Part shown: in pieces, positions 1 through 64,000 of the stretch
Numbering within the stretch: the stretch's first letter is position 1
Layout of the letters: each line of letters opens with the position of its first letter
Assembly: GCF_014303395.1 (NCBI RefSeq)
Contig: NZ_CP060298.1
Coordinates: forward strand, 2,480,001-2,544,000
Direction: 5' to 3'
Source of the DNA: Nakamurella sp. PAMC28650
GTDB lineage: Bacteria > Actinomycetota > Actinomycetes > Mycobacteriales > Nakamurellaceae
Length of the DNA stretch: 64,000 nucleotides
The notes under the pieces: generated by a model
Databases searched by the model: none
What the model saw: only the letters and a program-made list of their open reading frames with translations
Told to the model about the DNA's origin: nothing
Translations under genes and position numbers: made by a program

Positions 1-793
1 CGTCCGCCATGACGGCCAGCACGGCGTCGATGGGCTTGCCGGCGTCGCTGGTGCTGACCACGGTGACGGTGGAGCGGGCCGTGGAGAAGGTGACCGGGAT
101 GTGCGGCCGGGTCATCGTGGTGATGAGGACCTCGTGCTCCTCCCGGTCGTCGGCGTGCCGTGGCATCGGGACCATCAGCACGCCTTCGGGGAACGACCAG
201 CGGTACTGCTCGTGCTGGTGTCCCTCCGGGCCGAAGGTGGCCTTCTCGAAGAGGACCTTGTTCGTGACGTCCTTCCCGTCGACCCAGACCTGGTAGATCC
301 GCGCTCCGAGTTCCCGCGGATCGAGCCCGCCGGGCAGGAAGGCCTCGGTCTTCACCTCCACCTGGACGAACCGCGGCATGAACACGATCTTGGAACTGGT
401 CGCGACCAGTTCACCGGTGGTGTCCGCCTCGAGCGGCTTCAGCAGGTTCTCCAGCCAGGTCGGCTCGGGGATGGCGTCGTTGTTCAGCAGCACCGAGTAC
501 TTCGTGCGGGTCCGACGCAGGGCCACGTTGTTACCGCCGGCGAACCCCCGGTTGACGTAGGAGGTGAGGAGCTCGACCTCCGGGTAGCCCTCGGTGATCA
601 GGTCGCGGGAGGGGTCGGCAGATGCGTTGTCCACCACCACCGTGCGGAACGACCCGGCCGGCATCGTCTGGGCGGCCAGGCCGTCCAGGCATCCCGGAAG
701 CATGTGGGCGCCGTTGTAGTTGACGATGATGACGGTGGCGATCGCGTCGGTCGCTGCGTGCTCCGGCGTCGACGGAACTGGTGGTGCGGTCAT
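1..793 (-). CDS. Glycosyltransferase family 2, N-terminal part (cut by window edge)
   Basis: Family 2 (GT-A fold) glycosyltransferase, expected to move a sugar from a nucleotide-sugar donor during cytoplasmic polysaccharide assembly. 264 residues are visible and the reading frame is still open at base 1, so the C-terminus is missing. The N-terminal strand VIIVNYNG lies at residues 22-28, VVVDNASAD at 52-60, and the DXD-like acceptor site LLNNDA at 102-107. The ATG (793-791) overlaps the stop of the upstream Wzt gene as ATGA, so the two are translationally coupled. Position in a Wzm-Wzt-GT2 operon suggests it works on the exported polymer. The fold is secure; donor and acceptor cannot be read from sequence. 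Confidence 0.88.
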   Translation of the reverse strand, partial: MTAPPVPSTPEHAATDAIATVIIVNYNGAHMLPGCLDGLAAQTMPAGSFRTVVVDNASADPSRDLITEGYPEVELLTSYVNRGFAGGNNVALRRTRTKYSVLLNNDAIPEPTWLENLLKPLEADTTGELVATSSKIVFMPRFVQVEVKTEAFLPGGLDPRELGARIYQVWVDGKDVTNKVLFEKATFGPEGHQHEQYRWSFPEGVLMVPMPRHADDREEHEVLITTMTRPHIPVTFSTARSTVTVVSTSDAGKPIDAVLAVMAD

Positions 794-2082
794 CGGAGAA
801 CCCCTGTACGTACGGCGGTCACGCCTGCTGGAGCCGCATCGTCGAGGCCGGTGGTCATCTGGTGGTCGAGCAGCATCAGGCCGGGGGCCAGATGGTCTTC
901 GATCCGGTGGACCTGTGCGGATCTGGTGTGCGCCAGGGTCTTCCCGTCCCTGTCGAAGACCTGGACCGACACGCGGATGACGGCGCGGATCGGCATCCGG
1001 GCGCCGAAGGAGAAGCGCATCCACCACCGGCCGCTGTCGGCCGGTAGGTCGTTCCGGTAGGCGGTGGCCGAGAACAACGGGAGGTCCAGCGGGCCCACCG
1101 CCATCACCTCGACCCGATCGATGAGCGAAGCCCAGTGGTCGTCGACCCGCACCTCGGTGACGATGTCGAAGTCCTCACGGGGCGCGATGGCGGCGACGGG
1201 CCGGTCCCCGTGCGGCGTCGAGACGAAGATCCGGCCGAACTCGATACCTCCGTCCGGAACCAGCGTGAGCGGTTTCGGCGGCTCGTCGGTGCCCATGATC
1301 CGGCGCAGCGTCTCGATGGCACCCTCCGGTTCGCTGTCGTCCACGATCACGCCCTTGTTCAGGACGATGGCCCTGGTGCACAGCTCCTGGACCTGGGAGA
1401 GCGAGTGCGAGACGAACAGGATGGTCTTGCCGTTCTCCTGGAATTCCTGGATCTTCTCCATGCACTTGCGCTGGAAGGCCTCGTCGCCGACGGCGAGCAC
1501 CTCGTCCACCAGCAGGACGTCGGGATCGACGTGGATCGCGACCGCGAAGCCCAGCCGGACGTACATGCCGGACGAGTAGTGCTTCACCGGCTGGTCGATG
1601 AATTCGGCCAACTCGGAGAACTCGATGATCGACTCCATCGCCGCATCGGTCTCCAGCCGGCTGAGCCCGAGCAGTGACGCGTTGAGGTAGACGTTCTCGC
1701 GTCCGGTGAGCTCGCCGTTGAAACCGGCGCCCAGCTCGAGCAGGGAGGCGATCCGACCCTCGACGGTCACCTTTCCCGAGGTCGGCCTCAGGATGCCGGA
1801 CAGGATCTTGAGCATCGTCGACTTGCCCGAACCGTTGGGACCGATCAGGCCGACGGTCGAGCCGGGCATGATGTCAGCGCTGAAATCACTGATCGCGACG
1901 AAGTCCTCGGACTGCTCGGCGCGGCGGCGGATGATCTGTTCCTTGAGCGAGGTCGCACGTACGCTACTGGTCCGGAACTGCTTGCGCACGTTCCGCGCCG
2001 AGATGATCGGCATGACCGCCCCGGGGGCAGGCGAGGCGTCGGCAGGGCCGGCCTCCGGCATGGGATCGGCGGAGAGGCTCAT
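790..2082 (-). CDS. wzt: Polysaccharide ABC exporter, ATP-binding subunit (Wzt-like)
   Basis: Nucleotide-binding subunit of an ABC-2 exporter for lipid-linked polysaccharide. Walker A GPNGSGKST is at residues 81-89, the ABC signature YSSGM at 169-173 and Walker B VLLVDEVLAVGD at 189-200. Residues from about 260 to 430 form an extra C-terminal domain. In the Wzt family such a domain binds the glycan terminus in some systems; here that is inference. At 430 aa it is longer than TagH-like subunits that lack this domain. It directly abuts the permease gene upstream with no intergenic bases and overlaps the GT2 downstream by ATGA, giving a tight three-gene operon. Confidence 0.93.
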   Translation of the reverse strand: MSLSADPMPEAGPADASPAPGAVMPIISARNVRKQFRTSSVRATSLKEQIIRRRAEQSEDFVAISDFSADIMPGSTVGLIGPNGSGKSTMLKILSGILRPTSGKVTVEGRIASLLELGAGFNGELTGRENVYLNASLLGLSRLETDAAMESIIEFSELAEFIDQPVKHYSSGMYVRLGFAVAIHVDPDVLLVDEVLAVGDEAFQRKCMEKIQEFQENGKTILFVSHSLSQVQELCTRAIVLNKGVIVDDSEPEGAIETLRRIMGTDEPPKPLTLVPDGGIEFGRIFVSTPHGDRPVAAIAPREDFDIVTEVRVDDHWASLIDRVEVMAVGPLDLPLFSATAYRNDLPADSGRWWMRFSFGARMPIRAVIRVSVQVFDRDGKTLAHTRSAQVHRIEDHLAPGLMLLDHQMTTGLDDAAPAGVTAVRTGVLR

Positions 2083-2997
2083 TCAGATGTTTTCCGCGAA
2101 GTCGGCCGACATCCGCTTGTACACGGCGAACCCGAGGGCGAAGATCGCCGCCGAGATGGCGGCGCCCAGGGCCAGGTGCTCCAGGTAGAAGGACCACTGG
2201 GTGCTGACCAGCACCTTGTCCGTCGACCCGTTGATGGGTACGTCGGCCGCGTAGATGGCGCGCTGCATGGTGACCACCACGGAGGCCATCGGATTGACCC
2301 AGTAGAGCCAGGCCCAGCCGCCGAGTTCGTGGTAGACCTGCACGATCGCGTAGACGATGGGGTTGACCCAGAAACCGGCCATCAGCAGGATCTCGACGAT
2401 GTGGGTGGTGTCCTTGTAACGGACGTTGAGTGCGGCCACCAGGAACGAGACGCCGACGGCAAGGACGCCGGCCACCGCGACGGCCGGGAAGATCAGGATC
2501 AGCCCTGGCCCGATCATCGCCGTGTAGCCGGTCGCGGCCATCACCACCATCATCGTCCCTAGCTGCAGCACCAGATGGATCAGGTTGAATCCGACGGCCG
2601 CCAGCGGGAGCACCGTCAGGGGGAACGGGACCTTCTGGACCAGCCCCGCATTTCCGATCACGCATCCGCATGCGGTCTGCACGGACCCGGAGAAGAAGTT
2701 CCAGATCAGCAGACCGGCCATCAGGTAGTACCCGAAGTGCGGGATCCCCGACTTCAGCACCACGCCGAAGACGAAGGAGTAGACCACCAGCAGCACGAGT
2801 GGATTGGCCAGGGACCACAGGAATCCGAGCACACTGCCCTGGTACTTGACCTGGAGGTCTTTCCGGATGATGCCGCTCAACAGCTCCCAGCGGAGACGGT
2901 TCTGCGCCCGTGCCCGATCGACAACCACCAAGGTCAGATTTCCGTTTCGCTCGAGTGTCGTGGCCACGGACCGCGTCCGCAGCGCAGGTGGCGCCAT
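2083..2997 (-). CDS. wzm: Polysaccharide ABC exporter, permease subunit (Wzm-like)
   Basis: ABC-2 type membrane permease that partners the Wzt-like ATPase encoded immediately downstream. The protein has about six hydrophobic segments. A cytoplasmic N-terminal stretch ending in KDLQVKYQGSVLGFLWSLAN precedes the first one, a hallmark of Wzm/TagG permeases. The ATG at 2997 gives 304 aa. A GTG at 3024 would add nine residues (GCSPRRRI type) but includes the rare ATA codon, so I prefer 2997. First gene of the operon; the 222 bases up to the divergent gene at 3220 should hold promoters for both directions. Confidence 0.9.
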   Translation of the reverse strand: MAPPALRTRSVATTLERNGNLTLVVVDRARAQNRLRWELLSGIIRKDLQVKYQGSVLGFLWSLANPLVLLVVYSFVFGVVLKSGIPHFGYYLMAGLLIWNFFSGSVQTACGCVIGNAGLVQKVPFPLTVLPLAAVGFNLIHLVLQLGTMMVVMAATGYTAMIGPGLILIFPAVAVAGVLAVGVSFLVAALNVRYKDTTHIVEILLMAGFWVNPIVYAIVQVYHELGGWAWLYWVNPMASVVVTMQRAIYAADVPINGSTDKVLVSTQWSFYLEHLALGAAISAAIFALGFAVYKRMSADFAENI

Positions 2998-3219
2998 TAT
3001 TCGGCGCCGGGGAGAACAGCCCACCGCAGACTCGCCGCGGGGCCCGGACGCGACTGGAATCGGTCTTCCCGAGGCCGGCAGGGCCGTCCGATCATATCCC
3101 GGGACCCCCTGCGGACCGGTCAGGCAAGGCTACCCGGCCGGAACGATGCCCGGATTCGACCATCTCTTTACCCCGTTCGGGTATTCTCAGAAGGTGATCA
3201 CACTAGCGAACTCGGCTCG

Positions 3220-5040
3220 ATGACGGCCGGCACCAGCATCGAGCGGCCGGTCGACACCGGCACGGCTTCCGACGGCGCTGCGGCCGCCGCGCCCGATGCG
3301 TCGGGGACCGTCGACCCGTCGGTGCGGCCGCAGGTCGCAGCGTCACCGCGCGGGATCCCGTGGCTCCGCGTTGGGGCCGTGCTCGGTGTGCTGGTACCCC
3401 TGGCGATCATGGTCCGCTTCGCCTGGCACTCCGCCCCGTCGTTCGACGGGGCGATGAACCTGCAGGTCGCCAGCAATCTGAGCGACGGCCTCGGTTTCGT
3501 CCGCAACTACGGCGGCGTCACCCTGTTCCCGGGCGAGATCCAGACCTCGGGGGCCTTCCTGTTCCTGGCCGCGGCCCTGATCAAGGTGCTGGGTACCTCC
3601 AGCATCGTCTTCGAGTTGCCCAACCTCATCTTCCTGGCCCTGCTGCTCGTCACGGTGAGCCTGACATTGCGCCGCTGGCCGGTGATGCGGATTATCGGGC
3701 CGTCGGCAGTGTTGTTCTGCGTCGGGGGACGACCCACGGCTACGCAAGCCTTGCCCGGCATGGTGGAGAACGGGCTCCACGGCTACGGCGAATACGTCGT
3801 GGCGGCCCTGGTCCTGGCCGGCTTCGCCTTGGTCGGTGCCGCAGCGAGTGGAATGCGTCGCCCCGTGGTCGCGTCCGGCGTGGCCTGGGTGCTCGTCGGT
3901 CTCGCGTTCACCGTCAAGATCATCGCTGCCCTCGCGTTCCCGGTTCTGGCCGTCGGAGTGATCGGGCTCGCCCTGGCCCGTCCGGCGATCAGGCGCTGGA
4001 AGCTGGCCGCCTCGGTTCTGCTCGCCGCCGTTCCGGTCGCGCTCGTGGAACTGCAACGGCTGGTCTCGTTGGGGTCGGTGAGGGCGTTCACGAACTATTG
4101 GAGCAATCAACTCGCCAGTGCCGGGGCCCAGGCGGGCGTCTCCAGCGGTGGGGTGGCCGATGCCGCTGCCCAGACGGGCGTCGGCCAGGGCCTCGTGACT
4201 GCCGATCCCAAGATCTCGATCTTGCGGAAGATCGGGGATCACCTGCATCTGCTCGGGGCGGCCACCGGGATCGATACCGCCATCCTGCTCATGGTGTTGG
4301 CACTGCCCTTCGCGGTGCTGGTCGGGCTGTTCCTGGCCAGACGTGAATCCTGGCGTACCTGGCTCGCCAGGCCGGCGGCCCTGCTGTCCGTGATGCTGGC
4401 CATCTACGCCGGCGGCTACCTGGTCTGGTGGCTCGCCATCACCCCGACCTCGAAGGCATGGCTCCGCCGGGTGATCATCGCGCTCGTGGTCATCGCACTG
4501 CTCTACCTGCTGCTGATCGGAATGGCCAAGGACCACTGGAATGCCCGGGCTTCCCGTCCCGTCGTCGTGCGCAGCACACGCCGCAACACGATCCTGGGCA
4601 TCGCCTGGGGCGTGGCGGGGGTGCTGGGCTTCCTGAGCATCCTGCCGGGCATCACCACGGCAAATCTGCAACTGTCCGTCGCGCTGGGCAGCCAGACTCT
4701 CCCGACCGTCGGCGACGCGCAGGTCGAGCAGGTCGCCACGGCGGCCGAATCGCTGCAGAAACAGGGCGACACCCTGTACGGCAACGGTTGGTGGTCGGCA
4801 CCGGTCGTCGCCCTGTACGGCGACCTCGCGCTCGGCAACCTGGAACTCGTGAAACCGTGTTCCGCCGACATCGTCGCCGGCAAGGCTTACCTGATCTGGG
4901 ACTACTTCGCCGCGCACCTGTCGAGCGCCGCGCCGATCAGCACGATCTACGACTACACCCGCGTGGACGTGGGGGCCAGCCACGACGGCTCCTTCTGGAA
5001 GGTGAGCCTCAAGGCCGGCATCACGTGTCCGGCGGCCTGA
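3220..5040 (+). CDS. Multi-pass membrane protein, probable GT-C type glycosyltransferase
   Basis: 606-residue integral membrane protein with an Ala/Pro-rich cytoplasmic N-terminus (about 45 residues) and roughly ten hydrophobic helices. After the first helix comes an acidic first loop, SAPSFDGAMNLQVASNL, the location where GT-C enzymes carry a catalytic Asp, and a soluble C-terminal part ending in Cys-Pro-Ala-Ala. This layout resembles polyprenyl-phosphate-sugar-dependent glycosyltransferases (GT39/GT83-like), but I see no family-defining motif. The longer upstream reading frame runs antisense to the permease gene and is not coding; ATG 3220 is the first credible start. It is divergent from the exporter and heads a run of glycosyltransferase genes. 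Confidence 0.72.
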   Translation: MTAGTSIERPVDTGTASDGAAAAAPDASGTVDPSVRPQVAASPRGIPWLRVGAVLGVLVPLAIMVRFAWHSAPSFDGAMNLQVASNLSDGLGFVRNYGGVTLFPGEIQTSGAFLFLAAALIKVLGTSSIVFELPNLIFLALLLVTVSLTLRRWPVMRIIGPSAVLFCVGGRPTATQALPGMVENGLHGYGEYVVAALVLAGFALVGAAASGMRRPVVASGVAWVLVGLAFTVKIIAALAFPVLAVGVIGLALARPAIRRWKLAASVLLAAVPVALVELQRLVSLGSVRAFTNYWSNQLASAGAQAGVSSGGVADAAAQTGVGQGLVTADPKISILRKIGDHLHLLGAATGIDTAILLMVLALPFAVLVGLFLARRESWRTWLARPAALLSVMLAIYAGGYLVWWLAITPTSKAWLRRVIIALVVIALLYLLLIGMAKDHWNARASRPVVVRSTRRNTILGIAWGVAGVLGFLSILPGITTANLQLSVALGSQTLPTVGDAQVEQVATAAESLQKQGDTLYGNGWWSAPVVALYGDLALGNLELVKPCSADIVAGKAYLIWDYFAAHLSSAAPISTIYDYTRVDVGASHDGSFWKVSLKAGITCPAA

Positions 5041-5126
5041 CGGCACGCACGCCGCTCACAGGTCGGGCAGGAACGAGAAGCGCCGGACGTCACCCGGTCG
5101 GCCGGTCGGCCGGTCGGGGCTGACGG

Positions 5127-6221
5127 GTGGGTGTCGTCAGCGTCATCCTCGAGCAGAGCCTCGCCCCCGTTCCGGGCGGGACGGGGCGGTACGCCCGGCA
5201 GTTGGCGGAGGCGTTGGTTCCGCTGGCCCCGCCGGGATGGTCGGTGCGTTCGATCACCGCCTGGCACCGGGACGTCGGACCGGCGCGGGCGCCCGGAGTC
5301 GTGGGGCCGCACCGTCTGTGGCTGGGCCACCGCGGTCTGACCGCGGCCTGGGAGCGCGGCGCCCCACCGTGGCCCGGCGGTGACGTCGTGCACGCGACCA
5401 CCCCCCTGGCGCCGCGCCGGCGGCGGGCTCCGCTGGTCGTCACCGTCCACGACGCCGTGCCCTGGACGCATCCGGAGACGCTGACGCCCCGCGGGGTGGC
5501 GTGGCACCGGAAGACGATCGAGACGGCGGCCCGCACCGCGGACGCGATCATCGTGCCCAGCGCCGCCACGGCGGAGGAACTCTCCCGGTTCGTGAGCCTG
5601 GGTGACCGGGTGCACGTCATCCCGATGGCCGCGACCGTGCTGGAGGTGCCGGCTGACGCCGCACGACGGCGGGCGTCGCTGGGTCTGCCGCCGCGCTACC
5701 TCATGAGTCTGGCCACCCTGGAGCCGCGCAAGGGCCTGGACGTCCTGCTCGCGGCGCTCGGCCGGCTCGGCGCAGACGCCCCACCGCTGGCGGTGGTCGG
5801 CCAGACCGGGTGGGGCGGTGTCGCCCCGGAGGCCATCGCGCACGCCGAGGGCGTCCCGGGTGATGCGCTGCACGTTCTCGGCCGGATCGGGGACGACGAC
5901 CTCGCAGCCGTGCTGGCCGGGGCCGACGCGATGGTCGTCCCGTCGCGGGTCGAGGGGTTCGGGATGCCGGTCGCCGAGGCGATGGCCGCCGGCGTGCCGG
6001 TGATCCATTCCGACGCCGCGGCACTGGTCGAGGTGGCCGGCGGGGCGGGTCTCACCGTGCCGGTGGGGTCGGCGGCCGCGTTGGCCGACGCCATCGCGAC
6101 GCTGTGGCGTGACCCGCTGCTGGCCGGGCGGCTGGAGGCGTCCGGACGGGTCAGGGCGGCCGGTTACACCTGGTCCGCGACGGCCGCCAGCACCTGGGAC
6201 CTGTACCGCTCCCTGCGCTGA
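5127..6221 (+). CDS. Glycosyltransferase family 4
   Basis: GT-B fold retaining glycosyltransferase, 364 aa. The N-terminal acceptor domain contains the glycine loop PVPGGTGRYARQL. The C-terminal donor domain carries SLATLEPRKGLDVLL and the nucleotide-sugar signature EGFGMPVAEAMAAGVPVI, which holds the E-x7-E pair of GT4 enzymes. It starts at GTG 5127; shorter starts would remove the first beta strand. It sits 86 bases after the GT-C-like gene and 90 bases before a second GT4, so the three are likely co-transcribed. Sugar specificity is unknown; mannosyltransferases are common in this subgroup and GDP-mannose enzymes are encoded nearby. Confidence 0.9.
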   Translation: MGVVSVILEQSLAPVPGGTGRYARQLAEALVPLAPPGWSVRSITAWHRDVGPARAPGVVGPHRLWLGHRGLTAAWERGAPPWPGGDVVHATTPLAPRRRRAPLVVTVHDAVPWTHPETLTPRGVAWHRKTIETAARTADAIIVPSAATAEELSRFVSLGDRVHVIPMAATVLEVPADAARRRASLGLPPRYLMSLATLEPRKGLDVLLAALGRLGADAPPLAVVGQTGWGGVAPEAIAHAEGVPGDALHVLGRIGDDDLAAVLAGADAMVVPSRVEGFGMPVAEAMAAGVPVIHSDAAALVEVAGGAGLTVPVGSAAALADAIATLWRDPLLAGRLEASGRVRAAGYTWSATAASTWDLYRSLR

Positions 6222-6311
6222 TCGCCATGATGTCGGTGCGGCACATCGTGTCCGCATAGGATCTGGCCCGGGCGCCACGCTGTGCGCCCGCTCATCGGAA
6301 AGGTCGGTGCC

Positions 6312-7454
6312 GTGCTGGCGAGGATGCCGAGGGTGTTGCTCGACGCCACCGCCATCCCCGCGGACCGCGGTGGCGTCGGGCGCTACGTCGACAACCTGGC
6401 GGCTGCCCTGGATGTCCTCGGCGTCCCGCTCACGGTGGTCTGCCAACTCGCCGACGCGCCGGTCTTCTCCGGGTTGGCCCCGCACTCCCGGATCGTGCCC
6501 GTCGGCCCGGCGGTGGCGGCCAGGCCGGCGCGATTGGCCTGGGAGCAGACGTACCTCCCGCGGCTGGCCGGCCGGCTCGGTGTCGAAGTCATCCACGCAC
6601 CGCACTACACGATGCCGCTGGCGACCGGGAAACCCACCGTCGTCACCCTGCACGACGCCACCTTCTTCTCCGACCGTGAACTGCACCTGGGTTTCAAGGG
6701 CAGGTTCTTCCGGTCGTGGACGCGGCTCTCCCTCCGTCGTGCCGCCCGGTGCATCGTGCCCAGTCGGGCCACCGCCGACGAGCTGGTCCGGTACGCCGGC
6801 GCCGCATCCGGCCGGATGACGGTGGCCCACCACGGCGTGGACTTCGAGCTCTTCCGCCCCCCGACACCGGAGGAGGTCCGTTCCTTCGCCGGCCTGCTCG
6901 GCCTCGGCGACCAGACGTGGGTGGCGTTCCTGGGCACCCTGGAGCCCAGGAAGAACGTGCCCGCCCTGATCACCGGATTCGCCGCTGCGGTCACCGGCCG
7001 TCCGGACGCCCCGGCGCTGGTGCTGGCCGGCGCGCCCGGCTGGGACACCGGGGTGGCGCCGGCGATCACCGCACTGCCCGCCGGTGTCACGGTGATCAGG
7101 ACCGGCCATCTGGCGATCGAGCTGATGCCGGCCCTCCTCGGTGGCGCCGAACTGGTGGCCTACCCGAGCCTGGGCGAGGGGTTCGGCCTGCCTGTTCTGG
7201 AGGCGATGGCCTGTGGGGCCGCCGTGCTGACCACCCGGCGGCTGGCCCTGCCGGAGGTCGGCGGTGAAGCCGTCGCGTACTGCGGTACGGAGGCCGCCGA
7301 CATCTCCGCAGCTCTCAGGGATCTGCTCGCGGACCCGGCGCGTCGGGCCGACCTGGGCGCCGCCGCGGAGTCACGGGCCGGGTCGTTCACCTGGGCGGCC
7401 TGCGCCGGGCAGCACCTGCAGGCCTACGAACTGGCCGTCGGAGCCCGCTCGTGA
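6312..7454 (+). CDS. Glycosyltransferase family 4
   Basis: Second GT4 enzyme, about 380 aa, with the same architecture as the gene before it: an N-terminal RGGVGRYVDNLAAAL loop, then FLGTLEPRKNVPALI and EGFGLPVLEAMACGAAVL in the donor-binding half. GTG 6312 is chosen because GGAAAGG lies about 9 bases upstream; ATG 6324 (MPRVLLDATAIP) is an alternative. Its stop overlaps the next GT2 gene by GTGA. Expected to act in the cytoplasm on a lipid-linked oligosaccharide. The two neighbouring GT4 genes share the same motifs and may be an old duplication. Confidence 0.88.
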   Translation: MLARMPRVLLDATAIPADRGGVGRYVDNLAAALDVLGVPLTVVCQLADAPVFSGLAPHSRIVPVGPAVAARPARLAWEQTYLPRLAGRLGVEVIHAPHYTMPLATGKPTVVTLHDATFFSDRELHLGFKGRFFRSWTRLSLRRAARCIVPSRATADELVRYAGAASGRMTVAHHGVDFELFRPPTPEEVRSFAGLLGLGDQTWVAFLGTLEPRKNVPALITGFAAAVTGRPDAPALVLAGAPGWDTGVAPAITALPAGVTVIRTGHLAIELMPALLGGAELVAYPSLGEGFGLPVLEAMACGAAVLTTRRLALPEVGGEAVAYCGTEAADISAALRDLLADPARRADLGAAAESRAGSFTWAACAGQHLQAYELAVGARS

Positions 7455-8332
7455 CCGGCGTCGGAGTCGTCACCGTCACCTTCTCGCCCGGCCCGACACT
7501 GCCGTCCCTGCTGGATTCGATCGGCCTGGCCACTGATCGCGACGTGCGGGTGGTCCTGGCCGACAACGGTTCCACCGACGGGAGTGTCGAGGCCGCGGCC
7601 GAACGCGACGGTGTCACGCTCCTGCGCACCGGAGGCAACGTCGGCTACGGCATCGCCGCCAACCTCGGGATCGCCGAGCTCGGCGGGGAGGTGGACTTCG
7701 TGCTGCTCACCAATCCGGATGTGGTCCTGCGACCGGGGTCGATCGACGAGTTGGTCGCGGTGGCCCTGCGGTACCCGACCGCCGGCGCCGTCGGGCCGTT
7801 GATCCTGACCGAGGACGGCACCGTGTTCCCCTCCGCCCGGCGGCTGCCCTCGATCGGCTCCGGCATCGGACACGCGCTGCTCGGCTGGTGGTACCCGAAG
7901 AACCCGTGGACGCGCGCCTACCGCGACGACCGGGCGGCACCGGTCGAGCGGGAGGCGGGCTGGTTGTCCGGCGCGTGTCTGCTCCTCCGGCGGGAGGCGT
8001 TCGAGGCGGTCGGCGGGTTCGATCCGTCGTACTTCATGTACTTCGAGGATGTGGATCTCGGAGACAGGTTGGCACGTCACGGCTTTCCGAACATCTACGC
8101 TCCGTCGGCGGTGGTGGTGCACGTCGGAGGGGACTCGGCCGGCAAGCACCCGCGGGAGATGGCGCTCGCGCACCACCACAGTGCCTACCACTACCTCTCC
8201 AGCCGCTACGCCCGGTGGTGGCAGGCCCCCCTGCGGCTGGTGCTGCGCGTCGGCCTGGCGGCCAGGGCGACGCTGGCCGCACGCTCGGCCAAGGTCGCCG
8301 GCGGTGCCGCGCTGCCGGAGCGCAAGGCGTAG
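7451..8332 (+). CDS. Glycosyltransferase family 2 (rhamnosyltransferase-like)
   Basis: 293-residue GT2 enzyme of the WbbL/rhamnosyltransferase-like group. VVTVTFSPG at the N-terminus, VLADNGSTDGS at about residue 35, LLTNPDVVL as the metal-binding DXD equivalent near residue 80, and the acceptor-side motif FMYFEDVDLGDRL near residue 196 are visible. The GTG start overlaps the preceding stop as GTGA, indicating coupling. In mycobacteria the gene next to the GDP-mannose pyrophosphorylase is wbbL, the linker rhamnosyltransferase. A similar dTDP-rhamnose dependent role is plausible here because rmlA is the next gene on this strand, but this is inference. Confidence 0.88.
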   Translation: MTGVGVVTVTFSPGPTLPSLLDSIGLATDRDVRVVLADNGSTDGSVEAAAERDGVTLLRTGGNVGYGIAANLGIAELGGEVDFVLLTNPDVVLRPGSIDELVAVALRYPTAGAVGPLILTEDGTVFPSARRLPSIGSGIGHALLGWWYPKNPWTRAYRDDRAAPVEREAGWLSGACLLLRREAFEAVGGFDPSYFMYFEDVDLGDRLARHGFPNIYAPSAVVVHVGGDSAGKHPREMALAHHHSAYHYLSSRYARWWQAPLRLVLRVGLAARATLAARSAKVAGGAALPERKA

Positions 8333-8363
8333 CACGGCACGGCACGGCACGGCACGGCACGGC
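8333..8363 (+). repeat. CACGG pentanucleotide tandem repeat, six copies
   Basis: Six perfect head-to-tail CACGG units begin one base after the TAG of the GT2 gene. The array is short enough to be a slippage-prone microsatellite. It lies outside the coding region, so copy-number change would not alter the protein unless the stop codon were lost. Confidence 0.9.
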
Positions 8364-8404
8364 GACAGCAAGGCACAGCGAGGGCGGCGGACCCAACCGC
8401 TCCG

Positions 8405-8638
8405 TCAGGCGAGTCGCCGGGTCGCCGGTCGGGGAGTGATCCCGGCAGCGGCCTGACGCATCTCCCGGTCGAGCAGCTCGGTGTGCGGATCCGGCTCGCA
8501 CTCGGCGATCAACTGCGCGCAGATGCCGACCGTGGGACAGGCGTCCATCGGCGAGGTCGCGCGGCCCGGTACCAGGATGCCCGGATGACGGGCTGCTGCC
8601 GCGGCGAGCACGATGTCGGCACGTTCGACTCCGCTCAT
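8405..8638 (-). CDS. Small hypothetical protein
   Basis: 77-residue reading frame on the minus strand in the 508-base gap between the GT2 gene and rmlA. I do not recognise the family. It starts MSGVERADIVLAAAAARHPG, has two cysteines in CPTVGICAQL and an acidic/polar tail (ECEPDPHTELLDREMRQ), and its third codon positions are GC-rich. The ribosome site is weak (GGACGG about 9 bases upstream of ATG 8638). It could be a genuine small cytoplasmic protein or a chance frame. The rest of the gap (8364-8404 and 8639-8840) shows no gene I can support. Confidence 0.45.
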   Translation of the reverse strand: MSGVERADIVLAAAAARHPGILVPGRATSPMDACPTVGICAQLIAECEPDPHTELLDREMRQAAAGITPRPATRRLA

Positions 8639-8840
8639 GTGAATCCGTCCGTCGAGTTACATCCAGTCCCACCTGTCACACGACAGGTTAGGCCCGCCGG
8701 TCCGGCCGAACGGGGAGGTTGCCACCGGTGTCGCGGATTCACTGTTGCAGGACCCGGCATGGATGCTCCGGTAGTGTCCGGGTGCCCCGTCACCACGCGC
8801 GGGACGGTCGCGGGACATTTCAGGGATGACGAAGGCAGTG

Positions 8841-9749
8841 ATGGCAATGAAGGGGATCGTCCTGGCCGGCGGAGCCGGTTCCAGGCTCCATCCGGTGACC
8901 AAGGCCGTGTCCAAGCAACTGCTGCCGGTCTACGACAAGCCGATGATCTACTACCCGCTCTCGGTGCTGATGCTGGCCGGCATCAAGGACATCCTCGTCA
9001 TCACCACACCCGAGGACAGCGCCGGTTTCCACCGGCTGCTCGGTGACGGCAGCGAATGGGGGCTGACCCTGTCCTATGCCCAGCAACCGTCCCCGAACGG
9101 TCTGGCCGAGGCGTTCATCATCGGCGCGGAGCACATCGGTTCCGACTCGGTCGCACTGGTCCTGGGGGACAACATCTTCTACGGCCAGGGCTTCTCGGCC
9201 ACCCTGCGCGCTGCGGTCCAGGACGTCGACGGCTGTGTGCTCTTCGGCTATCCGGTCCGTGATCCCGAGCGTTACGGCGTGGGGGAGAAGGACGCAGACG
9301 GCAGGCTCGTCTCGATCGAGGAGAAGCCCGCGAAACCGAAGTCCAACCTGGCCGTCACCGGCCTCTACCTCTACAGCAACGACGTGGTCGGGTACGCACG
9401 GACGCTGTCCCCCAGCGCCCGCGGCGAACTGGAGATCACCGACCTCAACAACATCTACGTGAAGGCCCAGCGGGCCAGGCTCGTCGACCTCGGGCGCGGG
9501 TTCGCATGGCTGGACACCGGGACGCACGAATCCCTGCTGGAGGCCGGGCAGTTCGTCCAGGTGCTCGAGCACCGGCAGGGCATCAGGATCTCCTGCCTGG
9601 AGGAGATCGCCCTCGACCGCGGGTTCATCACCGCGGACGCCTGTCTCGAGCTCGGCCGGGCCCTGTCGAAATCGCCCTACGGCCAGTACGTCATGGCGGT
9701 CGCCCAGGCCGCCGGCGCCCTCGCGATCTCCCCACCGCATTCCGGCTGA
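8841..9749 (+). CDS. rmlA: Glucose-1-phosphate thymidylyltransferase
   Basis: Makes dTDP-glucose from glucose-1-phosphate and dTTP, the first step toward dTDP-rhamnose. The signature [20 protein letters not shown] is at the N-terminus, followed by [17 protein letters not shown]. Other landmarks are [13 protein letters not shown] (metal Asp), [19 protein letters not shown] and [11 protein letters not shown]. About 302 aa, close to the short RmlA length. Three in-frame ATGs exist (8826, 8841, 8847); GAAGG at 8831-8835 is best spaced for 8841. The other rml genes are not in this window. Followed after 75 bases by gmd. Confidence 0.96.
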
Positions 9750-9824
9750 CCTGGTCCGATACGGCCGGAAGCGGCTCACCCCATCGGCTATCATCTGCCG
9801 ACCCCCTGCTCAAGAAGGAGCACT

Positions 9825-10811
9825 ATGCCACGCGCCCTGATCACCGGAATCACCGGACAGGACGGTCTCTACCTCGCCGAACTCCTGTTGTCCAAGGGCT
9901 ACGAGGTGTTCGGCCTGATCCGGGGGCAGAACAACCCGAAGCGGGCGCTGGTGGAGAAGGAGGTGCCCGGTGTCGTGCTGCTGACCGGCGACATCACCGA
10001 CCTGTCCAGCCTGATCCGCGCGTACAACGTGGCCAAGCCGGACGAGGTGTACAACCTCGGGGCCATCTCGTTCGTCGCGTACTCGTGGGAGAACGCCGCC
10101 CTGACCAGTGATGTCACCGGGATGGGCGTGCTGAACATGCTCGAGGCCACCCGCCTGTACTGCGGTGACGACGTGTCCAAGGTGCGCTTCTACCAGGCGT
10201 CGTCCTCGGAGATGTTCGGCAAGGTCCAGCACGTCCCGCAGAGCGAATCGACACTGCTGTGGCCGCGGTCCCCGTACGGCGTGGCCAAGGTCTACGGCCA
10301 CTACATGACGATCAACTATCGCGAGTCCTACGGGATGCACGCGAGTTCCGGCATCCTGTTCAACCACGAGTCGCCCCGTCGCGGCAGTGAGTTCGTCACC
10401 CGCAAGGTCACCAGGGCGGTGGCCCGGATCAGCCTCGGCCTGCAGGACACGCTGTCGCTCGGCAACCTCGATGCCAAGCGCGACTGGGGTTTTGCCGGCG
10501 ACTACGTGGAGGCGATGTGGCTCATGCTGCAGGCCGCCGAGGCCGACGACTACGTCATCTCCACCGGCGAGACCCACTCGATCCGCGAGCTGCTGGACAT
10601 CGCCTTCACGCGGGTCGGCATCGACGACTGGTCCCGGTACGTGTTCGTCGACCCGAAGTTCTTCCGGCCGGCCGAGGTCGACCTGCTCATCGGGGACGCG
10701 TCCAAGGCGAAGAACCGTCTGGGTTGGACGCCGAAGGTGTCGTTCCCGGAACTGGTCAACATGATGGTCGACAACGATCTGGCCGAGCAGCGCGCGCTGT
10801 CGGGCAAGTAG
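9825..10811 (+). CDS. gmd: GDP-mannose 4,6-dehydratase
   Basis: Short-chain dehydrogenase/reductase that converts GDP-D-mannose to GDP-4-keto-6-deoxymannose with bound NADP. Visible: the nucleotide loop [14 protein letters not shown], the catalytic stretch ASSSEMFG, the Tyr-x3-Lys pair in [12 protein letters not shown], the subfamily markers [15 protein letters not shown] and [14 protein letters not shown]. 328 aa, normal length. A strong AAGGAG site precedes ATG 9825. It is followed after only 22 bases by a divergent paralogue. GDP-mannose could come from manA and the guanylyltransferase in this window. No GDP-fucose synthase or GDP-rhamnose reductase is visible, so the end sugar is unresolved. 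Confidence 0.96.
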
Positions 10812-10833
10812 CAGCGGTCGGGCCGGAAAGCTC

Positions 10834-11796
10834 ATGGCAGTCGTTTTCATCACCGGCGTCTCGGGACAGGACGGCGGGTATCTCGCGGAGCAGTTGCTGG
10901 CCGGCGGCGACGAGGTGCACGGACTGGTCCGGGAACAGGACCGCCCGGCACCGGGCGCGCAGGGTCCGCGACTGGACGACGCCCACCTGCACGTCACCGA
11001 CCTGACGGATTTCGCGGGCCTGTCCGCCCTGATCAAGGACGTGGCCCCGGACGAGATCTACAACCTCGCCGGGATGTCGTCGGTGGCCAGGTCCTGGGTG
11101 GAGCCGGTGGCCACCGGTGAGGTGACCGGCCTCGCCGTGGCCGCGGTGCTGCAGGCGGCCTGGGAGCTGTCCGAGTCCAGCGGCCGCGTGGTGCGGGTCG
11201 TGCAGGCGGCCAGCGCGGAGATCTTCGGCAACCCGGCGACCAGCCCGCAGGACGAATCGACGGTCATTGCGCCCGTGACGCCCTACGGCGGCGCCAAGGC
11301 CTACGCCCACCACATGGTCGGGGTGTACCGCGGTCGTGGTCTGCACGCCGTGTCGGCGATCCTCTACAACCACGAGTCGCCCCGGCGGCCGCCCACCTTC
11401 GTCACCCGCAAGATCACCAGGACCGCGGCCCTGATCGCACGCGGGGAAGCCGACGAACTGGCCCTGGGCAATCTCGACGCGCGGCGCGACTGGGGCTGGG
11501 CCCCTGACTACGTCGACGCGATGGTCCGGGCGGCCCGGCACAGCAAGGCGCAGGACTACGTGATCGCCACCGGTGTCTCGCACTCCGTGTCCGAGTTCGT
11601 CGCGGCGGCCTTCGGCCGGGCCGGCATCGACGACTGGGAGCGGTACGTCCGGGTCGATCCCGCCTTCGTCCGACCCGTCGACGCCTTCGAGCTGGTGGGT
11701 GATTCCACCAGGGCCCGCACCGAACTGGGCTGGGCTCCCACCCGTTCGTTCGCCGACATCGTCGCCGCCATGGTCGATACGGATCTATCGGCTTGA
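10834..11796 (+). CDS. GDP-mannose 4,6-dehydratase paralogue
   Basis: Second, clearly diverged GMD-like protein of 320 aa directly after gmd. It keeps the cofactor loop GVSGQDGGYLAEQLL, Ser and Glu of the active site in AASAEIFGN, Tyr-x3-Lys in TPYGGAKAYAH and the GMD markers NHESPRR and TRKITR. Differences from its neighbour include PVTPY for PRSPY and a shortened, charged loop after the first strand. It may be a second GMD, a subunit that pairs with the first, or an enzyme with changed substrate. An RMD-type reductase is less likely because GMD-specific motifs persist. Its stop overlaps the GtrA gene start (TTGA). Confidence 0.85.
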   Translation: MAVVFITGVSGQDGGYLAEQLLAGGDEVHGLVREQDRPAPGAQGPRLDDAHLHVTDLTDFAGLSALIKDVAPDEIYNLAGMSSVARSWVEPVATGEVTGLAVAAVLQAAWELSESSGRVVRVVQAASAEIFGNPATSPQDESTVIAPVTPYGGAKAYAHHMVGVYRGRGLHAVSAILYNHESPRRPPTFVTRKITRTAALIARGEADELALGNLDARRDWGWAPDYVDAMVRAARHSKAQDYVIATGVSHSVSEFVAAAFGRAGIDDWERYVRVDPAFVRPVDAFELVGDSTRARTELGWAPTRSFADIVAAMVDTDLSA

Positions 11797-12275
11797 CCGC
11801 GCCGCACGAGCGCGCGCCGGACGGTCGACCCCAGCTGCCGGCCACCACCGAGGCTCCCGGTCCGTTGCTCCGCCTCGTCCACGATCAGCGGCTGGCCTTC
11901 GTGCTGGTCGGCGGGCTCAACACGCTGCTCAGCTTTGCCGCATTCGTGCTGTTCAGCCGGATCACCTCGCTCTGGGGTGGGGATCTCGCCGTTCTCGGTG
12001 CCCAGCTGATCGCCATTCCGGTCGCCTTCGTCCTGCATCGGACCTTCGTCTTCCGCGTCACCGGTCACGTGCTGCGGGATCTGGGACGGTTCGTCCTCGT
12101 CAACGCCATTCCGATCACCGTGAACCTTGCGGTGCTGCCCGTCCTGACGACGGTCCTCGGGTGGCCGGTGCTGCTGTCGCAGATTGGTTTCACCCTGGTC
12201 TGGGTGATCTCGAGCTACTTCCTGCACCGGGGTTTCTCGTTCCGGCGCACCACCGCCGAAAGAGAGGCGGAATGA
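11793..12275 (+). CDS. GtrA family membrane protein
   Basis: 160-residue protein with four hydrophobic helices from about residue 28 to 150, matching the GtrA family (small proteins proposed to flip polyprenyl-phosphate-linked sugars). Markers are FVLVGGLNTLLSF in the first helix, VAFVLHRTFVFR between helices two and three, and SSYFLHRGFSFRR at the end, the typical Phe/Arg-rich loops. The start is TTG overlapping the gmd-paralogue stop, and its own stop overlaps the next GT2 start by ATGA. A GtrB-like transferase is encoded 6.6 kb away (18917-20035), so a Gtr-type modification system is plausible. Confidence 0.87.
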   Translation: MTAPHERAPDGRPQLPATTEAPGPLLRLVHDQRLAFVLVGGLNTLLSFAAFVLFSRITSLWGGDLAVLGAQLIAIPVAFVLHRTFVFRVTGHVLRDLGRFVLVNAIPITVNLAVLPVLTTVLGWPVLLSQIGFTLVWVISSYFLHRGFSFRRTTAEREAE

Positions 12276-13120
12276 ATCAGTACGGCGCCGTTCCCCGGGT
12301 GTCGGTGGTGGTACCGGCGTTCAACAATGCACCGCACATCGAGGCCACCGTGCATTCGATCCTGTCGCAGACGTACTCGGATTTCGAGTTGATCATCTCC
12401 GACCACTCCTCGACGGACGGCACCTGGGAGAGGTTGCAGGCCGTGGCCGCCGACCCGCGGGTGCGTCTGATGCGGATCGCGTCCGGCGGAGGGGCCCCGG
12501 CCAATTGGCGGGCGGTCACCGACCAGGGTCGGGGCGAGTTCCTCAAACTCGTCTGCGGCGACGACCTGCTCTATCCGACCAGCCTCGCCGAACAGGTCGC
12601 GGCCTTCGACCAGCATCCCTCGGCGGTGCTGGTCGCCTCCCGTCGGGACGTGGTGGACGAGACGGGGGTGCCGGTCGTGCGTTCCCGAGGTCTGCAGCAT
12701 CTGCACGGGCTGGTGGAGGGCGTCACGGCGATCCGCCGGACGGTGCGCGCCGGGACGAACGTCTTCGGCGAGCCGGCCTGTGTGATGTTCCGCCGACAGG
12801 TGCTGGCCGACAGCGGAGGATGGGACGCCCGATCGCCCTATCTGATCGATCAGGCGACCTGTTCGCGCGTGTTGATGTCCGGGTCGATGGTCGCCGTCCG
12901 GCAGTCGTTGGCCGGGTTCCGGATCAGTGCCCAGCAGTGGAGCGTCACCCTCGCGGGGGAACAGTCCCGGCACGCCAGGGCCTTCCACAAACTGATCGCC
13001 GCCGAACATCCCGGTCTGCTGAGCCGGGGGGACATCTGGATCGGCGACGCGCGGGCCACCCTGATGGCCGCCAAGCGACGGGCGGCGTACGTCTGGTTGC
13101 GCCGTCGGATGGGACGCTGA
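12272..13120 (+). CDS. Glycosyltransferase family 2
   Basis: 282-residue GT2 enzyme. The N-terminal block VSVVVPAFNNAPHIEATVHS, the SILSQTYSDFELIISDHSS strand with its Asp, and LVCGDDLLYP (the DXD-like metal site) are characteristic. No membrane helix is visible, so it should be a cytoplasmic or peripheral enzyme. The ATG (12272) overlaps the GtrA stop as ATGA, completing a coupled run rmlA-gmd-gmd2-gtrA-GT2. Third-position GC is as high as in its neighbours, so no sign of recent transfer. Substrate unknown. Confidence 0.88.
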   Translation: MNQYGAVPRVSVVVPAFNNAPHIEATVHSILSQTYSDFELIISDHSSTDGTWERLQAVAADPRVRLMRIASGGGAPANWRAVTDQGRGEFLKLVCGDDLLYPTSLAEQVAAFDQHPSAVLVASRRDVVDETGVPVVRSRGLQHLHGLVEGVTAIRRTVRAGTNVFGEPACVMFRRQVLADSGGWDARSPYLIDQATCSRVLMSGSMVAVRQSLAGFRISAQQWSVTLAGEQSRHARAFHKLIAAEHPGLLSRGDIWIGDARATLMAAKRRAAYVWLRRRMGR

Positions 13121-13141
13121 ACGTCTGGCAAAATTCGGTCC

Positions 13142-13819
13142 ATGTCCGACCCCGACCATCCCCCCGCCGATCCCATGGGCGATTCTTCCGGCCCCGCGTC
13201 ACCGGCCCACCGTGCACCGTCCACGGCCGGTGAGGCCTACGCGGAGCGGCTGAACAAGCTGCAGAGCAAGCGTTGGAAGAAGTGGTTGAACGTGCAGGCG
13301 CCGTACCGGGCCAACCTGCGCCGCTACCGCCTCGGGCGGACCCTGGACGTGGGGTGCGGGAACGGCCGCAATCTGGGCGCCCTCGCCGAGGGCTCGGTGG
13401 GCGTCGACCACAATCCGCATCTGGTGCGGACCACCCGCGAACTGGGCCTCGAGGCCTACACCTCGGAGGAGTTCTTCGCCGATCCGACGCTCTCCCGCCC
13501 CGGTGGTTTCGATGCGATCCTGGCCGCCCACCTGATCGAGCACCTGCCGTACGACGAGGCCGTCTCGGTCATCCGGAGCTACCTGCCGATGGTGCGGCCC
13601 GGAGGCCGGGTCGTGCTGATCACCCCGCAGGAGCGTGGCTACGCGTCGGATCCCACCCACCTGGTCTTCACGGACTTCCAGGCCCTGCGCAGACTGTCCA
13701 CCGAACTCGGCCTGCGGACCACCCGGCAGTATTCGTTCCCCTTCCCGCGGTGGTGCGGAAAGTTGTTCATCTACAACGAGTTCAACCACCAGGCGCAGGT
13801 CCCTGATCACACGACCTGA
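13142..13819 (+). CDS. SAM-dependent class I methyltransferase
   Basis: 225-residue Rossmann-fold methyltransferase. Motif I TLDVGCGNGRNLG at about residue 67, the second-strand acid in GVDHNPHLV, and FDAILAAHLIEHLP (motif IV of the UbiE/COQ5-like group) are visible. Residues 1-25 are a Pro/Ser-rich tail that may be disordered. The glycosyltransferase context suggests sugar or glycolipid methylation, but small-molecule targets are possible. There is no clear ribosome-binding site before ATG 13142, so the start may be leaderless or lie slightly downstream. A tandem 8-base repeat runs across its stop codon. Confidence 0.82.
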   Translation: MSDPDHPPADPMGDSSGPASPAHRAPSTAGEAYAERLNKLQSKRWKKWLNVQAPYRANLRRYRLGRTLDVGCGNGRNLGALAEGSVGVDHNPHLVRTTRELGLEAYTSEEFFADPTLSRPGGFDAILAAHLIEHLPYDEAVSVIRSYLPMVRPGGRVVLITPQERGYASDPTHLVFTDFQALRRLSTELGLRTTRQYSFPFPRWCGKLFIYNEFNHQAQVPDHTT

Positions 13820-13834
13820 CGACCTGACGACCTG
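13811..13834 (+). repeat. ACGACCTG tandem repeat, three copies, across a stop codon
   Basis: Three perfect 8-base ACGACCTG units span the stop codon (13817-13819) of the methyltransferase gene. Because the unit is not a multiple of three, gain or loss of a unit upstream of the stop would shift the frame and change the C-terminus. Confidence 0.85.
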
Positions 13835-13913
13835 GCGATTTGAGGAACCGGACGGCCCGACGAAGGGGACCGCCGCCCCGCCGCGCCCAGGGTTCTGATC
13901 AGCCCGGGTCTGG

Positions 13914-15911
13914 TCAGCCTGCCGCGCGCACGATGATCGCCGCGAGGCTCGCGCGCTCGGCCGGCGTCAGGGCGCGCCGGACTTCCGCCAGGGATCGGTC
14001 CAGGGAGAAATAGGCCCACCGGCCGGTGCTGCTGACCAGCTCCGCCTCGCCGGTGTAGGGCACCAGGCGCGCTTCCAGCACCACCCCGTGGTCCTTCGTC
14101 AGATTGCGATCGACCACGATCCCGGCGAAACCCACGATGGCCAGGTTCTCCGTCATCTGCGCCGCGGGTTCGGCCGAGACGGTCTTCGGCCAGAGGGTCT
14201 GCGGTCGTCCCTTGATGCCGCCCCCCGACCACCGCAGGGTCGTCGAATGCAGGAACAGTTTGAGCTGGTCGGTATCGATTCCGTGGTTGAGCGCGCCGCC
14301 CTCGGGAAAGGCGAGGTAGGGCGTCTGGTAGATCATCGACCCGGCCGGGACCCGCGACTCCAGCGTTGTGACGAACGCATCGTCACTGGCGTAGGTGCGG
14401 TCGCCGTAGTTCGGGGTGGCCCACCCGGATGACTGGTCCGCCACCCCGAGCACCAGGATCAGCAGGGCCGCCAGGGGCGTGCCCCGGCGGGCGGCCCACC
14501 GCTTCGGCCCCGACCCGGCCCTGGCTCCCCGTCGGCGTCGTGCGGCGTCGAGACCGGACTCGACGGCCACGCCCAGACCGGCCAGCGAGAGGAGCGTGAT
14601 CAGGATCGACATCCGGTTCCAGCCGCGGATGCTCGCCGTCAGGAAGGAGATCAGCGTCCCGAGACCACCGATGGTGCCGGCCAGGAAGGCCAGGCAGGTC
14701 AGCGCGGACAGATAGCGGAACGTCTGCCGCCGTCGCAGCCGGACCGGGTCGGTGATCTCCGGTCGTGGACGACGCAGCAGAACGGCGAAGACGGTTCCGG
14801 TGAGCATCAGGAAGCCGGCGGTACCCACCAGGCCGAGCGAGGCCTGTTCCCCGCTCAGCTGGTACTGCGAGTCGTACAGGCTCCGCAGATGGGCGAACGG
14901 CGGCCAGGGGTGACGCGCTGCCGGCAGGATCAACGACATGAACTTCAGGGCGTAGGTCTCGGCCTGGGCCGGTTGCCGGATGAAGGCGGCGGCATCCGAG
15001 CCGTGGATGTGCTCGTAGATGATGTCCGGCAGCATCGCCCCGACGAAGACGGTCAGCAGGAGCGCACCTGCCACCGCGCCGCCCAGGAATCGTCGTAGGT
15101 TCCGGGTGCGCAACAGGGCCAGCAGGATGGCCGGGGCCAGCAGGATGGCGGTGAACACCCCGTAGTAGGCGCCGTCCAGGGTGACCAGGGTGATGGACAG
15201 GAAGGTGGCGGCGCCGCGTCCGGTCAGCGCCCCGAAGAGCCCCCTTGCCACCTTCGGTAGCCCGGCCGCCCGTCCGGTCAGCCTGCGCAGACCCCAGATC
15301 GGCTCGCCGCGCAGCACCGTCAGCACCACCACGAGGCCGAGCGGAACCGCCCAGTACTCGCTGAGAAAATACTGGGATTCCCTGCGCCAGAGGTGATACG
15401 GGGCGACGGCGAACAGCACCGCCAGTGCCACGCTCAGCCACCCCGACAGTCCACAGCGCCGGAGGAAGTACACCGCCGTCACCGCGGCCAGCGGGAACCC
15501 GGCGATGTAGTAGACGTTGAAGACGATGGGCCACTGGTGGCTGAACAGGCCGAAGACCTTGATCATCATCGGCTGGAGTTCGTCGGAGAACGGGAAGTCG
15601 TGCAGATGCTGCCCGTAGGGCGCGCCCAGGTCCGGTTGTGACTCGTACCAACCGGTCTGCAGCACCGTCTTGAAGTACGTGGCCGATGACGTGCCGTCGC
15701 CGCTGTAGACGAAGGGGACCGACCAGGTCGCCCGCCACAGCCGCATCATGATCGTGGTGGCCACCATGGCCAGCACCGCGCTCGCGAGATACAACCAGGC
15801 CCCGGGGGAACGCTCACCGCGATCCGTTGCCGATGGCGGCCCCGAACCGAGGTCGGCGTCAGAGCCGGTGTCGGCGGGGGGAACGGTGGTGGTGTCGATG
15901 GTCGCGGTCAT
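13914..15911 (-). CDS. Large polytopic membrane protein, GT-C/YfhO-like
   Basis: 665-residue protein with about eleven hydrophobic helices and a soluble C-terminal domain. It begins MTATIDTTTVPPADTGSDAD and has a first external loop with conserved acids (VYSGDGTSSATYFK, PDLGAPYGQHLHDFPFSDE). VAPYHLWRRESQYFLSEYW follows a later helix. The arrangement is that of GT-C-like or YfhO-like membrane glycosyltransferases that use polyprenyl-phosphate sugars. A longer upstream frame is antisense-type noise. The ATG at 15911 overlaps the stop of the adjacent paralogue by ATGA. Tandem with that paralogue and downstream of a GtrB-like gene, it could be the Gtr-system transferase. Confidence 0.8.
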   Translation of the reverse strand: MTATIDTTTVPPADTGSDADLGSGPPSATDRGERSPGAWLYLASAVLAMVATTIMMRLWRATWSVPFVYSGDGTSSATYFKTVLQTGWYESQPDLGAPYGQHLHDFPFSDELQPMMIKVFGLFSHQWPIVFNVYYIAGFPLAAVTAVYFLRRCGLSGWLSVALAVLFAVAPYHLWRRESQYFLSEYWAVPLGLVVVLTVLRGEPIWGLRRLTGRAAGLPKVARGLFGALTGRGAATFLSITLVTLDGAYYGVFTAILLAPAILLALLRTRNLRRFLGGAVAGALLLTVFVGAMLPDIIYEHIHGSDAAAFIRQPAQAETYALKFMSLILPAARHPWPPFAHLRSLYDSQYQLSGEQASLGLVGTAGFLMLTGTVFAVLLRRPRPEITDPVRLRRRQTFRYLSALTCLAFLAGTIGGLGTLISFLTASIRGWNRMSILITLLSLAGLGVAVESGLDAARRRRGARAGSGPKRWAARRGTPLAALLILVLGVADQSSGWATPNYGDRTYASDDAFVTTLESRVPAGSMIYQTPYLAFPEGGALNHGIDTDQLKLFLHSTTLRWSGGGIKGRPQTLWPKTVSAEPAAQMTENLAIVGFAGIVVDRNLTKDHGVVLEARLVPYTGEAELVSSTGRWAYFSLDRSLAEVRRALTPAERASLAAIIVRAAG

Positions 15912-17932
15912 GGGGCCACCTTCGTGAGGCCTTCTGCGATCCGGGCGCGCTGGGCCACCGTCGTACGGGCATCGAGTGCCGCGATGGCGCGGCCGAGCGA
16001 CAGGTAGACGTAACGCCCGTCGGGGCTGGTCAGCAACGGCTGCCCCAGCAGCGGGACGAGGGCGTCGGTCCACTGCCGACCGCCGTCCGGCAGGCTCGCG
16101 CGATCGATGGTGACGCCGACGAAGCCGATGGCCGCCAGGTAGTGGACCAGGGTGGTGGGGGCGGACTGCACCAGGTGGGTGGGCCAGTCGGTCTGCACCG
16201 GGCCGGCGATTCCGCCGGCCGAGAATCGCAGCTGCGAGGACTGCAGCCAGAGCGCCAACTGGGCACCGGTGGCGGGGGCGTCGGCCGCGCCGGAGTGGGT
16301 GAACGGCACCCATGGCAGCTGGAAGATCATCGAGCCGGCCGGCTCCCGGCGTTCGATGCCCTGCACGAACTGCCGGTCCGACGCACTGCCGGCGGCATTG
16401 GCCCGGTAGTCCGGCACGGCCCCGGTCAGCGACTGGTCGCCGGCACCGATCAGCAGCACCAGGACGGCCAGGGCCGGTAGCGCGCCACGGGCGAATCGGC
16501 CGACAGTGGGGCGCCCGCCGGTGGACGAGGACGCCCGGATCCGTCCGGCCACCCGTTCCAGCACCAGTCCCGAGGCCGCCAGGGCCGGCAACGCCAGCAC
16601 GATCGAGATCCGGCCCCAGCCGCTGAAACCGCCGGCCAGCAGCGAGATGATCGTGCCCGGACCGCCGAGTACACCGAGGCAGAAGATCACCAGGCCCAGG
16701 ACGGTCATCTCGTTCAGCAGCCGGATCCGGTGCACCCGGTCGGGCGACGGCTCCGACGTCCGGTACCGACCTGTCAGCGCGGTGAGCGCCACCCCCATGA
16801 TGACCAGCAGCCCGAACGCCGCCACGAGCCCGAGCGCCGGGGTCTCGCCCGGTAGCGGGTACCCGGAGTCGTAGGCGGCCCGGAAGGAGGCCAGGAAGGG
16901 CAGCGGCTCGCCGGGCGGCGGTAGCACCAGCGCGGCGAACTTCATCGCATAGGTCTCGGAGCCGGGCGTTGACGGACCCGTCGGCGCCCCCCCGGCCCAC
17001 GACGAACGGGCCAGGGCGGGCGCGGCGGCCAGCAACGAGGCACCGGCCAGCACCGCCAGCGCCACGCACGTCCCGCCCAGCGGCCGGACCGTTCGCGAAC
17101 GGATGAAGCCGGCCAGCCCACCGGTGATCAGCAGCAGTACGGCGAAGAGCAGGTAGTCGCCGCCGCTATAGGCCACCAGGGCCAGGATCGCGGCCGTGCC
17201 TGCGCCCCGGCCCGTCAGTGCGGCGAGCACCGGATGGACATGAAGCCGGCGGCCCCAGAGCGGCTCGGCGCGCATCGCGCGCACCACCAGCAGCATGATC
17301 AGCGGCACGGTGGAGTAGGCCGACAGGAAGATCTGGCTCTCGTTGTGCAGGAAGTGGTACGGGGCGACCGCGAACAGCACGGACAGCACCACGACGACGA
17401 CGGGGCTCAGGCCGCAGGCGCGGAAGAACGGCACGGCCGCCACGGCGGCGAGCAGGAACCCGAGCAGGAAGAAGACGTTGAACGCGACCGCCCAGTCGTG
17501 GGTGAAGAGTCCCAGCAGCTTGATCACCACGGCGTGCAGATCTCCGGGTGAGGTCGGGTAGGCGTACCGCTGACCGAAGGGCACCCCGAGATCGGGTTGG
17601 TAGTCGTACCAACCGGTGGTCAGGACGTTCTTGAAGTATCCGGCGTTCGCCAGTGCTCCGCCGGAATACCAGAAGGGCACCGACAGGTCGGCCTGCCACA
17701 GCCGCATCATCAGGGTCAGCACGACCGCCGTCAGCCCGGCGCTGGTCGCGTAGGGGATCCACCGGCGCGCAGTGCCGCCGGTCGGCGGGGCCGGCTCGGT
17801 CGGCGGGGCCGGCACGGTCGGCGGGGTCGACTGGGACAGCCGGCAAGACTCGGGAAGGGAGGGGGTCGGGGACTGCGCCGGTACTGGGGAGTGCGGCGCC
17901 GTCGGGGGCTGCGGGGGTGTCGGGGGCTGCAT
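15908..17932 (-). CDS. Large polytopic membrane protein, GT-C/YfhO-like (tandem paralogue)
   Basis: 674-residue paralogue of the protein encoded next to it. It shares VPFWYSGGALANAGYFKN, GWYDYQPDLGVPFGQR, VAPYHFLHNESQIFLSAYS, the helix pattern and a soluble tail with SLPDGGRQW. The N-terminal 55 residues are Pro/Thr/Ser-rich, encoded by GC-rich near-repeats around 17780-17830, and probably disordered in the cytoplasm. In the first loop the Asp of the neighbour's YSGDG is replaced (YSGGA), so the two may differ in catalytic competence or substrate. The ATG at 17932 gives a sensible start; the stop at 15908-15910 overlaps the next start by ATGA. Confidence 0.8.
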   Translation of the reverse strand: MQPPTPPQPPTAPHSPVPAQSPTPSLPESCRLSQSTPPTVPAPPTEPAPPTGGTARRWIPYATSAGLTAVVLTLMMRLWQADLSVPFWYSGGALANAGYFKNVLTTGWYDYQPDLGVPFGQRYAYPTSPGDLHAVVIKLLGLFTHDWAVAFNVFFLLGFLLAAVAAVPFFRACGLSPVVVVVLSVLFAVAPYHFLHNESQIFLSAYSTVPLIMLLVVRAMRAEPLWGRRLHVHPVLAALTGRGAGTAAILALVAYSGGDYLLFAVLLLITGGLAGFIRSRTVRPLGGTCVALAVLAGASLLAAAPALARSSWAGGAPTGPSTPGSETYAMKFAALVLPPPGEPLPFLASFRAAYDSGYPLPGETPALGLVAAFGLLVIMGVALTALTGRYRTSEPSPDRVHRIRLLNEMTVLGLVIFCLGVLGGPGTIISLLAGGFSGWGRISIVLALPALAASGLVLERVAGRIRASSSTGGRPTVGRFARGALPALAVLVLLIGAGDQSLTGAVPDYRANAAGSASDRQFVQGIERREPAGSMIFQLPWVPFTHSGAADAPATGAQLALWLQSSQLRFSAGGIAGPVQTDWPTHLVQSAPTTLVHYLAAIGFVGVTIDRASLPDGGRQWTDALVPLLGQPLLTSPDGRYVYLSLGRAIAALDARTTVAQRARIAEGLTKVAP

Positions 17933-17936
17933 GCGG

Positions 17937-18920
17937 TCAGCGCACCGGCTTCTGGGCGGCGCGGAGCAACCCGGCGGCGGTCGCGGCGATGCCGGCGGGC
18001 AGCGTGGTCAGCAGCCGGCGGTCGATCTGCGGCCAGACGACCGACCGGAACCGCAGGTCCCGCACCTGGAACTGGGCGTTCGCCGAGCTTCCCAGCACCA
18101 CCGGGGGCGGTCGCTTGCACACCTGTCGGCAGGTCGCGATCAGGCTCGCGATGGTGGTGCCCTGTTGCGAGGCGAGCAGTTTGACGATCGGGGTACCCAC
18201 GGGATGGCCCGCCGGTTGCCGGAGGCGGAGCATGTCGGCGATCATCGCCGCGCAGTCGTCGACGTAGAGGTAGTCGCGGATGGTGTCGAGGGAGACGTAG
18301 ATCGAGATCGGCTGCCGGGTGATGCTGCCACGGCACAGCGCGCTGATCAGGCCCTGCGCCTTCGCGGGGTTCTGCCCCGGACCGTAGAGGTTGGCGATCC
18401 GGCCGATCTGGACGGTGTCGCCGGTGCGTTGCGCGTACTCCAGCAGGGCATCCTCGGCGGCCAGCTTGGCCCGGCCGTAGTCGGAGATGGGTGCGGCCGG
18501 GTCGAGTTCGGACTGGGGACCGTCGCCGGCTCCGGCGTACAGCCCGCCGGCGGAGGACGCCAGGAAGAAGGTGCCGCGACCGGTGATCCTGGGCCGCCGC
18601 GCCAGCCGGTCCAGGAAGGCGGAGAGCGTGGCGACCTCGCGGGCCAGGTCGGAGGCGGAGGTCCCGGTGACACCGGCACCGGCGGCCCACACCACCTGCG
18701 ACGGGAGGTCGAGCCGATCGGCCGCTGCGGTCAGCCGGTCCAGGCCCCGGTCGAGGTCGTCGGCGGTGGAGGGACCCGTCCACGAGATCTGTTGCGCCAG
18801 CACCGGTCCGGCCCCTGCGCGTCGGAGCGTGCCGGTCACGGCGCTACCGAGCAGGCCGCCGGCACCGACCACCCAGGTGGCGCTCTGACCGGCTTCCGCG
18901 GCGGGAGCTTGATGGATCAC
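17937..18920 (-). CDS. NAD-dependent epimerase/dehydratase family protein
   Basis: 327-residue SDR-superfamily protein likely acting on a nucleotide-sugar. The Rossmann loop WVVGAGGLLGSAVTG is at residues 16-30, a Ser-rich strand FFLASSAGGLYAG carries the catalytic Ser, and Tyr-x3-Lys is in ISDYGRAKLAAED. RDYLYVDDCAAM resembles the substrate-side motif of nucleotide-sugar epimerases. The C-terminus ends in a helical segment rich in Ala. It starts at GTG overlapping the upstream GtrB-like stop (GTGA) and ends 5 bases before the next membrane gene. It may supply the sugar used by that transferase, which is inference. Confidence 0.83.
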   Translation of the reverse strand: MIHQAPAAEAGQSATWVVGAGGLLGSAVTGTLRRAGAGPVLAQQISWTGPSTADDLDRGLDRLTAAADRLDLPSQVVWAAGAGVTGTSASDLAREVATLSAFLDRLARRPRITGRGTFFLASSAGGLYAGAGDGPQSELDPAAPISDYGRAKLAAEDALLEYAQRTGDTVQIGRIANLYGPGQNPAKAQGLISALCRGSITRQPISIYVSLDTIRDYLYVDDCAAMIADMLRLRQPAGHPVGTPIVKLLASQQGTTIASLIATCRQVCKRPPPVVLGSSANAQFQVRDLRFRSVVWPQIDRRLLTTLPAGIAATAAGLLRAAQKPVR

Positions 18921-20035
18921 GGAACCGGGTGCGAGCTGTCGTTCCCGACCGTCGAGCGTAGCGCCCGCTCGCCGGCCGCGGGCTCGTCCGGTCTGCGGCT
19001 CCTCGTCGCGGGGCTCCCGGGCGAGGTGTCGACCGGTCGGCCGAGCGGCCCACTCTGCGGATCGCTGACGATCAGGTACAGGGGGCGACCCATGGCCATC
19101 TTCACCGCGACGCCGACGTACTCGGCGATCACCCCCAACGAGAACAGGATGGCACCGCTGCAGACCAGCAACACGACCATCAGCGAGGGCCAGCCCGGCG
19201 GCAGGTCGACCTTCCAGAACAACGAGGACGCGATGAAGTACACCGCCAGCAGCAGACCGCCCACGGCGACCACCAGCCCGAGCAGGCTGACCAGCCGCAG
19301 CGCCCTTGTCCCGCTGGAGAGCACCATTCGCCAGAAGTGCGAGAACAGCGTCCGCACCGAGTAGCCGGACGGCCGCCCGCCCTCGTCGCGTAGTTCCACC
19401 GGGCAGGTGGTGACCTTCTGGGCCACCCAGCTCAGCGCCACGTCGAGGTAGACGCCGGCCCCGGCGTAGGCGGCGACGCTACGGCCGACCTCGCCCAGCA
19501 CCAGCCGCAGGCTCTGGTACTCGGTGGCGTCGGTACCGCTCGTCGAGAGTCGCAGCAGTCGTTTCGACATCCGGGACCCGATGTTGCGCAGCACGCCGTG
19601 CGGCGGACGATTGGTCGGCCGCGCGTACACCACGTCGGCCCTGGCCGCCATCGCGACGTCGAGCATGGCCGGGATCGACGCAGGGTCGTGCTGGCCGTCC
19701 TCGTCCATGGTGACGATCCAGTCGCCGCCGGACGAGGCCATGCCGGCCAGCGTGGCCGGGTGCTGCCCGAAGTTGCGGCTGAGCCAGAGCGGCCGCACGA
19801 CGTCGTACCTCTCGGCCAGATCCCGCAGGACGGCCGCTGATCCGTCCGGACCGTTGTCGTGGACCAGCAGGATCTCGGTGACGCGGAGCCGATGACCGTC
19901 CGGGCTCAGGACGTCCTGCATCAGGGGTTCCAGCTCGGTCAGCAGTGCGGCCAGGGTGCGTTCGCCCTGGTAGACCGGGATCACCACCGAGATCGAATGC
20001 GGGCGTCTCGCGCCGCCCTCGCCAATGGAATCCAT
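18917..20035 (-). CDS. Polyprenyl-phosphate glycosyltransferase (GtrB/ArnC-like)
   Basis: 372-residue GT2 enzyme of the dolichol-phosphate-mannose-synthase type. Cytoplasmic catalytic part: ISVVIPVYQGERTLAALL, ILLVHDNGPDGS, ATLAGMASSGGDWIVTMDED with the metal-binding DED, and QHDPASIP. Two membrane helices follow at about residues 245-270 and 285-310, as in GtrB/ArnC enzymes that load a sugar onto undecaprenyl phosphate. The last 55 residues are polar and Arg/Pro-rich. ATG 20035 is chosen; a nearby ATG at 20039 is out of frame. First gene of a four-gene minus-strand operon with the epimerase and both GT-C-like proteins. Confidence 0.9.
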   Translation of the reverse strand: MDSIGEGGARRPHSISVVIPVYQGERTLAALLTELEPLMQDVLSPDGHRLRVTEILLVHDNGPDGSAAVLRDLAERYDVVRPLWLSRNFGQHPATLAGMASSGGDWIVTMDEDGQHDPASIPAMLDVAMAARADVVYARPTNRPPHGVLRNIGSRMSKRLLRLSTSGTDATEYQSLRLVLGEVGRSVAAYAGAGVYLDVALSWVAQKVTTCPVELRDEGGRPSGYSVRTLFSHFWRMVLSSGTRALRLVSLLGLVVAVGGLLLAVYFIASSLFWKVDLPPGWPSLMVVLLVCSGAILFSLGVIAEYVGVAVKMAMGRPLYLIVSDPQSGPLGRPVDTSPGSPATRSRRPDEPAAGERALRSTVGNDSSHPVP

Positions 20036-20285
20036 CCATGCACCGTACCCAAGCCTCCGGCCCCCGGGACCACCGCCGGATCGGTGTCCCCGATCCGGTG
20101 ATGTGGCTCTCCATCGTCGGCAGGGTGATCCGTGAGCGCCGGAAGGGCCTGACGAACCTGCAGACGGGGTACCCCTGGGGCAGGCCCGATGTTCGGGACG
20201 ACGGCCGGTCGCCCCGTATCATCCTGCGGGAGCAGTCCCGGGTGGAGCAGATCGAGCCGGGTCACGAGCAGGGGAGAGAACCGAG

Positions 20286-21365
20286 ATGGAAGACGGCCGT
20301 GACGTCGATGCGGTGGTGCTGGTCGGGGGGCAGGGCACGCGGTTGCGGCCGCTGACGCTCTCGGCGCCGAAGCCGATGCTGCCGACCGCCGGGGTGCCGT
20401 TCCTCGAGCACCTGCTGTCCCGGATCCGCGAAGCCGGCATCCGCCACGTCGTGCTCGGCACGTCCTACCGGGCCGAGACCTTCAGCGAGTACTTCGGCGA
20501 CGGAAGCGCTTTCGGGCTCGAGATCGAGTACGTGGTGGAGGACCAGCCGCTGGGGACTGGCGGCGCCATCCGCAACGTGTTCGACAAGCTGCGGGCGCCG
20601 GACGTGATGGTGTTCAACGGCGACATCCTGTCCGGGGTCGATCTGCGCAACCTGCTCGCCACCCATCGGGACAGTTCCGCCGACGTCACCCTCCACCTGG
20701 TCAAGGTGCCCGATCCGCGCGCGTTCGGATGCGTGCCGACCGACGGATCGGGCCGGGTGCAGGCCTTCCTGGAGAAGACCGACGACCCGCCGACCGATCA
20801 GATCAACGCGGGCTGCTACGTCTTCCGGCGTGAGGTGATCGAGGGCATCGCGGCCGACACCGTCGTCTCCGTCGAGCGCGAGACCTTCCCGGGCCTGCTC
20901 GCCTCCGGTGCGAAGGTGGTCGGACACGTCGACACCAGCTACTGGCTGGATCTGGGCACGCCCCTGGCGTTCGTCAAGGGTTCGGCCGATCTGGTACGCG
21001 GGTTGGCGCCGACCGCGGCGCTGCCGCAGCCGCCGGCCGAATTCCTCGCGCTGGATGGTGCGTCGATCGCCGACGGCGCGCTGATCACCGGGGGCAGCAC
21101 GCTCGGCCGGGGGGTCCAGATCGCCACCGGTGCGACCGTCGACGGGTCGATCGTCTTCGACCGGGCCTCGATCGGCGCCGGGTCCCAGGTGGCCAGATCA
21201 GTGGTCGGCCACGGCGCGGTGATCGGGGCGGGGGTCGTCATCAACGACGCGGTCATCGGGGACGACGCCGTCATCGGGGACGGGTGTGAACTGCTCGCCG
21301 GCGTCCGGGTCTGGCCCGGCGTGACTCTTCCGGCCGGCGCGATCAGGTTCTCCGCACCTTCCTGA
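20286..21365 (+). CDS. manB: Mannose-1-phosphate guanylyltransferase (GDP-mannose pyrophosphorylase)
   Basis: Forms GDP-mannose from mannose-1-phosphate and GTP. VVLVGGQGTRLRPLTLSAPK is the nucleotidyltransferase signature; VFNGDILSGVD has the metal Asp, and FLEKTDDPPTDQINAGCYVF and YWLDLGTPLAFVKG complete the active site. From about residue 245 the protein carries a left-handed beta-helix of hexapeptide repeats (for example GAVIGAGVVINDAVIGDDAV). 359 aa, as for the mycobacterial Rv3264c protein, which is also called manB. A good GGGAGAG site precedes ATG 20286. Its last 23 bases overlap the convergent NUDIX gene. It supplies GDP-mannose to the gmd genes and mannosyltransferases. Confidence 0.94.
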   Translation: MEDGRDVDAVVLVGGQGTRLRPLTLSAPKPMLPTAGVPFLEHLLSRIREAGIRHVVLGTSYRAETFSEYFGDGSAFGLEIEYVVEDQPLGTGGAIRNVFDKLRAPDVMVFNGDILSGVDLRNLLATHRDSSADVTLHLVKVPDPRAFGCVPTDGSGRVQAFLEKTDDPPTDQINAGCYVFRREVIEGIAADTVVSVERETFPGLLASGAKVVGHVDTSYWLDLGTPLAFVKGSADLVRGLAPTAALPQPPAEFLALDGASIADGALITGGSTLGRGVQIATGATVDGSIVFDRASIGAGSQVARSVVGHGAVIGAGVVINDAVIGDDAVIGDGCELLAGVRVWPGVTLPAGAIRFSAPS

Positions 21366-21954
21366 TTTCTGTCGGCGATTTCGGTCCCTCGGCAGGGGCC
21401 ATACCCCTCGGAAGGGACCGAATCAGGTCGTGCAGGCTCTCGTCGGTGTCCGCCGGGAGGGCGTCGATCGGGAAGAAGCGCAGGTCGAGGGACTCCGGCG
21501 AGATCACCGCCACGGCGTCCGCCGGCGCGATCACCGCGAACTGCACGTCGAAATGGCGGTTGGGAACCCCGAGCGAGCACGTGATCGGGTGCACGTCGAG
21601 GTGGATCGGGTCCGGCAGAACCCGCAGCCCGTCGATCCCGGACTCCTCGGTGGCCTCCCGCAGCGCCGCACCGGCCATGGTCAGGTCCTGCTCCTCGCAG
21701 TGGCCGCCGAGCTGCAGCCATCGCCCGACCCTCGGGTGCAGTGTCAGCAGCGTCGACCGCCGGTCGGCCGACATCACCAGTGCGCTGGCCGTCAGGTGGC
21801 CGGCCTCGCAGGACCTGCGGGTGGCATCGGGCCGGGCGGCCAGGAAACCGAGGAAGGCCTCGCGCAGCGCGGACTGCCCGGCGTCCGGCGCCGACCACCC
21901 CGCGAGGAGCTCGATGGCATCGCGATGCAACGCGGCGTGCGGCGCGTTGGTCAT
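21343..21954 (-). CDS. NUDIX hydrolase
   Basis: 203-residue hydrolase of nucleoside-diphosphate-linked compounds. The NUDIX helix REATEESGI is clear. The glycine loop before it, GGHCEEQDLTMAGAALRE, is one residue longer than the strict consensus, as seen in a GGHC-type subgroup. RHFDVQFAVIAPAD follows. Its substrate cannot be inferred. The gene is next to fbiB on the same strand (16 bases between them), so it may be transcribed with the F420 genes. Its end overlaps the convergent guanylyltransferase gene. ATG 21954 is the start. Confidence 0.87.
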   Translation of the reverse strand: MTNAPHAALHRDAIELLAGWSAPDAGQSALREAFLGFLAARPDATRRSCEAGHLTASALVMSADRRSTLLTLHPRVGRWLQLGGHCEEQDLTMAGAALREATEESGIDGLRVLPDPIHLDVHPITCSLGVPNRHFDVQFAVIAPADAVAVISPESLDLRFFPIDALPADTDESLHDLIRSLPRGMAPAEGPKSPTEIRKVRRT

Positions 21955-21970
21955 CTGGGCACCAGCGCGG

Positions 21971-23401
21971 TCATCTGATCAGCATCCCGTCGGCCGGATC
22001 GAACGGTGGCCGTGCCGAAAGACTCTCGTGCGGATGGCCGATCCCGATGGCGCCCAATGGTTCCCAGTCCTCCGGCAGAGACAGCACGGACCTCACCACC
22101 ACCGGCGCGAAGATGGTCGAGGAGATCCAGGCCGACCCGATGCCCTCGGCGGCCAGGGCCACCAGCAGCGCCTGGACCGCGGCGCCGCCGGCCACCGTGA
22201 ACATGGTGCGTTCCGCCTGGCGCCGCCGGTCGTCCGGGTAGTCGTGCCGGCCCTCTCCCGTGACGAACGGGATGACGACCTCCGTCGCCTCGTTCAGGAT
22301 CTGGCCCCGGGCGGTGCGGCGTGCGATGCGCTCGTCGTCCCACCCGTCGCCGGCGAGGTCGGACTCCCACTGCGCGGCCATGGCCTGCAACAGGGCCTGA
22401 CGGTGCTCGCGGACCAGGACGAACCGCACCGGCCGGGTGTGGTGCGGGGCCGGAGCGGTGAGCGCGATCCCGATGCACCGCGCCAGGACCGCGTCGTCGA
22501 CCCTCTCGCCGGTGAACTGCCGAACGGTCCGGCGGAGCAGCACGGCCTCCTTCCGGCCCTGCGCGATGGACAGGTCGGTCCCGAGCCGGAAGAGGTCCTC
22601 CTCGTAGGGGCGCAGCAGCGCCGCGGCGAGATGATCGGAAGGGGCGGGTCCGTCTTCGGGTACCCCCGGCGCATCCAGTCCGCGGATCACCGCCACCGGG
22701 ACGCCGGCCAGCTTGCCCTTGACCAGGTCACCGGCCGCGGCGATCTCGTCGCCGAGCCCGACCTGCGTCACGACCAACTCGTTGCCGAAATCGTCCACCC
22801 CGCCGCGATGGTCCTCCAGCACACGTACCCCGGCGGCCCCGATGGCCACGTCGGTGACGCCGTTGCGCCAGGCCCGGCCCTGCGTGTCGGTGATGACCAC
22901 GCCGATCCGTCGTCCGCGTGCGGCGAATTCCCGGACGAGCCCGGCGGCGGAAGCGTCCGGGTCCTCCGGGAGCAGGGCGATCTCGTCGAGCCGGACGTTC
23001 GAGGCGTCGACGCCGGCCGCCGCGGCGATGATGCCCAGCCGGTTCTCCACGATCTTGGTCCGGCCCATCTGGGCCACCAGACGCACGGTCTCGGTATCGA
23101 TCAGATGCCGGCGGAATTCCTCGCGGGCTCCCGGGTCGGTCGGGGACCTGACCAATCGGCCCTCGGTCTTGGACACCGCCTTGGACGTCACCACCAGTAC
23201 ATCCCCGTCGACGATCCAGGGAGCGGCAGCGGCGATGGCTCCGGCCAGGTCGTCGCCGGGACGGAATTCCGGTAGCCCGGTGACCGCCAGCACCTGCAAC
23301 CCGTGCGGCGCAGCCGGACGGCCGTCGGGAATGACGCCGCTCGGTACGTCGGTGATGGGTGCTTTCCCCACGGGTCCTTCCTCCATGGGAACGTTCGTCA
23401 T
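21971..23401 (-). CDS. fbiB: Coenzyme F420:L-glutamate ligase with FMN-reductase domain (FbiB)
   Basis: Two-domain F420 enzyme, 476 aa. Residues 30-260 form the CofE-like gamma-glutamyl ligase ([50 protein letters not shown]). Residues 275-476 form the nitroreductase-like domain ([44 protein letters not shown]) that in actinobacteria reduces dehydro-F420. ATG 23401 overlaps the fbiA stop by ATGA, showing coupling. The long upstream frame past 23401 is antisense to nothing useful and lies inside fbiA, so it is excluded. Cytoplasmic; final steps of F420 synthesis. Confidence 0.96.
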
Positions 23402-24426
23402 CTGGTCAGTTCCAGGCAGGCCGCCACCATGGCGGCGGTCGCGGTGGGATCCGTCATCAGCAGGGGGGCCTCGGCGACCCGGACGCCCGGGATGGTCACC
23501 GATTCGCCGGGGGCCACCAGGAATGCGTCGAGCAGGCCCCCTTCGGTGCGCGAGCCGTAGTGTCGCCCGACGCCCTGCGCCGAGACCTCCACCCCGATCG
23601 CCGTCAGGCAGGCATCGGCGTGACCGCGCAACGGCTTGCCGGCGATCAGCGGCGAGACCCCCACCACCGGCGCGGAAGCGGCCACGACGGCCTGACGGAT
23701 GCCGGGGATCGCCAGGATCGGCGCGATCGACACGACGGGGTTGGAAGGTGCGATCAGCACCAGGTCGGCCTCGGCGATCGCCTCGAGCACGCCCGCGGCC
23801 GGTGCTGCCTCGTCGGCGCCGATGAACACGAAAGCCCTGGCGGGCAGAGCGGCCCGGTAGCGCGTCCACCACTCCTGGAAGTGCAGGGCCACATCAGGGG
23901 CCTCGGTGCCGTCCTCCGGCCGATCTGGAACCCACGCGGGATCGGCGACCACCACATGGGTCTCGACCCGCTGGTCGGACATCGGCAGGAGGGTGACGCC
24001 GGGTCGCCACTTCGCCGAGAGGGCGGCCGTGACCGCCGACAGTGGGTACCCGGCGTCGAGCATCCGGGTGCGCACGAGATGCGAGGCGATGTCCTTGTCC
24101 CCCAGTGCGAACCAGGGGGCTTCGGCGCCGTAGGAGGCGAGTTCGGCCGCTGCGGTGAAGGTTTCGTCCTGACGACCCCACCCGCGCTCGGTGTCGGCGA
24201 CACCCGAGAGGGTGTAGAGACAGGAGTCCAGGTCGGGACAGATCTGCAGTCCGTGCAACCGGATGTCGTCCCCGGTGTTGACGATCGCCGTCACCGAGTC
24301 CGGGGTGTCGGCCGGATCCCCGGCGCCCTGGGGCCGGTCGCCGGTCGGGTCCCAGCCCAGGAAAGCCTTGACCCCCAGCAGGAACCTGGCCCCCCCGACG
24401 CCGCCGGACAGCACAGTGATCTTCAC
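23398..24426 (-). CDS. fbiA: Phosphoenolpyruvate/2-phospho-L-lactate transferase (FbiA/CofD)
   Basis: Transfers the phosphoenolpyruvyl moiety (in actinobacteria) onto the deazaflavin Fo to form dehydro-F420-0. 342 aa. Family signature: [14 protein letters not shown] at the N-terminus, [20 protein letters not shown] (Fo-binding loop), [20 protein letters not shown] and [20 protein letters not shown]. It starts at GTG 24426 (KITVLSGG). It is first in the pair with fbiB. Together with whiB2 and the guanylyltransferase nearby, the order matches mycobacteria, except that an M50 peptidase is inserted before whiB2. Confidence 0.96.
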
Positions 24427-24480
24427 GCCAGAGATCCTGCCACGCCCGCCGGACCTCGGACGCCGAGTGGCCGGGGTGCG

Positions 24481-25269
24481 TCAGGTGCGCCAGAACTGGA
24501 AGTGGCCCGCGCCGATCCCGGCGGCGTAGGAGGTGGTGGCGCCCCCGAGGGAATCCATCAGGTCGTACGCGGGCCGGAACAGGTATGTGCTGGCGCCGGG
24601 GATGGAGAAGAGGATGACGAAGAGCACCAGCGGCGCCCAGCCCCGGATGGAGGCGATCGAACGCTGGGTGGCGGCCGACAGGTAGGGCGCGATGATGCCG
24701 AAGCCGTCGAAACCCGGGATGGGCAGGATGTTGAGGACCGCGGTGACGAACTGCAGCAGCGCCAGGAAGGCCAACGCCTGGTACAGACCGTTCGGCGTGA
24801 ATACCCCGTTCGTGTACTCCCGGGGGAGTGAATCGACGACGTAGACGAGCACGATTCCGATGAGCAGGTTCGTCGCCGGCCCCGCGAAGGAGACCAGGCT
24901 GGACCACCACCGGGTCCGCAGGCGGTGGTTCTCGATGAGCACGGCACCGCCGGGCAGCGGGATGCCGCCGACCGCGAGGATCACCACCGGGATGACGATG
25001 CTGTAGGCCGCATTCACATAGCGAAGTGGGTTCAGTGTGAGGTAACCCCTTGCGCGAACGCTGATGTCGCCTCCCGCGAGGGCGACGGCGGCGTGCGCGA
25101 ACTCGTGGAAGCAGAGCGTGATCACCCAGCCCGCCAGCACCACGAGGAAGATCCAGACGCCCACCGGTGTGGCGTTCGTCCAGGCCGCGTACCCGGCGAG
25201 GACGGCGACGGCCACCAATCCGGGGAACACCCATCTGCCAGCCGACTGCTTACTCAGAGATCCCGTCAT
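24481..25269 (-). CDS. Site-2-protease family (M50) membrane metalloprotease
   Basis: 262-residue intramembrane zinc peptidase. The zinc motif HEFAH (HExxH) lies in VITLCFHEFAHAAVALAGGD near residue 55, and the third-ligand region is in LNILPIPGFDGFG, an NxxPxxGxDG variant. About six hydrophobic helices. No PDZ domain is present, so it belongs to the compact group of unknown substrate. The start at ATG 25269 gives an N-terminal cytoplasmic tail of 13 residues. It lies 54 bases upstream of fbiA on the same strand and may be transcribed with it; a functional tie to F420 is not evident. Confidence 0.9.
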   Translation of the reverse strand: MTGSLSKQSAGRWVFPGLVAVAVLAGYAAWTNATPVGVWIFLVVLAGWVITLCFHEFAHAAVALAGGDISVRARGYLTLNPLRYVNAAYSIVIPVVILAVGGIPLPGGAVLIENHRLRTRWWSSLVSFAGPATNLLIGIVLVYVVDSLPREYTNGVFTPNGLYQALAFLALLQFVTAVLNILPIPGFDGFGIIAPYLSAATQRSIASIRGWAPLVLFVILFSIPGASTYLFRPAYDLMDSLGGATTSYAAGIGAGHFQFWRT

Positions 25270-25315
25270 GTCACCAGTGTGCGTCAGGAAAAATGCCTGA
25301 TAGCACGGGGAGCGC

Positions 25316-25345
25316 TTGACGGGACGCGGGACACACCTGTGTAAT
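25316..25345 (+). promoter_or_regulatory. Predicted sigma-70-type promoter for whiB2
   Basis: TTGACG (25316-25321) and TGTAAT (25340-25345) are separated by 18 bases and point toward whiB2, 144 bases downstream. The match is good for a high-GC organism. The long leader to GTG 25489 could hold further regulation. Confidence 0.6.
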
Positions 25346-25360
25346 CACATCGATGTGATT
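25343..25360. promoter_or_regulatory. 18-base perfect palindrome over the whiB2 -10 region (candidate operator)
   Basis: AATCACATCGATGTGATT is a perfect inverted repeat that begins inside the predicted -10 hexamer and covers the expected transcription start. This placement suits a repressor. Half-site TCACAT/ATGTGA recalls CRP/FNR-type half-sites but in the opposite arrangement, so the protein that binds is not known. Confidence 0.55.
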
Positions 25361-25488
25361 CGCTGGCGCTGGAAAGAACCGAAGCTCACCCGCTCACGCT
25401 GCAGCATCGAACGGCTCCTGTTGAACGGGAGCGAAAATCATTGCCCGGCTGCCTGTCCGGCGCCGAAACCGTGGAAAGGACTCGATTC

Positions 25489-25935
25489 GTGTCGAACCTG
25501 GGGGCTACCTCCACCCGTGAGGTCTTGATCGAATTCGGGTTGCGATCCGTCGCCTACCGCGCACCGGTGGACGACGCACCGCAGGAGTGGGACGCAGCCG
25601 GCGACGCCGTCCCGGAGTCCGTTCCGGCAGAGTCCGTTCCGGCGGTGTCCGTGCTCGGGGAGTCCGTGCCGGGCCTGCACAGCGTGCAGACGGGGACGGA
25701 TCTGCTGAACGGCGAGGAAGCCGACTGGCACGAGCGGGCGCTCTGTGCCCAGACCGACCCGGAAGCCTTCTTCCCGGAGAAGGGCGGATCCACCCGGGAG
25801 GCCAAGAAGATCTGCACCGGCTGCGAGGTGCGGTCCGAATGCCTGTCCTACGCGCTGGCCAACGACGAACGGTTCGGCATCTGGGGCGGGCTGAGCGAAC
25901 GCGAGCGCCGCCGTCTCAAGCGCAGTGTCGGCTGA
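25489..25935 (+). CDS. whiB2: WhiB-family iron-sulfur transcription factor (WhmD/WhiB2-like)
   Basis: 148-residue Wbl protein. The C-terminal half carries the four cluster cysteines: one in WHERALCAQTDPEAFFPEKG, two in KKICTGCEV and one in SECLSYAL. Then come GIWGGLSERERRRLKR, the Wbl turn and basic DNA-contact tail. WhmD/WhiB2 controls septation and division in mycobacteria and streptomycetes; the role here is inferred from sequence and synteny with fbiA. The N-terminal 85 residues contain a low-complexity SVPAESVPAVSV stretch. GTG 25489 is chosen because GGAAAGGA lies 10 bases upstream. Promoter and palindrome are annotated separately. Confidence 0.95.
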   Translation: MSNLGATSTREVLIEFGLRSVAYRAPVDDAPQEWDAAGDAVPESVPAESVPAVSVLGESVPGLHSVQTGTDLLNGEEADWHERALCAQTDPEAFFPEKGGSTREAKKICTGCEVRSECLSYALANDERFGIWGGLSERERRRLKRSVG

Positions 25936-25980
25936 ATGAGCTGTACCTGAAGCGCAGTAGCTGAACCTGGACGCCAGCTG

Positions 25981-26514
25981 TCAGCTTCCGGTCGGTGGCT
26001 CGATGTCTGGCTCGCCCAGCACCGCCGTCAGTTGCTCACCGAGCACCTCGGCCACCAGATCGCCCAGATCACCCGAATCGGCTGCCCTGACTTCCAGTGG
26101 GCGGCGGTAGACCACGACCCGCGCCTTCGTGGCGCGACCCCTGGCGTCCACTCCCGGGGGGGAGAACCTGGTCAGCGGGACACCTCCGTCCAGCACCACA
26201 TCTGACGACGCCACCACATCGCCCGTCGGGAGAGACGGCACCTCGTCGACGGCGAACTCGATGGAGGCCAGCTCGGTCGGCCACCGTTCCTCGAGATCGG
26301 CGACCGCCTCGAGGACGGCGTGATCGAACTGCTGGGCCCGCGTACGGGCGGCCGGCAGCTCGGCCGGGAGCAGCGGGGTGCGCAGGCCACGCCCGCGCCG
26401 ATCGCGCAGTACCCGCCGACGTCGCCGTCGCCCAACCGTGGTCGTGGACGCCGGTTTCGTCGCTGCCGACTGCCGCTCGATGTCAGGGGTCGAGTTCCCG
26501 CTGTGCTCCGCCAT
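25981..26514 (-). CDS. Zincin-like fold family protein (Rv3259-type), no zinc motif
   Basis: 177-residue protein equivalent to the gene between whiB2 and the DUF3499 gene in mycobacteria. The N-terminus has a basic stretch (VGRRRRRRVLRDRRGRG), followed by LRTPLLPAELPAARTRAQQF, ERWPTELASIEFAVDEVPSL and ARVVVYRRPLEVRA. The family is related to metallopeptidase-like proteins, yet the expected HExxH helix reads LVAEVLGEQL, without histidines. It is therefore unlikely to be a zinc peptidase. It runs opposite to whiB2 and converges with it. Function unknown. Confidence 0.78.
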   Translation of the reverse strand: MAEHSGNSTPDIERQSAATKPASTTTVGRRRRRRVLRDRRGRGLRTPLLPAELPAARTRAQQFDHAVLEAVADLEERWPTELASIEFAVDEVPSLPTGDVVASSDVVLDGGVPLTRFSPPGVDARGRATKARVVVYRRPLEVRAADSGDLGDLVAEVLGEQLTAVLGEPDIEPPTGS

Positions 26515-26605
26515 GAGAGGTCCAGTCTAGAAGTTCACCGGTACGTCAGACCTCGCACGGCGCGCCGTCGTGCGAGGGTGGCTTCGGAGAAGTTAGTGTC
26601 CGCGA

Positions 26606-26956
26606 GTGGTCAGATCGCGGCGGTGCTCGCGGACCGGGTGCACGGACCCGGCCGTTGCCACGCTGACCTATGCCTACGCCGATTCGACGGCCGTCGTCGG
26701 GCCGCTGGCCACTGCGGCAGAACCGCACTCCTACGACCTGTGCTCGGGGCACGCCGTCCATCTGACCGCGCCCCGAGGGTGGGAGGTCGTCCGCCCCGAC
26801 GCCGATTTCGATGACGACGTGCGCAGTTCGGACGATCTCGAGGCCTTGGCCGACGCCGTCCGGGAGGCCGGGCGGGTGGAGCGCGCCCACGAGCCGTCCC
26901 AGGTCACCACCGGTCGCCGCGGTCACCTGCGCGTGCTGCGCTTCCCGCCGGATTGA
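26606..26956 (+). CDS. DUF3499 protein (Rv3258c-type)
   Basis: 116-residue actinobacterial protein of unknown function. Cysteines in CSRTGCTDPAVATLTY and a Cys/His pair in YDLCSGHAVHL look like a small zinc-binding site. Then comes the conserved PRGWEVVR and an acidic segment. GTG 26606 is the only start in frame that keeps the first cysteines. It stands in its usual place beside the Rv3259-type gene; in mycobacteria a phosphomannomutase gene normally follows, but here the next gene is Trm112-like. Probably cytoplasmic. Confidence 0.85.
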   Translation: MVRSRRCSRTGCTDPAVATLTYAYADSTAVVGPLATAAEPHSYDLCSGHAVHLTAPRGWEVVRPDADFDDDVRSSDDLEALADAVREAGRVERAHEPSQVTTGRRGHLRVLRFPPD

Positions 26957-27151
26957 GCCGGATGTCCTGATCCAGCTGCTTCGACCGCGAGGTCGCAGCG
27001 GTCCGCCGACCGGGCGAACGGGCAACGCCGAGCCTGTCGGCGCCCTAGTGTGGAAGCAGCCAATCAATCCGCGCTGCGTGTCGAACTGCCGGCTCTGCTC
27101 CGGGCGAATAGTCCGAGCGGCTCCGCAGTCGAGCGAAAGGGACAAGAGTCG

Positions 27152-27382
27152 ATGAGCGTTCAACTGGATCCGGTCCTGCTCGAAGTACTGGCCTGCCCGG
27201 CCGAGCACCACGCACCGCTGGTCGTCGGCAGCCCCGGTGACCCGGCTGCTGATGCCCTGACCTGCACGGAATGTGGGCGGGTCTACCCCATTCGCGACGG
27301 TATCCCTGTCCTGCTGCTGGACGAGGCCATCGCCGGCCCGGGGGTCGGTTTCGACGGGGATGGTGGAGGCCGGGCGTCATGA
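27152..27382 (+). CDS. Trm112 family protein
   Basis: 76-residue small zinc-ribbon-like protein. VLACPAEHHAPLVV and LTCTECGRVYPIRDGIPVLL show one plus two cysteines and the typical YPIRDGIPVLL end. In eukaryotes Trm112 activates methyltransferases; in actinobacteria its partner is not established. ATG 27152 is chosen because GAAAGGGACAAGAG lies just upstream and the earlier frame lacks the family start. It overlaps the SIS-like gene by ATGA, so the two are coupled. Confidence 0.85.
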   Translation: MSVQLDPVLLEVLACPAEHHAPLVVGSPGDPAADALTCTECGRVYPIRDGIPVLLLDEAIAGPGVGFDGDGGGRAS

Positions 27383-28755
27383 ACGGCGCCGCGGGCCCCG
27401 GAATTCTCCGGGAACCCGGTCTCGCCGCGGCCGATCGGGCCGGTCTGCTGCCCGCGGCCGCCGCGGCCGGTGCCCAGATCAGATCGGTGCTGGCGGCGTC
27501 CTGGGGACTGCCGCCCATCGAGCGGCCCCGCGCCATGGTCGTCGTCGGCCTGAACGCGGTCGTCGACACCGCGTTCCTGACGGCCCTCGTCGGGCGGACG
27601 TCGCCCGCCCCGATCGTGGCCGCGCAGAATCTCCCGCCCTGGGTGGGACCCCTGGACCTGGTGGTCGTCATGGCGGGTCATCCGGACGACGAGCAGGCGG
27701 CCGAAGCTGCCGGAATCGCGCGCCGACGGGGCGCCACGGTGATCGTGCGCGGAGCCGAGCACGGACCGGTGGCCGAAGCCGCCGGTGCGTCTCTGCTGGT
27801 GGCGCCGGTAGTCGCGGTGCCGGAGGCGCTCGCCGCCCCGGCCCGGTGGGCCCTGCTGACGATGGTGGCGGCCCGGGCCGGTCTGGCTCCCGTCGTGGAA
27901 CTCGCCCGGACCGCCGACCTGCTCGATGCCACTGCGCTGGCCTGCCATCCCGGAGCCGAGACATTCCTGAATCCGGGCGTCAACCTCGCCGAGTACCTGG
28001 CCGACGGCACCGGGTTGCTGATCGGCTGCGACCGGATCGCCGATGCGATCGCCGGGCACGGAGGCAGGGTCCTGGCCGACCTCGGCGGCGTGGTGACGGG
28101 GGTGATGACCGCGGCCCAGGCCGCTTCGTCGCCCGCCCTGATGCGCCGGATCGGCGGCCCGAAGGACATCTTCGCCGACCCCTTCGACGACGACGAACCT
28201 GCTCAGCTGGTCAAGCCGCTGCTCGTCTCCACCACGGCCGAGGACACCTCGGGCCGCAGTCCGGAGGCGGCCGCCGATCGGATGGCGTTGGCCGGCATGA
28301 TGCGATCCTTCACCGGTGCGATGCACCTCGACGGGTCCGCGGACGCCCTGCCGGTGGTGAACGGGATGCCCGAGTTCCCCGATGGTCCGGGGGAGGACCA
28401 CCACGAGCCCGGGCGTCGCGATTCCGGCGGCCGCGATCTTGGTGGCCGTGGTTTCGGTGGTGTTGGCGGTCGTGACCTGGACCGGCGTGATCTGGACCGT
28501 CGTGAGGACGATCGGCGCGAGCCGGGAGGCTTCCCGGCGGCGCAGGGTCGTCCGGCGGACGTGTTCGACGCCGCAGTGGCCGCCTGCCTCCGGCTCGATT
28601 TCGCAGCCGTCTACGTCGGGATCGCGACTGGTCAGCTCGTTCCGCTGGACTTCCCGGACGGCCTCGGGAGATCGGGTGGCACTCGCTGGGCGGTCCGTCC
28701 GGCTACCGTCGGGGACCGGCGCGAACGAGAGCAGGACGTGAATTCATGGAACTGA
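27379..28755 (+). CDS. SIS-like sugar isomerase family protein (Rv3256c-type)
   Basis: 458-residue protein positioned as the mycobacterial Rv3256c, between Trm112-like and manA. It has a Rossmann-like pattern (MVVVGLNAVVDTAFL, LDLVVVMAGHPDDEQAAE, IARRRGATVIVRGAEHGPVA) compatible with a degenerate phosphosugar-isomerase (SIS) fold. Residues of about 335-390 contain an Arg/Asp/Gly-rich low-complexity insert (RDLDRRDLDRREDDRRE) likely to be disordered. The C-terminus FAAVYVGIATGQLVPLDFP is family-typical. Catalysis is unproven. ATG 27379 overlaps the Trm112 stop; its end overlaps manA by 10 bases. Confidence 0.75.
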   Translation: MNGAAGPGILREPGLAAADRAGLLPAAAAAGAQIRSVLAASWGLPPIERPRAMVVVGLNAVVDTAFLTALVGRTSPAPIVAAQNLPPWVGPLDLVVVMAGHPDDEQAAEAAGIARRRGATVIVRGAEHGPVAEAAGASLLVAPVVAVPEALAAPARWALLTMVAARAGLAPVVELARTADLLDATALACHPGAETFLNPGVNLAEYLADGTGLLIGCDRIADAIAGHGGRVLADLGGVVTGVMTAAQAASSPALMRRIGGPKDIFADPFDDDEPAQLVKPLLVSTTAEDTSGRSPEAAADRMALAGMMRSFTGAMHLDGSADALPVVNGMPEFPDGPGEDHHEPGRRDSGGRDLGGRGFGGVGGRDLDRRDLDRREDDRREPGGFPAAQGRPADVFDAAVAACLRLDFAAVYVGIATGQLVPLDFPDGLGRSGGTRWAVRPATVGDRREREQDVNSWN

Positions 28756-29954
28756 TGGACAACCGGATCCGGCCGTACGCCTGGGGCTCCCGCACGGCGA
28801 TCGCCGAGCTGATCGGGGCGCCGAGCCCGGCCCCGCACCCGCAGGCCGAACTGTGGATGGGGGCCCATCCGGGCGACCCGTCGGTACTCGTGGGGCCATC
28901 CGGCGAGCGCTCGCTGTACGAGGCGATCGCCGACAAGCCGGTACTGATGCTCGGGGAGCGGGTGGAGGCGCGGTTCGGTCCGCGACTTCCGTTTCTGTTC
29001 AAGGTCCTGGCCGCGGCCGAACCACTGTCGCTGCAGGCGCACCCGTCCGCGGCCCAGGCGGCCCACGGGTTCGCCCGGGAGGAGTCCCAGGGCGTGCCGA
29101 TGGGCGCCGGCGGCCGGAACTACAAGGACGGGAACCACAAACCCGAGCTGATCTGCGCGCTGACCGAGTTCGAGGCGCTGTGCGGCTTCCGTGATCCGGT
29201 GATCACCGTCGAACTGCTCGCCGATCTCGGGGTGCCGCAGCTGGATCACTACCTGTCGCTGCTGTCGGGTCAGCCGGATCGCGACGGGGTGCGGGCGCTG
29301 TTCTCGTCGATGCTGACGATCCCGTCATCGATGCTGGAGCCGCTGCTGAACGCGGTGCTCGCCGGCTGCGTGCGGTTGGTCCGCGACGGTTCGCAGTTCA
29401 GCAAGGAATACCGGACCGCGTTGGAGCTCGGCGAGCGGTATCCCGGTGATCCCGGCGTGCTCGCCTCGCTGCTGCTCAATCGGGTGACGTTGCAGCCCGG
29501 CGAGGCGCTGTACCTGGCCGCCGGCAACCTGCACGCGTACCTGGCCGGTGTCGGCGTCGAGCTGATGGCCAACTCCGACAACGTGTTGCGTGGTGGGCTG
29601 ACCCCCAAGCACGTCGACGTCCCGGAGTTGATGCGCGTGCTCGACTTCTCGGCCGGTGACGTCGAGGTGTTGACGGGCGACGAGGTCCGACCCGGCGAGC
29701 TGGTCTATCGGACGCCGGTGCCGGAGTTTCGTCTCTCCAGGTTGACGCTGTCGACCGAGCCGTTGGACCTGAGCCATGACGGACCGCAGATGGCGCTCGT
29801 GGTGGACGGTGCGGCCGTCGTCACCGACGCCGACGGAGTCTCCGTCGACGTGCCCCGCGGCCGATCGGTCTGGGTCGCCGCCGGTGACTCGGGCGTCACC
29901 GTCACAGGCTCCGGCGTCGCCTTCCGCGCCACCGACGGCCTGGTCACCCCCTGA
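28746..29954 (+). CDS. manA: Mannose-6-phosphate isomerase, class I
   Basis: Zinc enzyme interconverting fructose-6-phosphate and mannose-6-phosphate, the entry to GDP-mannose. 402 aa. Zinc ligands appear in SLQAHPSAAQA and DGNHKPELICALTEFEALCG; later markers are LAAGNLHAYLAGVGVELMAN and SDNVLRGGLTPKHVDVPEL. ATG 28746 overlaps the SIS-like stop; ATG 28755 is an alternative start in the same frame. The catalytic core is complete. It feeds the guanylyltransferase at 20286 through a phosphomannomutase that is not in this window. Confidence 0.95.
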   Translation: MELMDNRIRPYAWGSRTAIAELIGAPSPAPHPQAELWMGAHPGDPSVLVGPSGERSLYEAIADKPVLMLGERVEARFGPRLPFLFKVLAAAEPLSLQAHPSAAQAAHGFAREESQGVPMGAGGRNYKDGNHKPELICALTEFEALCGFRDPVITVELLADLGVPQLDHYLSLLSGQPDRDGVRALFSSMLTIPSSMLEPLLNAVLAGCVRLVRDGSQFSKEYRTALELGERYPGDPGVLASLLLNRVTLQPGEALYLAAGNLHAYLAGVGVELMANSDNVLRGGLTPKHVDVPELMRVLDFSAGDVEVLTGDEVRPGELVYRTPVPEFRLSRLTLSTEPLDLSHDGPQMALVVDGAAVVTDADGVSVDVPRGRSVWVAAGDSGVTVTGSGVAFRATDGLVTP

Positions 29955-29958
29955 CCCG

Positions 29959-30063
29959 GTCGCGCTCATCAACTTCGCCGGCGCTCATCAACTTGCCCAG
30001 ATTGTGACTGGTAGGACGGGAGTCGTCGATTTCCTGAGCGCGGGCGAAGTTGATCAGCGCGAC
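29959..30063. repeat. Palindromic intergenic element A (21-base arms)
   Basis: Arms at 29959-29979 and 30043-30063 are inverted copies with a single mismatch, separated by 63 bases; the arm core is ATCAACTTCGCC. A direct copy of the arm (GCGCTCATCAACTT) sits at 29981-29994, and a shorter one (CTCATCAACT) follows near 30071. The inner segment 30006-30033 is about 23/28 identical to the complement of the element at 49725-49804. It lies between manA and accC and has no T-run, so it is not a standard terminator. Confidence 0.85.
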
Positions 30064-30126
30064 ACCGTGCCTCATCAACTACGGTTGCGCGGGTCAATCC
30101 GCCTCCGAAAGGATCCCCAGAACAAG

Positions 30127-31479
30127 ATGTTCGACTCATTGCTGGTTGCCAACCGAGGCGAGATCGCCCGGCGGGTGATCCGGACGGCGAAGCGGATGGG
30201 CCTGCGGACGATCGCGGTCTACTCCGAGGTCGACGCAGGTCTGCCGTTCGTCCTCGAGGCCGACGAGGCGGTGCTGATCGGGCCGGCCGCTCCCGCCGAG
30301 TCCTATCGCAACGCAGCGGCAGTCCTGGCCGCAGCCAAGGCCACCGGCGCGGCGGCGGTGCACCCCGGCTACGGATTCCTTTCCGAGAACACCGATTTCG
30401 CAAGGGATGTCGTCGAGGCGGGGCTGATCTGGGTCGGCCCGAGCCCGGAGGCGATCACCGCGATGGGCGACAAGATCGCCGCCCGCAACCTGATGGCCGC
30501 CGCCGGGGTTCCGGTCGCCCCTGGTACCGAGGACCCGGTCAGGACCGCAGAGGAAGCTGCGGATGCGGCCGCGGCCATCGGCTACCCGGTCATGATCAAG
30601 GCTTCGGCCGGCGGGGGCGGAATGGGGATGGCCGTCGTGTCCGACCCGGCGAACATGGCCTCCGAGTACGAGAAGGTCACCGCGTTCGCCGGGCGCCTGT
30701 TCGGCGACTCGAGTGTCTTCGTCGAGCGCTACTTCCCCCGCGTCCGGCACGTGGAGGTGCAGATCCTGGGACTGGCGGACGGACGCGTCATCGCCCTGGG
30801 GGAGCGCGACTGCTCGGTGCAGCGGCGCAACCAGAAGGTGGCCGAGGAAACGCCGTCACCGGCCCTGGACGACGCACTGCGCACGCAGATGCTCGGCGCG
30901 GCCCGCAAGGCCGGCGAGGCCGTCGACTACCAGGGCGCCGGCACCGTCGAGTTCCTGTTGGCCCCGGCCACCGCCGATCACGGTCCCGAGTTCTTCTTCC
31001 TGGAGATGAACACCCGCCTGCAGGTCGAGCACCCGATCACCGAGACCGTGCTGGGCATCGACCTCGTGGAGGCGCAGCTGCGGATCGCGGCCGGCGAGGA
31101 TCCCGGGTTCGACCCGGAGCGCCTGACGGTCACCGGTCACGCCATCGAGTTGCGGATCAACGCCGAGGACTCCCGACGATTCCTGCCCGGCCCCGGCGCG
31201 ATCACCGAATGGATCGAGCCCTCGGGGGAGGGCATCCGGGTGGACGCGGGCTACGCGGCGGGCACCACCGTCACCCCGTCCTACGATTCGCTGATGGCGA
31301 AGGTCATCGTGCACGGCGCCGATCGTGACGCCGCGCTGCAGCTGGCACGGTCGGCGGTGGCGGGTTTCACAGTGATCGGGCCCAAGTCGAATCTGGCCTT
31401 CCACGCGGAACTCCTGGAGAACGCGGAGTTCGTGTCCGGCGACTACGACACGGCTCTGGTGGCCAGAATGCGTGCCTGA
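30127..31479 (+). CDS. accC: Biotin carboxylase subunit of acyl-CoA carboxylase
   Basis: ATP-grasp enzyme that carboxylates biotin. 450 aa, the length of a stand-alone AccC with no biotin-carrier domain. MFDSLLVANRGEIARRVIRT at the N-terminus, the glycine-rich KASAGGGGMGMAVV loop (a Met where E. coli AccC has Arg), ERDCSVQRRNQKVAEETPSP and FFLEMNTRLQVEHPITETV are visible. The frame is open upstream through the palindrome, but ATG 30127 with AAAGGA 13 bases before it is the clear start. No partner accB/accD is present here. Many actinobacterial carboxylases use an AccA with fused BCCP; this one needs a separate carrier. Confidence 0.93.
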   Translation: MFDSLLVANRGEIARRVIRTAKRMGLRTIAVYSEVDAGLPFVLEADEAVLIGPAAPAESYRNAAAVLAAAKATGAAAVHPGYGFLSENTDFARDVVEAGLIWVGPSPEAITAMGDKIAARNLMAAAGVPVAPGTEDPVRTAEEAADAAAAIGYPVMIKASAGGGGMGMAVVSDPANMASEYEKVTAFAGRLFGDSSVFVERYFPRVRHVEVQILGLADGRVIALGERDCSVQRRNQKVAEETPSPALDDALRTQMLGAARKAGEAVDYQGAGTVEFLLAPATADHGPEFFFLEMNTRLQVEHPITETVLGIDLVEAQLRIAAGEDPGFDPERLTVTGHAIELRINAEDSRRFLPGPGAITEWIEPSGEGIRVDAGYAAGTTVTPSYDSLMAKVIVHGADRDAALQLARSAVAGFTVIGPKSNLAFHAELLENAEFVSGDYDTALVARMRA

Positions 31480-31769
31480 ACCGGCCCATGCCTGAAATAT
31501 CCGGTGCTGACTCCTAGTTCTGGGCGTCGTGACTGACAGGCTGTTCCATATCTCACCCTCGGCGCGGGTTCGGCATGGGGGGTGCCGTTTGCCGCGACCC
31601 GTCCCGCTGGGTAGGTTCGACACGGTTCGTGCTGGTCACAGTGCAGGTTCGAAGTTTGACGTCGGTCCTGCGGCGGTACCTGTGTCGATGGGCCAGCGTG
31701 GGCGCCGAGCAGTTGTGGTGAAGGTTTTCGTCCGGAAGCAAATAGCGAAATGACAGAAGTGAGGCCGAA

Positions 31770-32084
31770 GTGGCACTGCCCCAGTTGACCCCCGAGCAGC
31801 GATCAGCGGCGTTGGAGAAGGCCGCCGCAGCGCGCCGCGTCCGCGCCGAGCTGAAAGAGCGTCTGAAGCGAGGCGGAACCACCCTGAAGCAGGTGCTGAT
31901 CGACGCCGAGACCGACGAGGCGCTCGCGAAGTTGAAGGTCTCCGCCCTGCTCGAGGCCCTGCCCGGTGTCGGCAAGGTCCGCGCTGCTGCCCTCATGGAG
32001 CAGTTCGAGATCGCCGCCAGTCGTCGTGTCCGCGGGCTCGGTGAGCGGCAGCGCGCCGCGCTGCTCGCCGAGTTCGGCTCCTGA
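31770..32084 (+). CDS. mihF: Actinobacterial integration host factor
   Basis: 104-residue nucleoid-associated DNA-binding protein. MALPQLTPEQRSAALEKAAA and RRVRAELKERLKRGGTTLKQ match mIHF; LPGVGKVRAAALMEQ is the helix-two-turns-helix that contacts DNA. Starts at GTG 31770 with GAGG five bases upstream. Its place before gmk and rpoZ is conserved across actinobacteria. The 290 bases upstream (31480-31769) probably hold its promoter: TTGACG at 31656-31661 is a candidate -35, but I see no convincing partner. Confidence 0.95.
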   Translation: MALPQLTPEQRSAALEKAAAARRVRAELKERLKRGGTTLKQVLIDAETDEALAKLKVSALLEALPGVGKVRAAALMEQFEIAASRRVRGLGERQRAALLAEFGS

Positions 32085-32272
32085 CGCAAGGCTGACCGTC
32101 GCTCGACGGTCCGCCACCGATGCCGGTGGCGAGCACGACGACACCTCCGGTCGGGGAGTCCCTTCGGGCGGCTCCCCGGCCGGAGCCGTCACTGCCGGTA
32201 CGGCCGACAGATCCGGGATCGACCGCAGTCCGACCCGGTCCGGACCGATCAGACACAGGAGAACAGGGCGCG

Positions 32273-32869
32273 ATGAAGGACGGTCAGCGAAGGGGTCGAC
32301 TCTTCGTGCTGTCCGGTCCGTCCGGCGTGGGCAAGAGCACGGTGCTGGCCCGGCTGCGTCGCGACGTACCCCAGCTCTGGTACTCGGTCTCGGCGACCAC
32401 CAGGACGCCGAGACCCGGTGAGACGCATGGCGTCAACTACTTCTTCGTCACCTCCGACGAGTTCGAACGACTGGTCGCGGACGGCCAGATGCTCGAGCAC
32501 GCCTTCTTCGCCGGGAACCACTACGGCACACCGCAGGGTCCGGTGCAGGAGCACCTGGAGGCCGGTCACGACGTCCTGCTCGAGATCGACGTCCAGGGCG
32601 CGCGCCAGGTCAGGGCCTCGCCGGGGCTCGGGAGGGAGGCGGTGCTGGTCTTCCTGGCACCGCCCTCGTTCGACGAACTCGCCCGCCGGTTGATCGGCCG
32701 TGGTACCGAGGACGAGGCTGCCACCGCCGCCCGGCTGGAGGCCGCCAGGGCCGAGCTGGCGGCCGAGCCCGAGTTCGACCACACCCTGGTCAACACGAGC
32801 GTCGAGGACGCCGCCTCCGGGTTGGTATCATTTTTGGCTGAGCCATGTTCGCCGGCTTCCGCCGGCTGA
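32273..32869 (+). CDS. gmk: Guanylate kinase
   Basis: Converts GMP and ATP to GDP and ADP. 198 aa. P-loop [17 protein letters not shown] at residues 12-28, GMP-binding [19 protein letters not shown], and [13 protein letters not shown] are visible. ATG 32273 is preferred over the in-frame upstream start (32120) because the family N-terminus begins close to the P-loop and CAGGAG lies about 10 bases before it. Second gene of the mihF-gmk-rpoZ-coaBC run. Confidence 0.95.
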
Positions 32870-32876
32870 GTCCGCT

Positions 32877-32918
32877 CGGTTCCACCGAATCGGTTCCACC
32901 GAATCGGTTCCACCGAAT
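32877..32918 (+). repeat. 14-base tandem repeat, three perfect copies, between gmk and rpoZ
   Basis: CGGTTCCACCGAAT is repeated three times head to tail starting 7 bases after the gmk stop. Neighbouring units form near-palindromes (ACCGAATCGGT), which could give small hairpins or a protein-binding array upstream of rpoZ. Confidence 0.9.
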
Positions 32919-32985
32919 CTGCTAGAACACCGTGTGGCGTTCGGCCGCACCCTGAGAAATTCGACGTCATCAAGGAGTCCGCACT

Positions 32986-33294
32986 GTGAGCACTGCGCCC
33001 GTAAACCCGCCCGAAGTCGTTCCTTCGGCACCCATGACGGCTTCGCAGATCGCCGCTGCCGGTATCACCTACCCGCCGATCGACGAGTTGCTGACCCACA
33101 CCAGCTCCAAGTACGGCCTGTCGATCTTCGCCGCCAAGCGCGCCCGTCAGATCAACGACTACTACGCACAGCTCGGTGAGGGCCTCCTGGAGTACGTCGG
33201 CCCGCTGGTCGAGCCGTTGCCCAAGGAGAAGCCCCTCTCGATCGCGCTGCGCGAGATCAACGCCGGCCTGCTCGAACACACCGAAGGCGAGTGA
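32986..33294 (+). CDS. rpoZ: RNA polymerase omega subunit
   Basis: 102-residue omega, stabilises the beta-prime subunit. [20 protein letters not shown] and [20 protein letters not shown] are the conserved core with the RAR helix. Starts at GTG 32986 behind a strong AAGGAG at good spacing. In mycobacteria the same gene stands between gmk and coaBC. The C-terminal tail ([16 protein letters not shown]) is normal for actinobacteria. Confidence 0.96.
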
Positions 33295-33337
33295 CCTGTA
33301 CCTCGGCAGGGATCCGGCCTGAGCGACGGCGGCCCCG

Positions 33338-34594
33338 ATGACGTCGGCCACGTCTGAGGCAACCCCGATGCTCAAGGTCCTGCTCGGGGTGTCCGGCGGG
33401 GTCGCGGCCTACAAGGCCTGCGAGATCCTGCGGCTGCTCCGATCCGCCGGGGCCGACGTCACCGTCGTCCCCACCAGGGCGGCCCTCCAGTTCGTGGGCG
33501 CGGCCACCTTCGAGGCCTTGTCCGGCCACGAGGTCGTCACCGACGTGTTCACCGACGTCCCCAACGTCGCCCACGTCGCGACCGGCCAACTGGCCGACCT
33601 CGTCGTCATCGCACCGGCGACCGCCGATCTGCTGTCCCGGGCTGCCGCCGGACGCGCCGACGATCTGCTGACCGCCACCCTTCTGGTGACCAGGGCCCCG
33701 GTGTTGATGGCCCCGGCAATGCACACCGAGATGTGGACCCATCCCGCCACCGTCGCGAACGTGCGACTCCTCCGCGAGCGCGGGACCTTCGTGCTGGACC
33801 CGGCGGTCGGGCGTCTGACGGGTGCCGACTCGGGGGTCGGTCGGCTGCCCGAACCCGATCACATCGTCGCCATGGCGATGTTGCTGCTGCGCCGGCGTGA
33901 CGCGCTGCCGCGCGACCTGGTCGGGCGCCGGATCCTGGTGACGGCCGGCGGTACCAGGGAACCGCTGGACCCGGTGCGCTACCTGGGGAACCGCTCGTCG
34001 GGCAAGCAGGGTTTCGCGATTGCGCTGGCCGCCGTCGCCCGCGGCGCGCAGGTCACCCTGATCGCGGCGAACACCTCGCTGGTGGCGCCTCCCGGAGTGC
34101 AGCTGGTCCCGGTGGGCGATGCCCGGGAACTCGCGTCGGCGGTCAGCGAGCTGGCCCCGGCGATGGATGCCGTGGTGATGGCCGCCGCCATCGCGGACTT
34201 CCGGCCGAAGAGCCCGCTGGCCGCCAAGATCAAGAAGAACGGCACCGACCCCGCCCCGCTGGAGCTGCTGACCAACCCGGACATCCTCCTCGGTCTGGTC
34301 CGGGCACGACGCGGGTCGTCGCCGGTCATCGTCGGCTTCGCGGCCGAAACCGGTGACGAGCACGGCTCGGTGCTCGATCACGGCCGGGCGAAGTTGTCCC
34401 GCAAGGGCTGTGACCTGCTGGTCGTCAACGACGTGCAGGCCGGTCGCGGCTTCGAGGTCGACGAGAACGCCGCGGTGATCCTGGCCGGTGACGGTGCGGA
34501 CCCGATCGACGTGCCCCTCGGCCCGAAGACCGCCCTCGCCGCGGTCATCTGCGACCAGATCTCGCGCCTGCTGCCGAACGTGAATGCCAGGTGA
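33338..34594 (+). CDS. coaBC: Bifunctional phosphopantothenoylcysteine decarboxylase/synthetase
   Basis: CoA pathway fusion enzyme, 418 aa. The CoaC half has [19 protein letters not shown], the FMN-binding and active-site region, and APAMHTEMW (PxMNxxMW variant). The CoaB half from about residue 190 has [18 protein letters not shown] and [12 protein letters not shown], then AAIADFRP and KIKKNG. Two starts are possible: ATG 33338 or ATG 33368 ([10 protein letters not shown]); the second fits the family better. Forms a four-gene metabolic run with gmk, rpoZ and metK. Confidence 0.95.
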
Positions 34595-34736
34595 CGGGTC
34601 ATGTCCGCGTAGTCTCAGCCGAGCACAACGCCCCACTGACCGGTCCGCACCCGCAGCCCGGGCTCGGATCACCCGTCCGCAGATCAGTTCCCCCGGCCGG
34701 CCCGCCGCGCCACGATCGCCCAAGGAGTACTTCGTC

Positions 34737-35930
<1,194 letters not shown>

Positions 35931-35935
35931 GCCCC

Positions 35936-36054
35936 GCCCCTGATCCGCGTCGTCGTCGCCCCTGATCCGCGTCGTCGTCGCCCCTCATCCGCGTCGACCG
36001 GAATGAGATCCGCACTCTGACCCTCAGATTCTGCGGATCTCATTCCGGTCGACG
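35936..36054. repeat. 22-base tandem repeat followed by a 23-base-arm hairpin (element C)
   Basis: Two perfect 22-base direct copies (35936-35957, 35958-35979), beginning GCCCCTGATCCGCGTC, plus a partial third lead into a perfect inverted repeat: 35992-36014 pairs with 36032-36054 around a 17-base loop, itself able to fold (TCTGA/TCAGA). There is no T-run. Located between metK and priA. Confidence 0.9.
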
Positions 36055-36129
36055 GCGTTCCGGGCCCGGGACGAGGTCAATTGTGGACAGCGGTCGGCTG
36101 ATGACGGTGCCATCTGATATCCAGAACGG

Positions 36130-38244
36130 GTGACGCCAGCCCCCACCCGCTCCCGACGGGTCACCGCGGGGGCCAAGGTGCCCGCTGCGGTCCTTCCGAT
36201 CGCCAGGGTCGCGGTCGACGTCGCCCTGGCCCACCTGGACCGGCCGTTCGACTACCAGGTCGCCGACACCGATTCCGACGCGGCCCAGCCGGGCACCCGT
36301 GTCCGGGTGCGGTTCGCCGGGCGCCTGCTGGACGGTTTCGTCCTCGAGCGACTGGCCGTCTCCGAGCACGACGGCAAGCTGGGTTTCCTGGAGAAGGTCG
36401 TCTCGCCCGAGCAGATCCTCACTCCTGACGTGGCCCGGCTGGCCCGGGCCGTCGCCGACCGCTACGCCGGTTCGATGGCCGACGTCCTGCGGTTGGCCGT
36501 TCCGCCCCGCCACGCCAGAGCCGAAGGCACCAGCGGTTTCAAGGCGGTGGTGCCCGAAACATCTGACCCCGGGCCGGTTTTCATCGAACCGCAGCCCGTC
36601 GAGCCGGCCCCCGACATTGCGCCCGACGTGGTCATCGAGCCCGGCGACCGGACCAGCTGGCAGGTGTACCAGGCCGGTGACGCCTTCCTGACGGCGGTCC
36701 AGGAGGGCCGGGCCGTCAGGGCGGTATGGCAGGCGCTACCCGGGGAGGACTGGGCGGCGCGCCTGGCCGAGGCGGCGGCCGTCGCGGCCGGTGGTGGGCG
36801 AGGGGCGCTGCTCGTCGTGCCCGACGCCCGCGATCTCGAACGGCTCGAGAAGGCCCTCGCAGCAGTACTTCCCGCCGGGACGTTCACCACGCTCGCGGCC
36901 GATCTGGGCCCGGCCGAACGGTATCGGAGGTATCTGAAGCTCAGCCGGGGTGACGTGAAGATCGCCGCCGGTACCAGGGCGGCCGCTTTCGCCCCGGTCC
37001 GGGATCTGGCCCTGGTGGCCGTGTTCGACGACGGTGACGATCTGCTGGCCGAACCCCGCGCGCCCTACCCCCACACGCGCGAGGTCCTGATGATCCGGTC
37101 GGCCGGCGACCCGTGTGCGCTGCTGGTCGGCGGGTACGCCCGGACCGCGGAGGCCGAACTCCTGGTGGCCTCCGGATGGGCCAGGCCGATCGTCGCCGAC
37201 CGTGCGACGGTCCGGTCCAGGTCCCCCCGGATCGAGGCCGCCGGAGACGAGTATGCGACCGGCGCGGATTCCGCGGCGGCCGGTGCGCGGCTGTCGCCGG
37301 CCGCCTTCGCCGCGGCCAGGGCGGCGTTGGCCGCCGGCCGACCGGTGCTGGTGCAGGTCCCGCGGCGCGGCTACCTCCCGACGCTCAGCTGCTCCAGATG
37401 TCGTCGTCCGGCCCGTTGCCGCCACTGCCACGGCCCGCTCGCGCTGACCGCCTCCCGCCGGCTGCCCGGCTGTCGCTGGTGCGGCATCCCCGAGGCTCAT
37501 TTCAACTGTCCCGCTTGCGGTTCCGATCAGCTCCGGACCACCGTCATCGGCGCACGGCGGACAGCGGAGGAGCTCGGGCGGGCGTTCCCGGGCATCGTGC
37601 TGATCACTTCGTCGGGCGACTCCATCCGGTCGGAGGTCCCGGCCGGGCCGGCCATCGTGGTGGCGACACCGGGCGCAGAGCCGGTGGCCGCCGACGGCTA
37701 CGGCGCAGCACTGCTGCTGGACGGCTACGCGCTGCTCGGGCGAGCGGATCTCCGTGCCGCAGAGGAGACCCTCCGGCGCTGGTTGGCCGCTGCCGCGTTG
37801 GTGGTCCCCGCCTCCGCCGGCGGTCGGGTGGTCGTCGGCGCGGACACCTCGCTCCCGACGGTGCAGGCCCTGATCCGTTGGGACCCGGCCGGTCATGCCG
37901 CCGCCGAACTGGACGCCCGCCGTGAACTCGGGTTCCCGCCCGCGGTGGCGATGGCGTCGTTGCAGGGTCTGGAAGCGCTCACGGCGGCGGCTGCGGGGAG
38001 CCTCGAACTGCCCGAGGGCGGCGAGATCCTCGGCCCCGTCCTGCTCGAGGATCTGCCGGCTCCGTCCGGTTCCCGGGCGCGAGCGAACGTACCGACGGAG
38101 GGGGACGCGCGGGTGCTCGTCCGGGTCCCGCCGGCCGGTCGCAAGCAGTTGGCCGCCCAGATCAAGGCGCTGGCCGCGGCCCGGTCGACCCGCAAGGACG
38201 AGGAGTCACTGCGACTCAGGATCGACCCGGACGAACTGTTCTGA
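36130..38244 (+). CDS. priA: PriA-like primosomal protein (helicase motifs lost)
   Basis: 704-residue replication-restart protein. The N-terminal DNA-binding part (RPFDYQVADTDSDAAQPG) and the cysteine cluster CSRCRRPARCRHCHGPL plus CGIPEAHFNCPACGSD, which binds two zinc ions in PriA, are present. The Walker A position reads VWQALPGEDW and the DEAH position AVFDDGDDL, so ATPase/helicase activity should be absent, as known for actinobacterial PriA. It likely serves as a scaffold for primosome loading. It starts at GTG 36130 and is transcribed away from metK behind the hairpin element. Confidence 0.92.
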   Translation: MTPAPTRSRRVTAGAKVPAAVLPIARVAVDVALAHLDRPFDYQVADTDSDAAQPGTRVRVRFAGRLLDGFVLERLAVSEHDGKLGFLEKVVSPEQILTPDVARLARAVADRYAGSMADVLRLAVPPRHARAEGTSGFKAVVPETSDPGPVFIEPQPVEPAPDIAPDVVIEPGDRTSWQVYQAGDAFLTAVQEGRAVRAVWQALPGEDWAARLAEAAAVAAGGGRGALLVVPDARDLERLEKALAAVLPAGTFTTLAADLGPAERYRRYLKLSRGDVKIAAGTRAAAFAPVRDLALVAVFDDGDDLLAEPRAPYPHTREVLMIRSAGDPCALLVGGYARTAEAELLVASGWARPIVADRATVRSRSPRIEAAGDEYATGADSAAAGARLSPAAFAAARAALAAGRPVLVQVPRRGYLPTLSCSRCRRPARCRHCHGPLALTASRRLPGCRWCGIPEAHFNCPACGSDQLRTTVIGARRTAEELGRAFPGIVLITSSGDSIRSEVPAGPAIVVATPGAEPVAADGYGAALLLDGYALLGRADLRAAEETLRRWLAAAALVVPASAGGRVVVGADTSLPTVQALIRWDPAGHAAAELDARRELGFPPAVAMASLQGLEALTAAAAGSLELPEGGEILGPVLLEDLPAPSGSRARANVPTEGDARVLVRVPPAGRKQLAAQIKALAAARSTRKDEESLRLRIDPDELF

Positions 38245-38323
38245 ATTGACCCACCCCGGCCGTGGGGGAACGACCGGCCCCGGCCGCGGGGCGAACGGGC
38301 CCCGGCGAGGGCGGACCCTCGGC

Positions 38324-38938
38324 TCAGGCAAGCCGCTCGATGAGTCCGGCCTTCACTCCCGGCCACTCGTCCTTCAGGATGGAGTACACCACGGTGTCCC
38401 GAAAGGTGCCGTCGGCTCGTTGGATGTGCCTGCGCAGCACACCTTCTCGCACCGCACCCAGCCGTTCGATGGCGGCCTGGGACCGCTCGTTGACCCGGTC
38501 GGTCTGGATCTGCACCCGTCCCAGACCGCAGTCGATGAAGCAGTGCTCGAGCATCAGCAGCTTGCATTCGGGATTCACCTGCGTCCCCCAGACGTGCGAG
38601 CTGTAGCCGGTCCAGCCCAGGTGCACGCGTTCGTCGGTGAGCGAGAGATTGCCCAGGCTGCTCGTCCCGACCACCTGGCCGGCCGACCCGAGACCGCCCT
38701 CACCGGTCAACCGGACCGTGTACGGGATCCGCCCCGGGGTCGACAGCGCCGCGCCCAGCACCCCGCCCATGTTCTCCGCGGTGTTCGGCCGCGCCGCCGG
38801 ACCTCCCATGAAGTTCCCGGCGTAGACACGGTCGTCGTCGAGCGCATCGAACAGCGCGTGCGCATCGCCCAGTACCGTTCGGTCGAGTCGGACGTAACGG
38901 CCCACCAGGGCGCGGCCGTCAGGTGCGAAGACAGACAT
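38324..38938 (-). CDS. GNAT-family acetyltransferase (RimJ/RimL-like)
   Basis: 204-residue acetyltransferase. RYVRLDRTVLGDAHALFDAL at the N-terminus, VVGTSSLGNLSLTDERVHLG (acetyl-CoA core strand), GYSSHVWGTQVNPECKLLML and RVNERSQAAIERLGAVREGV are typical of the RimJ/RimL branch that acetylates N-terminal or other amines. ATG 38938 is chosen because GGAGG lies 4 bases upstream. It converges with priA; GC-rich inverted repeats at about 38255-38310 between the two genes may stop transcription from both sides. Substrate unknown. Confidence 0.88.
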   Translation of the reverse strand: MSVFAPDGRALVGRYVRLDRTVLGDAHALFDALDDDRVYAGNFMGGPAARPNTAENMGGVLGAALSTPGRIPYTVRLTGEGGLGSAGQVVGTSSLGNLSLTDERVHLGWTGYSSHVWGTQVNPECKLLMLEHCFIDCGLGRVQIQTDRVNERSQAAIERLGAVREGVLRRHIQRADGTFRDTVVYSILKDEWPGVKAGLIERLA

Positions 38939-39172
38939 CGATCCTCCGAGAACATTCATTCGTGCCGGTTGGACGACCCGGCACCGCGCTGCTGCGGCGC
39001 GCTCGAGGAGTCCGCGCACGGTCCATGATCCAGCATCGACCACGGTTTGCGCCCCGCCGATCGATGGGACGAGCGACACGTCACGGCTACGTAGACTTCT
39101 CGCGCGCCCTCCGGTCCGTTCCGGGGCGGCCGCACCATCAGCACCGACGACGAGCAGGACGGAGGACCGCGA

Positions 39173-40132
39173 GTGCGCATCGTCTTCGCCGGCACCCCGG
39201 CTCCCGCTGTGCCGTCCCTGCAAGCACTTCTGGATTCCGGACATGACGTCGTGGCCGTGATCAGCCGGCCGGATGCGCCCGCGGGACGTGGCCGGAAGGC
39301 CGGCTCCTCGCCGGTCGCCGATCTGGCCCGGGACGCCGGCATCGAGCTGCTGACGCCGGTCAGCGCCAGAGATCCCGAATTCGTCGCCCGGCTGACCGAG
39401 CTGGCCCCGGAGGCAGCGGCGGTGGTCGCCTACGGCGCGATCCTGCGGCAGAACGTGCTCGACATCCCCGCCCACGGTTGGGTCAACCTGCACTTCTCCC
39501 TGCTGCCGGCCTGGCGCGGTGCGGCCCCGGTGCAGGCGGCCATCAGAGCCGGCGACGACATCACCGGGGCCAGCACCTTCGCGCTGGAAGCGGGGCTCGA
39601 CACGGGTCCGGTCTACGGCATCGTCACCGAGCCGATCTCACCGGTCGATACCGCTGGAACGCTCCTGACGAGGCTGTCCCTCTCGGGCGCGAAGCTGCTG
39701 GTCGCCACCATGGACGGGATCGCCGACGGTTCCCTGCGGGCGGTTCCCCAGCCCGTCGACGGCGTCAGCCACGCAGCCAAGATCACCGTTGCGGACGCCG
39801 AGATCGACTGGTGGGCACCGGCTGTCGCGATCGACCGCCGGATCCGGGCGGTCACCCCCGCGCCGGGGGCGTGGACCGGCTCACCGTGGGGCCGGCTGGG
39901 CATCGGCCCGGTGCAGATCACCGAGGTCACGGATCTGGCCCCGGGCGAGATGCGGGCCGAGAAGAAGCAGGTGCTGATCGGAACCGGCACCACCGCGGTG
40001 CGCCTGTCCGAATTGCAGCCGACCGGCCGGAAGTCGATGGCCGCGCCGGACTGGGCCAGGGGAGCGCGACCGGACCCGGAAGTGCGGCTCGCCTCCCCGC
40101 CGGCAGCCCCCTCACCAGTAGCAGGCCCGTGA
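39173..40132 (+). CDS. fmt: Methionyl-tRNA formyltransferase
   Basis: Formylates initiator Met-tRNA. 319 aa. [20 protein letters not shown], the catalytic strand [20 protein letters not shown] (N, H and the SLLP loop), and [18 protein letters not shown] with the essential Asp. Starts at GTG 39173 with GGAGG 8 bases upstream. The C-terminal OB-like domain is complete. Its usual partner def (peptide deformylase) is not in this window. Followed by rsmB as in mycobacteria (fmt-fmu). Confidence 0.96.
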
Positions 40133-40222
40133 CGGCACTGACCGAGAGCTCCACCACAGCAGAGCATGTCGAACGAGAAGAGAGCGCAGCACATTGAACA
40201 ATCCGAGGATGGACCGCACACC

Positions 40223-41704
40223 ATGAGTGCCGCAGACCGCCAGGGTCGCGGAGGCCAGCGCCCGAGTCAGGGTCCCCGCGGGGGGCGCTCGGCCGACGGT
40301 GATCGTCGCGGCGGTGGTGGTCCGCCCCGGCGCCCGCAGACCAGGCGCCCGCCGGACGTCGACCACGCCCGTCAGGCCGCTCTGGACCTGCTCGCCGCGG
40401 TTCGCTCCCGCAGCGCCTACGCGAACCTGACGTTGCCAGGGCTGCTCAACGACCGGGGCCTGTCCGGTCGCGACGCCGCACTGGCCACCGAACTCGCCTA
40501 CGGCACCTGCCGGGCGTTGGGCCAGCTGGACGCGGTCATCGGCGCCTGCTGCGACCGGCCGCTGGCCGAACTCGACGGCCCGGTGCTCGATGCGCTCAGG
40601 CTCGCGACCTACCAACTCCTGCACACCCGGATTCCCGACCACGCGGCGGTGTCCGTCACCGTCGACCTGGTCCGCGCCGGTCCGAATCCCGGCGCCGCCG
40701 GCTTCGTGAACGCCGTGCTGCGCAAGGTGTCCCGTCAGAACCTGGCCGGGTGGATCGCCGAGATCGGGCCGGACCGCGGGGTCGACCCGCTGGGTTACCT
40801 GGCGTTGTCGACCGCTCATCCACGCTGGATCGCCTCGGCCATCAAGGAGTCGCTCGGGGCCGGCAACGACGACTACGGGATGGCCGAACTCGAGGCCGCC
40901 CTGCTCGCGGACGACATCGCCCCGCAGGTCCACCTGCTGGCCAAACCGGGGCGGATCAGCCAGGACGAGCTGATGATCGCCTCCGCCGGCGAGCGCGCCA
41001 GGTACTCGCCCTTCGGCGTCTACCTGCCGACCGGCGATCCGGGGCGGATCTCGGCGATCGCCGACGGTCGCGCCGCGGTCCAGGACGAGGGTTCGCAGCT
41101 GGTCGCGCTCGCACTGGTCAGTGCCGAGCTGCAGGGACAGGACAAGCGCTGGCTCGATCTCGCGTCAGGTCCCGGGGGCAAGGCCGCGCTGCTGGGCGCC
41201 TGGGCCGGGCAGGTCGGGGCCAGGGTCGACGCGGTCGAGATCACCCCGCACCGCGCCGAGTTGGTCCGCAAGGCGGTCGCCGGACTGCCGGTGGCGGTGC
41301 ACACCGCGGATGGCCGCGACCCCGGACTGCCGGCGGCGGCGTTCGACCGCGTCCTGCTGGACGCGCCGTGCACCGGTCTCGGGGCGCTGCGCCGCCGGCC
41401 GGAGGCGCGGTGGCGTCGACAGCAGAGCGACGTCGCGCCGCTGGTGAAGCTGCAGCGCGAGCTGCTGGCCTCGGCCGCCAAGCTGGTCCGCCCTGGCGGG
41501 CTGGTCGCGTACGTGACCTGCTCGCCGCACCTGTCCGAGACGAGCGGCGTCATCTCGCGACGGCCGGAAGATCTGGAACTGATCGACGCCCGCCCGTACC
41601 TGCCCGGCGTCCCCGACCTCGGGGACGGACCGACCGTCCAACTCTGGCCGCACCGGCAGGGCACCGACGGCATGTTCCTGGCGCTGATGCGCCGCGTGCT
41701 CTAG
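40223..41704 (+). CDS. rsmB: 16S rRNA cytosine-967 C5-methyltransferase (RsmB/Fmu)
   Basis: 493-residue RNA methyltransferase. Residues 1-50 are Gly/Arg-rich. A NusB-like RNA-binding domain follows (LGQLDAVIGACCDRPLAELD), then the SAM domain: DLASGPGGKAALLGAW, VDAVEITPHRAELV, the PCT motif DAPCTGLGALRRRPEARWRR and the catalytic-cysteine motif TCSPHLSE. The in-frame ATG 40166 would add 19 residues, but that stretch has AT-rich third positions (AGA, ATT, GAA, CAA) unlike the gene, so I prefer ATG 40223. Lies between fmt and rpe. Confidence 0.93.
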   Translation: MSAADRQGRGGQRPSQGPRGGRSADGDRRGGGGPPRRPQTRRPPDVDHARQAALDLLAAVRSRSAYANLTLPGLLNDRGLSGRDAALATELAYGTCRALGQLDAVIGACCDRPLAELDGPVLDALRLATYQLLHTRIPDHAAVSVTVDLVRAGPNPGAAGFVNAVLRKVSRQNLAGWIAEIGPDRGVDPLGYLALSTAHPRWIASAIKESLGAGNDDYGMAELEAALLADDIAPQVHLLAKPGRISQDELMIASAGERARYSPFGVYLPTGDPGRISAIADGRAAVQDEGSQLVALALVSAELQGQDKRWLDLASGPGGKAALLGAWAGQVGARVDAVEITPHRAELVRKAVAGLPVAVHTADGRDPGLPAAAFDRVLLDAPCTGLGALRRRPEARWRRQQSDVAPLVKLQRELLASAAKLVRPGGLVAYVTCSPHLSETSGVISRRPEDLELIDARPYLPGVPDLGDGPTVQLWPHRQGTDGMFLALMRRVL

Positions 41705-41706
41705 TC

Positions 41707-41803
41707 CCGCATCGTGAACCCCGCATCGTGAACCCCTCGTCGAGCGGATAGATAATGTCGAATTCTGGGCGATTTGCCCGTTCTAACCATCCGCTCGACG
41801 GGG
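41707..41803. repeat. Palindromic intergenic element D with 14-base direct repeats
   Basis: Two perfect CCGCATCGTGAACC copies (41707-41720, 41721-41734) precede inverted arms: CGTCGAGCGGAT at 41738-41749 pairs with 41789-41800, extendable to 15 bases with one G-T pair. The inner part holds GGGC/GCCC (41767-41770, 41776-41779). Between rsmB and rpe. Confidence 0.82.
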
Positions 41804-41859
41804 AGTGGGATGGGGAACTCGATGCGGGAACGCTCGCCGGGCTGGCTAGGCTGAGCGCC

Positions 41860-42558
41860 GTGACGAGTCCAACCACGAGGCATGCCTTGATCGCACCGAG
41901 CATCCTGTCGGCGGACTTCGCCAGGCTGGCCGACGAGGCAGCGGCCGTCATCGGGGCCGACTGGCTGCACGTGGACGTCATGGACAACCACTTCGTGCCG
42001 AACCTCACGCTCGGGTTGCCGGTGGTCAAATCACTGCTCGCGGCGACCGACATCCCGCTCGACTGCCACCTGATGATCGACGACCCGGACCGCTGGGCGG
42101 TCGCCTACGCCGAGGCCGGCGCCTACAACGTGACGGTGCACGTCGAGGCCGTGGCCGATCCGGTGACGATGGCCGTCGAGCTGCGGGCCGCCGGCGCCAA
42201 GGCCGGCCTCTCGCTCAAGCCCGGCACCGATCTGGAGGACTGGATCGAGGTGCTACCGCACTACGACACGCTGCTGATCATGACGGTCGAGCCCGGCTTC
42301 GGTGGGCAGTCGTTCATGCCGGAGATGATGTCCAAGGTGACCATGGCGCGACGGATGGTCGAGACGGGGCACCTCACCGTCGTGGTCCAGGTCGACGGCG
42401 GGATCGACCTGGAAACCATCGAACGTGCGGCGGAGGCGGGCGCCGACTGCTTCGTCGCCGGCTCGGCGGTCTACGGCATGTCCGACCCGGCGGCAGCGGT
42501 GCAGGCCCTCCGGCAGAAGGCCCTGGCCCACCGACGACCCCCGACGCCGTCCGAATAG
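41860..42558 (+). CDS. rpe: Ribulose-phosphate 3-epimerase
   Basis: Pentose phosphate enzyme, 232 aa. [18 protein letters not shown] at the N-terminus, [18 protein letters not shown] with metal ligands, [27 protein letters not shown] and [12 protein letters not shown]. Starts at GTG 41860; the frame runs open upstream through the palindromic element but the family start is at this position. In mycobacteria ribD follows rpe; here the next gene is ribE, 176 bases away, and that leader contains no FMN riboswitch that I can see. Confidence 0.95.
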
Positions 42559-42734
42559 GCAGTCCCGAACAAGCCCTCCCGAACAGGTCGTCCGGACAGG
42601 CCTTATGCACGGCCACGCGGGGACGAAACGAGGTCGCCCGCGCGTTGAATCACACGTCCCTGCGAACACCGGGGGGCCGCCGTGGGGGAGTATGGAAGCA
42701 GGCGCGGCTGTGGCGCCGCCGAAAGGGATGGCAC

Positions 42735-43408
42735 ATGTTCACCGGGATCGTCGAAGAGCGCGGCGAAGTAGTTGCACTCGACCTTGCGCCGGACGGGGCT
42801 GACGCGCGTGTGACGGTGCGCGGCCCGCTCGTCACCCAGGACGTGAAGCACGGCGAATCGATTGCCGTGTCCGGGGTCTGCCTGACGGTGGTCGCCTCCT
42901 CGGGCGGGACCTTCACCGCCGACGTGATGGCCGAGACCCTGCTGCGCACCAGCGCCAAGGAGTGGTCGCCCGGCCGGCCGGTCAATCTGGAGCGGTCGGT
43001 CACCCCGACGACCCGGCTGGGCGGGCACCTCGTACAGGGTCACATCGACGGCGTCGGCACGGTGGTGTCCAGGGTCCCGCACGAGGGCTGGGACGAGTTC
43101 GGCATCTCCGTCAGCAACGACCTGGCCCGCTACATCGCCGGCAAGGGATCGGTTGCGGTGGACGGAATCTCGCTGACCGTCATCGATGTCACAGACTCGC
43201 CGACCGGCGCGGTGTTCACCCTCGGGATCATCCCAGAGACCAGGACGGCCACCACGCTGGGCAGCACGGCCGTCGGGGCGAGCGTCAACATCGAGGTCGA
43301 CGTGATGGCGAAGTACGCGGAGCGACTCCTGTCGTTCCGGCCGGCGGAGGCCGCTGCCGTCACCGGCGACACGGATGGCACGGGCAGCACCCAGAGGTCG
43401 GAGCAGTC

Positions 43409-43412
<4 letters not shown>
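42735..43412 (+). CDS. ribE: Riboflavin synthase alpha subunit
   Basis: Dismutates two lumazines to riboflavin. 225 aa, with two tandem barrel repeats: [20 protein letters not shown] begins the first, [12 protein letters not shown] and [13 protein letters not shown] are matching loops in each half. [18 protein letters not shown] is characteristic. ATG 42735 gives the canonical MFTGIVEE start, with AAAGGG about 8 bases upstream. The C-terminal tail is Thr/Ser-rich. ATGA overlap with ribBA shows coupling. Mycobacterial naming is ribC. Confidence 0.96.
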
Positions 43413-44694
<1,282 letters not shown>

Positions 44695-44698
<4 letters not shown>

Positions 44699-45195
44699 CC
44701 GGCGAGGGCCGTCCGGCCTTCACCGTGCCCTCCGCGCCGGGCCTGCGGATCGGCATCGTGTCGACGTCGTGGAACTCCGGCATCACCGACCTCCTGCTGG
44801 AGCGGGCGCTCGCCGTCTGCACCGAGGCCGGCACCACTCGGCCCACCGTCGTGCGGGTGCCGGGAGCGCTGGAACTGGCGGTCGTCGCGCAGCAGTTGGC
44901 CTCCGATCACGACGCGGTGGTGGCTCTCGGGCTGGTCGTCCGCGGTGGCACCCCGCATTTCGAGTACGTCTGCGACGCGGTGACGGCGGGGCTGACGAGG
45001 GTGGCGCTCGATTCCGGCGTACCGGTCGGCAACGGTGTCCTGACATGCGACACCATGGAGCAGGCGGTCGCCCGCGCCGGTGGGCCGGATGCCTACGAGG
45101 ACAAGGGCGGCGAGGCTGCGGCCGCCGCCCTGGAGACCGCCCTGGTTCTACGCAAGTTGCGCGGCGCCGGTTCCGGGATGGGTTTCGGGCGTTGA
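44695..45195 (+). CDS. ribH: 6,7-dimethyl-8-ribityllumazine synthase
   Basis: Forms lumazine from the RibB and RibD products; assembles into pentamers or icosahedra. 166 aa. [55 protein letters not shown] with the catalytic His, and [16 protein letters not shown]. It starts at GTG 44695, overlapping the ribBA stop. Completes a coupled ribE-ribBA-ribH operon; ribD must lie elsewhere in the genome. Followed 58 bases later by the PH-domain gene, the same order as in mycobacteria (Rv1416-Rv1417). Confidence 0.95.
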
Positions 45196-45253
45196 CTGTG
45201 AATCCGACGGCTCACGCGGTGGCGGGCCGGCCAGGGCAGGACGGAAGGGCGCG

Positions 45254-45841
45254 ATGAGCAACGAAGGCAAGCCGACGACCGAGCCGCTGTTGGTGATCCG
45301 GCCCCACAAGATCGCCATCCTGGCCGTCATCTCGGCCTCGGCCGTGTTCCTGGCCATGGTCCTGGTCGGGATCCTGCTGCACAACACCAACGACGGGGTC
45401 TCGTTCCAGACCTCGGACCAGATCGGGCTCGGCGGGCTCGGCCTGCTGATCGGCATCGCCATCCTGATGATGGCCCGTCCGACCCTCAAGGTCTTCCCCG
45501 AAGGCATGCTGATCCGCAACATCCTCGGCGAGAACTTCTACGAGTGGGCGCTGATCTACGAGGTCTCCTTCCCGCAGGGCGCCCAGTGGGCATTGCTCCG
45601 GATGCCCGACGACGAGACCCACCCCGTGATGGCGATCCAGCTGCTGGACCGCGGGCGTGCGGTGGAGTCGCTGCAGGCCGTCCGCAAGCTGCACGCCCGG
45701 TACGCGCCGCCACCGCCGAAGTCCGCCATTCCCGACGAGGAGGCGCTCCGGATCCTCGAGCAGCAGGAGAACAACCGCCCCCTCGGACGACTGGAGATCA
45801 TCGACCGCGTCAAGGCCGCCAAGGGCAAGGGCGTCAAGTAG
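45254..45841 (+). CDS. Membrane protein with PH-like domain (Rv1417-type)
   Basis: 195-residue protein with two membrane helices at about 22-44 and 58-72 (AILAVISASAVFLAMVLVGI; IGLGGLGLLIGIAILMMA), then a bacterial PH-like domain (PTLKVFPEGMLIRNILGENF, IYEVSFPQGAQWALL). The C-terminal region PDEEALRILEQQENNRPLGR is charged and probably cytoplasmic. ATG 45254 has GGAAGGG upstream. Conserved next to ribH in actinobacteria; function unknown. Confidence 0.82.
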   Translation: MSNEGKPTTEPLLVIRPHKIAILAVISASAVFLAMVLVGILLHNTNDGVSFQTSDQIGLGGLGLLIGIAILMMARPTLKVFPEGMLIRNILGENFYEWALIYEVSFPQGAQWALLRMPDDETHPVMAIQLLDRGRAVESLQAVRKLHARYAPPPPKSAIPDEEALRILEQQENNRPLGRLEIIDRVKAAKGKGVK

Positions 45842-45933
45842 CTTTTCCGGCCCCGTCGTTCGTCGAACCGCGTCCGGATCTCGCCCGGCCGGTTGGTCTG
45901 CAGCGCGTAGGCTCCGGGGAAAGGGAGGCCACC

Positions 45934-46149
45934 ATGACGCTCGCGACCATGAACGAACGATTCCGAGTCATCGAAGACCTGTGGAAGGTCGGTTCGGCCC
46001 AGGAGCAGGAGGAATACCTGTCCGAGCTGACCGACATGCGTCTGGAGCTGGCCAAGGTCAGTGGACCCGACACCGACGGGGCGCTCTGGCTCAAGAGGAC
46101 CGTCGACCGCCTCTCCCGCAACATCGCTGTCGCGCAGGCCCGCCCCTGA
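45934..46149 (+). CDS. Small conserved hypothetical protein
   Basis: 71-residue, probably all-helical, charged cytoplasmic protein: MNERFRVIEDLWKVGSAQEQ, EEYLSELTDMRLELAKV, WLKRTVDRLSRNIAVAQARP. An AAAGGGAGG site 7 bases before ATG 45934 supports translation. I do not recognise a named family. It lies 92 bases after the PH-domain gene on the same strand and converges with the DUF1844 gene. Confidence 0.7.
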   Translation: MTLATMNERFRVIEDLWKVGSAQEQEEYLSELTDMRLELAKVSGPDTDGALWLKRTVDRLSRNIAVAQARP

Positions 46150-46179
46150 GTGGGTGCGACACCCCCGGTCGACGCTCGC

Positions 46180-46611
46180 CTACAGCGCCGCGGGCGGACG
46201 GCGTGGCGTCTCGCCCGGTCCCGCTCCCGGTGCGTCCTGGACGATCGAGTAGTCGCGGAACGCACCCTGCAGTGCCTGCAGACCGTCGCGGAACGCCGCG
46301 GCGTGCGGTCCGAGGTCGGGTAGGGAGGCCTGCAGCAGGCCGGCCAGGGCGGTGATCAGCGTGCGTGCCTCGTCCAGATCACGATGGGCCGGGTGCTCCG
46401 GGTCGTCGGAGGCCAGGCCGAGCTGCTCGGCGGAGGCCGACATGAGCATCACCGCCGCCCGGCTGATCACCTCGACGGCCGTGATGTCGACCAGCTCGCG
46501 ATCTTGGAACCCGTTCTCGCCGGCATGATCGTGACTTTGATCGTGCTGGTCACGGCCGGTGTCGTCGGCAGAGGGGACGGAATCTGCTGGGATTGGTGGG
46601 GGGGTACTCAC
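46180..46611 (-). CDS. DUF1844 protein
   Basis: 143-residue actinobacterial protein of unknown function, normally divergent from infC. ISRAAVMLMSASAEQLGLA and HRDLDEARTLITALAGLLQA are the family core; the N-terminal 35 residues are Pro/Ser/His-rich. It starts at GTG 46611 with no evident ribosome site, so it may be translated from a leaderless mRNA. Shares a 341-base intergenic region with infC, where both promoters should lie. Confidence 0.82.
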   Translation of the reverse strand: MSTPPPIPADSVPSADDTGRDQHDQSHDHAGENGFQDRELVDITAVEVISRAAVMLMSASAEQLGLASDDPEHPAHRDLDEARTLITALAGLLQASLPDLGPHAAAFRDGLQALQGAFRDYSIVQDAPGAGPGETPRRPPAAL

Positions 46612-46952
46612 CCGTGTAGAGTGTCAGGCGCGAGCAGTTCCCGTTTCATCGGGGGCTTCGATCTCTGCGAGTCGACACGGCGAACACCGTTCGGCGAGCG
46701 AGGATCACACCAAAGTGGAGCCCGACTCCCACCCGAATTTGCCGTACTCCTTGGAGTGCGAGCGGCCGGGTCCCGGTCCGCTGATGCTGGCATCAGTGGC
46801 GCACGCCCTCTTGACGAGGGTGAGTTGACGGGTCTTTTCGGGCTCCGCGTGCAGCAACCGCGGGGCCCTTTTTGCCGTCAGCGCACGGCGAAGGATCCTG
46901 CGGGCCGTGTCACCGCATCACTCCACAACCCGCAGGTACCCAGGAGGATTCA
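46612..46952 (+). promoter_or_regulatory. Structured leader of the infC-rpmI-rplT operon
   Basis: 341 bases without a gene upstream of infC. Several short inverted repeats are visible: ACTCC/GGAGT (46746-46757), CTGATGC/GCATCAG (46781-46796), CCCTC/GAGGG (46806-46820), then the terminator-like hairpin at 46840-46873. Such leaders often sense IF3, L20 or L35. I cannot assign a known leader family by eye. Confidence 0.6.
46840..46873 (+). terminator. Attenuator-like intrinsic terminator before infC
   Basis: GGGCTCCGCG (46840-46849) pairs with CGCGGGGCCC (46859-46868), nine Watson-Crick pairs and one G-U, around a 9-base loop, and is followed by five T residues. Being 80 bases before the infC start and within its leader, it looks like a transcription attenuator, not the end of an upstream gene. 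Confidence 0.75.
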
Positions 46953-47513
46953 ATCAGCGTCGAGCCACGCATCAACGACAGGATTCGCGTTCCAGAAATT
47001 CGTCTCGTCGGGGCGGCCGGAGAACAGATCGGCATCGTCACCGTCACCGAGGCGCTTCGGATGGCCCAGGAGCAGGACCTCGACCTCGTCGAGGTCGCGC
47101 CGGAAGCACGTCCACCGGTCTGCAAGCTCATGGACTACGGCAAGTTCAAGTACGAAAGTGCTCAGAAGGCCCGTGAAGCCCGTCGTAATCAGGTCCTGAC
47201 GGTCATCAAGGAAATGAAGCTCCGCCCGAAGATCGATTCGCACGACTACGAGACCAAGAAGGGTCACGTCGAGCGTTTCCTCAAGGCCGGGGACAAGGTC
47301 AAGGTCACCATCATGTTCCGGGGTCGCGAGCAGTCGCGTCCGGAGCTCGGGTTCCGTCTGCTGCAACGGCTTTCCGCCGACGTGGCCGAACTGGGATTCG
47401 TCGAGAGCGCACCGAAGCAGGATGGCCGCAACATGATCATGGTCCTGGCTCCCCACAAGACCGTGAAGCCCAAGCCAGTCGCGACGCCGGCACCCGCCGT
47501 CGCCGCGGAGTAG
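46953..47513 (+). CDS. infC: Translation initiation factor IF-3
   Basis: 186-residue IF3. [20 protein letters not shown] and [20 protein letters not shown] form the N-domain, then the lysine-rich linker and the C-domain ([20 protein letters not shown]). The start is ATC at 46953, with AGGAGG at 46942-46947 placed 5 bases before it. An ATT/ATC start is the family rule and lets IF3 repress its own translation. No ATG or GTG in frame has a suitable site. First gene of infC-rpmI-rplT-methyltransferase. Confidence 0.95.
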
Positions 47514-47683
47514 TTCCAAGAACGTCCGCCCTACCCCGCTACCGGGCGTCGCGAAATGCGATGGCCCGGCGGCGGACCTGACGTGTGCCGTGCCGTTCGA
47601 CGGGCGGCAGACATCGAGCCGGGCGGGTCCAGCGGCGGCGGTCGATTCGCAGTCGAAGAACACGAGAAGAGCAGAGGTCAGTC

Positions 47684-47878
47684 ATGCCCAAGATGAAGTC
47701 CCATTCCGGGATGAAGAAGCGCGTCAAGATCACCGGTAGCGGCAAGCTCGTGCACCAGGGCTCCGGCAAGCGTCACAACCTGGAGAACAAGTCCACCAAG
47801 CGCATCCGCCAGATGGACAGCCACACCAGCGTCGCCGCCGTCGACGTTCCGCGCATCAAGCGCATGCTCGGCATCTGA
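47684..47878 (+). CDS. rpmI: 50S ribosomal protein L35
   Basis: 64-residue L35, very basic. MPKMKSHSGMKKRVKITGSG at the N-terminus, then HNLENKSTKRIRQMD. ATG 47684 is the start; the in-frame upstream extension has no homology. Separated from infC by 170 bases and from rplT by 100 bases. Confidence 0.96.
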   Translation: MPKMKSHSGMKKRVKITGSGKLVHQGSGKRHNLENKSTKRIRQMDSHTSVAAVDVPRIKRMLGI

Positions 47879-47978
47879 CCTCTCTTCACCCTTCGCCGGT
47901 TCGACCGGCCCCGAATTCGTCCCTCGGCCCCGAGTGAAAATCTCTCGCCGGCCATCGAAGTAGAAAGACAGGTGTCCC

Positions 47979-48377
47979 GTGGCACGCGTCAAAAGGGCAG
48001 TCAACGCCCACAAGAAGCGCCGCGTCATCCTCGAGCGGGCCCGCGGTTACCGCGGCCAGCGCTCCAGGCTGTACCGCAAGGCCAAAGAGCAGATGCTGCA
48101 CTCGCTCAACTACGCCTACAACGACCGCCGCAAGCGCAAGAACGAGTTCCGCAAGCTGTGGATCACTCGCATCAACGCGGCGGCGCGTGCCCACGGCATG
48201 ACCTACAACCGCTTCATGCAGGGCCTGAAGTTGGCCGGCATCGAGGTCGACCGCAAGGTGCTCGCCGAGTTGGCCGTGCATGACGACTCCGCCTTCGCTG
48301 CGCTGGTCACCCTGGCCCGCGAAGCCGTCCCGTCGGTGTCCGACCAGAGTGCCGCCCTCAAGAAGGACGCAGCCTGA
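47979..48377 (+). CDS. rplT: 50S ribosomal protein L20
   Basis: 132-residue L20. [40 protein letters not shown] and RIKELWI-like [20 protein letters not shown] are all conserved. Starts at GTG 47979. The C-terminal tail [14 protein letters not shown] is slightly longer than usual. Its last codons contain the AGAAGGA site that would serve the overlapping CTG start of the next gene. Confidence 0.97.
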
Positions 48378-49678
48378 GTCCCCGAGAAGATCCTCGCCGA
48401 CGCCCCGCTCGGGATGCCGCCTCCAGCGGCACTCCGGCGGGGCGCTCGGCTGATGACGGCCACCTGGAGGGTGCCCCCTCCGACGCGCCGTTCGGTGCCG
48501 TTCGCCGCAGCGGTTCGACCGCGCGCCGCCCGGATATCCGGGGCCGGCGGCCCGACCGTTCGGACTCCGGCGATCGACGCGGTGACGGCTCCCGCGGTGA
48601 CAGCTCGCGCGGGGACTCTGCTCGCGGAGACAGCTCGCGCGGGGACTCTGCGCGCGGTGACGGCCCGCGCAGCGAGGCCCGATCAGCGCCCGCCCGTAGC
48701 GCCAACCGGGTACCGGACCCGACCACCCAGGCATTGTCGACGCCGCGCAGCCGCCGTGCCGAGCAGGCTGCGGCCGACCGTCAACGCACCTCTCCGGGCA
48801 ATTCGGCTGCGACCACCGAGCCGACCGCCGAGGCCGAAGAGGGCGTGCTGACCGACAAGTCGAGCCGGATCGTCGCTGCACACCGGTTGCTGCGCAAGCC
48901 GCGTCGCGCCGAGGCCGGGGAGTTCCTGGCCGAGGGAACGCAGGCCGTTGCGGAAGCTGTGGCCGCCGAACTGCGGAACCCGGGCACGGTCAAGGAGATC
49001 TACCTGACCAAGGACGCCGGTCTGCGCAACGTCGAGCTCATCCGGGCTGCGTTCGCCGCCCGGATCGAGGTCACCCAGGTGACGGACCGCGCCGCCGCCG
49101 CCCTGTCGGACACCGTGTCGCCCCAGGGCCTGGTGGCCCGCTGCGCCATGACGCTGGCCGATGTCGGCGAGGTGATCGCCGCGGAACCGCGCCTAATCGC
49201 CGTCCTGGTCGAGACCAACGACCCGGGGAACGCCGGCACGATCATCCGGCTGGCCGATGCCGCCGGCGCCGATGCCGTGATCTTCGCCGGGGAATCCGTC
49301 GACCCGTTCAACCCGAAGGCCGTCCGTGCGTCGACCGGGAGCCTGTTCCACCTCCCGGTCGCCCGTGCCGCCGAGGTGGGCGAGCTGCTCATGCAGCTGT
49401 CCGAAGCCGGCCTGTCCGTACTCGCCACCACCGGTGGGGGTGCCAACACCGACCTCGACACGGCCACCGATGACGGCATCCTCGACCTCCCGACGGCCTG
49501 GCTGTTCGGCTCGGAGGCCCATGGTCTTCCCGAGGAAGTGATTGCAGCAGCGGACGAATCGATCAGCGTGCCGATCTACGGTGCGGCCGAGTCGCTGAAC
49601 CTGGCCACCGCAGCCGCGATCTGCCTGTACGCCAGTGCACGCGCACACCGGGCCGAGCGTTCAGCCCCCACGCCCTAG
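48374..49678 (+). CDS. TrmH/SpoU-family rRNA methyltransferase with long basic extension, probable CTG start
   Basis: RNA 2'-O-methyltransferase of the TsnR/SpoU group, in its usual place after rplT. SPOUT motifs: [34 protein letters not shown], and [16 protein letters not shown] near the C-terminus. The frame stays open to 48374 with GC-rich coding usage, yet no ATG, GTG or TTG occurs in it before TTG 48734. CTG 48374 overlaps the rplT stop as CTGA and has AGAAGGA about 6 bases upstream, so I take it as start, giving 434 aa. Residues 69-105 repeat RGDS/RGDG units, a basic disordered tail that may bind RNA. A start at TTG 48734 would give 314 aa. Confidence 0.8.
48581..48660 (+). repeat. In-gene 30-base repeat coding for RGDS units
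   Basis: The 22-base block beginning GACAGCTCGCGCGGGGACTC occurs at 48599-48620 and again at 48629-48650, a 30-base period, flanked by diverged copies. It encodes the RGDS/RGDG repeats of the methyltransferase extension. Confidence 0.85.
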
Positions 49679-49686
49679 CCCCCCGC

Positions 49687-49718
49687 CCCCGCCCGTCCTG
49701 GTTCTCTGGGCGGGGCAG
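49687..49718 (+). terminator. Probable terminator after the infC operon
   Basis: CCCCGCCC (49687-49694) pairs with GGGCGGGG (49708-49715) around a 13-base loop just after the methyltransferase stop. Only three T residues follow (in AGGGTTTGG), so strength is uncertain. Confidence 0.5.
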
Positions 49719-49724
49719 GGTTTG

Positions 49725-49804
49725 GCGTGGATCAACTTCGCAGGCATGGGCGAAAGTGACGACTCCTGTCCCTCCAGTCCCAAAATAGCGAAGTTGATCC
49801 ATGC
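49725..49804. repeat. Palindromic intergenic element B (copy of element A, inverted)
   Basis: TGGATCAACTTCGC (49728-49741) is perfectly complementary to 49788-49801, and the arms extend to 17 bases with one mismatch. The inner segment on the minus strand reads GACTGGAGGGACAGGAGTCG, matching element A after manA. It separates the methyltransferase gene from the convergent transporter. Confidence 0.85.
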
Positions 49805-49906
49805 AGCCCGAACTGGATCCGCCGAAGCGCCGCCAACCTACCGGGAGCGCCGCCGGGCCTGCAGCAGGACGACCGCGCTCAGGACGGCCAGACCACCGGC
49901 GATCTG

Positions 49907-50830
49907 TCAGAGCGTGAGCTGCTCGTGGTAGATCAGGGCAGACGTCAGGGCCGTCACCACGGGTTCGATGCACGACAGGATTGCCGCGGCAGACGGTCCG
50001 ACCAACCGCAGCCCGGCAAGAAAGGTCACGATCGCGACCACCGTGGAGACCATCGAGAAGAGCAACAACCACCACCAGCCGGCCGCCTGCCGGGGCAGGT
50101 GCAGGGTTCCGGTCGCCGCGGCGAAGCTGCCGAGGCTCACGCCCGCTGCGGTGCAGATCATCGCAGCCGCCAGGAACAGATCGAGGTCGGCGGGAAGGGA
50201 CGACGCGACCGTGATGTAGATGGTGTAGGTGACGGCGGCACCCAGTCCCATCAGCACCCCGGCCAGCGCCCACCCACCGGCGCTGCCGCCCCCTTGCAAC
50301 AGCAGCACCAATCCGACACTGGTCGAGCCCAACGCCAGAAGCTTTCGCAGAGCCAGTGTTTCGCGCCGCCTGGCCAGCGCCAGCAGGAACACCAACGCCG
50401 GGTAGATGTACAGCAGTTGGGCCACCACGGCGGCACCGAGCTTCGTCAGCGCCCCGAAGTAGAACCCAGACTGCAGGGCGTAACCGACAGCGCCGAGACC
50501 GACGCAGATCAGGATCGTGCGGCGGGCCGGCATCGGCGGTCTGCGTACCGCGACCACGATCCAGAACACCACTGCCGCGATGACGAACCGGGACGAGAGT
50601 AGTGACGGCACCGACCATCCCGCGGCGAACGACTCCTTCGCGAAGACGGCGGCCAGTCCGAATGTGATGCCCGAGACCACGCAGAAGACGACGCCGGCGC
50701 GCGGGAAGCTGTGCGGTCCGACCGACCCCGACCCCGACCCCGACTCGGACGACGTCGGGTCCACCCGTGGCGTAATGGAAGCATCGGCGTTGGCAGGGAC
50801 GGTATCGATGGCAGCAGAGCGTTCGGGCAC
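49907..50830 (-). CDS. EamA/DMT-family transporter, truncated by in-frame TGA
   Basis: Drug/metabolite-type membrane transporter with two EamA repeats. VVSGITFGLAAVFAKESFAA, VGYALQSGFYFGALTKLGAA, VTYTIYITVASSLPADL and SCIEPVVTALTSALIYHEQL are visible, nine hydrophobic helices in all. The stop TGA (49909-49907) falls after EQLTL. The same frame then continues QIAGGLAVLSAVVLLQARRR to a TAG at 49840-49838, which is the missing tenth helix. So this is either a recent nonsense mutation, readthrough, or a sequencing error. GTG 50830 is taken as start because codons upstream look non-coding and an inverted repeat lies there; ATG 50887 is the alternative. Divergent from the LysR gene. Confidence 0.78.
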   Translation of the reverse strand: MPERSAAIDTVPANADASITPRVDPTSSESGSGSGSVGPHSFPRAGVVFCVVSGITFGLAAVFAKESFAAGWSVPSLLSSRFVIAAVVFWIVVAVRRPPMPARRTILICVGLGAVGYALQSGFYFGALTKLGAAVVAQLLYIYPALVFLLALARRRETLALRKLLALGSTSVGLVLLLQGGGSAGGWALAGVLMGLGAAVTYTIYITVASSLPADLDLFLAAAMICTAAGVSLGSFAAATGTLHLPRQAAGWWWLLLFSMVSTVVAIVTFLAGLRLVGPSAAAILSCIEPVVTALTSALIYHEQLTL

Positions 50831-50835
50831 AACTT

Positions 50836-50883
50836 CAAAGGTAGGACCTGACGATCCATCGGGGTAGCCTGCACTTACCTTTG
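50836..50883. promoter_or_regulatory. Inverted repeat between transporter and LysR genes (candidate LysR site)
   Basis: CAAAGGTA (50836-50843) and TACCTTTG (50876-50883) are perfect complements 32 bases apart in the short divergent region. LysR tetramers commonly bind two such places. This supports regulation of the transporter by its neighbour. Confidence 0.5.
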
Positions 50884-50903
50884 ACATCCATAGGAGATTC
50901 CTT

Positions 50904-51809
50904 GTGATGACGCTGCACGAACTGAGGTGCTTCATTGCGGTCTACGACGGTGGCTCGTTCACCGCTGCGGCCTCGACCCTGGGCCTCGCGCAGCCGTCGG
51001 TCTCCGAGCAGGTGCGTTTGCTGGAGCAGGGTCTCGGTACGGTACTCTTCCAACGGGCGGGCCGCGGACTGCTCCCCTCCGAAGCGGCCAAGGTGCTGAG
51101 AAGCCATGCCCAGCAGACGCTGAACGCCGCCCAGGCCGCAGTGGCCGCGGTGACGTCGGTCCAGGAGGAAGTGTCGGGCACCATCAGGTTCGGGGTCTTC
51201 GGTACGTCGCGGCTCTACCTGGACGTCGATCTCGTGGGCGATGTCCTGGCCCGCTATCCGGACGTCCGGATCGAACTGATCGGGCAGAATTCGATGGACG
51301 TGCACGAGCAGTTGCGTCGAGGTCGCTTGGACGCCGCGATCATCGCGCTACCGGTGGACGACACCGGACTGGCGGTGACCCCGATCATGCGTGACGAGGT
51401 GGTGCACGTCAGCGCGGTACCGGAGAGGGTCCAGCGGCCGGTCACCGCAACGGTTCTCGCTTCCGCACCGCTGGTGCTGTCCGAGGCCAGCTGGGGCAAC
51501 AACGATTCCACCCGGCGGCAGCTGGCCCGGGCGGTGCAGTCGGTCGGCGGCACCCTGACTCCGCTGGTGGACGTGGAGGACATCGAGACCGCCCTGGACA
51601 TCGCCGCGACCGGCCGCGCCGATGCCATCACCGCCCGCGGACTGCTGAAGCGGATGGGGGATCGCGTTCCGCCGAAGCTGCGGTGGGTGTCATTGCGTCC
51701 CAGAGTCTTCGACGAGTTTGCCATCGTCGTGCGCCGGGACGTCCCGCTGTCCAAGGCGACTCAGGTGGTCATCGAGTTGGCCATCGCCAGGATGCAGGCG
51801 ATCCGGTAG
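50904..51809 (+). CDS. LysR-family transcriptional regulator
   Basis: 301-residue regulator. The winged helix-turn-helix lies at residues 3-60 (LHELRCFIAVYDGGSFTAAA, LAQPSVSEQVRLLEQGLG, VLFQRAGRGLLPSEAAKVL), then a linker helix and a periplasmic-binding-protein-like effector domain (GTIRFGVFGTSRLYLDVDLV). Start at GTG 50904 or ATG 50907; AGGAG at 50892-50896 fits both. Divergent from the EamA transporter, its probable target. Effector unknown. Confidence 0.92.
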   Translation: MMTLHELRCFIAVYDGGSFTAAASTLGLAQPSVSEQVRLLEQGLGTVLFQRAGRGLLPSEAAKVLRSHAQQTLNAAQAAVAAVTSVQEEVSGTIRFGVFGTSRLYLDVDLVGDVLARYPDVRIELIGQNSMDVHEQLRRGRLDAAIIALPVDDTGLAVTPIMRDEVVHVSAVPERVQRPVTATVLASAPLVLSEASWGNNDSTRRQLARAVQSVGGTLTPLVDVEDIETALDIAATGRADAITARGLLKRMGDRVPPKLRWVSLRPRVFDEFAIVVRRDVPLSKATQVVIELAIARMQAIR

Positions 51810-51827
51810 TTCACGGGCGCCCCGGGA

Positions 51828-52316
51828 GTGAGTACCGTCGGTCCGGTGACGGTCCGGGTGCCTCTCCTGTCCGATGCGCGCTCGATCGCCAGGGTGCATG
51901 TCGATGCCTGGCGTGAGACCTATTCCCATCTCCTGCCCGCCCGGTTCTTCGACGGGGCCACATTCGAACGGCTGCAGACGATGTGGAATCGCCTGCTGGC
52001 CACCGAACAGCCGCGGCGGCCGATTCGGGTCGCTGAGGTCGAACGACAGGTCGTCGGTTTCGGAGCCGCCCACGACCCGGGTGACGGCAGCGGCCCGGAG
52101 CTGCGCATGCTCTACCTCCTGGCCGGTTGTCACGGGTCCGGGCTCGGGCAGGACCTGCTCGACGCAGTGATCGGGGATCACCACGCCTCACTGTGGATGG
52201 CCGAGGACAATCCCAGGGCGCTGGCCTTCTACCGGCGCAACGGCTTCCGGCCCACCGGTGAACGCCGGCTGGACGAGAATTTCCAGAACCTACCGGAGAT
52301 TCGCCTCGCACGGTAA
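51828..52316 (+). CDS. GNAT-family acetyltransferase
   Basis: 162-residue GNAT. ARVHVDAWRETYSHLLPARF is the RimI-like N-terminal helix, LRMLYLLAGCHGSGLGQDLL carries the acetyl-CoA loop (G-x-G-L-G pattern), and NPRALAFYRRNGFRPTGERR is the typical C-terminal motif. GTG 51828 gives the start; GTG 51846 is possible. It lies 18 bases after the LysR gene, so the two may be co-transcribed. Substrate unknown. Confidence 0.87.
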   Translation: MSTVGPVTVRVPLLSDARSIARVHVDAWRETYSHLLPARFFDGATFERLQTMWNRLLATEQPRRPIRVAEVERQVVGFGAAHDPGDGSGPELRMLYLLAGCHGSGLGQDLLDAVIGDHHASLWMAEDNPRALAFYRRNGFRPTGERRLDENFQNLPEIRLAR

Positions 52317-52330
52317 CCCCACCGGGGCTG

Positions 52331-52976
52331 TCACTCGAGCGTGGCGATCCTCGCCCTCGCAATCGCAATCGGGAGGGAGTAGTCCTTGTTCATCACCGGC
52401 GTCGTCACCATGATGTCGACGTTGCCGTGGAGGGCCTCCACACCGATTGTGGTGGTGAACGCCTGGTCACCCAGTCCGGTGGGCGTCTTTGCGTCCGATC
52501 CGGCGCTCTTCTCACCGGCAAAGGCCGCTGCAGTGGCAGCAGTGTTGACCCGCGAGCTGCGATGGATAGACCTGGCCCGCGACGGAGATGTTGCAGTTGG
52601 AGAGTCCTGAGAACGCGACCGAGTCGTCCATCGTCACGGTGGTCGGCGTCCCCAGTGCTTCCGTGGCCGCCGCCGCCGTCAGGTCACTACATTTCGCTCC
52701 GTCGGCCGATGCTCCGGCCGGGGAGGCAATCGCCGTGGTCGGCGACGCAGCGTTGGAACCAGGTACCCCGGCGACGACCGACGAGCTGGTGGGCGGTGCG
52801 ACCGGTGCGCTGGTGGCAGAGCGGGTCGACGCGGAGGAAGCGGACGTCGGGGCGGCCACCGTGGCCGCCGGGGTGCTGGAGCCGCAGGCGCCAAGGATGA
52901 TGGTGCAGGACGCAGCTGCCAACAACACGACGGCACCGCGCAAGGGACGCTCTGGGTGCCTCATGAGGTGCGCCAT
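52331..52976 (-). pseudogene. Frameshifted secreted lipoprotein gene
   Basis: The 5' part encodes MAHLMRHPERPLRGAVVLLA and a lipobox LGAC, then an Ala/Ser/Thr/Pro-rich linker and CSDLTAAAATEALGTPTTVT plus SGLSNCNISVAG. That frame stops at 52514-52512 after an implausible HCCHCSGLCR tail. The next frame, without a start, reads SRVNTAATAAAFAGEKSAGS, then QAFTTTIGVEALHGNVDIMV to a TGA at 52333-52331, the natural end. One extra base near 52561-52575 explains the break. The intact product would be about 214 aa, a DUF3558-like extracytoplasmic lipoprotein (tentative). Real mutation and sequencing error are both possible. Confidence 0.75.
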
Positions 52977-53373
52977 TCTTCTGACGCCGCCGGGTTGCGG
53001 CTTCGACAGAGCTCACTGAACTCAGGAGCCGTAACACCTGGGTAGCGGCACTCGGCAGCGGTAGCGGCACCCGGCACCGCACCCGCACCCGCACCCGCAC
53101 CCGCTGCACGGGTCGAGGGCCGAAACGAGCGGGAACAACCCCGGCCGAAGTAGTGTTCAATGAGGTGACGGTCTCTTGGACATGCCCCGGGTACCAACCC
53201 TTGTGTCGCCTAGAGCGACCACGTGCCGAGAGGCGCACTGGCAAGGGGCCGTCACCCCGCGAACCGCTCGGCCTCGGCCGGGCGGTTTCCGCGTATCCGG
53301 GTGTCCACGCCCAGGTCGCAGGAGGGTACGTCAGGTCCTGGGTTCACATCAGGCCCCGCCCGGGTCGCGTGGA
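52977..53373. other. 397-base intergenic region with a small tandem repeat
   Basis: No gene supported on either strand. It contains four GCACCC units (53079-53102) next to two diverged copies of a GGTAGCGGCACT-like segment (53041-53075). It should hold the promoter of the frameshifted lipoprotein gene. I looked for a tRNA here and found none. Confidence 0.6.
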
Positions 53374-53898
53374 TCAGCTCCAGCCGTAGCGAGCCCGCAG
53401 TCGTGCGGCCACGTGGTCGAACTCAGGCTTCCCCAGGCTCGCCGCCTCACGCCGCATGCCGCCCGGGTGCACCCGCAGGACCCGTTCCACATTCACCCAC
53501 GACGGGCGATGCTGTCCGTCCCAGTCACCGGCACCGACCGCCACGAACTCGCTCTGTCCGTCGTGGTCCTTGCTGGTCAACTGCACCACCAGCACCGTGT
53601 CCGTCGATTCAGCGGCGACCACCAGCGTGGGCCGGTCCTTGCCCTGGCCGTCGTTCTCCTCGAACGGGACCCACGTCCACACCACCTCGCCGGGATCTGG
53701 ATCCCCGTCACGATTCGGGGCATAGGTCATCCGGACCTTGCCGATCGAGCGCGGTTCAACCTCCACCGTCCGGTCGGCGCCGTGGCGGCCGGGCGAGTCG
53801 GTCGAAGGACGACCGGGTCTCGGCGCCGGCCCCGCTGACCTGGTCCGTGGGCGCAGCGCCGAGGTGACGGCGCTCAACAGGTTCGATAGGAAGGACAT
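53374..53898 (-). CDS. MazF/PemK-like family protein without adjacent antitoxin
   Basis: 174-residue protein. The C-terminal 110 residues match the PemK/MazF-like fold: GEVVWTWVPFEENDGQGKDR, PTLVVAAESTDTVLVVQLTS and WVNVERVLRVHPGGMRRE. The GKDRPxLVV element is the family core, where the conserved Arg takes part in RNA cleavage in true MazF. The N-terminal 55 residues are Pro/Arg-rich. No small antitoxin gene is seen on either side, so this belongs to the solitary actinobacterial group whose toxicity is not established. ATG 53898. Confidence 0.8.
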   Translation of the reverse strand: MSFLSNLLSAVTSALRPRTRSAGPAPRPGRPSTDSPGRHGADRTVEVEPRSIGKVRMTYAPNRDGDPDPGEVVWTWVPFEENDGQGKDRPTLVVAAESTDTVLVVQLTSKDHDGQSEFVAVGAGDWDGQHRPSWVNVERVLRVHPGGMRREAASLGKPEFDHVAARLRARYGWS

Positions 53899-54053
53899 CG
53901 ACGAACCCTACGTGCAACCAAGGGGCCGTCGGCAACAGCACTCCGAAGTTATCCACATTCTCTTCCAGCACCCCATGGCCGGCCGCGGGCTGGCTACGGT
54001 CGGTTGAACGTCGGTGGGTTGGCCACCGATCGGAATCGGTGGGGGTGGCGGGA

Positions 54054-54389
54054 ATGGGGCCGAAGTTCGCGGTACACGACAACGCGGTGAATGTGCACGC
54101 GTCGAATCTGGAGCAGTCGGAGCAGTCGATGAATGCGCAGGCAGCAGCATTTCTGCAGGCGGTGGAGCCGTTGGCGCAGGAGTGGAAAGGCTCGTCCTAT
54201 TCTTCGTGGGATGCGCTGACGGCCGCCTGGACCGCAGCGATGAAGGATCTGAATGCGGCACTTGCTTCGATCAAGGGCAACGTCAAGAATGCCGGTGGTC
54301 TCTACGACTCCTACGAGTCGCAGATGACGGAGGCACTGTCCGCAGCGAACGGTTCATCCGACTGGGACGGCGCGAAGTTCAGGTTCTGA
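54054..54389 (+). CDS. WXG100-family protein (ESX/type VII substrate)
   Basis: 111-residue helical-hairpin protein. WKGSSY holds the W-x-G turn near residue 46, and YDSYE (Y-x3-E) near the C-terminus resembles the type VII export signal. These proteins form antiparallel dimers, normally with a partner encoded next door, here the following gene. ATG 54054 with GGTGGCGGGA just upstream is preferred to GTG 54039. First of four toxin-locus genes on this strand. No EccC/EccD secretion genes are in the window. Confidence 0.9.
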   Translation: MGPKFAVHDNAVNVHASNLEQSEQSMNAQAAAFLQAVEPLAQEWKGSSYSSWDALTAAWTAAMKDLNAALASIKGNVKNAGGLYDSYESQMTEALSAANGSSDWDGAKFRF

Positions 54390-54419
54390 TCATTTTCTTC
54401 TACCGAGGGGTTGGTTTCG

Positions 54420-54719
54420 ATGAGTGGTGGGGTCTTTTCGTACTACGAGGCGACGGCGGAGTCTTCCCTGGGTTCCCTGGGATCGGTGATCTCCGGCCTG
54501 GAAGCGTCGCTATCGGACCTGTCCGGGTTCGTGGCCAGCGTGAAATCGTCGTGGGAGGGTGACGAGCAGGACAGCTACTCCGGGGTGCAGGCGAAGTGGG
54601 ACTCTGCGGCCAGGGCGGTCGAGGACATTCTGGCGGCCGTGTCGAAATCCCTGTCCGCCAGCACGTCCAGTGTGAAGGATATGCGTGGTCAGGTCCGCAA
54701 TGCGCTGACTGCGCACTAG
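54420..54719 (+). CDS. WXG100-family protein (ESX partner)
   Basis: 99-residue WXG100 protein. SSLGSLGSVISGLEASLSDL forms helix one, WEGDEQ the W-x-G turn near residue 46, and VEDILAAVSKSLSAST helix two. ATG 54420 has GAGGGG about 9 bases upstream. It lies 30 bases after the first WXG100 gene and 69 bases before the RHS gene, so all three are likely one operon. The pair is expected to be exported as a heterodimer and may carry the RHS protein as in other LXG/WXG toxin systems. Confidence 0.9.
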   Translation: MSGGVFSYYEATAESSLGSLGSVISGLEASLSDLSGFVASVKSSWEGDEQDSYSGVQAKWDSAARAVEDILAAVSKSLSASTSSVKDMRGQVRNALTAH

Positions 54720-54788
54720 CGCCGCGGGGAATATTCCGGGATTCGCAGGGGTGGTTGCGTTCGTTCATATCATCTGGGGTGGGTATTG

Positions 54789-57700
54789 ATGAATCATTCG
54801 AGCTTCGAGCTGACCGGTGACGTGGGTTCGATCCGATCGTCAGCCGATCACTGGTCACTGTTCGCCGTCGCTACCTCGGCAGCCGCCGACGATATCCGAA
54901 GTATTGATTCTGGTGGATTCGAGGGCGACGAGGCCGACCTGTATCACCAGCGACTCAATGGCGACCTGCCCCCACATCTGGACACCGCCTCCGACGCGTG
55001 GGGCGCCGTTTCGACGGCGCTCAAGACTTACGCGTCGGCCCTCGAAGCGCTGCAGTCCCGGATGTCGACCCTGACGGCTCAGGCCCACGATCAACAATCG
55101 CAGGTGGATGCCGCCAACATCCAGGTGGCCGATGCGCACACTGCCGACGCTCGCCACGTGGCGTCCGTGGACGCCGAGCAGAAGGCCTTGAAACCGGGTG
55201 GGCTGACGGCGGTCGACACCTATCAACCGCAGACGACGGGCGCAGCCAGCCGGCTCGAGGCGGCAAATGGTCAGCTGCAATCGACGACGGATGCAGCCAA
55301 CCGGGTCCACCAGGAACACAGCGCTGCCGCCGACACCTGCGTCAACGCCATCAATCAGGCCGCCGGCCTGCGCTTCGAAGAGCCACCGGGCTTCTGGGGT
55401 CGGTTGAAGGGTTCGGTCGTCGGGTGGATCAAGGACCACGCCGACGTACTGCTGGCGATCTCCAGTGTGTTGAAGCAGATCTCCAGCATTGCCGGGCTGC
55501 TGGCCATGATTCCGATCCTCGCCCCGATCATGGGGCCGATCGCGGCCGTGAGCGGGGGCGCCGCACTGGTGATCGACACCACCGTCCATGCGGCCACCGG
55601 CAAAGGATCGCTGACGGACATCCTGATCGACGGCGCCGGCATGTTGCCGTTCGGAAGGGCGCTCACCGCGCTCAAGGGCGCCAAGGCCGGTGAGAATGCC
55701 GCCCGGGCCGGCGACAACGCTTGGGCCGGCGAGAACGCCGCCCGGGCCGGCGAGAATGCCGGCAGGGCGGGCGAGAATGCCGCCAGGGCAGCCGAAGGCG
55801 ACGTCGGGGAGGCGACGACCGCGACCGTCGGCACCCGACATGCGTCGTCAGATGCGCGGGCGGTCGCTTCCGACGGGAAGGCCGGAGGCAGGGCCTCCGA
55901 AGGGCCCGGCAACGCCACCAACTCCAAGACTCCGGTCGACCTCCACAAGTGTGCCGGGGATCCGATAGACGTCGTCACCGGCGAGATGATCATGTCGCAA
56001 ACCGATCTCACTCTTCCCGGTGTACTGCCGTTGGTGCTGCGGCGGGTCCACATCAGCTCGTACCGCTGGGGTTCGCTCTTCGGTCCGACCTGGGCCTCGA
56101 CTCTGGACCAGCGGGTGGAGATCGGGTCCGACGGAGGCGTGTGCTTCGTCGCCGAGGACGGGGTCGTCCTCTACTTTCCCGATGCTGCGCAAACGCGGCC
56201 GGGCGCTGCGTTCCTACCCACCGAGGGTATCCAGCGGTGGCCGCTTCGGCAGGCCGCCGACGGTGGATGGACGATCGAGAATCCGGACGAGGGTGTCAGT
56301 CGCCGTTTCGCCCGGCCGGACGGACACGGACGTTGTGCGGTGCAGGAGATCTTCGATCGTGCCGGCAACGCCATCCACTTCGAGTACGACTCCGAAGGGA
56401 TCGTCTGCGGATTGCGCCATTCCGGTGGGTATCGCGTCGACATCAACACTGAGGCCTCGCATGTCGGGTCGATATCGGTCCGCAACCTGGGGACGTCGAC
56501 TGTGGTGGCCGCCTTCGGTTACGACCTGGCCGGGAACCTCGTGCGGGTCGGCAACTCATCTCGCGGAGCGCTCGTCTTCGAATGCGATGACCACGGCCGG
56601 ATCGTGAAGTGGAGCGACCGCAACGGCCTTTGGTATCGCTATGACTACGACGAGAACGGCCGCTGCGTGCGGACATCCGGTCGCGGACGTGTGTTGTCCT
56701 ATGGGTTCTCCTACCTCCCCGGCCGGACGTTGGTCACGGATTCGCTCGGAGCGATCGCCACCTACGAGTACAACGAGGCCCGACAGGTGACGCGCGAGAT
56801 CGACCCGCTCGGCAACGTGACCGCAACAACCTGGGACCGATACGACCGTCTGCTCCTGCGGACCGATGCACTGGGTCGCTGCACGCAGTTGAAATACGAC
56901 GCGTCCGGCCGACTGATCGAGGTCATCCATCCGGATGGGCAGTCAGAATCGGGGCAGCGCAACCGTCTCGGGCTCATCGAGACGACCACGGATGTGACCG
57001 GGGCGCGATGGTCACGAACGTTCGACGACACCGGCGCCCTCCTCTCGGTCATCGATCCGCTCGGGCACCTCACCCGCTACACCAGGGCGCGGTCAGGCGC
57101 TCTCTCCTCCGTCACCGATCCACTCGGTGGCAGGACGACGGTGTCCACGGACGGCGCCGGTCTGCCGGTTCGGGTGATCGATGCGCTCGGCGGCGAAACT
57201 GCCTTCACCTATGACGGTTTCGGCCGACTGACGCTGGCGATCGATCCGCTCAACAATGTGACGACCTTCAGCTGGACGACGGAGGGATGGCTCTCAGGAC
57301 GGATCAACCCGGACGGTGCGCGCGAGGAGTGGGCCTGGGACGGCGAGGGCAATCTCACGGCTCACACCGATGCGGCCGGCCACACGACGGAGATCACCAA
57401 CGGTGTCTTCGATCTCCCGATTGCCAGGATCACACCAGATGGTAGCCGGATGCTCTTCGGGTACGACACGGAATTGCGGCTCATCTCCGTCCAGAATCCG
57501 GCCGGTCTGCGCTGGCGGTACGAGTACGACCGCGCGGGGCGATTGGTCCGGGAGACCGACTTCAATGGTCGGGAACAGGGTTATGAGTACGACGCACTCG
57601 GTCGGTTGACAGCCGTCGTCAACGGGGTCGGGCAGAGGACAGGACTGGCGTACGACCTCGCCGGAGATCTCGTCGAGCGCAGCGGCGGCGACGGCATGAC

Positions 57701-59426
57701 CAGGTTCGGCTACGACGGCGCCGGCCGGATGATCAGCGCGGAGTCGATGGATGCGGTCGTGCATCTGGACCGCGACGGACTGGGCCGGGTGTTGCGCGAA
57801 ACCGTCAATGGCCGGACTCTGTCAAGCACATTCGATGCCCTGGGCCGCCGGACCTCTCGCGTGACCCCGTCCGGGGTGTCGTCCGAATGGACCTATGACG
57901 CCGTCGGGCGTCCTGCGACGTTGGCGACCGCCGGCCAGAGCGTCGACTTCCAATTCGACGCCGCCGCCCGTGAGACCGGCCGGTTCTTCTCGGCCGGGGG
58001 GCGGGTAGATCAGACCTTCGACGTGGCCGGCCGACTGATCGCGCAGGTGATGCGAGGGGCATACCCGTCGTCGGATGTCCCTACCGCTGCTGCATCGTCG
58101 ATGACGACCGCCCGCAGCTTCGACTACCGCATCGACGGTGCGCTGACCCGGATCACGGACCTGCGGGCCGGGACCGCGCGGCGCTTCGATCTGGACAGCT
58201 CTGGTCGGGTGCTCGGCGTTCGGGCTGTCGACTGGTCCGAGTCCTATGCCTACGACCGGTCGGGCAACGTCGCACTCTCCGACTCCCACGGAGGTAGTGA
58301 GAAAGTGGACGGACGGGGACGACGCGAATATTCCGGCACTCTGATCACCCGGGCCGGCGACGTGACGTACCGCCACGACGGGCAGGGACGCGTCGTGACT
58401 CGGTCGCGCAAAGTGCTGTCGAGCAAGCCCGAGACGTGGCACTACAGCTACGACACCTCCGACCGGATGGTGCAGGCGCTCACGTCCGGACGGCGCTGGA
58501 CCTACAGCTACGACTCCCTCGGACGGCGTATCAGCAAGCAACGCCTCGACCGCGACGGTCGGATCGTGGATCAGACCCTGTTCAGCTGGGACGGAAACCG
58601 CCTGATCGAGCAGAGCCGGTTCAGCGAATCGGCCGGCCGGCCGCTCGTCTCCACCTGGGAGTACCTACCGGGCAGCTGGCGCCCGATCACCCAAACGGTG
58701 GGGCCGGCGGCTGACGACCTGGAGTTCTATGCGGTGATCAGCGACCTGGTCGGAACACCCACCGAGTTGGTCACGGCCGATGGGGCCCGCGTAGCGTGGA
58801 CGAATGGTGATCGCACATTATGGGGCGCGCCGGCCGGTCGCGGTGAGGCAGCCGCCAAGAATACGGGCGGACTCTCCAAGTACTCGGTGGACTGCCCGCT
58901 GCGCTTCCCCGGGCAATATGCCGACGACGAGACCGGTCTGCACTACAACCGTCACCGGTACTACGACCCGGCATCAGCTCGATACACCACCGCGGATCCG
59001 CTTGGACTTGCGCCCGCGCCGGACCCGCACAGCTACGTGGCCAACCCGACGGGCTGGGCTGATCCTCTTGGGTTGGGGCCGTGTAGGGACGTTGGTCAGA
59101 ACGCAATTGAGACGGTCAACCTCGCGACCCCAGACCGCACGAGACACGTACTCGACGGGGAGGTGCGATCAAACGGATCGTACGGTGGTGGGCACCGAGG
59201 AGGAACAAGCTATCCAGGTAAGTCAGAGTTTCCGCGGACGTGGTCAGACGAGCAAATCATGCATCATATTTCTGATGTGGCGACCGACCCGATGTCTCTT
59301 TCAAGGCCATCAGGTCGAGGGAGCACCTTCGTGACAGCAACACGAGATCGGATCGACATCGAGGTGCTGATTCGAAACGGGCAAATCTGGACTGGCTACC
59401 CTACCAATGTACTTAGGAACCAATGA
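54789..59426 (+). CDS. RHS-repeat polymorphic toxin with EndoU-type nuclease tip
   Basis: 1545-residue modular toxin. Residues 1-175 are a helical WXG/LXG-like region. Hydrophobic stretches occur at about 223-275 (GLLAMIPILAPIMGPIAAVS), then GENAARAG repeats (300-337). A DUF6531-type segment starts near 384 (CAGDPIDVVTGEMIMSQTDL). YD/RHS repeats run from about 470 to 1340. The RHS core GQYADDETGLHYNRHRYYD is near 1374, closing with DPLGL at 1404. The tip (1453-1545) looks like EndoU: RHVLDGEV, GGGHRGG, PGKSEFPRTWSDEQI, IWTGYPTN. Expected to be exported by type VII secretion and to cut RNA in rivals. GC falls at the tip. ATG 54789. Confidence 0.93.
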   Translation: MNHSSFELTGDVGSIRSSADHWSLFAVATSAAADDIRSIDSGGFEGDEADLYHQRLNGDLPPHLDTASDAWGAVSTALKTYASALEALQSRMSTLTAQAHDQQSQVDAANIQVADAHTADARHVASVDAEQKALKPGGLTAVDTYQPQTTGAASRLEAANGQLQSTTDAANRVHQEHSAAADTCVNAINQAAGLRFEEPPGFWGRLKGSVVGWIKDHADVLLAISSVLKQISSIAGLLAMIPILAPIMGPIAAVSGGAALVIDTTVHAATGKGSLTDILIDGAGMLPFGRALTALKGAKAGENAARAGDNAWAGENAARAGENAGRAGENAARAAEGDVGEATTATVGTRHASSDARAVASDGKAGGRASEGPGNATNSKTPVDLHKCAGDPIDVVTGEMIMSQTDLTLPGVLPLVLRRVHISSYRWGSLFGPTWASTLDQRVEIGSDGGVCFVAEDGVVLYFPDAAQTRPGAAFLPTEGIQRWPLRQAADGGWTIENPDEGVSRRFARPDGHGRCAVQEIFDRAGNAIHFEYDSEGIVCGLRHSGGYRVDINTEASHVGSISVRNLGTSTVVAAFGYDLAGNLVRVGNSSRGALVFECDDHGRIVKWSDRNGLWYRYDYDENGRCVRTSGRGRVLSYGFSYLPGRTLVTDSLGAIATYEYNEARQVTREIDPLGNVTATTWDRYDRLLLRTDALGRCTQLKYDASGRLIEVIHPDGQSESGQRNRLGLIETTTDVTGARWSRTFDDTGALLSVIDPLGHLTRYTRARSGALSSVTDPLGGRTTVSTDGAGLPVRVIDALGGETAFTYDGFGRLTLAIDPLNNVTTFSWTTEGWLSGRINPDGAREEWAWDGEGNLTAHTDAAGHTTEITNGVFDLPIARITPDGSRMLFGYDTELRLISVQNPAGLRWRYEYDRAGRLVRETDFNGREQGYEYDALGRLTAVVNGVGQRTGLAYDLAGDLVERSGGDGMTRFGYDGAGRMISAESMDAVVHLDRDGLGRVLRETVNGRTLSSTFDALGRRTSRVTPSGVSSEWTYDAVGRPATLATAGQSVDFQFDAAARETGRFFSAGGRVDQTFDVAGRLIAQVMRGAYPSSDVPTAAASSMTTARSFDYRIDGALTRITDLRAGTARRFDLDSSGRVLGVRAVDWSESYAYDRSGNVALSDSHGGSEKVDGRGRREYSGTLITRAGDVTYRHDGQGRVVTRSRKVLSSKPETWHYSYDTSDRMVQALTSGRRWTYSYDSLGRRISKQRLDRDGRIVDQTLFSWDGNRLIEQSRFSESAGRPLVSTWEYLPGSWRPITQTVGPAADDLEFYAVISDLVGTPTELVTADGARVAWTNGDRTLWGAPAGRGEAAAKNTGGLSKYSVDCPLRFPGQYADDETGLHYNRHRYYDPASARYTTADPLGLAPAPDPHSYVANPTGWADPLGLGPCRDVGQNAIETVNLATPDRTRHVLDGEVRSNGSYGGGHRGGTSYPGKSEFPRTWSDEQIMHHISDVATDPMSLSRPSGRGSTFVTATRDRIDIEVLIRNGQIWTGYPTNVLRNQ

Positions 59427-59692
59427 CAATTTTTGATGATTATATAGCCCGTTGCCGGTCGCTCATAGTGGCTCTTCAAGGCATCCTTCCGCTCGCTGAC
59501 CTTCAAATGGCTACACACCTCATCGACCACGGCGAGGCTCCCGAGGGAATGCGGGCCTTGGCTTGGGCGATAGTAGACGGGAACGTGCTGGTTGCGGCGG
59601 AGGTGGTAGCGCAAATCCGCGAATATGCCGACGATATCATCGACAAATCAGATATGCCGGAAAACCTGGAGTCGTTCATTCTCGTCCTCTGA
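59423..59692 (+). CDS. MafI-like immunity protein
   Basis: 89-residue protein whose ATG overlaps the toxin stop as ATGA. THLIDHGEAPEGMRALAWAI and VAAEVVAQIREYADDIID resemble the MafI family, which protects against EndoU and other RHS/Maf toxin tips. Predicted all-helical and cytoplasmic. Its base composition is lower in GC than the toxin body, as for the tip it guards. No other immunity gene follows; 59693-59793 holds no gene I can support. Confidence 0.85.
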   Translation: MTIFDDYIARCRSLIVALQGILPLADLQMATHLIDHGEAPEGMRALAWAIVDGNVLVAAEVVAQIREYADDIIDKSDMPENLESFILVL

Positions 59693-59793
59693 TGATATGG
59701 GGGTCTGGCTACGTGATACCACTTCCCGCGTAGCTAATGACTTGTTGAGAGTTTCAATTCAATGCCAAGGACACCCCCGGTGCGCAGAGCAAA

Positions 59794-60726
59794 TTAGCCG
59801 CCGGGATTAGCCACTAAGGTGCTCCGCCACTCGCCCACCGTGACCTGTTGGCTCGTGCTCGGAGTCAGCTTTTTGGCCAGCTGGCCCTGCGTTCCATTGG
59901 AGGCCGTCCATCTGACCCTCCAATTGGCTGTTGCTGTGACGCTCCAGGAGCCTGATCCGCCCGTGCGGTCGTTCAGTGACTTCCAGTTGTACGTATAGCC
60001 GCACGCAGGCTGGAATTGAGGATCAGGCGCGGCCGGTGCAGGTATTCCTGGCCCTGAGCAGTTGAAAGAGATGACCTTAGTCAACGGACTTTTTTGGTCG
60101 ATTGGTTCTCCCATCGACCAGGTTGTTGATTCCAGGCTGGCAACTACTGTCACAGCGAGGCCCCTCACGGCGACAGTGACAGTCAAGGGCGCTGGTGAGT
60201 CCACCCATAGCCAGATCGGTACTTTGACGGCTAATTTGCCCGCATCAGGACCTAAATGTATTGCAGGTAGAGGCACAGTGATTTGGCCTGATGCCTGTTC
60301 AGCAATCTGGCCAGGATCGGGCGCAGGCGGAGCGAGTGGCTGCCCGTTGCGAACCCAAATCGACCCGTTACCGAAGTAGACTAGTTTTCCTGTACTTAGA
60401 TTGATAGCTTCTGGGCATGTTATAGCGTATAGGATGCCGGAAGTTGGTGCATCGCCACCGAGCCGACTATCGTTGAGCTGTGGTTCAACTGGCGTGTACC
60501 AGCATGGGTCGGAGGCGACTGTTGCACCGCTGGAGGAGTCGGGCGAGGGACTCCTGACACTACCGCTGCTCGGCTTCCCCTCTGTACTTAGGCTGGTGCC
60601 AATGGTGGTCTGGCCATCTCCTATGAAGGACGTAGTCGGTGGCTCTGGTAACTTATTGGCCATGCTGGGTTGAGACGCGGATAGAATGGCAAATAGTGCT
60701 GCTGTGGCAATGCTTGACCTTAACAT
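59794..60726 (-). CDS. Secreted PKD-like family protein
   Basis: 310-residue exported protein. A signal peptide spans residues 1-23 (ATAALFAILSASQPSMA), followed by a Ser/Pro-rich stretch and then a conserved actinobacterial module: QITVPLPAIHLGPDAGKLAV, VPIWLWVDSPAPLTVTVAVR, ACGYTYNWKSLND, SWSVTATANWRVRWTAS. This family has a beta-rich, PKD-like layout and is often annotated by mistake as ATP/GTP-binding; no nucleotide motif is visible. ATG 60726 overlaps the upstream lipoprotein gene by 7 bases. Codon usage is poorer in GC than the surroundings, hinting at acquisition. Confidence 0.75.
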   Translation of the reverse strand: MLRSSIATAALFAILSASQPSMANKLPEPPTTSFIGDGQTTIGTSLSTEGKPSSGSVRSPSPDSSSGATVASDPCWYTPVEPQLNDSRLGGDAPTSGILYAITCPEAINLSTGKLVYFGNGSIWVRNGQPLAPPAPDPGQIAEQASGQITVPLPAIHLGPDAGKLAVKVPIWLWVDSPAPLTVTVAVRGLAVTVVASLESTTWSMGEPIDQKSPLTKVISFNCSGPGIPAPAAPDPQFQPACGYTYNWKSLNDRTGGSGSWSVTATANWRVRWTASNGTQGQLAKKLTPSTSQQVTVGEWRSTLVANPGG

Positions 60727-61532
60727 TTCTGATTCTGGAGGAGTTGTAGTTCTTTGAGCCTCCAGATAGTGTCGACACCTTTAACAAAGACGCCATGCAC
60801 ATTTGCTCGGGGAATACCGACTGTACGCTGCTGTTTACTTGCTTTCACGAGAGATCCATACTTGCTCGTATCAAGGCAATCTCCCATAATTGCCGATGAT
60901 TTACCATCGACGGAGGGCCCCCAGTAGATCCGATGACCGACGGCGCCGAACGTTGCGAGTCCAGCCTTATCGAATGTGATCGCTGAATCTAAGACTTGCT
61001 GCTTTATTGGGTCGACAGATAAGGGATCGAGAAGGGCGGTCCTGCCAGAGGCTGGGAGGTTTCGAATGGTCACGTAAACGTCCCAGTACCTCACCCACAC
61101 CGCCTGGATCGCAGCCCGGTCTTTCACTTCCTGCGCCGAAAGCGCGCCGCCCGAGATGGTGGGTAGACCGACTGACGACGAGGACGAGGACGGCTTGGTA
61201 GCGGACTTCGGTGTGGTCGCGCTGCTCGCAGAAGTCTTGGACGTGCCCGTCGGCTGAACCGTCGTTGGCGATGTGGCAGCACCGCTGGACGAGGGTCGAG
61301 TGGTAGCTACCGAGGTCGGCCCCACAGGGGCGGGACCCACACCCGAACCTGAGACGGGAGACGATGATGACGCGGGGGCTGAGTTGGATGAGAGCGGGTA
61401 TGCCGTACCGCCCGGGGTGAGTGCCGCACTGGCGGGACCAGCAACCCCTCCGTTGGAGGTACAGCCAGCCATCAGCGCCCCAGCCAGTGCGAATCCTGCC
61501 GCCCCGCGAACCCATCGATGACGTATCACCAT
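60720..61532 (-). CDS. Lipoprotein with Ser/Thr linker and NTF2/SnoaL-like domain
   Basis: 270-residue lipoprotein. The signal peptide ends in the lipobox LMAGC near residue 24. Residues 30-125 are Ser/Thr/Pro-rich and probably span the cell wall. The C-terminal domain (VKDRAAIQAVWVRYWDVYVT, VGHRIYWGPSVDGKSSAIMG, VHGVFVKGVDTIWRLKELQL) has the pattern of NTF2/SnoaL-like folds. It overlaps the PKD-like gene, and the two form an operon that recurs in actinobacteria by my recollection. Starts at ATG 61532. Function unknown. Confidence 0.72.
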   Translation of the reverse strand: MVIRHRWVRGAAGFALAGALMAGCTSNGGVAGPASAALTPGGTAYPLSSNSAPASSSSPVSGSGVGPAPVGPTSVATTRPSSSGAATSPTTVQPTGTSKTSASSATTPKSATKPSSSSSSVGLPTISGGALSAQEVKDRAAIQAVWVRYWDVYVTIRNLPASGRTALLDPLSVDPIKQQVLDSAITFDKAGLATFGAVGHRIYWGPSVDGKSSAIMGDCLDTSKYGSLVKASKQQRTVGIPRANVHGVFVKGVDTIWRLKELQLLQNQKC

Positions 61533-62276
61533 GCCGGACCCCTCCCGTACCGTCCTCGTGACTGTATCGAGTCATCGCCGGCAGGAGAAACATTTGTCCA
61601 CATTGAACGAACCATCAACTTTCACCAGAGGGTCTGACCTGGGCAAAGTGTCAGTAAAGCGACTTTGGGTTCGCAGTATTCACCCTCCGGCCGCCTACCA
61701 GCTTGTCGGCGACGGTCGGCGCAGGTGCCGCCCAATTGGGCTCAGCGACAACTGTGGTCCCAGGAGCCTCTGCAGCCGCACCCCGCCTCCGCGTCCGAGT
61801 GCATCGAGAGCCCCGACCGCCTGGGGATCACATCAGACCCCAGCGGTCTGCGGCGCGGCCGCAGATCGTGCAGGTGAAGCCCGTGTGTCGATCGCCCAGG
61901 GCCGGCGAGAGGACATGGGAGCCGTCGCTGATCAGTTTGCACCCCGGAAGAGCTGCGGCCTACCTACCGGGCCACTTCAGCCGGCCGAACGAGGTGATCA
62001 GCGTCCCGACGCGATCATGGCCGCCTCCCAGACCGTCCCGGCGACGACCGGATCCCGCCGTTGCCCTCGGCGCAGAGCCGCGTGGATGGTCACCAGGCCG
62101 TGGGCGAAGGTCAGTCCGCACAGGGGTCAGGGGCGGCATCACGCCCTAATCCACTCGCGCAGCCAGCCACGCACTGCACCCCGGCGGCCCAGGCAGCAGC
62201 CTGCTGTCACTTCATCGAGCGGTGTCCTGGCGCGCATTCCAGAGCGGATACGTGACTTCCCACTCCGGAGCAGAGC
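61533..62276. other. 744-base region with no intact gene, possible decayed coding remnant
   Basis: Frames here are short or have atypical codon use. On the minus strand, segments reading VGTLITSFGRLKWPGR and FTCTICGRAADRWG are separated by stops and look like fragments of a lost gene. The plus-strand frame of 298 residues crossing 61531-62427 runs antisense to the next gene and lacks coding signals. The promoter of the lipoprotein operon should lie near 61533-61650. Confidence 0.45.
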
Positions 62277-63275
62277 TCACGACAATGGCAACGGCCGATT
62301 CCTGAGGGCGAACAGCGACCCGGTCAGGTTGACGCCGCCCACGGTCATGATCCCGCAGAACGCCTGTGCTGGTTCGGTTTGCACTGGATTCGTCTGGCCC
62401 GGCGTGGGATGCCCCGTCACGCCGTAGTACACGGCAGTGGCCTTGACCTGGAGTCTCCCGCCTGCCGAGAGATCGTTGCGTCCGGTCAGCGCGCGTGCGA
62501 CCGCCAGGCAGGACGAGTCCAGCTCGGCCGTCGATGGTAGTTGATCGACCGTTCCGGTCGCCGCGAACAACTCGACCCGGTGCGGCTTCGCGCAGTCGAC
62601 CGAGGATCCGGACACCAGAGCGTCGGAACGCACCGTGTACGAGTCCGGCAGCGATCCACCGACAAATGCTTTCCGAACGGTCCCGGTGAACGGCGAGGAA
62701 GTGTTGCCCTCGGTGACACAGGCGATCCAATGCTGGCCGCCCGACTGCTGGAGCCGGCTCGGTCCGATCAGACCGACCACGCCGGTCGCAACCGGAACCC
62801 ACGATCCCAAGGCCACGCTGTGCATATCGCCCTGGCTTTTGCCGGCCAGGATCTCATCCGCGGACAGATACCTGGCCGCCGCCGCTGTGCAGGTAACAGG
62901 GTCGGGGGAACGGCTCCGACCGGGCTGGGTGAAGGGAAAGTTTCGCGCATCCGTGAACACCTGCACCGCTTCCCCGTAGTGCGGGATCGCACATGACCCG
63001 TACTTCAGATCCGCGACAAGCCCTCCAACGTCAGGGTTCTGCAGTAGGCACGAGCCGATGGTCGGCGGGGGCTGGATGACGGTGCCCGTCGGCGTCCCGG
63101 TCACTTCGACACCGCCCAGGCGGGGCACCGCGGCAGCGAGAATGACCGTGAGGGTCAGCACGATGGCGCCGAAGGCCCGCCGGGTCACGGTCCGAGGGTA
63201 GGGCCGCACCAGGGTGTTCAGTTCCTGTGATGCAGGCCGACGGCCTCCCCGATCATCGACACGGATACGGATCAC
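62277..63275 (-). CDS. Septum-formation-family membrane-anchored protein
   Basis: 332-residue protein with a single N-terminal membrane anchor at about residues 34-52 (AIVLTLTVILAAAVPRLG) and an extracytoplasmic part with two copies of the septum-formation-type unit. Cysteines occur in KYGSCAIPHYGEAVQVF, SVDCAKPHRVELFA, LDSSCLAVARALTGR and AQAFCGI, likely disulfide-bonded. It starts at GTG 63275, overlapping its upstream paralogue by GTGA. The family name comes from a distant Corynebacterium link and does not prove a role in septation. Confidence 0.8.
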   Translation of the reverse strand: MIRIRVDDRGGRRPASQELNTLVRPYPRTVTRRAFGAIVLTLTVILAAAVPRLGGVEVTGTPTGTVIQPPPTIGSCLLQNPDVGGLVADLKYGSCAIPHYGEAVQVFTDARNFPFTQPGRSRSPDPVTCTAAAARYLSADEILAGKSQGDMHSVALGSWVPVATGVVGLIGPSRLQQSGGQHWIACVTEGNTSSPFTGTVRKAFVGGSLPDSYTVRSDALVSGSSVDCAKPHRVELFAATGTVDQLPSTAELDSSCLAVARALTGRNDLSAGGRLQVKATAVYYGVTGHPTPGQTNPVQTEPAQAFCGIMTVGGVNLTGSLFALRNRPLPLS

Positions 63276-64000
63276 GACAACGGCAATGGCCGACTGCCCA
63301 CGGCGAACATCGTCGAGGTGAGCTTTGATGTTCCGACAGCGGCGATACCGCAGAAGGCCTGCCCGGGCGCGGTCACCGTGGACGTACCCTGGCCCGCGTT
63401 CGGACCGCCGCCGTAGAACACGGGAATGGCCAACACCTCAATTCTTCCGCCTGCCGAAAGATCGGTGCGCCCGGTGACGTAGCGCAGGAAATCCGTGCAG
63501 GACTCGGTCAGCTGCACCTGCGACGGGAGTGACGCGGTGACGGGGGTGCTGGCGGACAGCTCCGCTCGGTGCGCGACGGCGCAGTCCACCGAATTGCCGG
63601 GTGTCACCGTTTCGCCGCAAATACCGTAGGAATTGGGTAGCGATCCGCCGGTGAACGCGCCGCGGACGGTACCGGTGTAGGCGACTCCGGTACTTCCCTC
63701 GGTGACGCAGGCGATCCACCGCTGACCCACTTCCTGTTGCAGGGCAGTGGGTCCGATGACGCCGAGGCGGCCGGTGGACACCGGTTGCCACGGTCCGAAC
63801 GACGTGCTGCGGTAGTCGCCGCGATCGTTGCGGGTAACGACCTGATCGATACCGAGGTAGCTTTCGGCGACCTGAGTACAACTGGCGGGGTCCGGGGAGC
63901 CCATCGGATCCAGCCCGATCCGCGGGAATTTCTCGGCGTTGCTGAGCACCTGGACGACCTCCCCGAAATGGGCCTGTCCGCACGCTCCGTACCTCGACGG
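63272..64000 (-). CDS. Septum-formation-family protein, tandem paralogue (cut by window edge)
   Basis: The C-terminal 242 residues of a second protein of the same family; the frame is open at the window edge. RYGACGQAHFGEVVQVL, SVDCAVAHRAELSA, QLTESCTDFLRYVTGRTDLS and GQAFCGIAAVG align residue by residue with the neighbour, including both His after each Cys. The shared ending RPLPLS shows a recent or constrained duplication. It is the upstream member of a coupled pair. The signal or anchor lies outside the window. Confidence 0.82.
   Translation of the reverse strand, partial: PSRYGACGQAHFGEVVQVLSNAEKFPRIGLDPMGSPDPASCTQVAESYLGIDQVVTRNDRGDYRSTSFGPWQPVSTGRLGVIGPTALQQEVGQRWIACVTEGSTGVAYTGTVRGAFTGGSLPNSYGICGETVTPGNSVDCAVAHRAELSASTPVTASLPSQVQLTESCTDFLRYVTGRTDLSAGGRIEVLAIPVFYGGGPNAGQGTSTVTAPGQAFCGIAAVGTSKLTSTMFAVGSRPLPLS

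Follow-up and report, generated by a model that had tools for sequence, protein, structure and literature searches.

Three-component glycosylation systems of the Gtr and CsbB-GtcA-YfhO kinds include GtrA-GtrB-Gtr(type) of Shigella phages and the systems that glycosylate LTA and WTA in Bacillus and Listeria (PMC7389260). In the three-component pentofuranose system of Citrobacter, a GT-C protein is combined with an SDR epimerase of the cytoplasm that serves specifically the lipid-linked donor, and the authors of that report state that they were aware of no further epimerase in systems for O-antigen side chains (PMC11127046). The mycobacterial EmbA and EmbB, each described as an arabinosyltransferase, form a heterodimer, and aspartates in the loops of Emb proteins are needed for activity (PMC7341804).

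The locus described here lies in a window of 64 kb, the whole stretch of Nakamurella sp. PAMC28650 DNA that was analysed, and resembles each of these systems in part. A GtrB-like polyprenyl-phosphate sugar synthase (putative here), a GtrA-family flippase and a GT-C transferase are common to this locus and the Gtr and CsbB-GtcA-YfhO systems (PMC7389260), but the GT-Cs here are outside the YfhO Pfam family, an SDR and a GT2 protein are added, and the GT-C genes are in tandem, with one of the products lacking the loop aspartate. The combination of a GT-C with an SDR recalls the Citrobacter system, where, however, the donor enzyme is of the UbiA type and the flippase of the MATE type, compared with the GtrB and GtrA types here (PMC11127046). 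With EmbA-EmbB, the locus shares GT-C paralogues, about 40% identical, that are operon neighbours (PMC7341804); unlike the two arabinosyltransferases, one of the paralogues here, GTC-A, is without the loop aspartate, and its complex with the other, GTC-B, is hypothetical. The genes form two convergent units, one consisting of gmd1, gmd2, gtrA, GT2 and the methyltransferase gene, the other of gtrB, the SDR gene and the GTC-A and GTC-B genes, the last two overlapping by 4 nucleotides. No tRNA or Rfam matches were detected in the 64-kb window, and a promoter and terminator scan gave a signal no higher than in shuffles.

Table 1. Genes of the module and its context, with positions in the window
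Feature	Positions	Strand	Remarks
Wzt/Wzm-like ABC-2 polysaccharide exporter, candidate acceptor source	790..3024	-	
gmd1, GDP-mannose 4,6-dehydratase (context)	9825..10811	+	TIGR01472, 423 bits (cut-off 415)
gmd2, second GDP-mannose dehydratase-like SDR (context)	10834..11796	+	PF16363, 320.8 bits; under TIGR01472 cut-off
GtrA-type small membrane protein, putative polyprenyl-phosphate-sugar flippase	11793..12275	+	TTG start, 160 aa; PF04138
GT2, soluble-looking glycosyltransferase family 2 protein	12272..13120	+	PF00535, 83.4 bits; 4-nt overlap with gtrA
Methyltransferase, accessory	13142..13819	+	Pfam methyltransferase models
GTC-B, GT-C-fold glycosyltransferase, predicted active	13914..15911	-	665 aa; YSGDG, loop-1 Asp72; low-confidence fold match
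GTC-A, GTC-B paralogue, predicted catalytically dead or strongly altered	15908..17932	-	674 aa; YSGGA, loop-1 Asp replaced by Gly
SDR-family epimerase/dehydratase	17937..18920	-	GTG start; PF01370, 82.2 bits; 4-nt overlap with gtrB
GtrB-like membrane-anchored GT2, putative polyprenyl-phosphate sugar synthase	18917..20035	-	PF00535, 72 bits

The four genes singled out in an earlier note on this DNA, namely, those for a GtrA-like flippase, a GtrB-like transferase and two tandem GT-C proteins, are all open reading frames with the coordinates proposed there. Membership of the first product in the GtrA family is confirmed by Pfam (GtrA_DPMS_TM, 61.7 bits against a cut-off of 26.1). The GtrB-like assignment holds as well: the Glycos_transf_2 score exceeds the cut-off of 23.3, and a DEDGQH motif is accompanied by two to three C-terminal hydrophobic stretches, as in membrane-anchored GT2 enzymes with a DXD-type motif, with DEDG found in all seven orthologues; the protein also resembles the ArnC and PgfS models of NCBIfam over most of its length, but scores under their cut-offs. 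Both motifs of the SDR epimerases/dehydratases, GxxGxxG and YxxxK, are present in 7/7 orthologues of the SDR.

In the genus, 7 of the 17 genomes contain relatives of all four kinds of protein, GtrA, GtrB, the SDR and the GT-Cs, always linked (E<1e-140 for GtrB, E<1e-77 for the SDR, E up to 1.2e-31 for GtrA), and the remaining 10 genomes contain no close matches to any of them. The GtrA orthologues always reside at the module locus; in the window, gtrA is on the strand opposite to gtrB, the SDR and the GT-C genes, yet is co-inherited with them, and in four genomes (G006, G011, G014 and G016) every module gene points in one direction. The existence of a single co-inherited module that comprises GtrA, GtrB and the GT-Cs, GtrA included, is supported by this distribution, although with only seven genomes, which are related to each other, the co-occurrence does not represent seven independent events. 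Within this same module is a GT-C-fold transferase, as in Gtr-type systems, judging from linkage and low-confidence models. The ‘three-part' system proposed earlier is therefore borne out in that its three parts are inherited together, but the count is too low because at least five genes are linked, the additional ones being the SDR gene, located between gtrB and the GT-C genes, and GT2. The surface role proposed for the system is hypothetical. The GT2 gene adjoins gtrA in all seven module loci and also in G099, which belongs to another family, and the methyltransferase gene is present in five of the seven.

No Pfam or NCBIfam model recognizes the GT-C proteins over its cut-off, and their profile produced a single, chance-level match (RnfD, E 0.21) among the sequences of solved structures. 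The predicted models, with mean pLDDT of 48.8 and 45.5, are poor, so that residues are not placeable in an active site, but, at this low confidence, both proteins appear to resemble solved GT-C enzymes in fold, in agreement with the earlier assignment of the tandem pair. The GTC-B model matches AftA first (Z 16.1, rmsd 4.8, 342 aligned), and of the best 50 matches listed, the first 42 are GT-C enzymes, complexes that hold an oligosaccharyltransferase or the GPI-transamidase subunit U; ranks 1 to 4 in Foldseek are AftA, one OST-containing entry and ArnT twice. The GTC-A model matches yeast OST and PglB at Z 12.0. The label ‘YfhO-like', also applied to these proteins in the earlier note, fails by Pfam: PF09586 matched 1 of 14 aligned GT-Cs (best E 0.058) and, in a search of the own genome, gave only a sub-cut-off match at another place.

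The aspartate of the first extracytoplasmic loop that characterizes the GT-C superfamily is represented in GTC-B by Asp72, which follows the first hydrophobic stretch (38-56). This residue is found in 17 of the 19 compared proteins and is absent only from GTC-A (Gly) and from the GTC-A orthologue of another species (Asn), so that GTC-A does not have the aspartate expected of an active GT-C; the loss was seen in these two species only. The difference between YSGDG and YSGGA is real, being upheld when 14 and when 19 proteins are aligned; in the Asp105/Asp110 region, the alignment of GTC-A from the window is ambiguous, with an Asp one position on. The losses go further. Of the 70 columns that are invariant in the 11 Asp-bearing GT-Cs of the genus, 24 of them charged or polar, GTC-A departs from 20 and its orthologue from 16, including, respectively, 11 and 9 of the charged or polar columns; in a leave-one-out control, each Asp-bearing GT-C departs in 1-17 of the invariant columns, and in 0-3 of the charged or polar ones. 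Nevertheless, 46 of the 70 columns are kept by both GTC-A and the orthologue.

In the tree, which was built without two partial rows that were kept in the residue table (G491 and scn18, that is, L022), GTC-A and its orthologue form a clade of their own (100/99), and the duplication is older than the species split; four weak or partial matches (G232, G510, G668 and G674) are in neither the tree nor the table. The two proteins are identical in 303 of 641 residues (47%), compared with 58% for GTC-B between the same species, that is, GTC-A evolves faster. Identity at four-fold sites of the GTC-A pair is 0.46, against 0.40 at saturation, so that the NG86 estimates are rough (dN 0.53 and dS 0.93 for GTC-A, dN 0.37 and dS 0.84 for GTC-B). 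In both species, GTC-A is a full-length open frame beside GTC-B and, despite the residue losses, seems to remain under selective constraint. Judging from these sequence comparisons, GTC-A is probably a conserved but inactive GT-C partner.

The reading that we favor, with a probability of about 0.6, is a Gtr-type, polyprenyl-phosphate-dependent system of extracytoplasmic glycosylation equipped with a dedicated SDR and a non-catalytic GT-C partner. What the data show are the genes, linked and inherited together, the match in fold, the loss of conserved residues and the constraint that still acts on GTC-A; all of the biochemical reactions, the nature of the acceptor and the function of GTC-A as a partner are inferred from these. 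The GtrB-like GT2 would transfer a sugar from a nucleotide donor to polyprenyl phosphate, the SDR would modify the sugar, either as the nucleotide sugar or once loaded on the lipid, and GtrA would move the lipid-linked sugar across the membrane, where GTC-B, with its loop-1 Asp, would attach it to an exported cell-surface polysaccharide. The acceptor is perhaps the polysaccharide exported by the nearby Wzm/Wzt pair. In G001 and G013, relatives of this pair lie close to the module, and in G011 they are about 20 kb from it, but in G006, G014 and G016 no such pair was found up to a distance of about 20 kb, which makes the acceptor unsure. GTC-A most likely would be a non-catalytic partner of GTC-B, acting in a heteromer, in acceptor binding or in regulation. 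A more specific version, in which transfer is performed by a heteromer of an active GT-C and a conserved pseudo-glycosyltransferase, and the sugar is epimerised by a GtrB-coupled SDR while bound to its lipid carrier, is less probable.

The earlier note had left a choice between two acceptors and one inactive partner. With two acceptors, both GT-Cs would be active, GTC-A relying on an alternative base and using another acceptor or forming another linkage. GTC-A is indeed kept under constraint, and many of the invariant columns are retained in both species; furthermore, G011, G013 and G014 carry two or three Asp-bearing GT-Cs each, so that a family with several acceptors is plausible, and the EmbC D286G mutant is reduced in activity but partly active, so that loss of a loop aspartate need not mean a dead enzyme (PMC7341804). 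What makes this option unlikely is the excess of charged and polar losses in GTC-A over the Asp-bearing proteins, along with the occurrence of Gly in one orthologue and Asn in the other at the Asp72 position, a pattern that suggests relaxed constraint more than the emergence of a new motif. An inactive partner is the better fit because several conserved residues were lost, not one. Should GTC-A instead be a functionless duplicate in decay, its faster evolution and residue losses would be accounted for, but not the preservation of a full-length frame in two species whose synonymous sites have diverged nearly to saturation, next to GTC-B in both, after a duplication that predates the species split; this explanation is highly improbable.

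It is somewhat easier to imagine, albeit still improbable, that the GT-Cs extend or branch a backbone, in an Aft-like polymerisation, rather than add side chains, given that the arabinosyltransferase AftA is the best structural match of GTC-B and the neighbourhood is a polysaccharide locus. The donor enzyme, however, is GtrB-like, no protein of the UbiA or DprE type was detected among the neighbouring proteins scanned, which cover part of the window, and AftA leads the oligosaccharyltransferases by little for GTC-B and trails them for GTC-A.

If the Gtr-type reading with a non-catalytic GTC-A is correct, the locus provides a bacterial example of a GT-C fold retained as a non-catalytic partner, and carries the idea of a donor-editing epimerase beyond the UbiA-type system to one of the GtrB type. 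Among the papers listed from the open-licence literature, judged from titles and the beginnings of abstracts, no GT-C pseudoenzyme was found, and for the combination of GtrB/GtrA with an epimerase, a search of the same literature returned only PMC11127046. A GT-C family with no Pfam or NCBIfam match over a cut-off would also be tied to a pathway, and GTC-A and GTC-B, neighbouring genes of one species, with and without the loop aspartate, make a clean test pair.

In wider searches, none of the 33 stretches of viral contigs examined as possible relatives was confirmed, and no relatives were found on plasmids. A single-protein GT-C query matched 10 of 298 genomes in a sample of the order and 7 of 396 in a sample of the phylum, the own genome being included in both counts, and the GTDB contigs contributed one distant partial relative, L022.

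GtrA, GtrB, an SDR and GT-C-fold proteins form one Gtr-type module. The earlier note had correctly recognized such a system in three parts with two tandem GT-Cs, and its gene coordinates are borne out by the open reading frames; what the module has beyond the known Gtr-type scheme is the SDR together with a GT-C twin that is conserved and looks disabled. The window covers positions 2480001-2544000 of a one-contig genome of 5.63 Mb, where a plus-strand unit (gmd1, gmd2, gtrA, GT2 and methyltransferase genes) converges with a minus-strand unit in the order gtrB, SDR, GTC-A, GTC-B, with 4-nt overlaps between gtrB and SDR and between GTC-A and GTC-B, and a gap of four bases between SDR and GTC-A.

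Features of the module and other features of the window
Feature	Coordinates	Strand	Remarks
gmd1 and gmd2, dehydratases	upstream of gtrA	plus	Pfam support for both
gtrA	11793-12275	plus	Pfam GtrA, 61.7 bits
second GT2	12272-13120	plus	Pfam, 83.4 bits
methyltransferase	13142-13819	plus	
GTC-B	13914-15911	minus	Pfam DUF6311, 20.4 bits, below cut-off of 27
GTC-A	15908-17932	minus	without any Pfam match
SDR	17937-18920	minus	Pfam, 82.2 bits
gtrB, GtrB-like GT2	18917-20035	minus	Pfam, 72 bits
Wzm/Wzt locus	790-3024		
large frame of polysaccharide locus	3220-5037		without Pfam or NCBIfam match
GCACG tandem array	8332-8376		8.8 copies
RHS/YD-repeat protein	54786-59426		1546 aa

The closeness of these genes is by itself weak evidence because the genome carries seven GtrA-family genes. 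Among the 17 genomes of the genus searched for co-occurrence, strong matches to GtrB (E<1e-140, 64-73% identity between species) and the SDR (E<1e-77), as well as matches to GtrA and GT-C, come from the identical seven genomes (the window's own, G000, and the relatives G001, G006, G011, G013, G014 and G016); the remaining ten lack GtrA and GT-C matches, and what they match of GtrB (10 of 10) and SDR (9 of 10) is weak, as expected for large families. In all seven, gtrB, SDR, gtrA and GT-C genes are clustered, together with a GT2 gene, and a methyltransferase gene is present at five of the loci. The chance that one added gene falls in the same 7 of 17 genomes is 1 in 19448 if genomes are independent, a guide only because the genomes are related and the genes linked.

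The module genes all point in one direction in G006, G011, G014 and G016 and are split in direction in G000 and G001; in G013, the methyltransferase gene alone is inverted. Comparison of loci L023, L025, L027 and L028 with L024 and L026 indicates at least two genomic homes of the module: cofD, fbiB and manC are nearby in G000, G001, G006, G011 and G013, whereas in G014 and G016 the module adjoins ftsX-, ftsE- and smpB-like genes (named from first residues alone). The second, cytoplasmic GT2 is linked to gtrA at all seven loci and in G099, from another family, where gtrA and GT2 lie beside a GT-C gene at a contig end. Outside the genus the GT-C family is rare: counting the own genome each time, a match is present in 10 of the 298 genomes sampled from the order and in 7 of the 396 sampled from the phylum.

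Neither GT-C has an above-cut-off Pfam match, and AlphaFold, given alignments of three rows, produced models of low quality (mean pLDDT of 48.8 for GTC-B and 45.5 for GTC-A). The first 42 of 50 rows in the structural comparison of GTC-B are exclusively GT-C enzymes, oligosaccharyltransferase-holding complexes and GPI-transamidase subunit U. The Z scores are 16.1 against AftA (rmsd 4.8, 342 aligned), 15.0 against yeast OST and 14.7 against PglB for GTC-B, and 12.0 against yeast OST and PglB, the top matches, and 11.0 against AftA for GTC-A, with the caveat that a shared helix arrangement alone may give helical models Z up to 13. The best Foldseek E value (0.0034, AftA) is weak taken alone. The GT-C fold is accepted because the structural-match rows agree with each other.

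The loop-1 difference pointed out in the earlier note is real: alignments of 14 and 19 GT-Cs place Asp72 of GTC-B opposite a Gly of GTC-A. This Asp is kept in 17 of the 19 proteins, all except GTC-A and its G001 orthologue (Asn); in several solved GT-C enzymes, a catalytic Asp is proposed after the first transmembrane helix (PMC11127046, in excerpt). All three GT-Cs encoded in G014 (L026:7543-15833) carry the loop Asp; two of the genes precede gtrB and the third follows SDR. Seventy columns are invariant in 11 Asp-bearing genus proteins, 24 of them charged or polar. Twelve are lost in both GTC-A copies, with eight more in the window's copy and four more in that of G001; the charged or polar losses amount to 11 of 24 in the window's GTC-A, where the alignment is uncertain around Asp105-Asp110, and 9 of 24 in the orthologue. 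When Asp-bearing proteins are left out one at a time, each departs in 1-17 columns, including 0-3 charged or polar ones; the maximum of 17 belongs to the second G011 protein, so that totals separate GTC-A less clearly than charged or polar losses. The outgroup G017 protein (23% identity) departs in 32 columns, 10 of them charged or polar, and retains Asp72, Asp110, Arg312, Arg429 and Glu537.

In the tree, the GTC-A pair of G000 and G001 is a clade (support 100/99) and the GTC-B pair a separate one (100/100), which makes the duplication older than the split of these genomes; the branching of the pairs relative to other groups is not resolved. Between G000 and G001, four-fold sites of GTC-A are near saturation (0.46 identical, 0.40 expected), and at this distance, we infer, a 2-kb frame without constraint would have closed. 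Identical residues in the same two species number 303 of 641 in GTC-A, 376 of 650 in GTC-B and 245 of 351 in GtrB. By these sequence comparisons, GTC-A is under constraint, weaker than that on GTC-B, and looks like a conserved, disabled twin of the latter.

The proposed working scheme of the module is like those of the Shigella Gtr and CsbB-GtcA-YfhO systems, as excerpted from PMC7389260. With the Citrobacter pentofuranose system, as excerpted from PMC11127046, it shares an SDR coupled to a lipid-linked donor, but there the loader is UbiA-type and the flippase MATE-type, in place of GtrB and GtrA. For the GTC-A/GTC-B pair (39-42% identity), the nearest precedent is EmbA-EmbB, adjoining paralogues with 40% identity whose structure was solved as a heterodimer, as excerpted from PMC7341804; the same excerpt reports reduced activity of the EmbC D286G mutant and, therefore, the missing Asp alone is no ground to call GTC-A dead.

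Under the proposed mechanism, GtrB would load a sugar onto polyprenyl phosphate, the SDR, with its cofactor and YxxxK motifs in all seven orthologues, would edit the sugar, GtrA would flip the loaded sugar, and GTC-B would transfer it, with GTC-A as a putative helper without catalysis. A candidate acceptor is the polysaccharide of the Wzm/Wzt locus: relatives of this exporter lie close to the module in two genomes, G001 and G013, and ∼20 kb off in G011; no Wzm/Wzt pair was found within ∼20 kb of the module in G006, G014 and G016, with one weak wzt match in G016. The GCACG array begins at the stop-codon end of a glycosyltransferase gene and is possibly a slippage tract.

What the first reader, a model, noticed from the sequence alone, without database searches (positions are those of the whole stretch)
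49838..49909. In-frame TGA removes the last helix of an EamA transporter
After EQLTL the frame stops at TGA, then continues 22 sense codons (QIAGGLAVLSAVVLLQARRR and two more residues) to a TAG. These form the tenth helix that EamA proteins need. A single substitution explains it. The TGA is followed by C, a context that is relatively leaky, so low-level readthrough could also make a full protein.
Basis: partly seen in the sequence, partly recalled or inferred. Interest (0 to 1): 0.65.

Follow-up and report, generated by a model that had tools for sequence, protein, structure and literature searches.

The report
Recently truncated EamA transporter gene
In this actinobacterium (genus probably Nakamurella), one of about a dozen EamA-family transporter genes has had a tryptophan codon turned into a stop, cutting off its last membrane helix; this is an ordinary, apparently recent loss-of-function mutation, with no evidence that the stop is read through.

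Summary
The EamA gene on the minus strand stops at TGA 49909-49907, and 22 sense codons follow to a TAG at 49840-49838. Those codons are the real C-terminus. With the TGA read as a residue, the Pfam EamA match grows from profile positions 2-117 to 2-133 of 135. A low-confidence AlphaFold model shows ten helices with the TGA at the start of the tenth, and its best PDB match is the transporter 5i20. The nearest orthologue (same genus, same gene order, 76% identity) has TGG (Trp) at this codon and nearly the same tail. All 27 aligned relatives continue through the site. One G-to-A change therefore explains the stop. The tail has diverged under the same constraint as the body, so the stop is recent or the tail is still translated. 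Of about 50 window segments compared with the sister genome, only this gene has an internal stop, which argues against a generally poor sequence. The genome encodes SelB and tRNA-Sec, but no unusual structure follows the TGA and no relative has Cys there. Readthrough is possible but has no supporting evidence. Verdict: an ordinary recent nonsense mutation, low interest. Noted beside it: a 74-bp palindromic repeat family expanded in only two genomes of the genus.

The parts
49907..50935 (-). EamA-family (DMT) transporter gene as it stands, stop TGA included. The ATG at 50935 overlaps the divergent LysR gene; the more likely start is GTG at 50830, where the orthologue's reading frame begins
49907..49909 (-). 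premature stop codon TGA; the nearest orthologue has TGG (Trp) here
49841..49906 (-). 22 sense codons of the former C-terminus, transmembrane helix 10 and basic tail (QIAGGLAVLSAVVLLQARRRSR)
49838..49840 (-). TAG, presumed original stop codon
50904..51809 (+). divergent LysR-type regulator gene, intact; same arrangement in the sister species, so probably the regulator of the transporter (inference)
48734..49678 (+). convergent neighbour, RNA-methyltransferase-like gene (named by its sequence, not by a family search), conserved in order in the sister species
49728..49801 (.). 74-bp palindromic repeat beyond the TAG; not part of the gene and absent at this spot in the sister species

Best explanation
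The gene encodes a ten-helix EamA/DMT transporter, probably an exporter of small metabolites, paired with a divergent LysR regulator. In this lineage a single G-to-A change turned a Trp codon (TGG) at the start of helix 10 into TGA. Translation stops there, giving a nine-helix protein that most likely does not fold or transport properly, so this is a young pseudogene or loss-of-function allele. Shown: the stop, the conserved tail, Trp in the nearest orthologue, open reading in relatives. Inferred: loss of function, direction of change, regulation by LysR, substrate class.
For: Stop and tail. Pfam EamA match 2-117/135 without the tail and 2-133/135 with it, 100.9 versus 110.7 bits. The orthologue in genome G001 ends GWQIAGGVAVLGAVVLLQARRRTS with TGG at the site and has the same methyltransferase-EamA-LysR order. 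All 27 aligned relatives have a sense codon at the site (W, L, V, A, T, M, F, I or S) and sequence continuing after it. Tail pN 0.115 and pS 0.606 against body pN 0.137 and pS 0.512. Among 23 EamA domain matches in the genome only this one contains a stop. Best-HSP comparison with the sister genome shows no other internally broken gene in the window. The model has ten helices with the last at 342-364 and the TGA at residue 343; the best PDB matches are the transporters 5i20, 7paf and 6i1r.
Against: No second strain of the same species was available, so the change could be a sequencing error or be confined to one isolate. The tail is only 22 codons, and no helix-deletion data were found to prove that the nine-helix form is inactive. 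The AlphaFold model is weak (mean pLDDT 62, and about 45-55 around the last helix).
Confidence: 0.78

Rival explanations
1. The TGA is read through at low level, with Trp inserted by near-cognate tRNA-Trp, so that some full-length transporter is made and the gene remains functional at reduced dose.
For: The tail keeps body-like constraint. TGA is the leaky stop, with Trp inserted when it is decoded at low frequency, and in-frame stops in bacterial genes that keep dN/dS below 1 are reported as widespread (PMC7918605). Trp is also the residue in the nearest orthologue.
Against: A recent stop predicts the same tail conservation. The stretch after the TGA folds no better than shuffles (z = 0.95 and 0.72). 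The stop is seen in one genome only, so there is no evidence that it has been maintained. The same paper holds that many such events are short-lived and that most do not involve functional recoding.
Confidence: 0.1
2. Sequencing or assembly error at one base; the real gene is intact.
For: A single-base difference in an otherwise well-preserved gene; no reads or second strain could be consulted.
Against: The genome is one contig, 100% complete with 0.18% contamination, and the other window genes compared with the sister genome show no comparable defect. From general knowledge, residual errors in finished assemblies are more often indels than substitutions.
Confidence: 0.1
3. Selenocysteine is inserted at the TGA.
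For: The genome encodes a SelB match above cut-off (257.4 bits against 242.25) and a tRNA-Sec above cut-off (78.6 bits) about 1.5 kb apart, so it is a likely selenocysteine user.
Against: No structure stronger than shuffles after the TGA. No relative has Cys or a stop at this position. Transporters of this family are not known selenoproteins (own knowledge).
Confidence: 0.01
4. The nine-helix protein is a functional, selected variant.
For: The rest of the gene is intact and its LysR partner is present.
Against: No relative ends at this position, and the matching solved folds align over nearly the full length of the full-length model.
Confidence: 0.01

Closest known systems
EamA family (PF00892), drug/metabolite transporter superfamily; structural representative PDB 5i20 (YddG, name from own knowledge)
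   Same: Two EamA domains, ten predicted helices, best Foldseek hit of the full-length model.
   Different: The gene as it stands ends before helix 10.
In-frame stop codons in otherwise conserved bacterial genes (Belinky et al. 2021, PMC7918605)
   Same: Single nonsense substitution with downstream coding sequence still showing the imprint of purifying selection.
   Different: Seen in only one genome here, so persistence of the stop cannot be shown.
Bacterial selenoprotein UGA recoding
   Same: In-frame UGA in a genome that has SelB and tRNA-Sec.
   Different: No downstream structure stronger than shuffles and no Cys in relatives.

Membership tests
EamA / DMT transporter (as the ancestral full-length gene) | Two tandem EamA domains over the Pfam cut-off | tested here: met
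   Two stretches, 110.7 bits with cut-off 28.2
EamA / DMT transporter (as the gene stands) | Complete second EamA domain, ten helices | tested here: not met
   Profile match ends at 117/135; model helix 342-364 lies almost wholly beyond the TGA at residue 343
Unitary pseudogene / nonsense allele | Stop absent from orthologues, homologous coding sequence continuing past it | tested here: met
Unitary pseudogene / nonsense allele | Product non-functional | not testable with these tools
   Needs a transport or complementation assay
Stop-codon readthrough gene | Stop conserved between genomes, with a conserved downstream frame | tested here: not met
   No relative has a stop at the site
Selenoprotein | SECIS stem directly after UGA, and Cys in homologues | tested here: not met
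   Folds no better than shuffles; no Cys among relatives

The most novel reading that the evidence does not exclude
A TGA at the start of helix 10 acts as a dose-limiting stop: leaky Trp insertion restores the residue found in the nearest orthologue and keeps a LysR-paired transporter at very low level.
Probability: 0.05. Interest if true: 0.45.

Novelty: new member of a known kind. Interest (0 to 1): 0.12.

Why it matters
Mainly an annotation point: the gene should be marked as truncated or a pseudogene, and its transporter role in this species should not be assumed. If readthrough were shown, it would be a clean natural test of TGA-to-Trp leakage in a high-GC actinobacterium, because the orthologous residue is itself Trp.

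Tried and rejected
Selenocysteine: machinery is present, but there is no unusual structure after the TGA and no Cys. A second in-frame TGA reported in an EamA match of genome G004 lies upstream of the real start, not inside the gene. Other stops flagged in window orthologue alignments lay ahead of gene starts, in an inter-gene gap, or at an ordinary variable C-terminus (17913-18944). A genome-contig scan with the window protein found nothing; with the sister protein it found four distant relatives. These were partly selected by a GWQIAGGV pattern, so their Trp is not independent evidence. phmmer against the PDB gave no hit. No paper was found on loss of the tenth helix. A first alignment script used the wrong strand for some loci and was replaced. 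One fetch of an annotated region with a placeholder accession returned an error and carries no information.

Full report
Observation. The minus-strand open reading frame 50935-49907 ends ...SALIYHEQLTL and TGA (49909-49907). The same frame continues for 22 sense codons, QIAGGLAVLSAVVLLQARRRSR (49906-49841), to TAG at 49840-49838.

The tail belongs to the gene. Pfam places two EamA stretches on the protein. Without the tail the second domain stops at profile position 117 of 135; with the TGA read as a residue it runs to 133, and the score rises from 100.9 to 110.7 bits. Hydropathy shows a strong hydrophobic segment at residues 340-361. An AlphaFold model built from four sequences, of moderate to low confidence (mean pLDDT 62), shows ten membrane helices by my count, some of them broken. 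The last is at 342-364, with the TGA at residue 343, the first turn of that helix. The model's best match in the PDB is 5i20, followed by other transporters of the same fold. Entry 5i20 is YddG by my own knowledge.

Relatives. The window lies in a single-contig genome of 5.63 Mb. The genus is probably Nakamurella: relative G002 has 6,060,298 bases, which is the size of the N. multipartita chromosome by my own knowledge. Of 17 genomes of the genus, five (this one included) carry a close homologue. The nearest, in G001, is 76% identical and lies in the same order: RNA-methyltransferase-like gene, EamA, divergent LysR. Its codon at the site is TGG and its C-terminus is GWQIAGGVAVLGAVVLLQARRRTS. 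Across the 27 aligned relatives the residue at the site is variable (W, L, V, A, T, M, F, I, S), but every one continues through it. One G-to-A change in TGG is the simplest route to the stop.

Age and selection. Between the window and G001, the 22-codon tail has pN 0.115 and pS 0.606; the 255-codon body has pN 0.137 and pS 0.512. The tail has thus been under protein-level constraint for most of the time since the split. Either the stop is young or the tail is still translated. The data cannot separate these, but the first needs no further assumption.

Data quality. The window was compared with four 20-kb stretches of G001, keeping the best non-overlapping matches, about 50 segments. This gene alone has a stop inside a conserved region with matching sequence on both sides. 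The other flagged stops lie before gene starts, in a gap between genes, or at a variable C-terminus. Of 23 EamA domain matches in the whole genome, only this one contains a stop. A single-base error cannot be excluded without reads.

Recoding. The genome has SelB and tRNA-Sec above their curated thresholds, about 1.5 kb apart, so selenocysteine had to be considered. The stretch after the TGA folds no better than shuffled sequence, and no relative has Cys at the site. General leaky readthrough with Trp is biochemically plausible. Belinky et al. [quoted passage not shown] They also say that many such events are short-lived and that most do not involve functional recoding. TGA followed by C is a weak argument by itself.

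Gene start. The ATG at 50935 would make the gene overlap the divergent LysR gene, which starts at 50904. The orthologue's protein begins at a GTG that aligns with GTG 50830 in the window. The present product is therefore probably about 307 residues rather than 342.

Conclusion. This is an ordinary, apparently recent nonsense allele of a LysR-paired EamA transporter, in a genome with about a dozen EamA genes. Loss of function is likely but untested.

In passing. A 74-bp palindrome lies 36 bp past the TAG (49728-49801) and folds far better than shuffles as DNA (z = -5.2). DNA similarity finds about 40 places in this genome. Its arm TGGATCAACTTC occurs 106 times in this genome and 94 times in G001, but at most twice in each of the other 15 genomes of the genus; the reversed control gives zero. 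The orthologous gap in G001 has no copy but has a strong terminator-like hairpin. No Y1 transposase (PF01797) is found in the genome. Rfam shows no significant match.

Noticed in passing
window 49728-49801: 74-bp imperfect palindrome with arms TGGATCAACTTCGC; about 40 places found by DNA similarity in this genome and a similar expansion in the sister genome G001 (arm counts 106 and 94), but at most two arm matches in each of 15 other genomes of the genus. It is absent at the orthologous site in G001, there is no Y1 transposase in the genome and no significant Rfam match. It looks like a recently spreading non-autonomous repeat.
   Followed up: partly
L039, L045, L047 (repeat copies): Some copies carry an extra arm about 19 bp outside the 74-bp core (for example tgcgaagttgatccacgc), so the family has a simple and an extended form.
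   Followed up: no
G000:C1:5354149-5355177 and 5356678-5356769: SelB-like gene and tRNA-Sec about 1.5 kb apart, so this organism is probably a selenoprotein maker.
   Followed up: no
window 50830-50935: The ATG start of the EamA frame overlaps the divergent LysR gene; GTG 50830 is the likelier start.
   Followed up: yes
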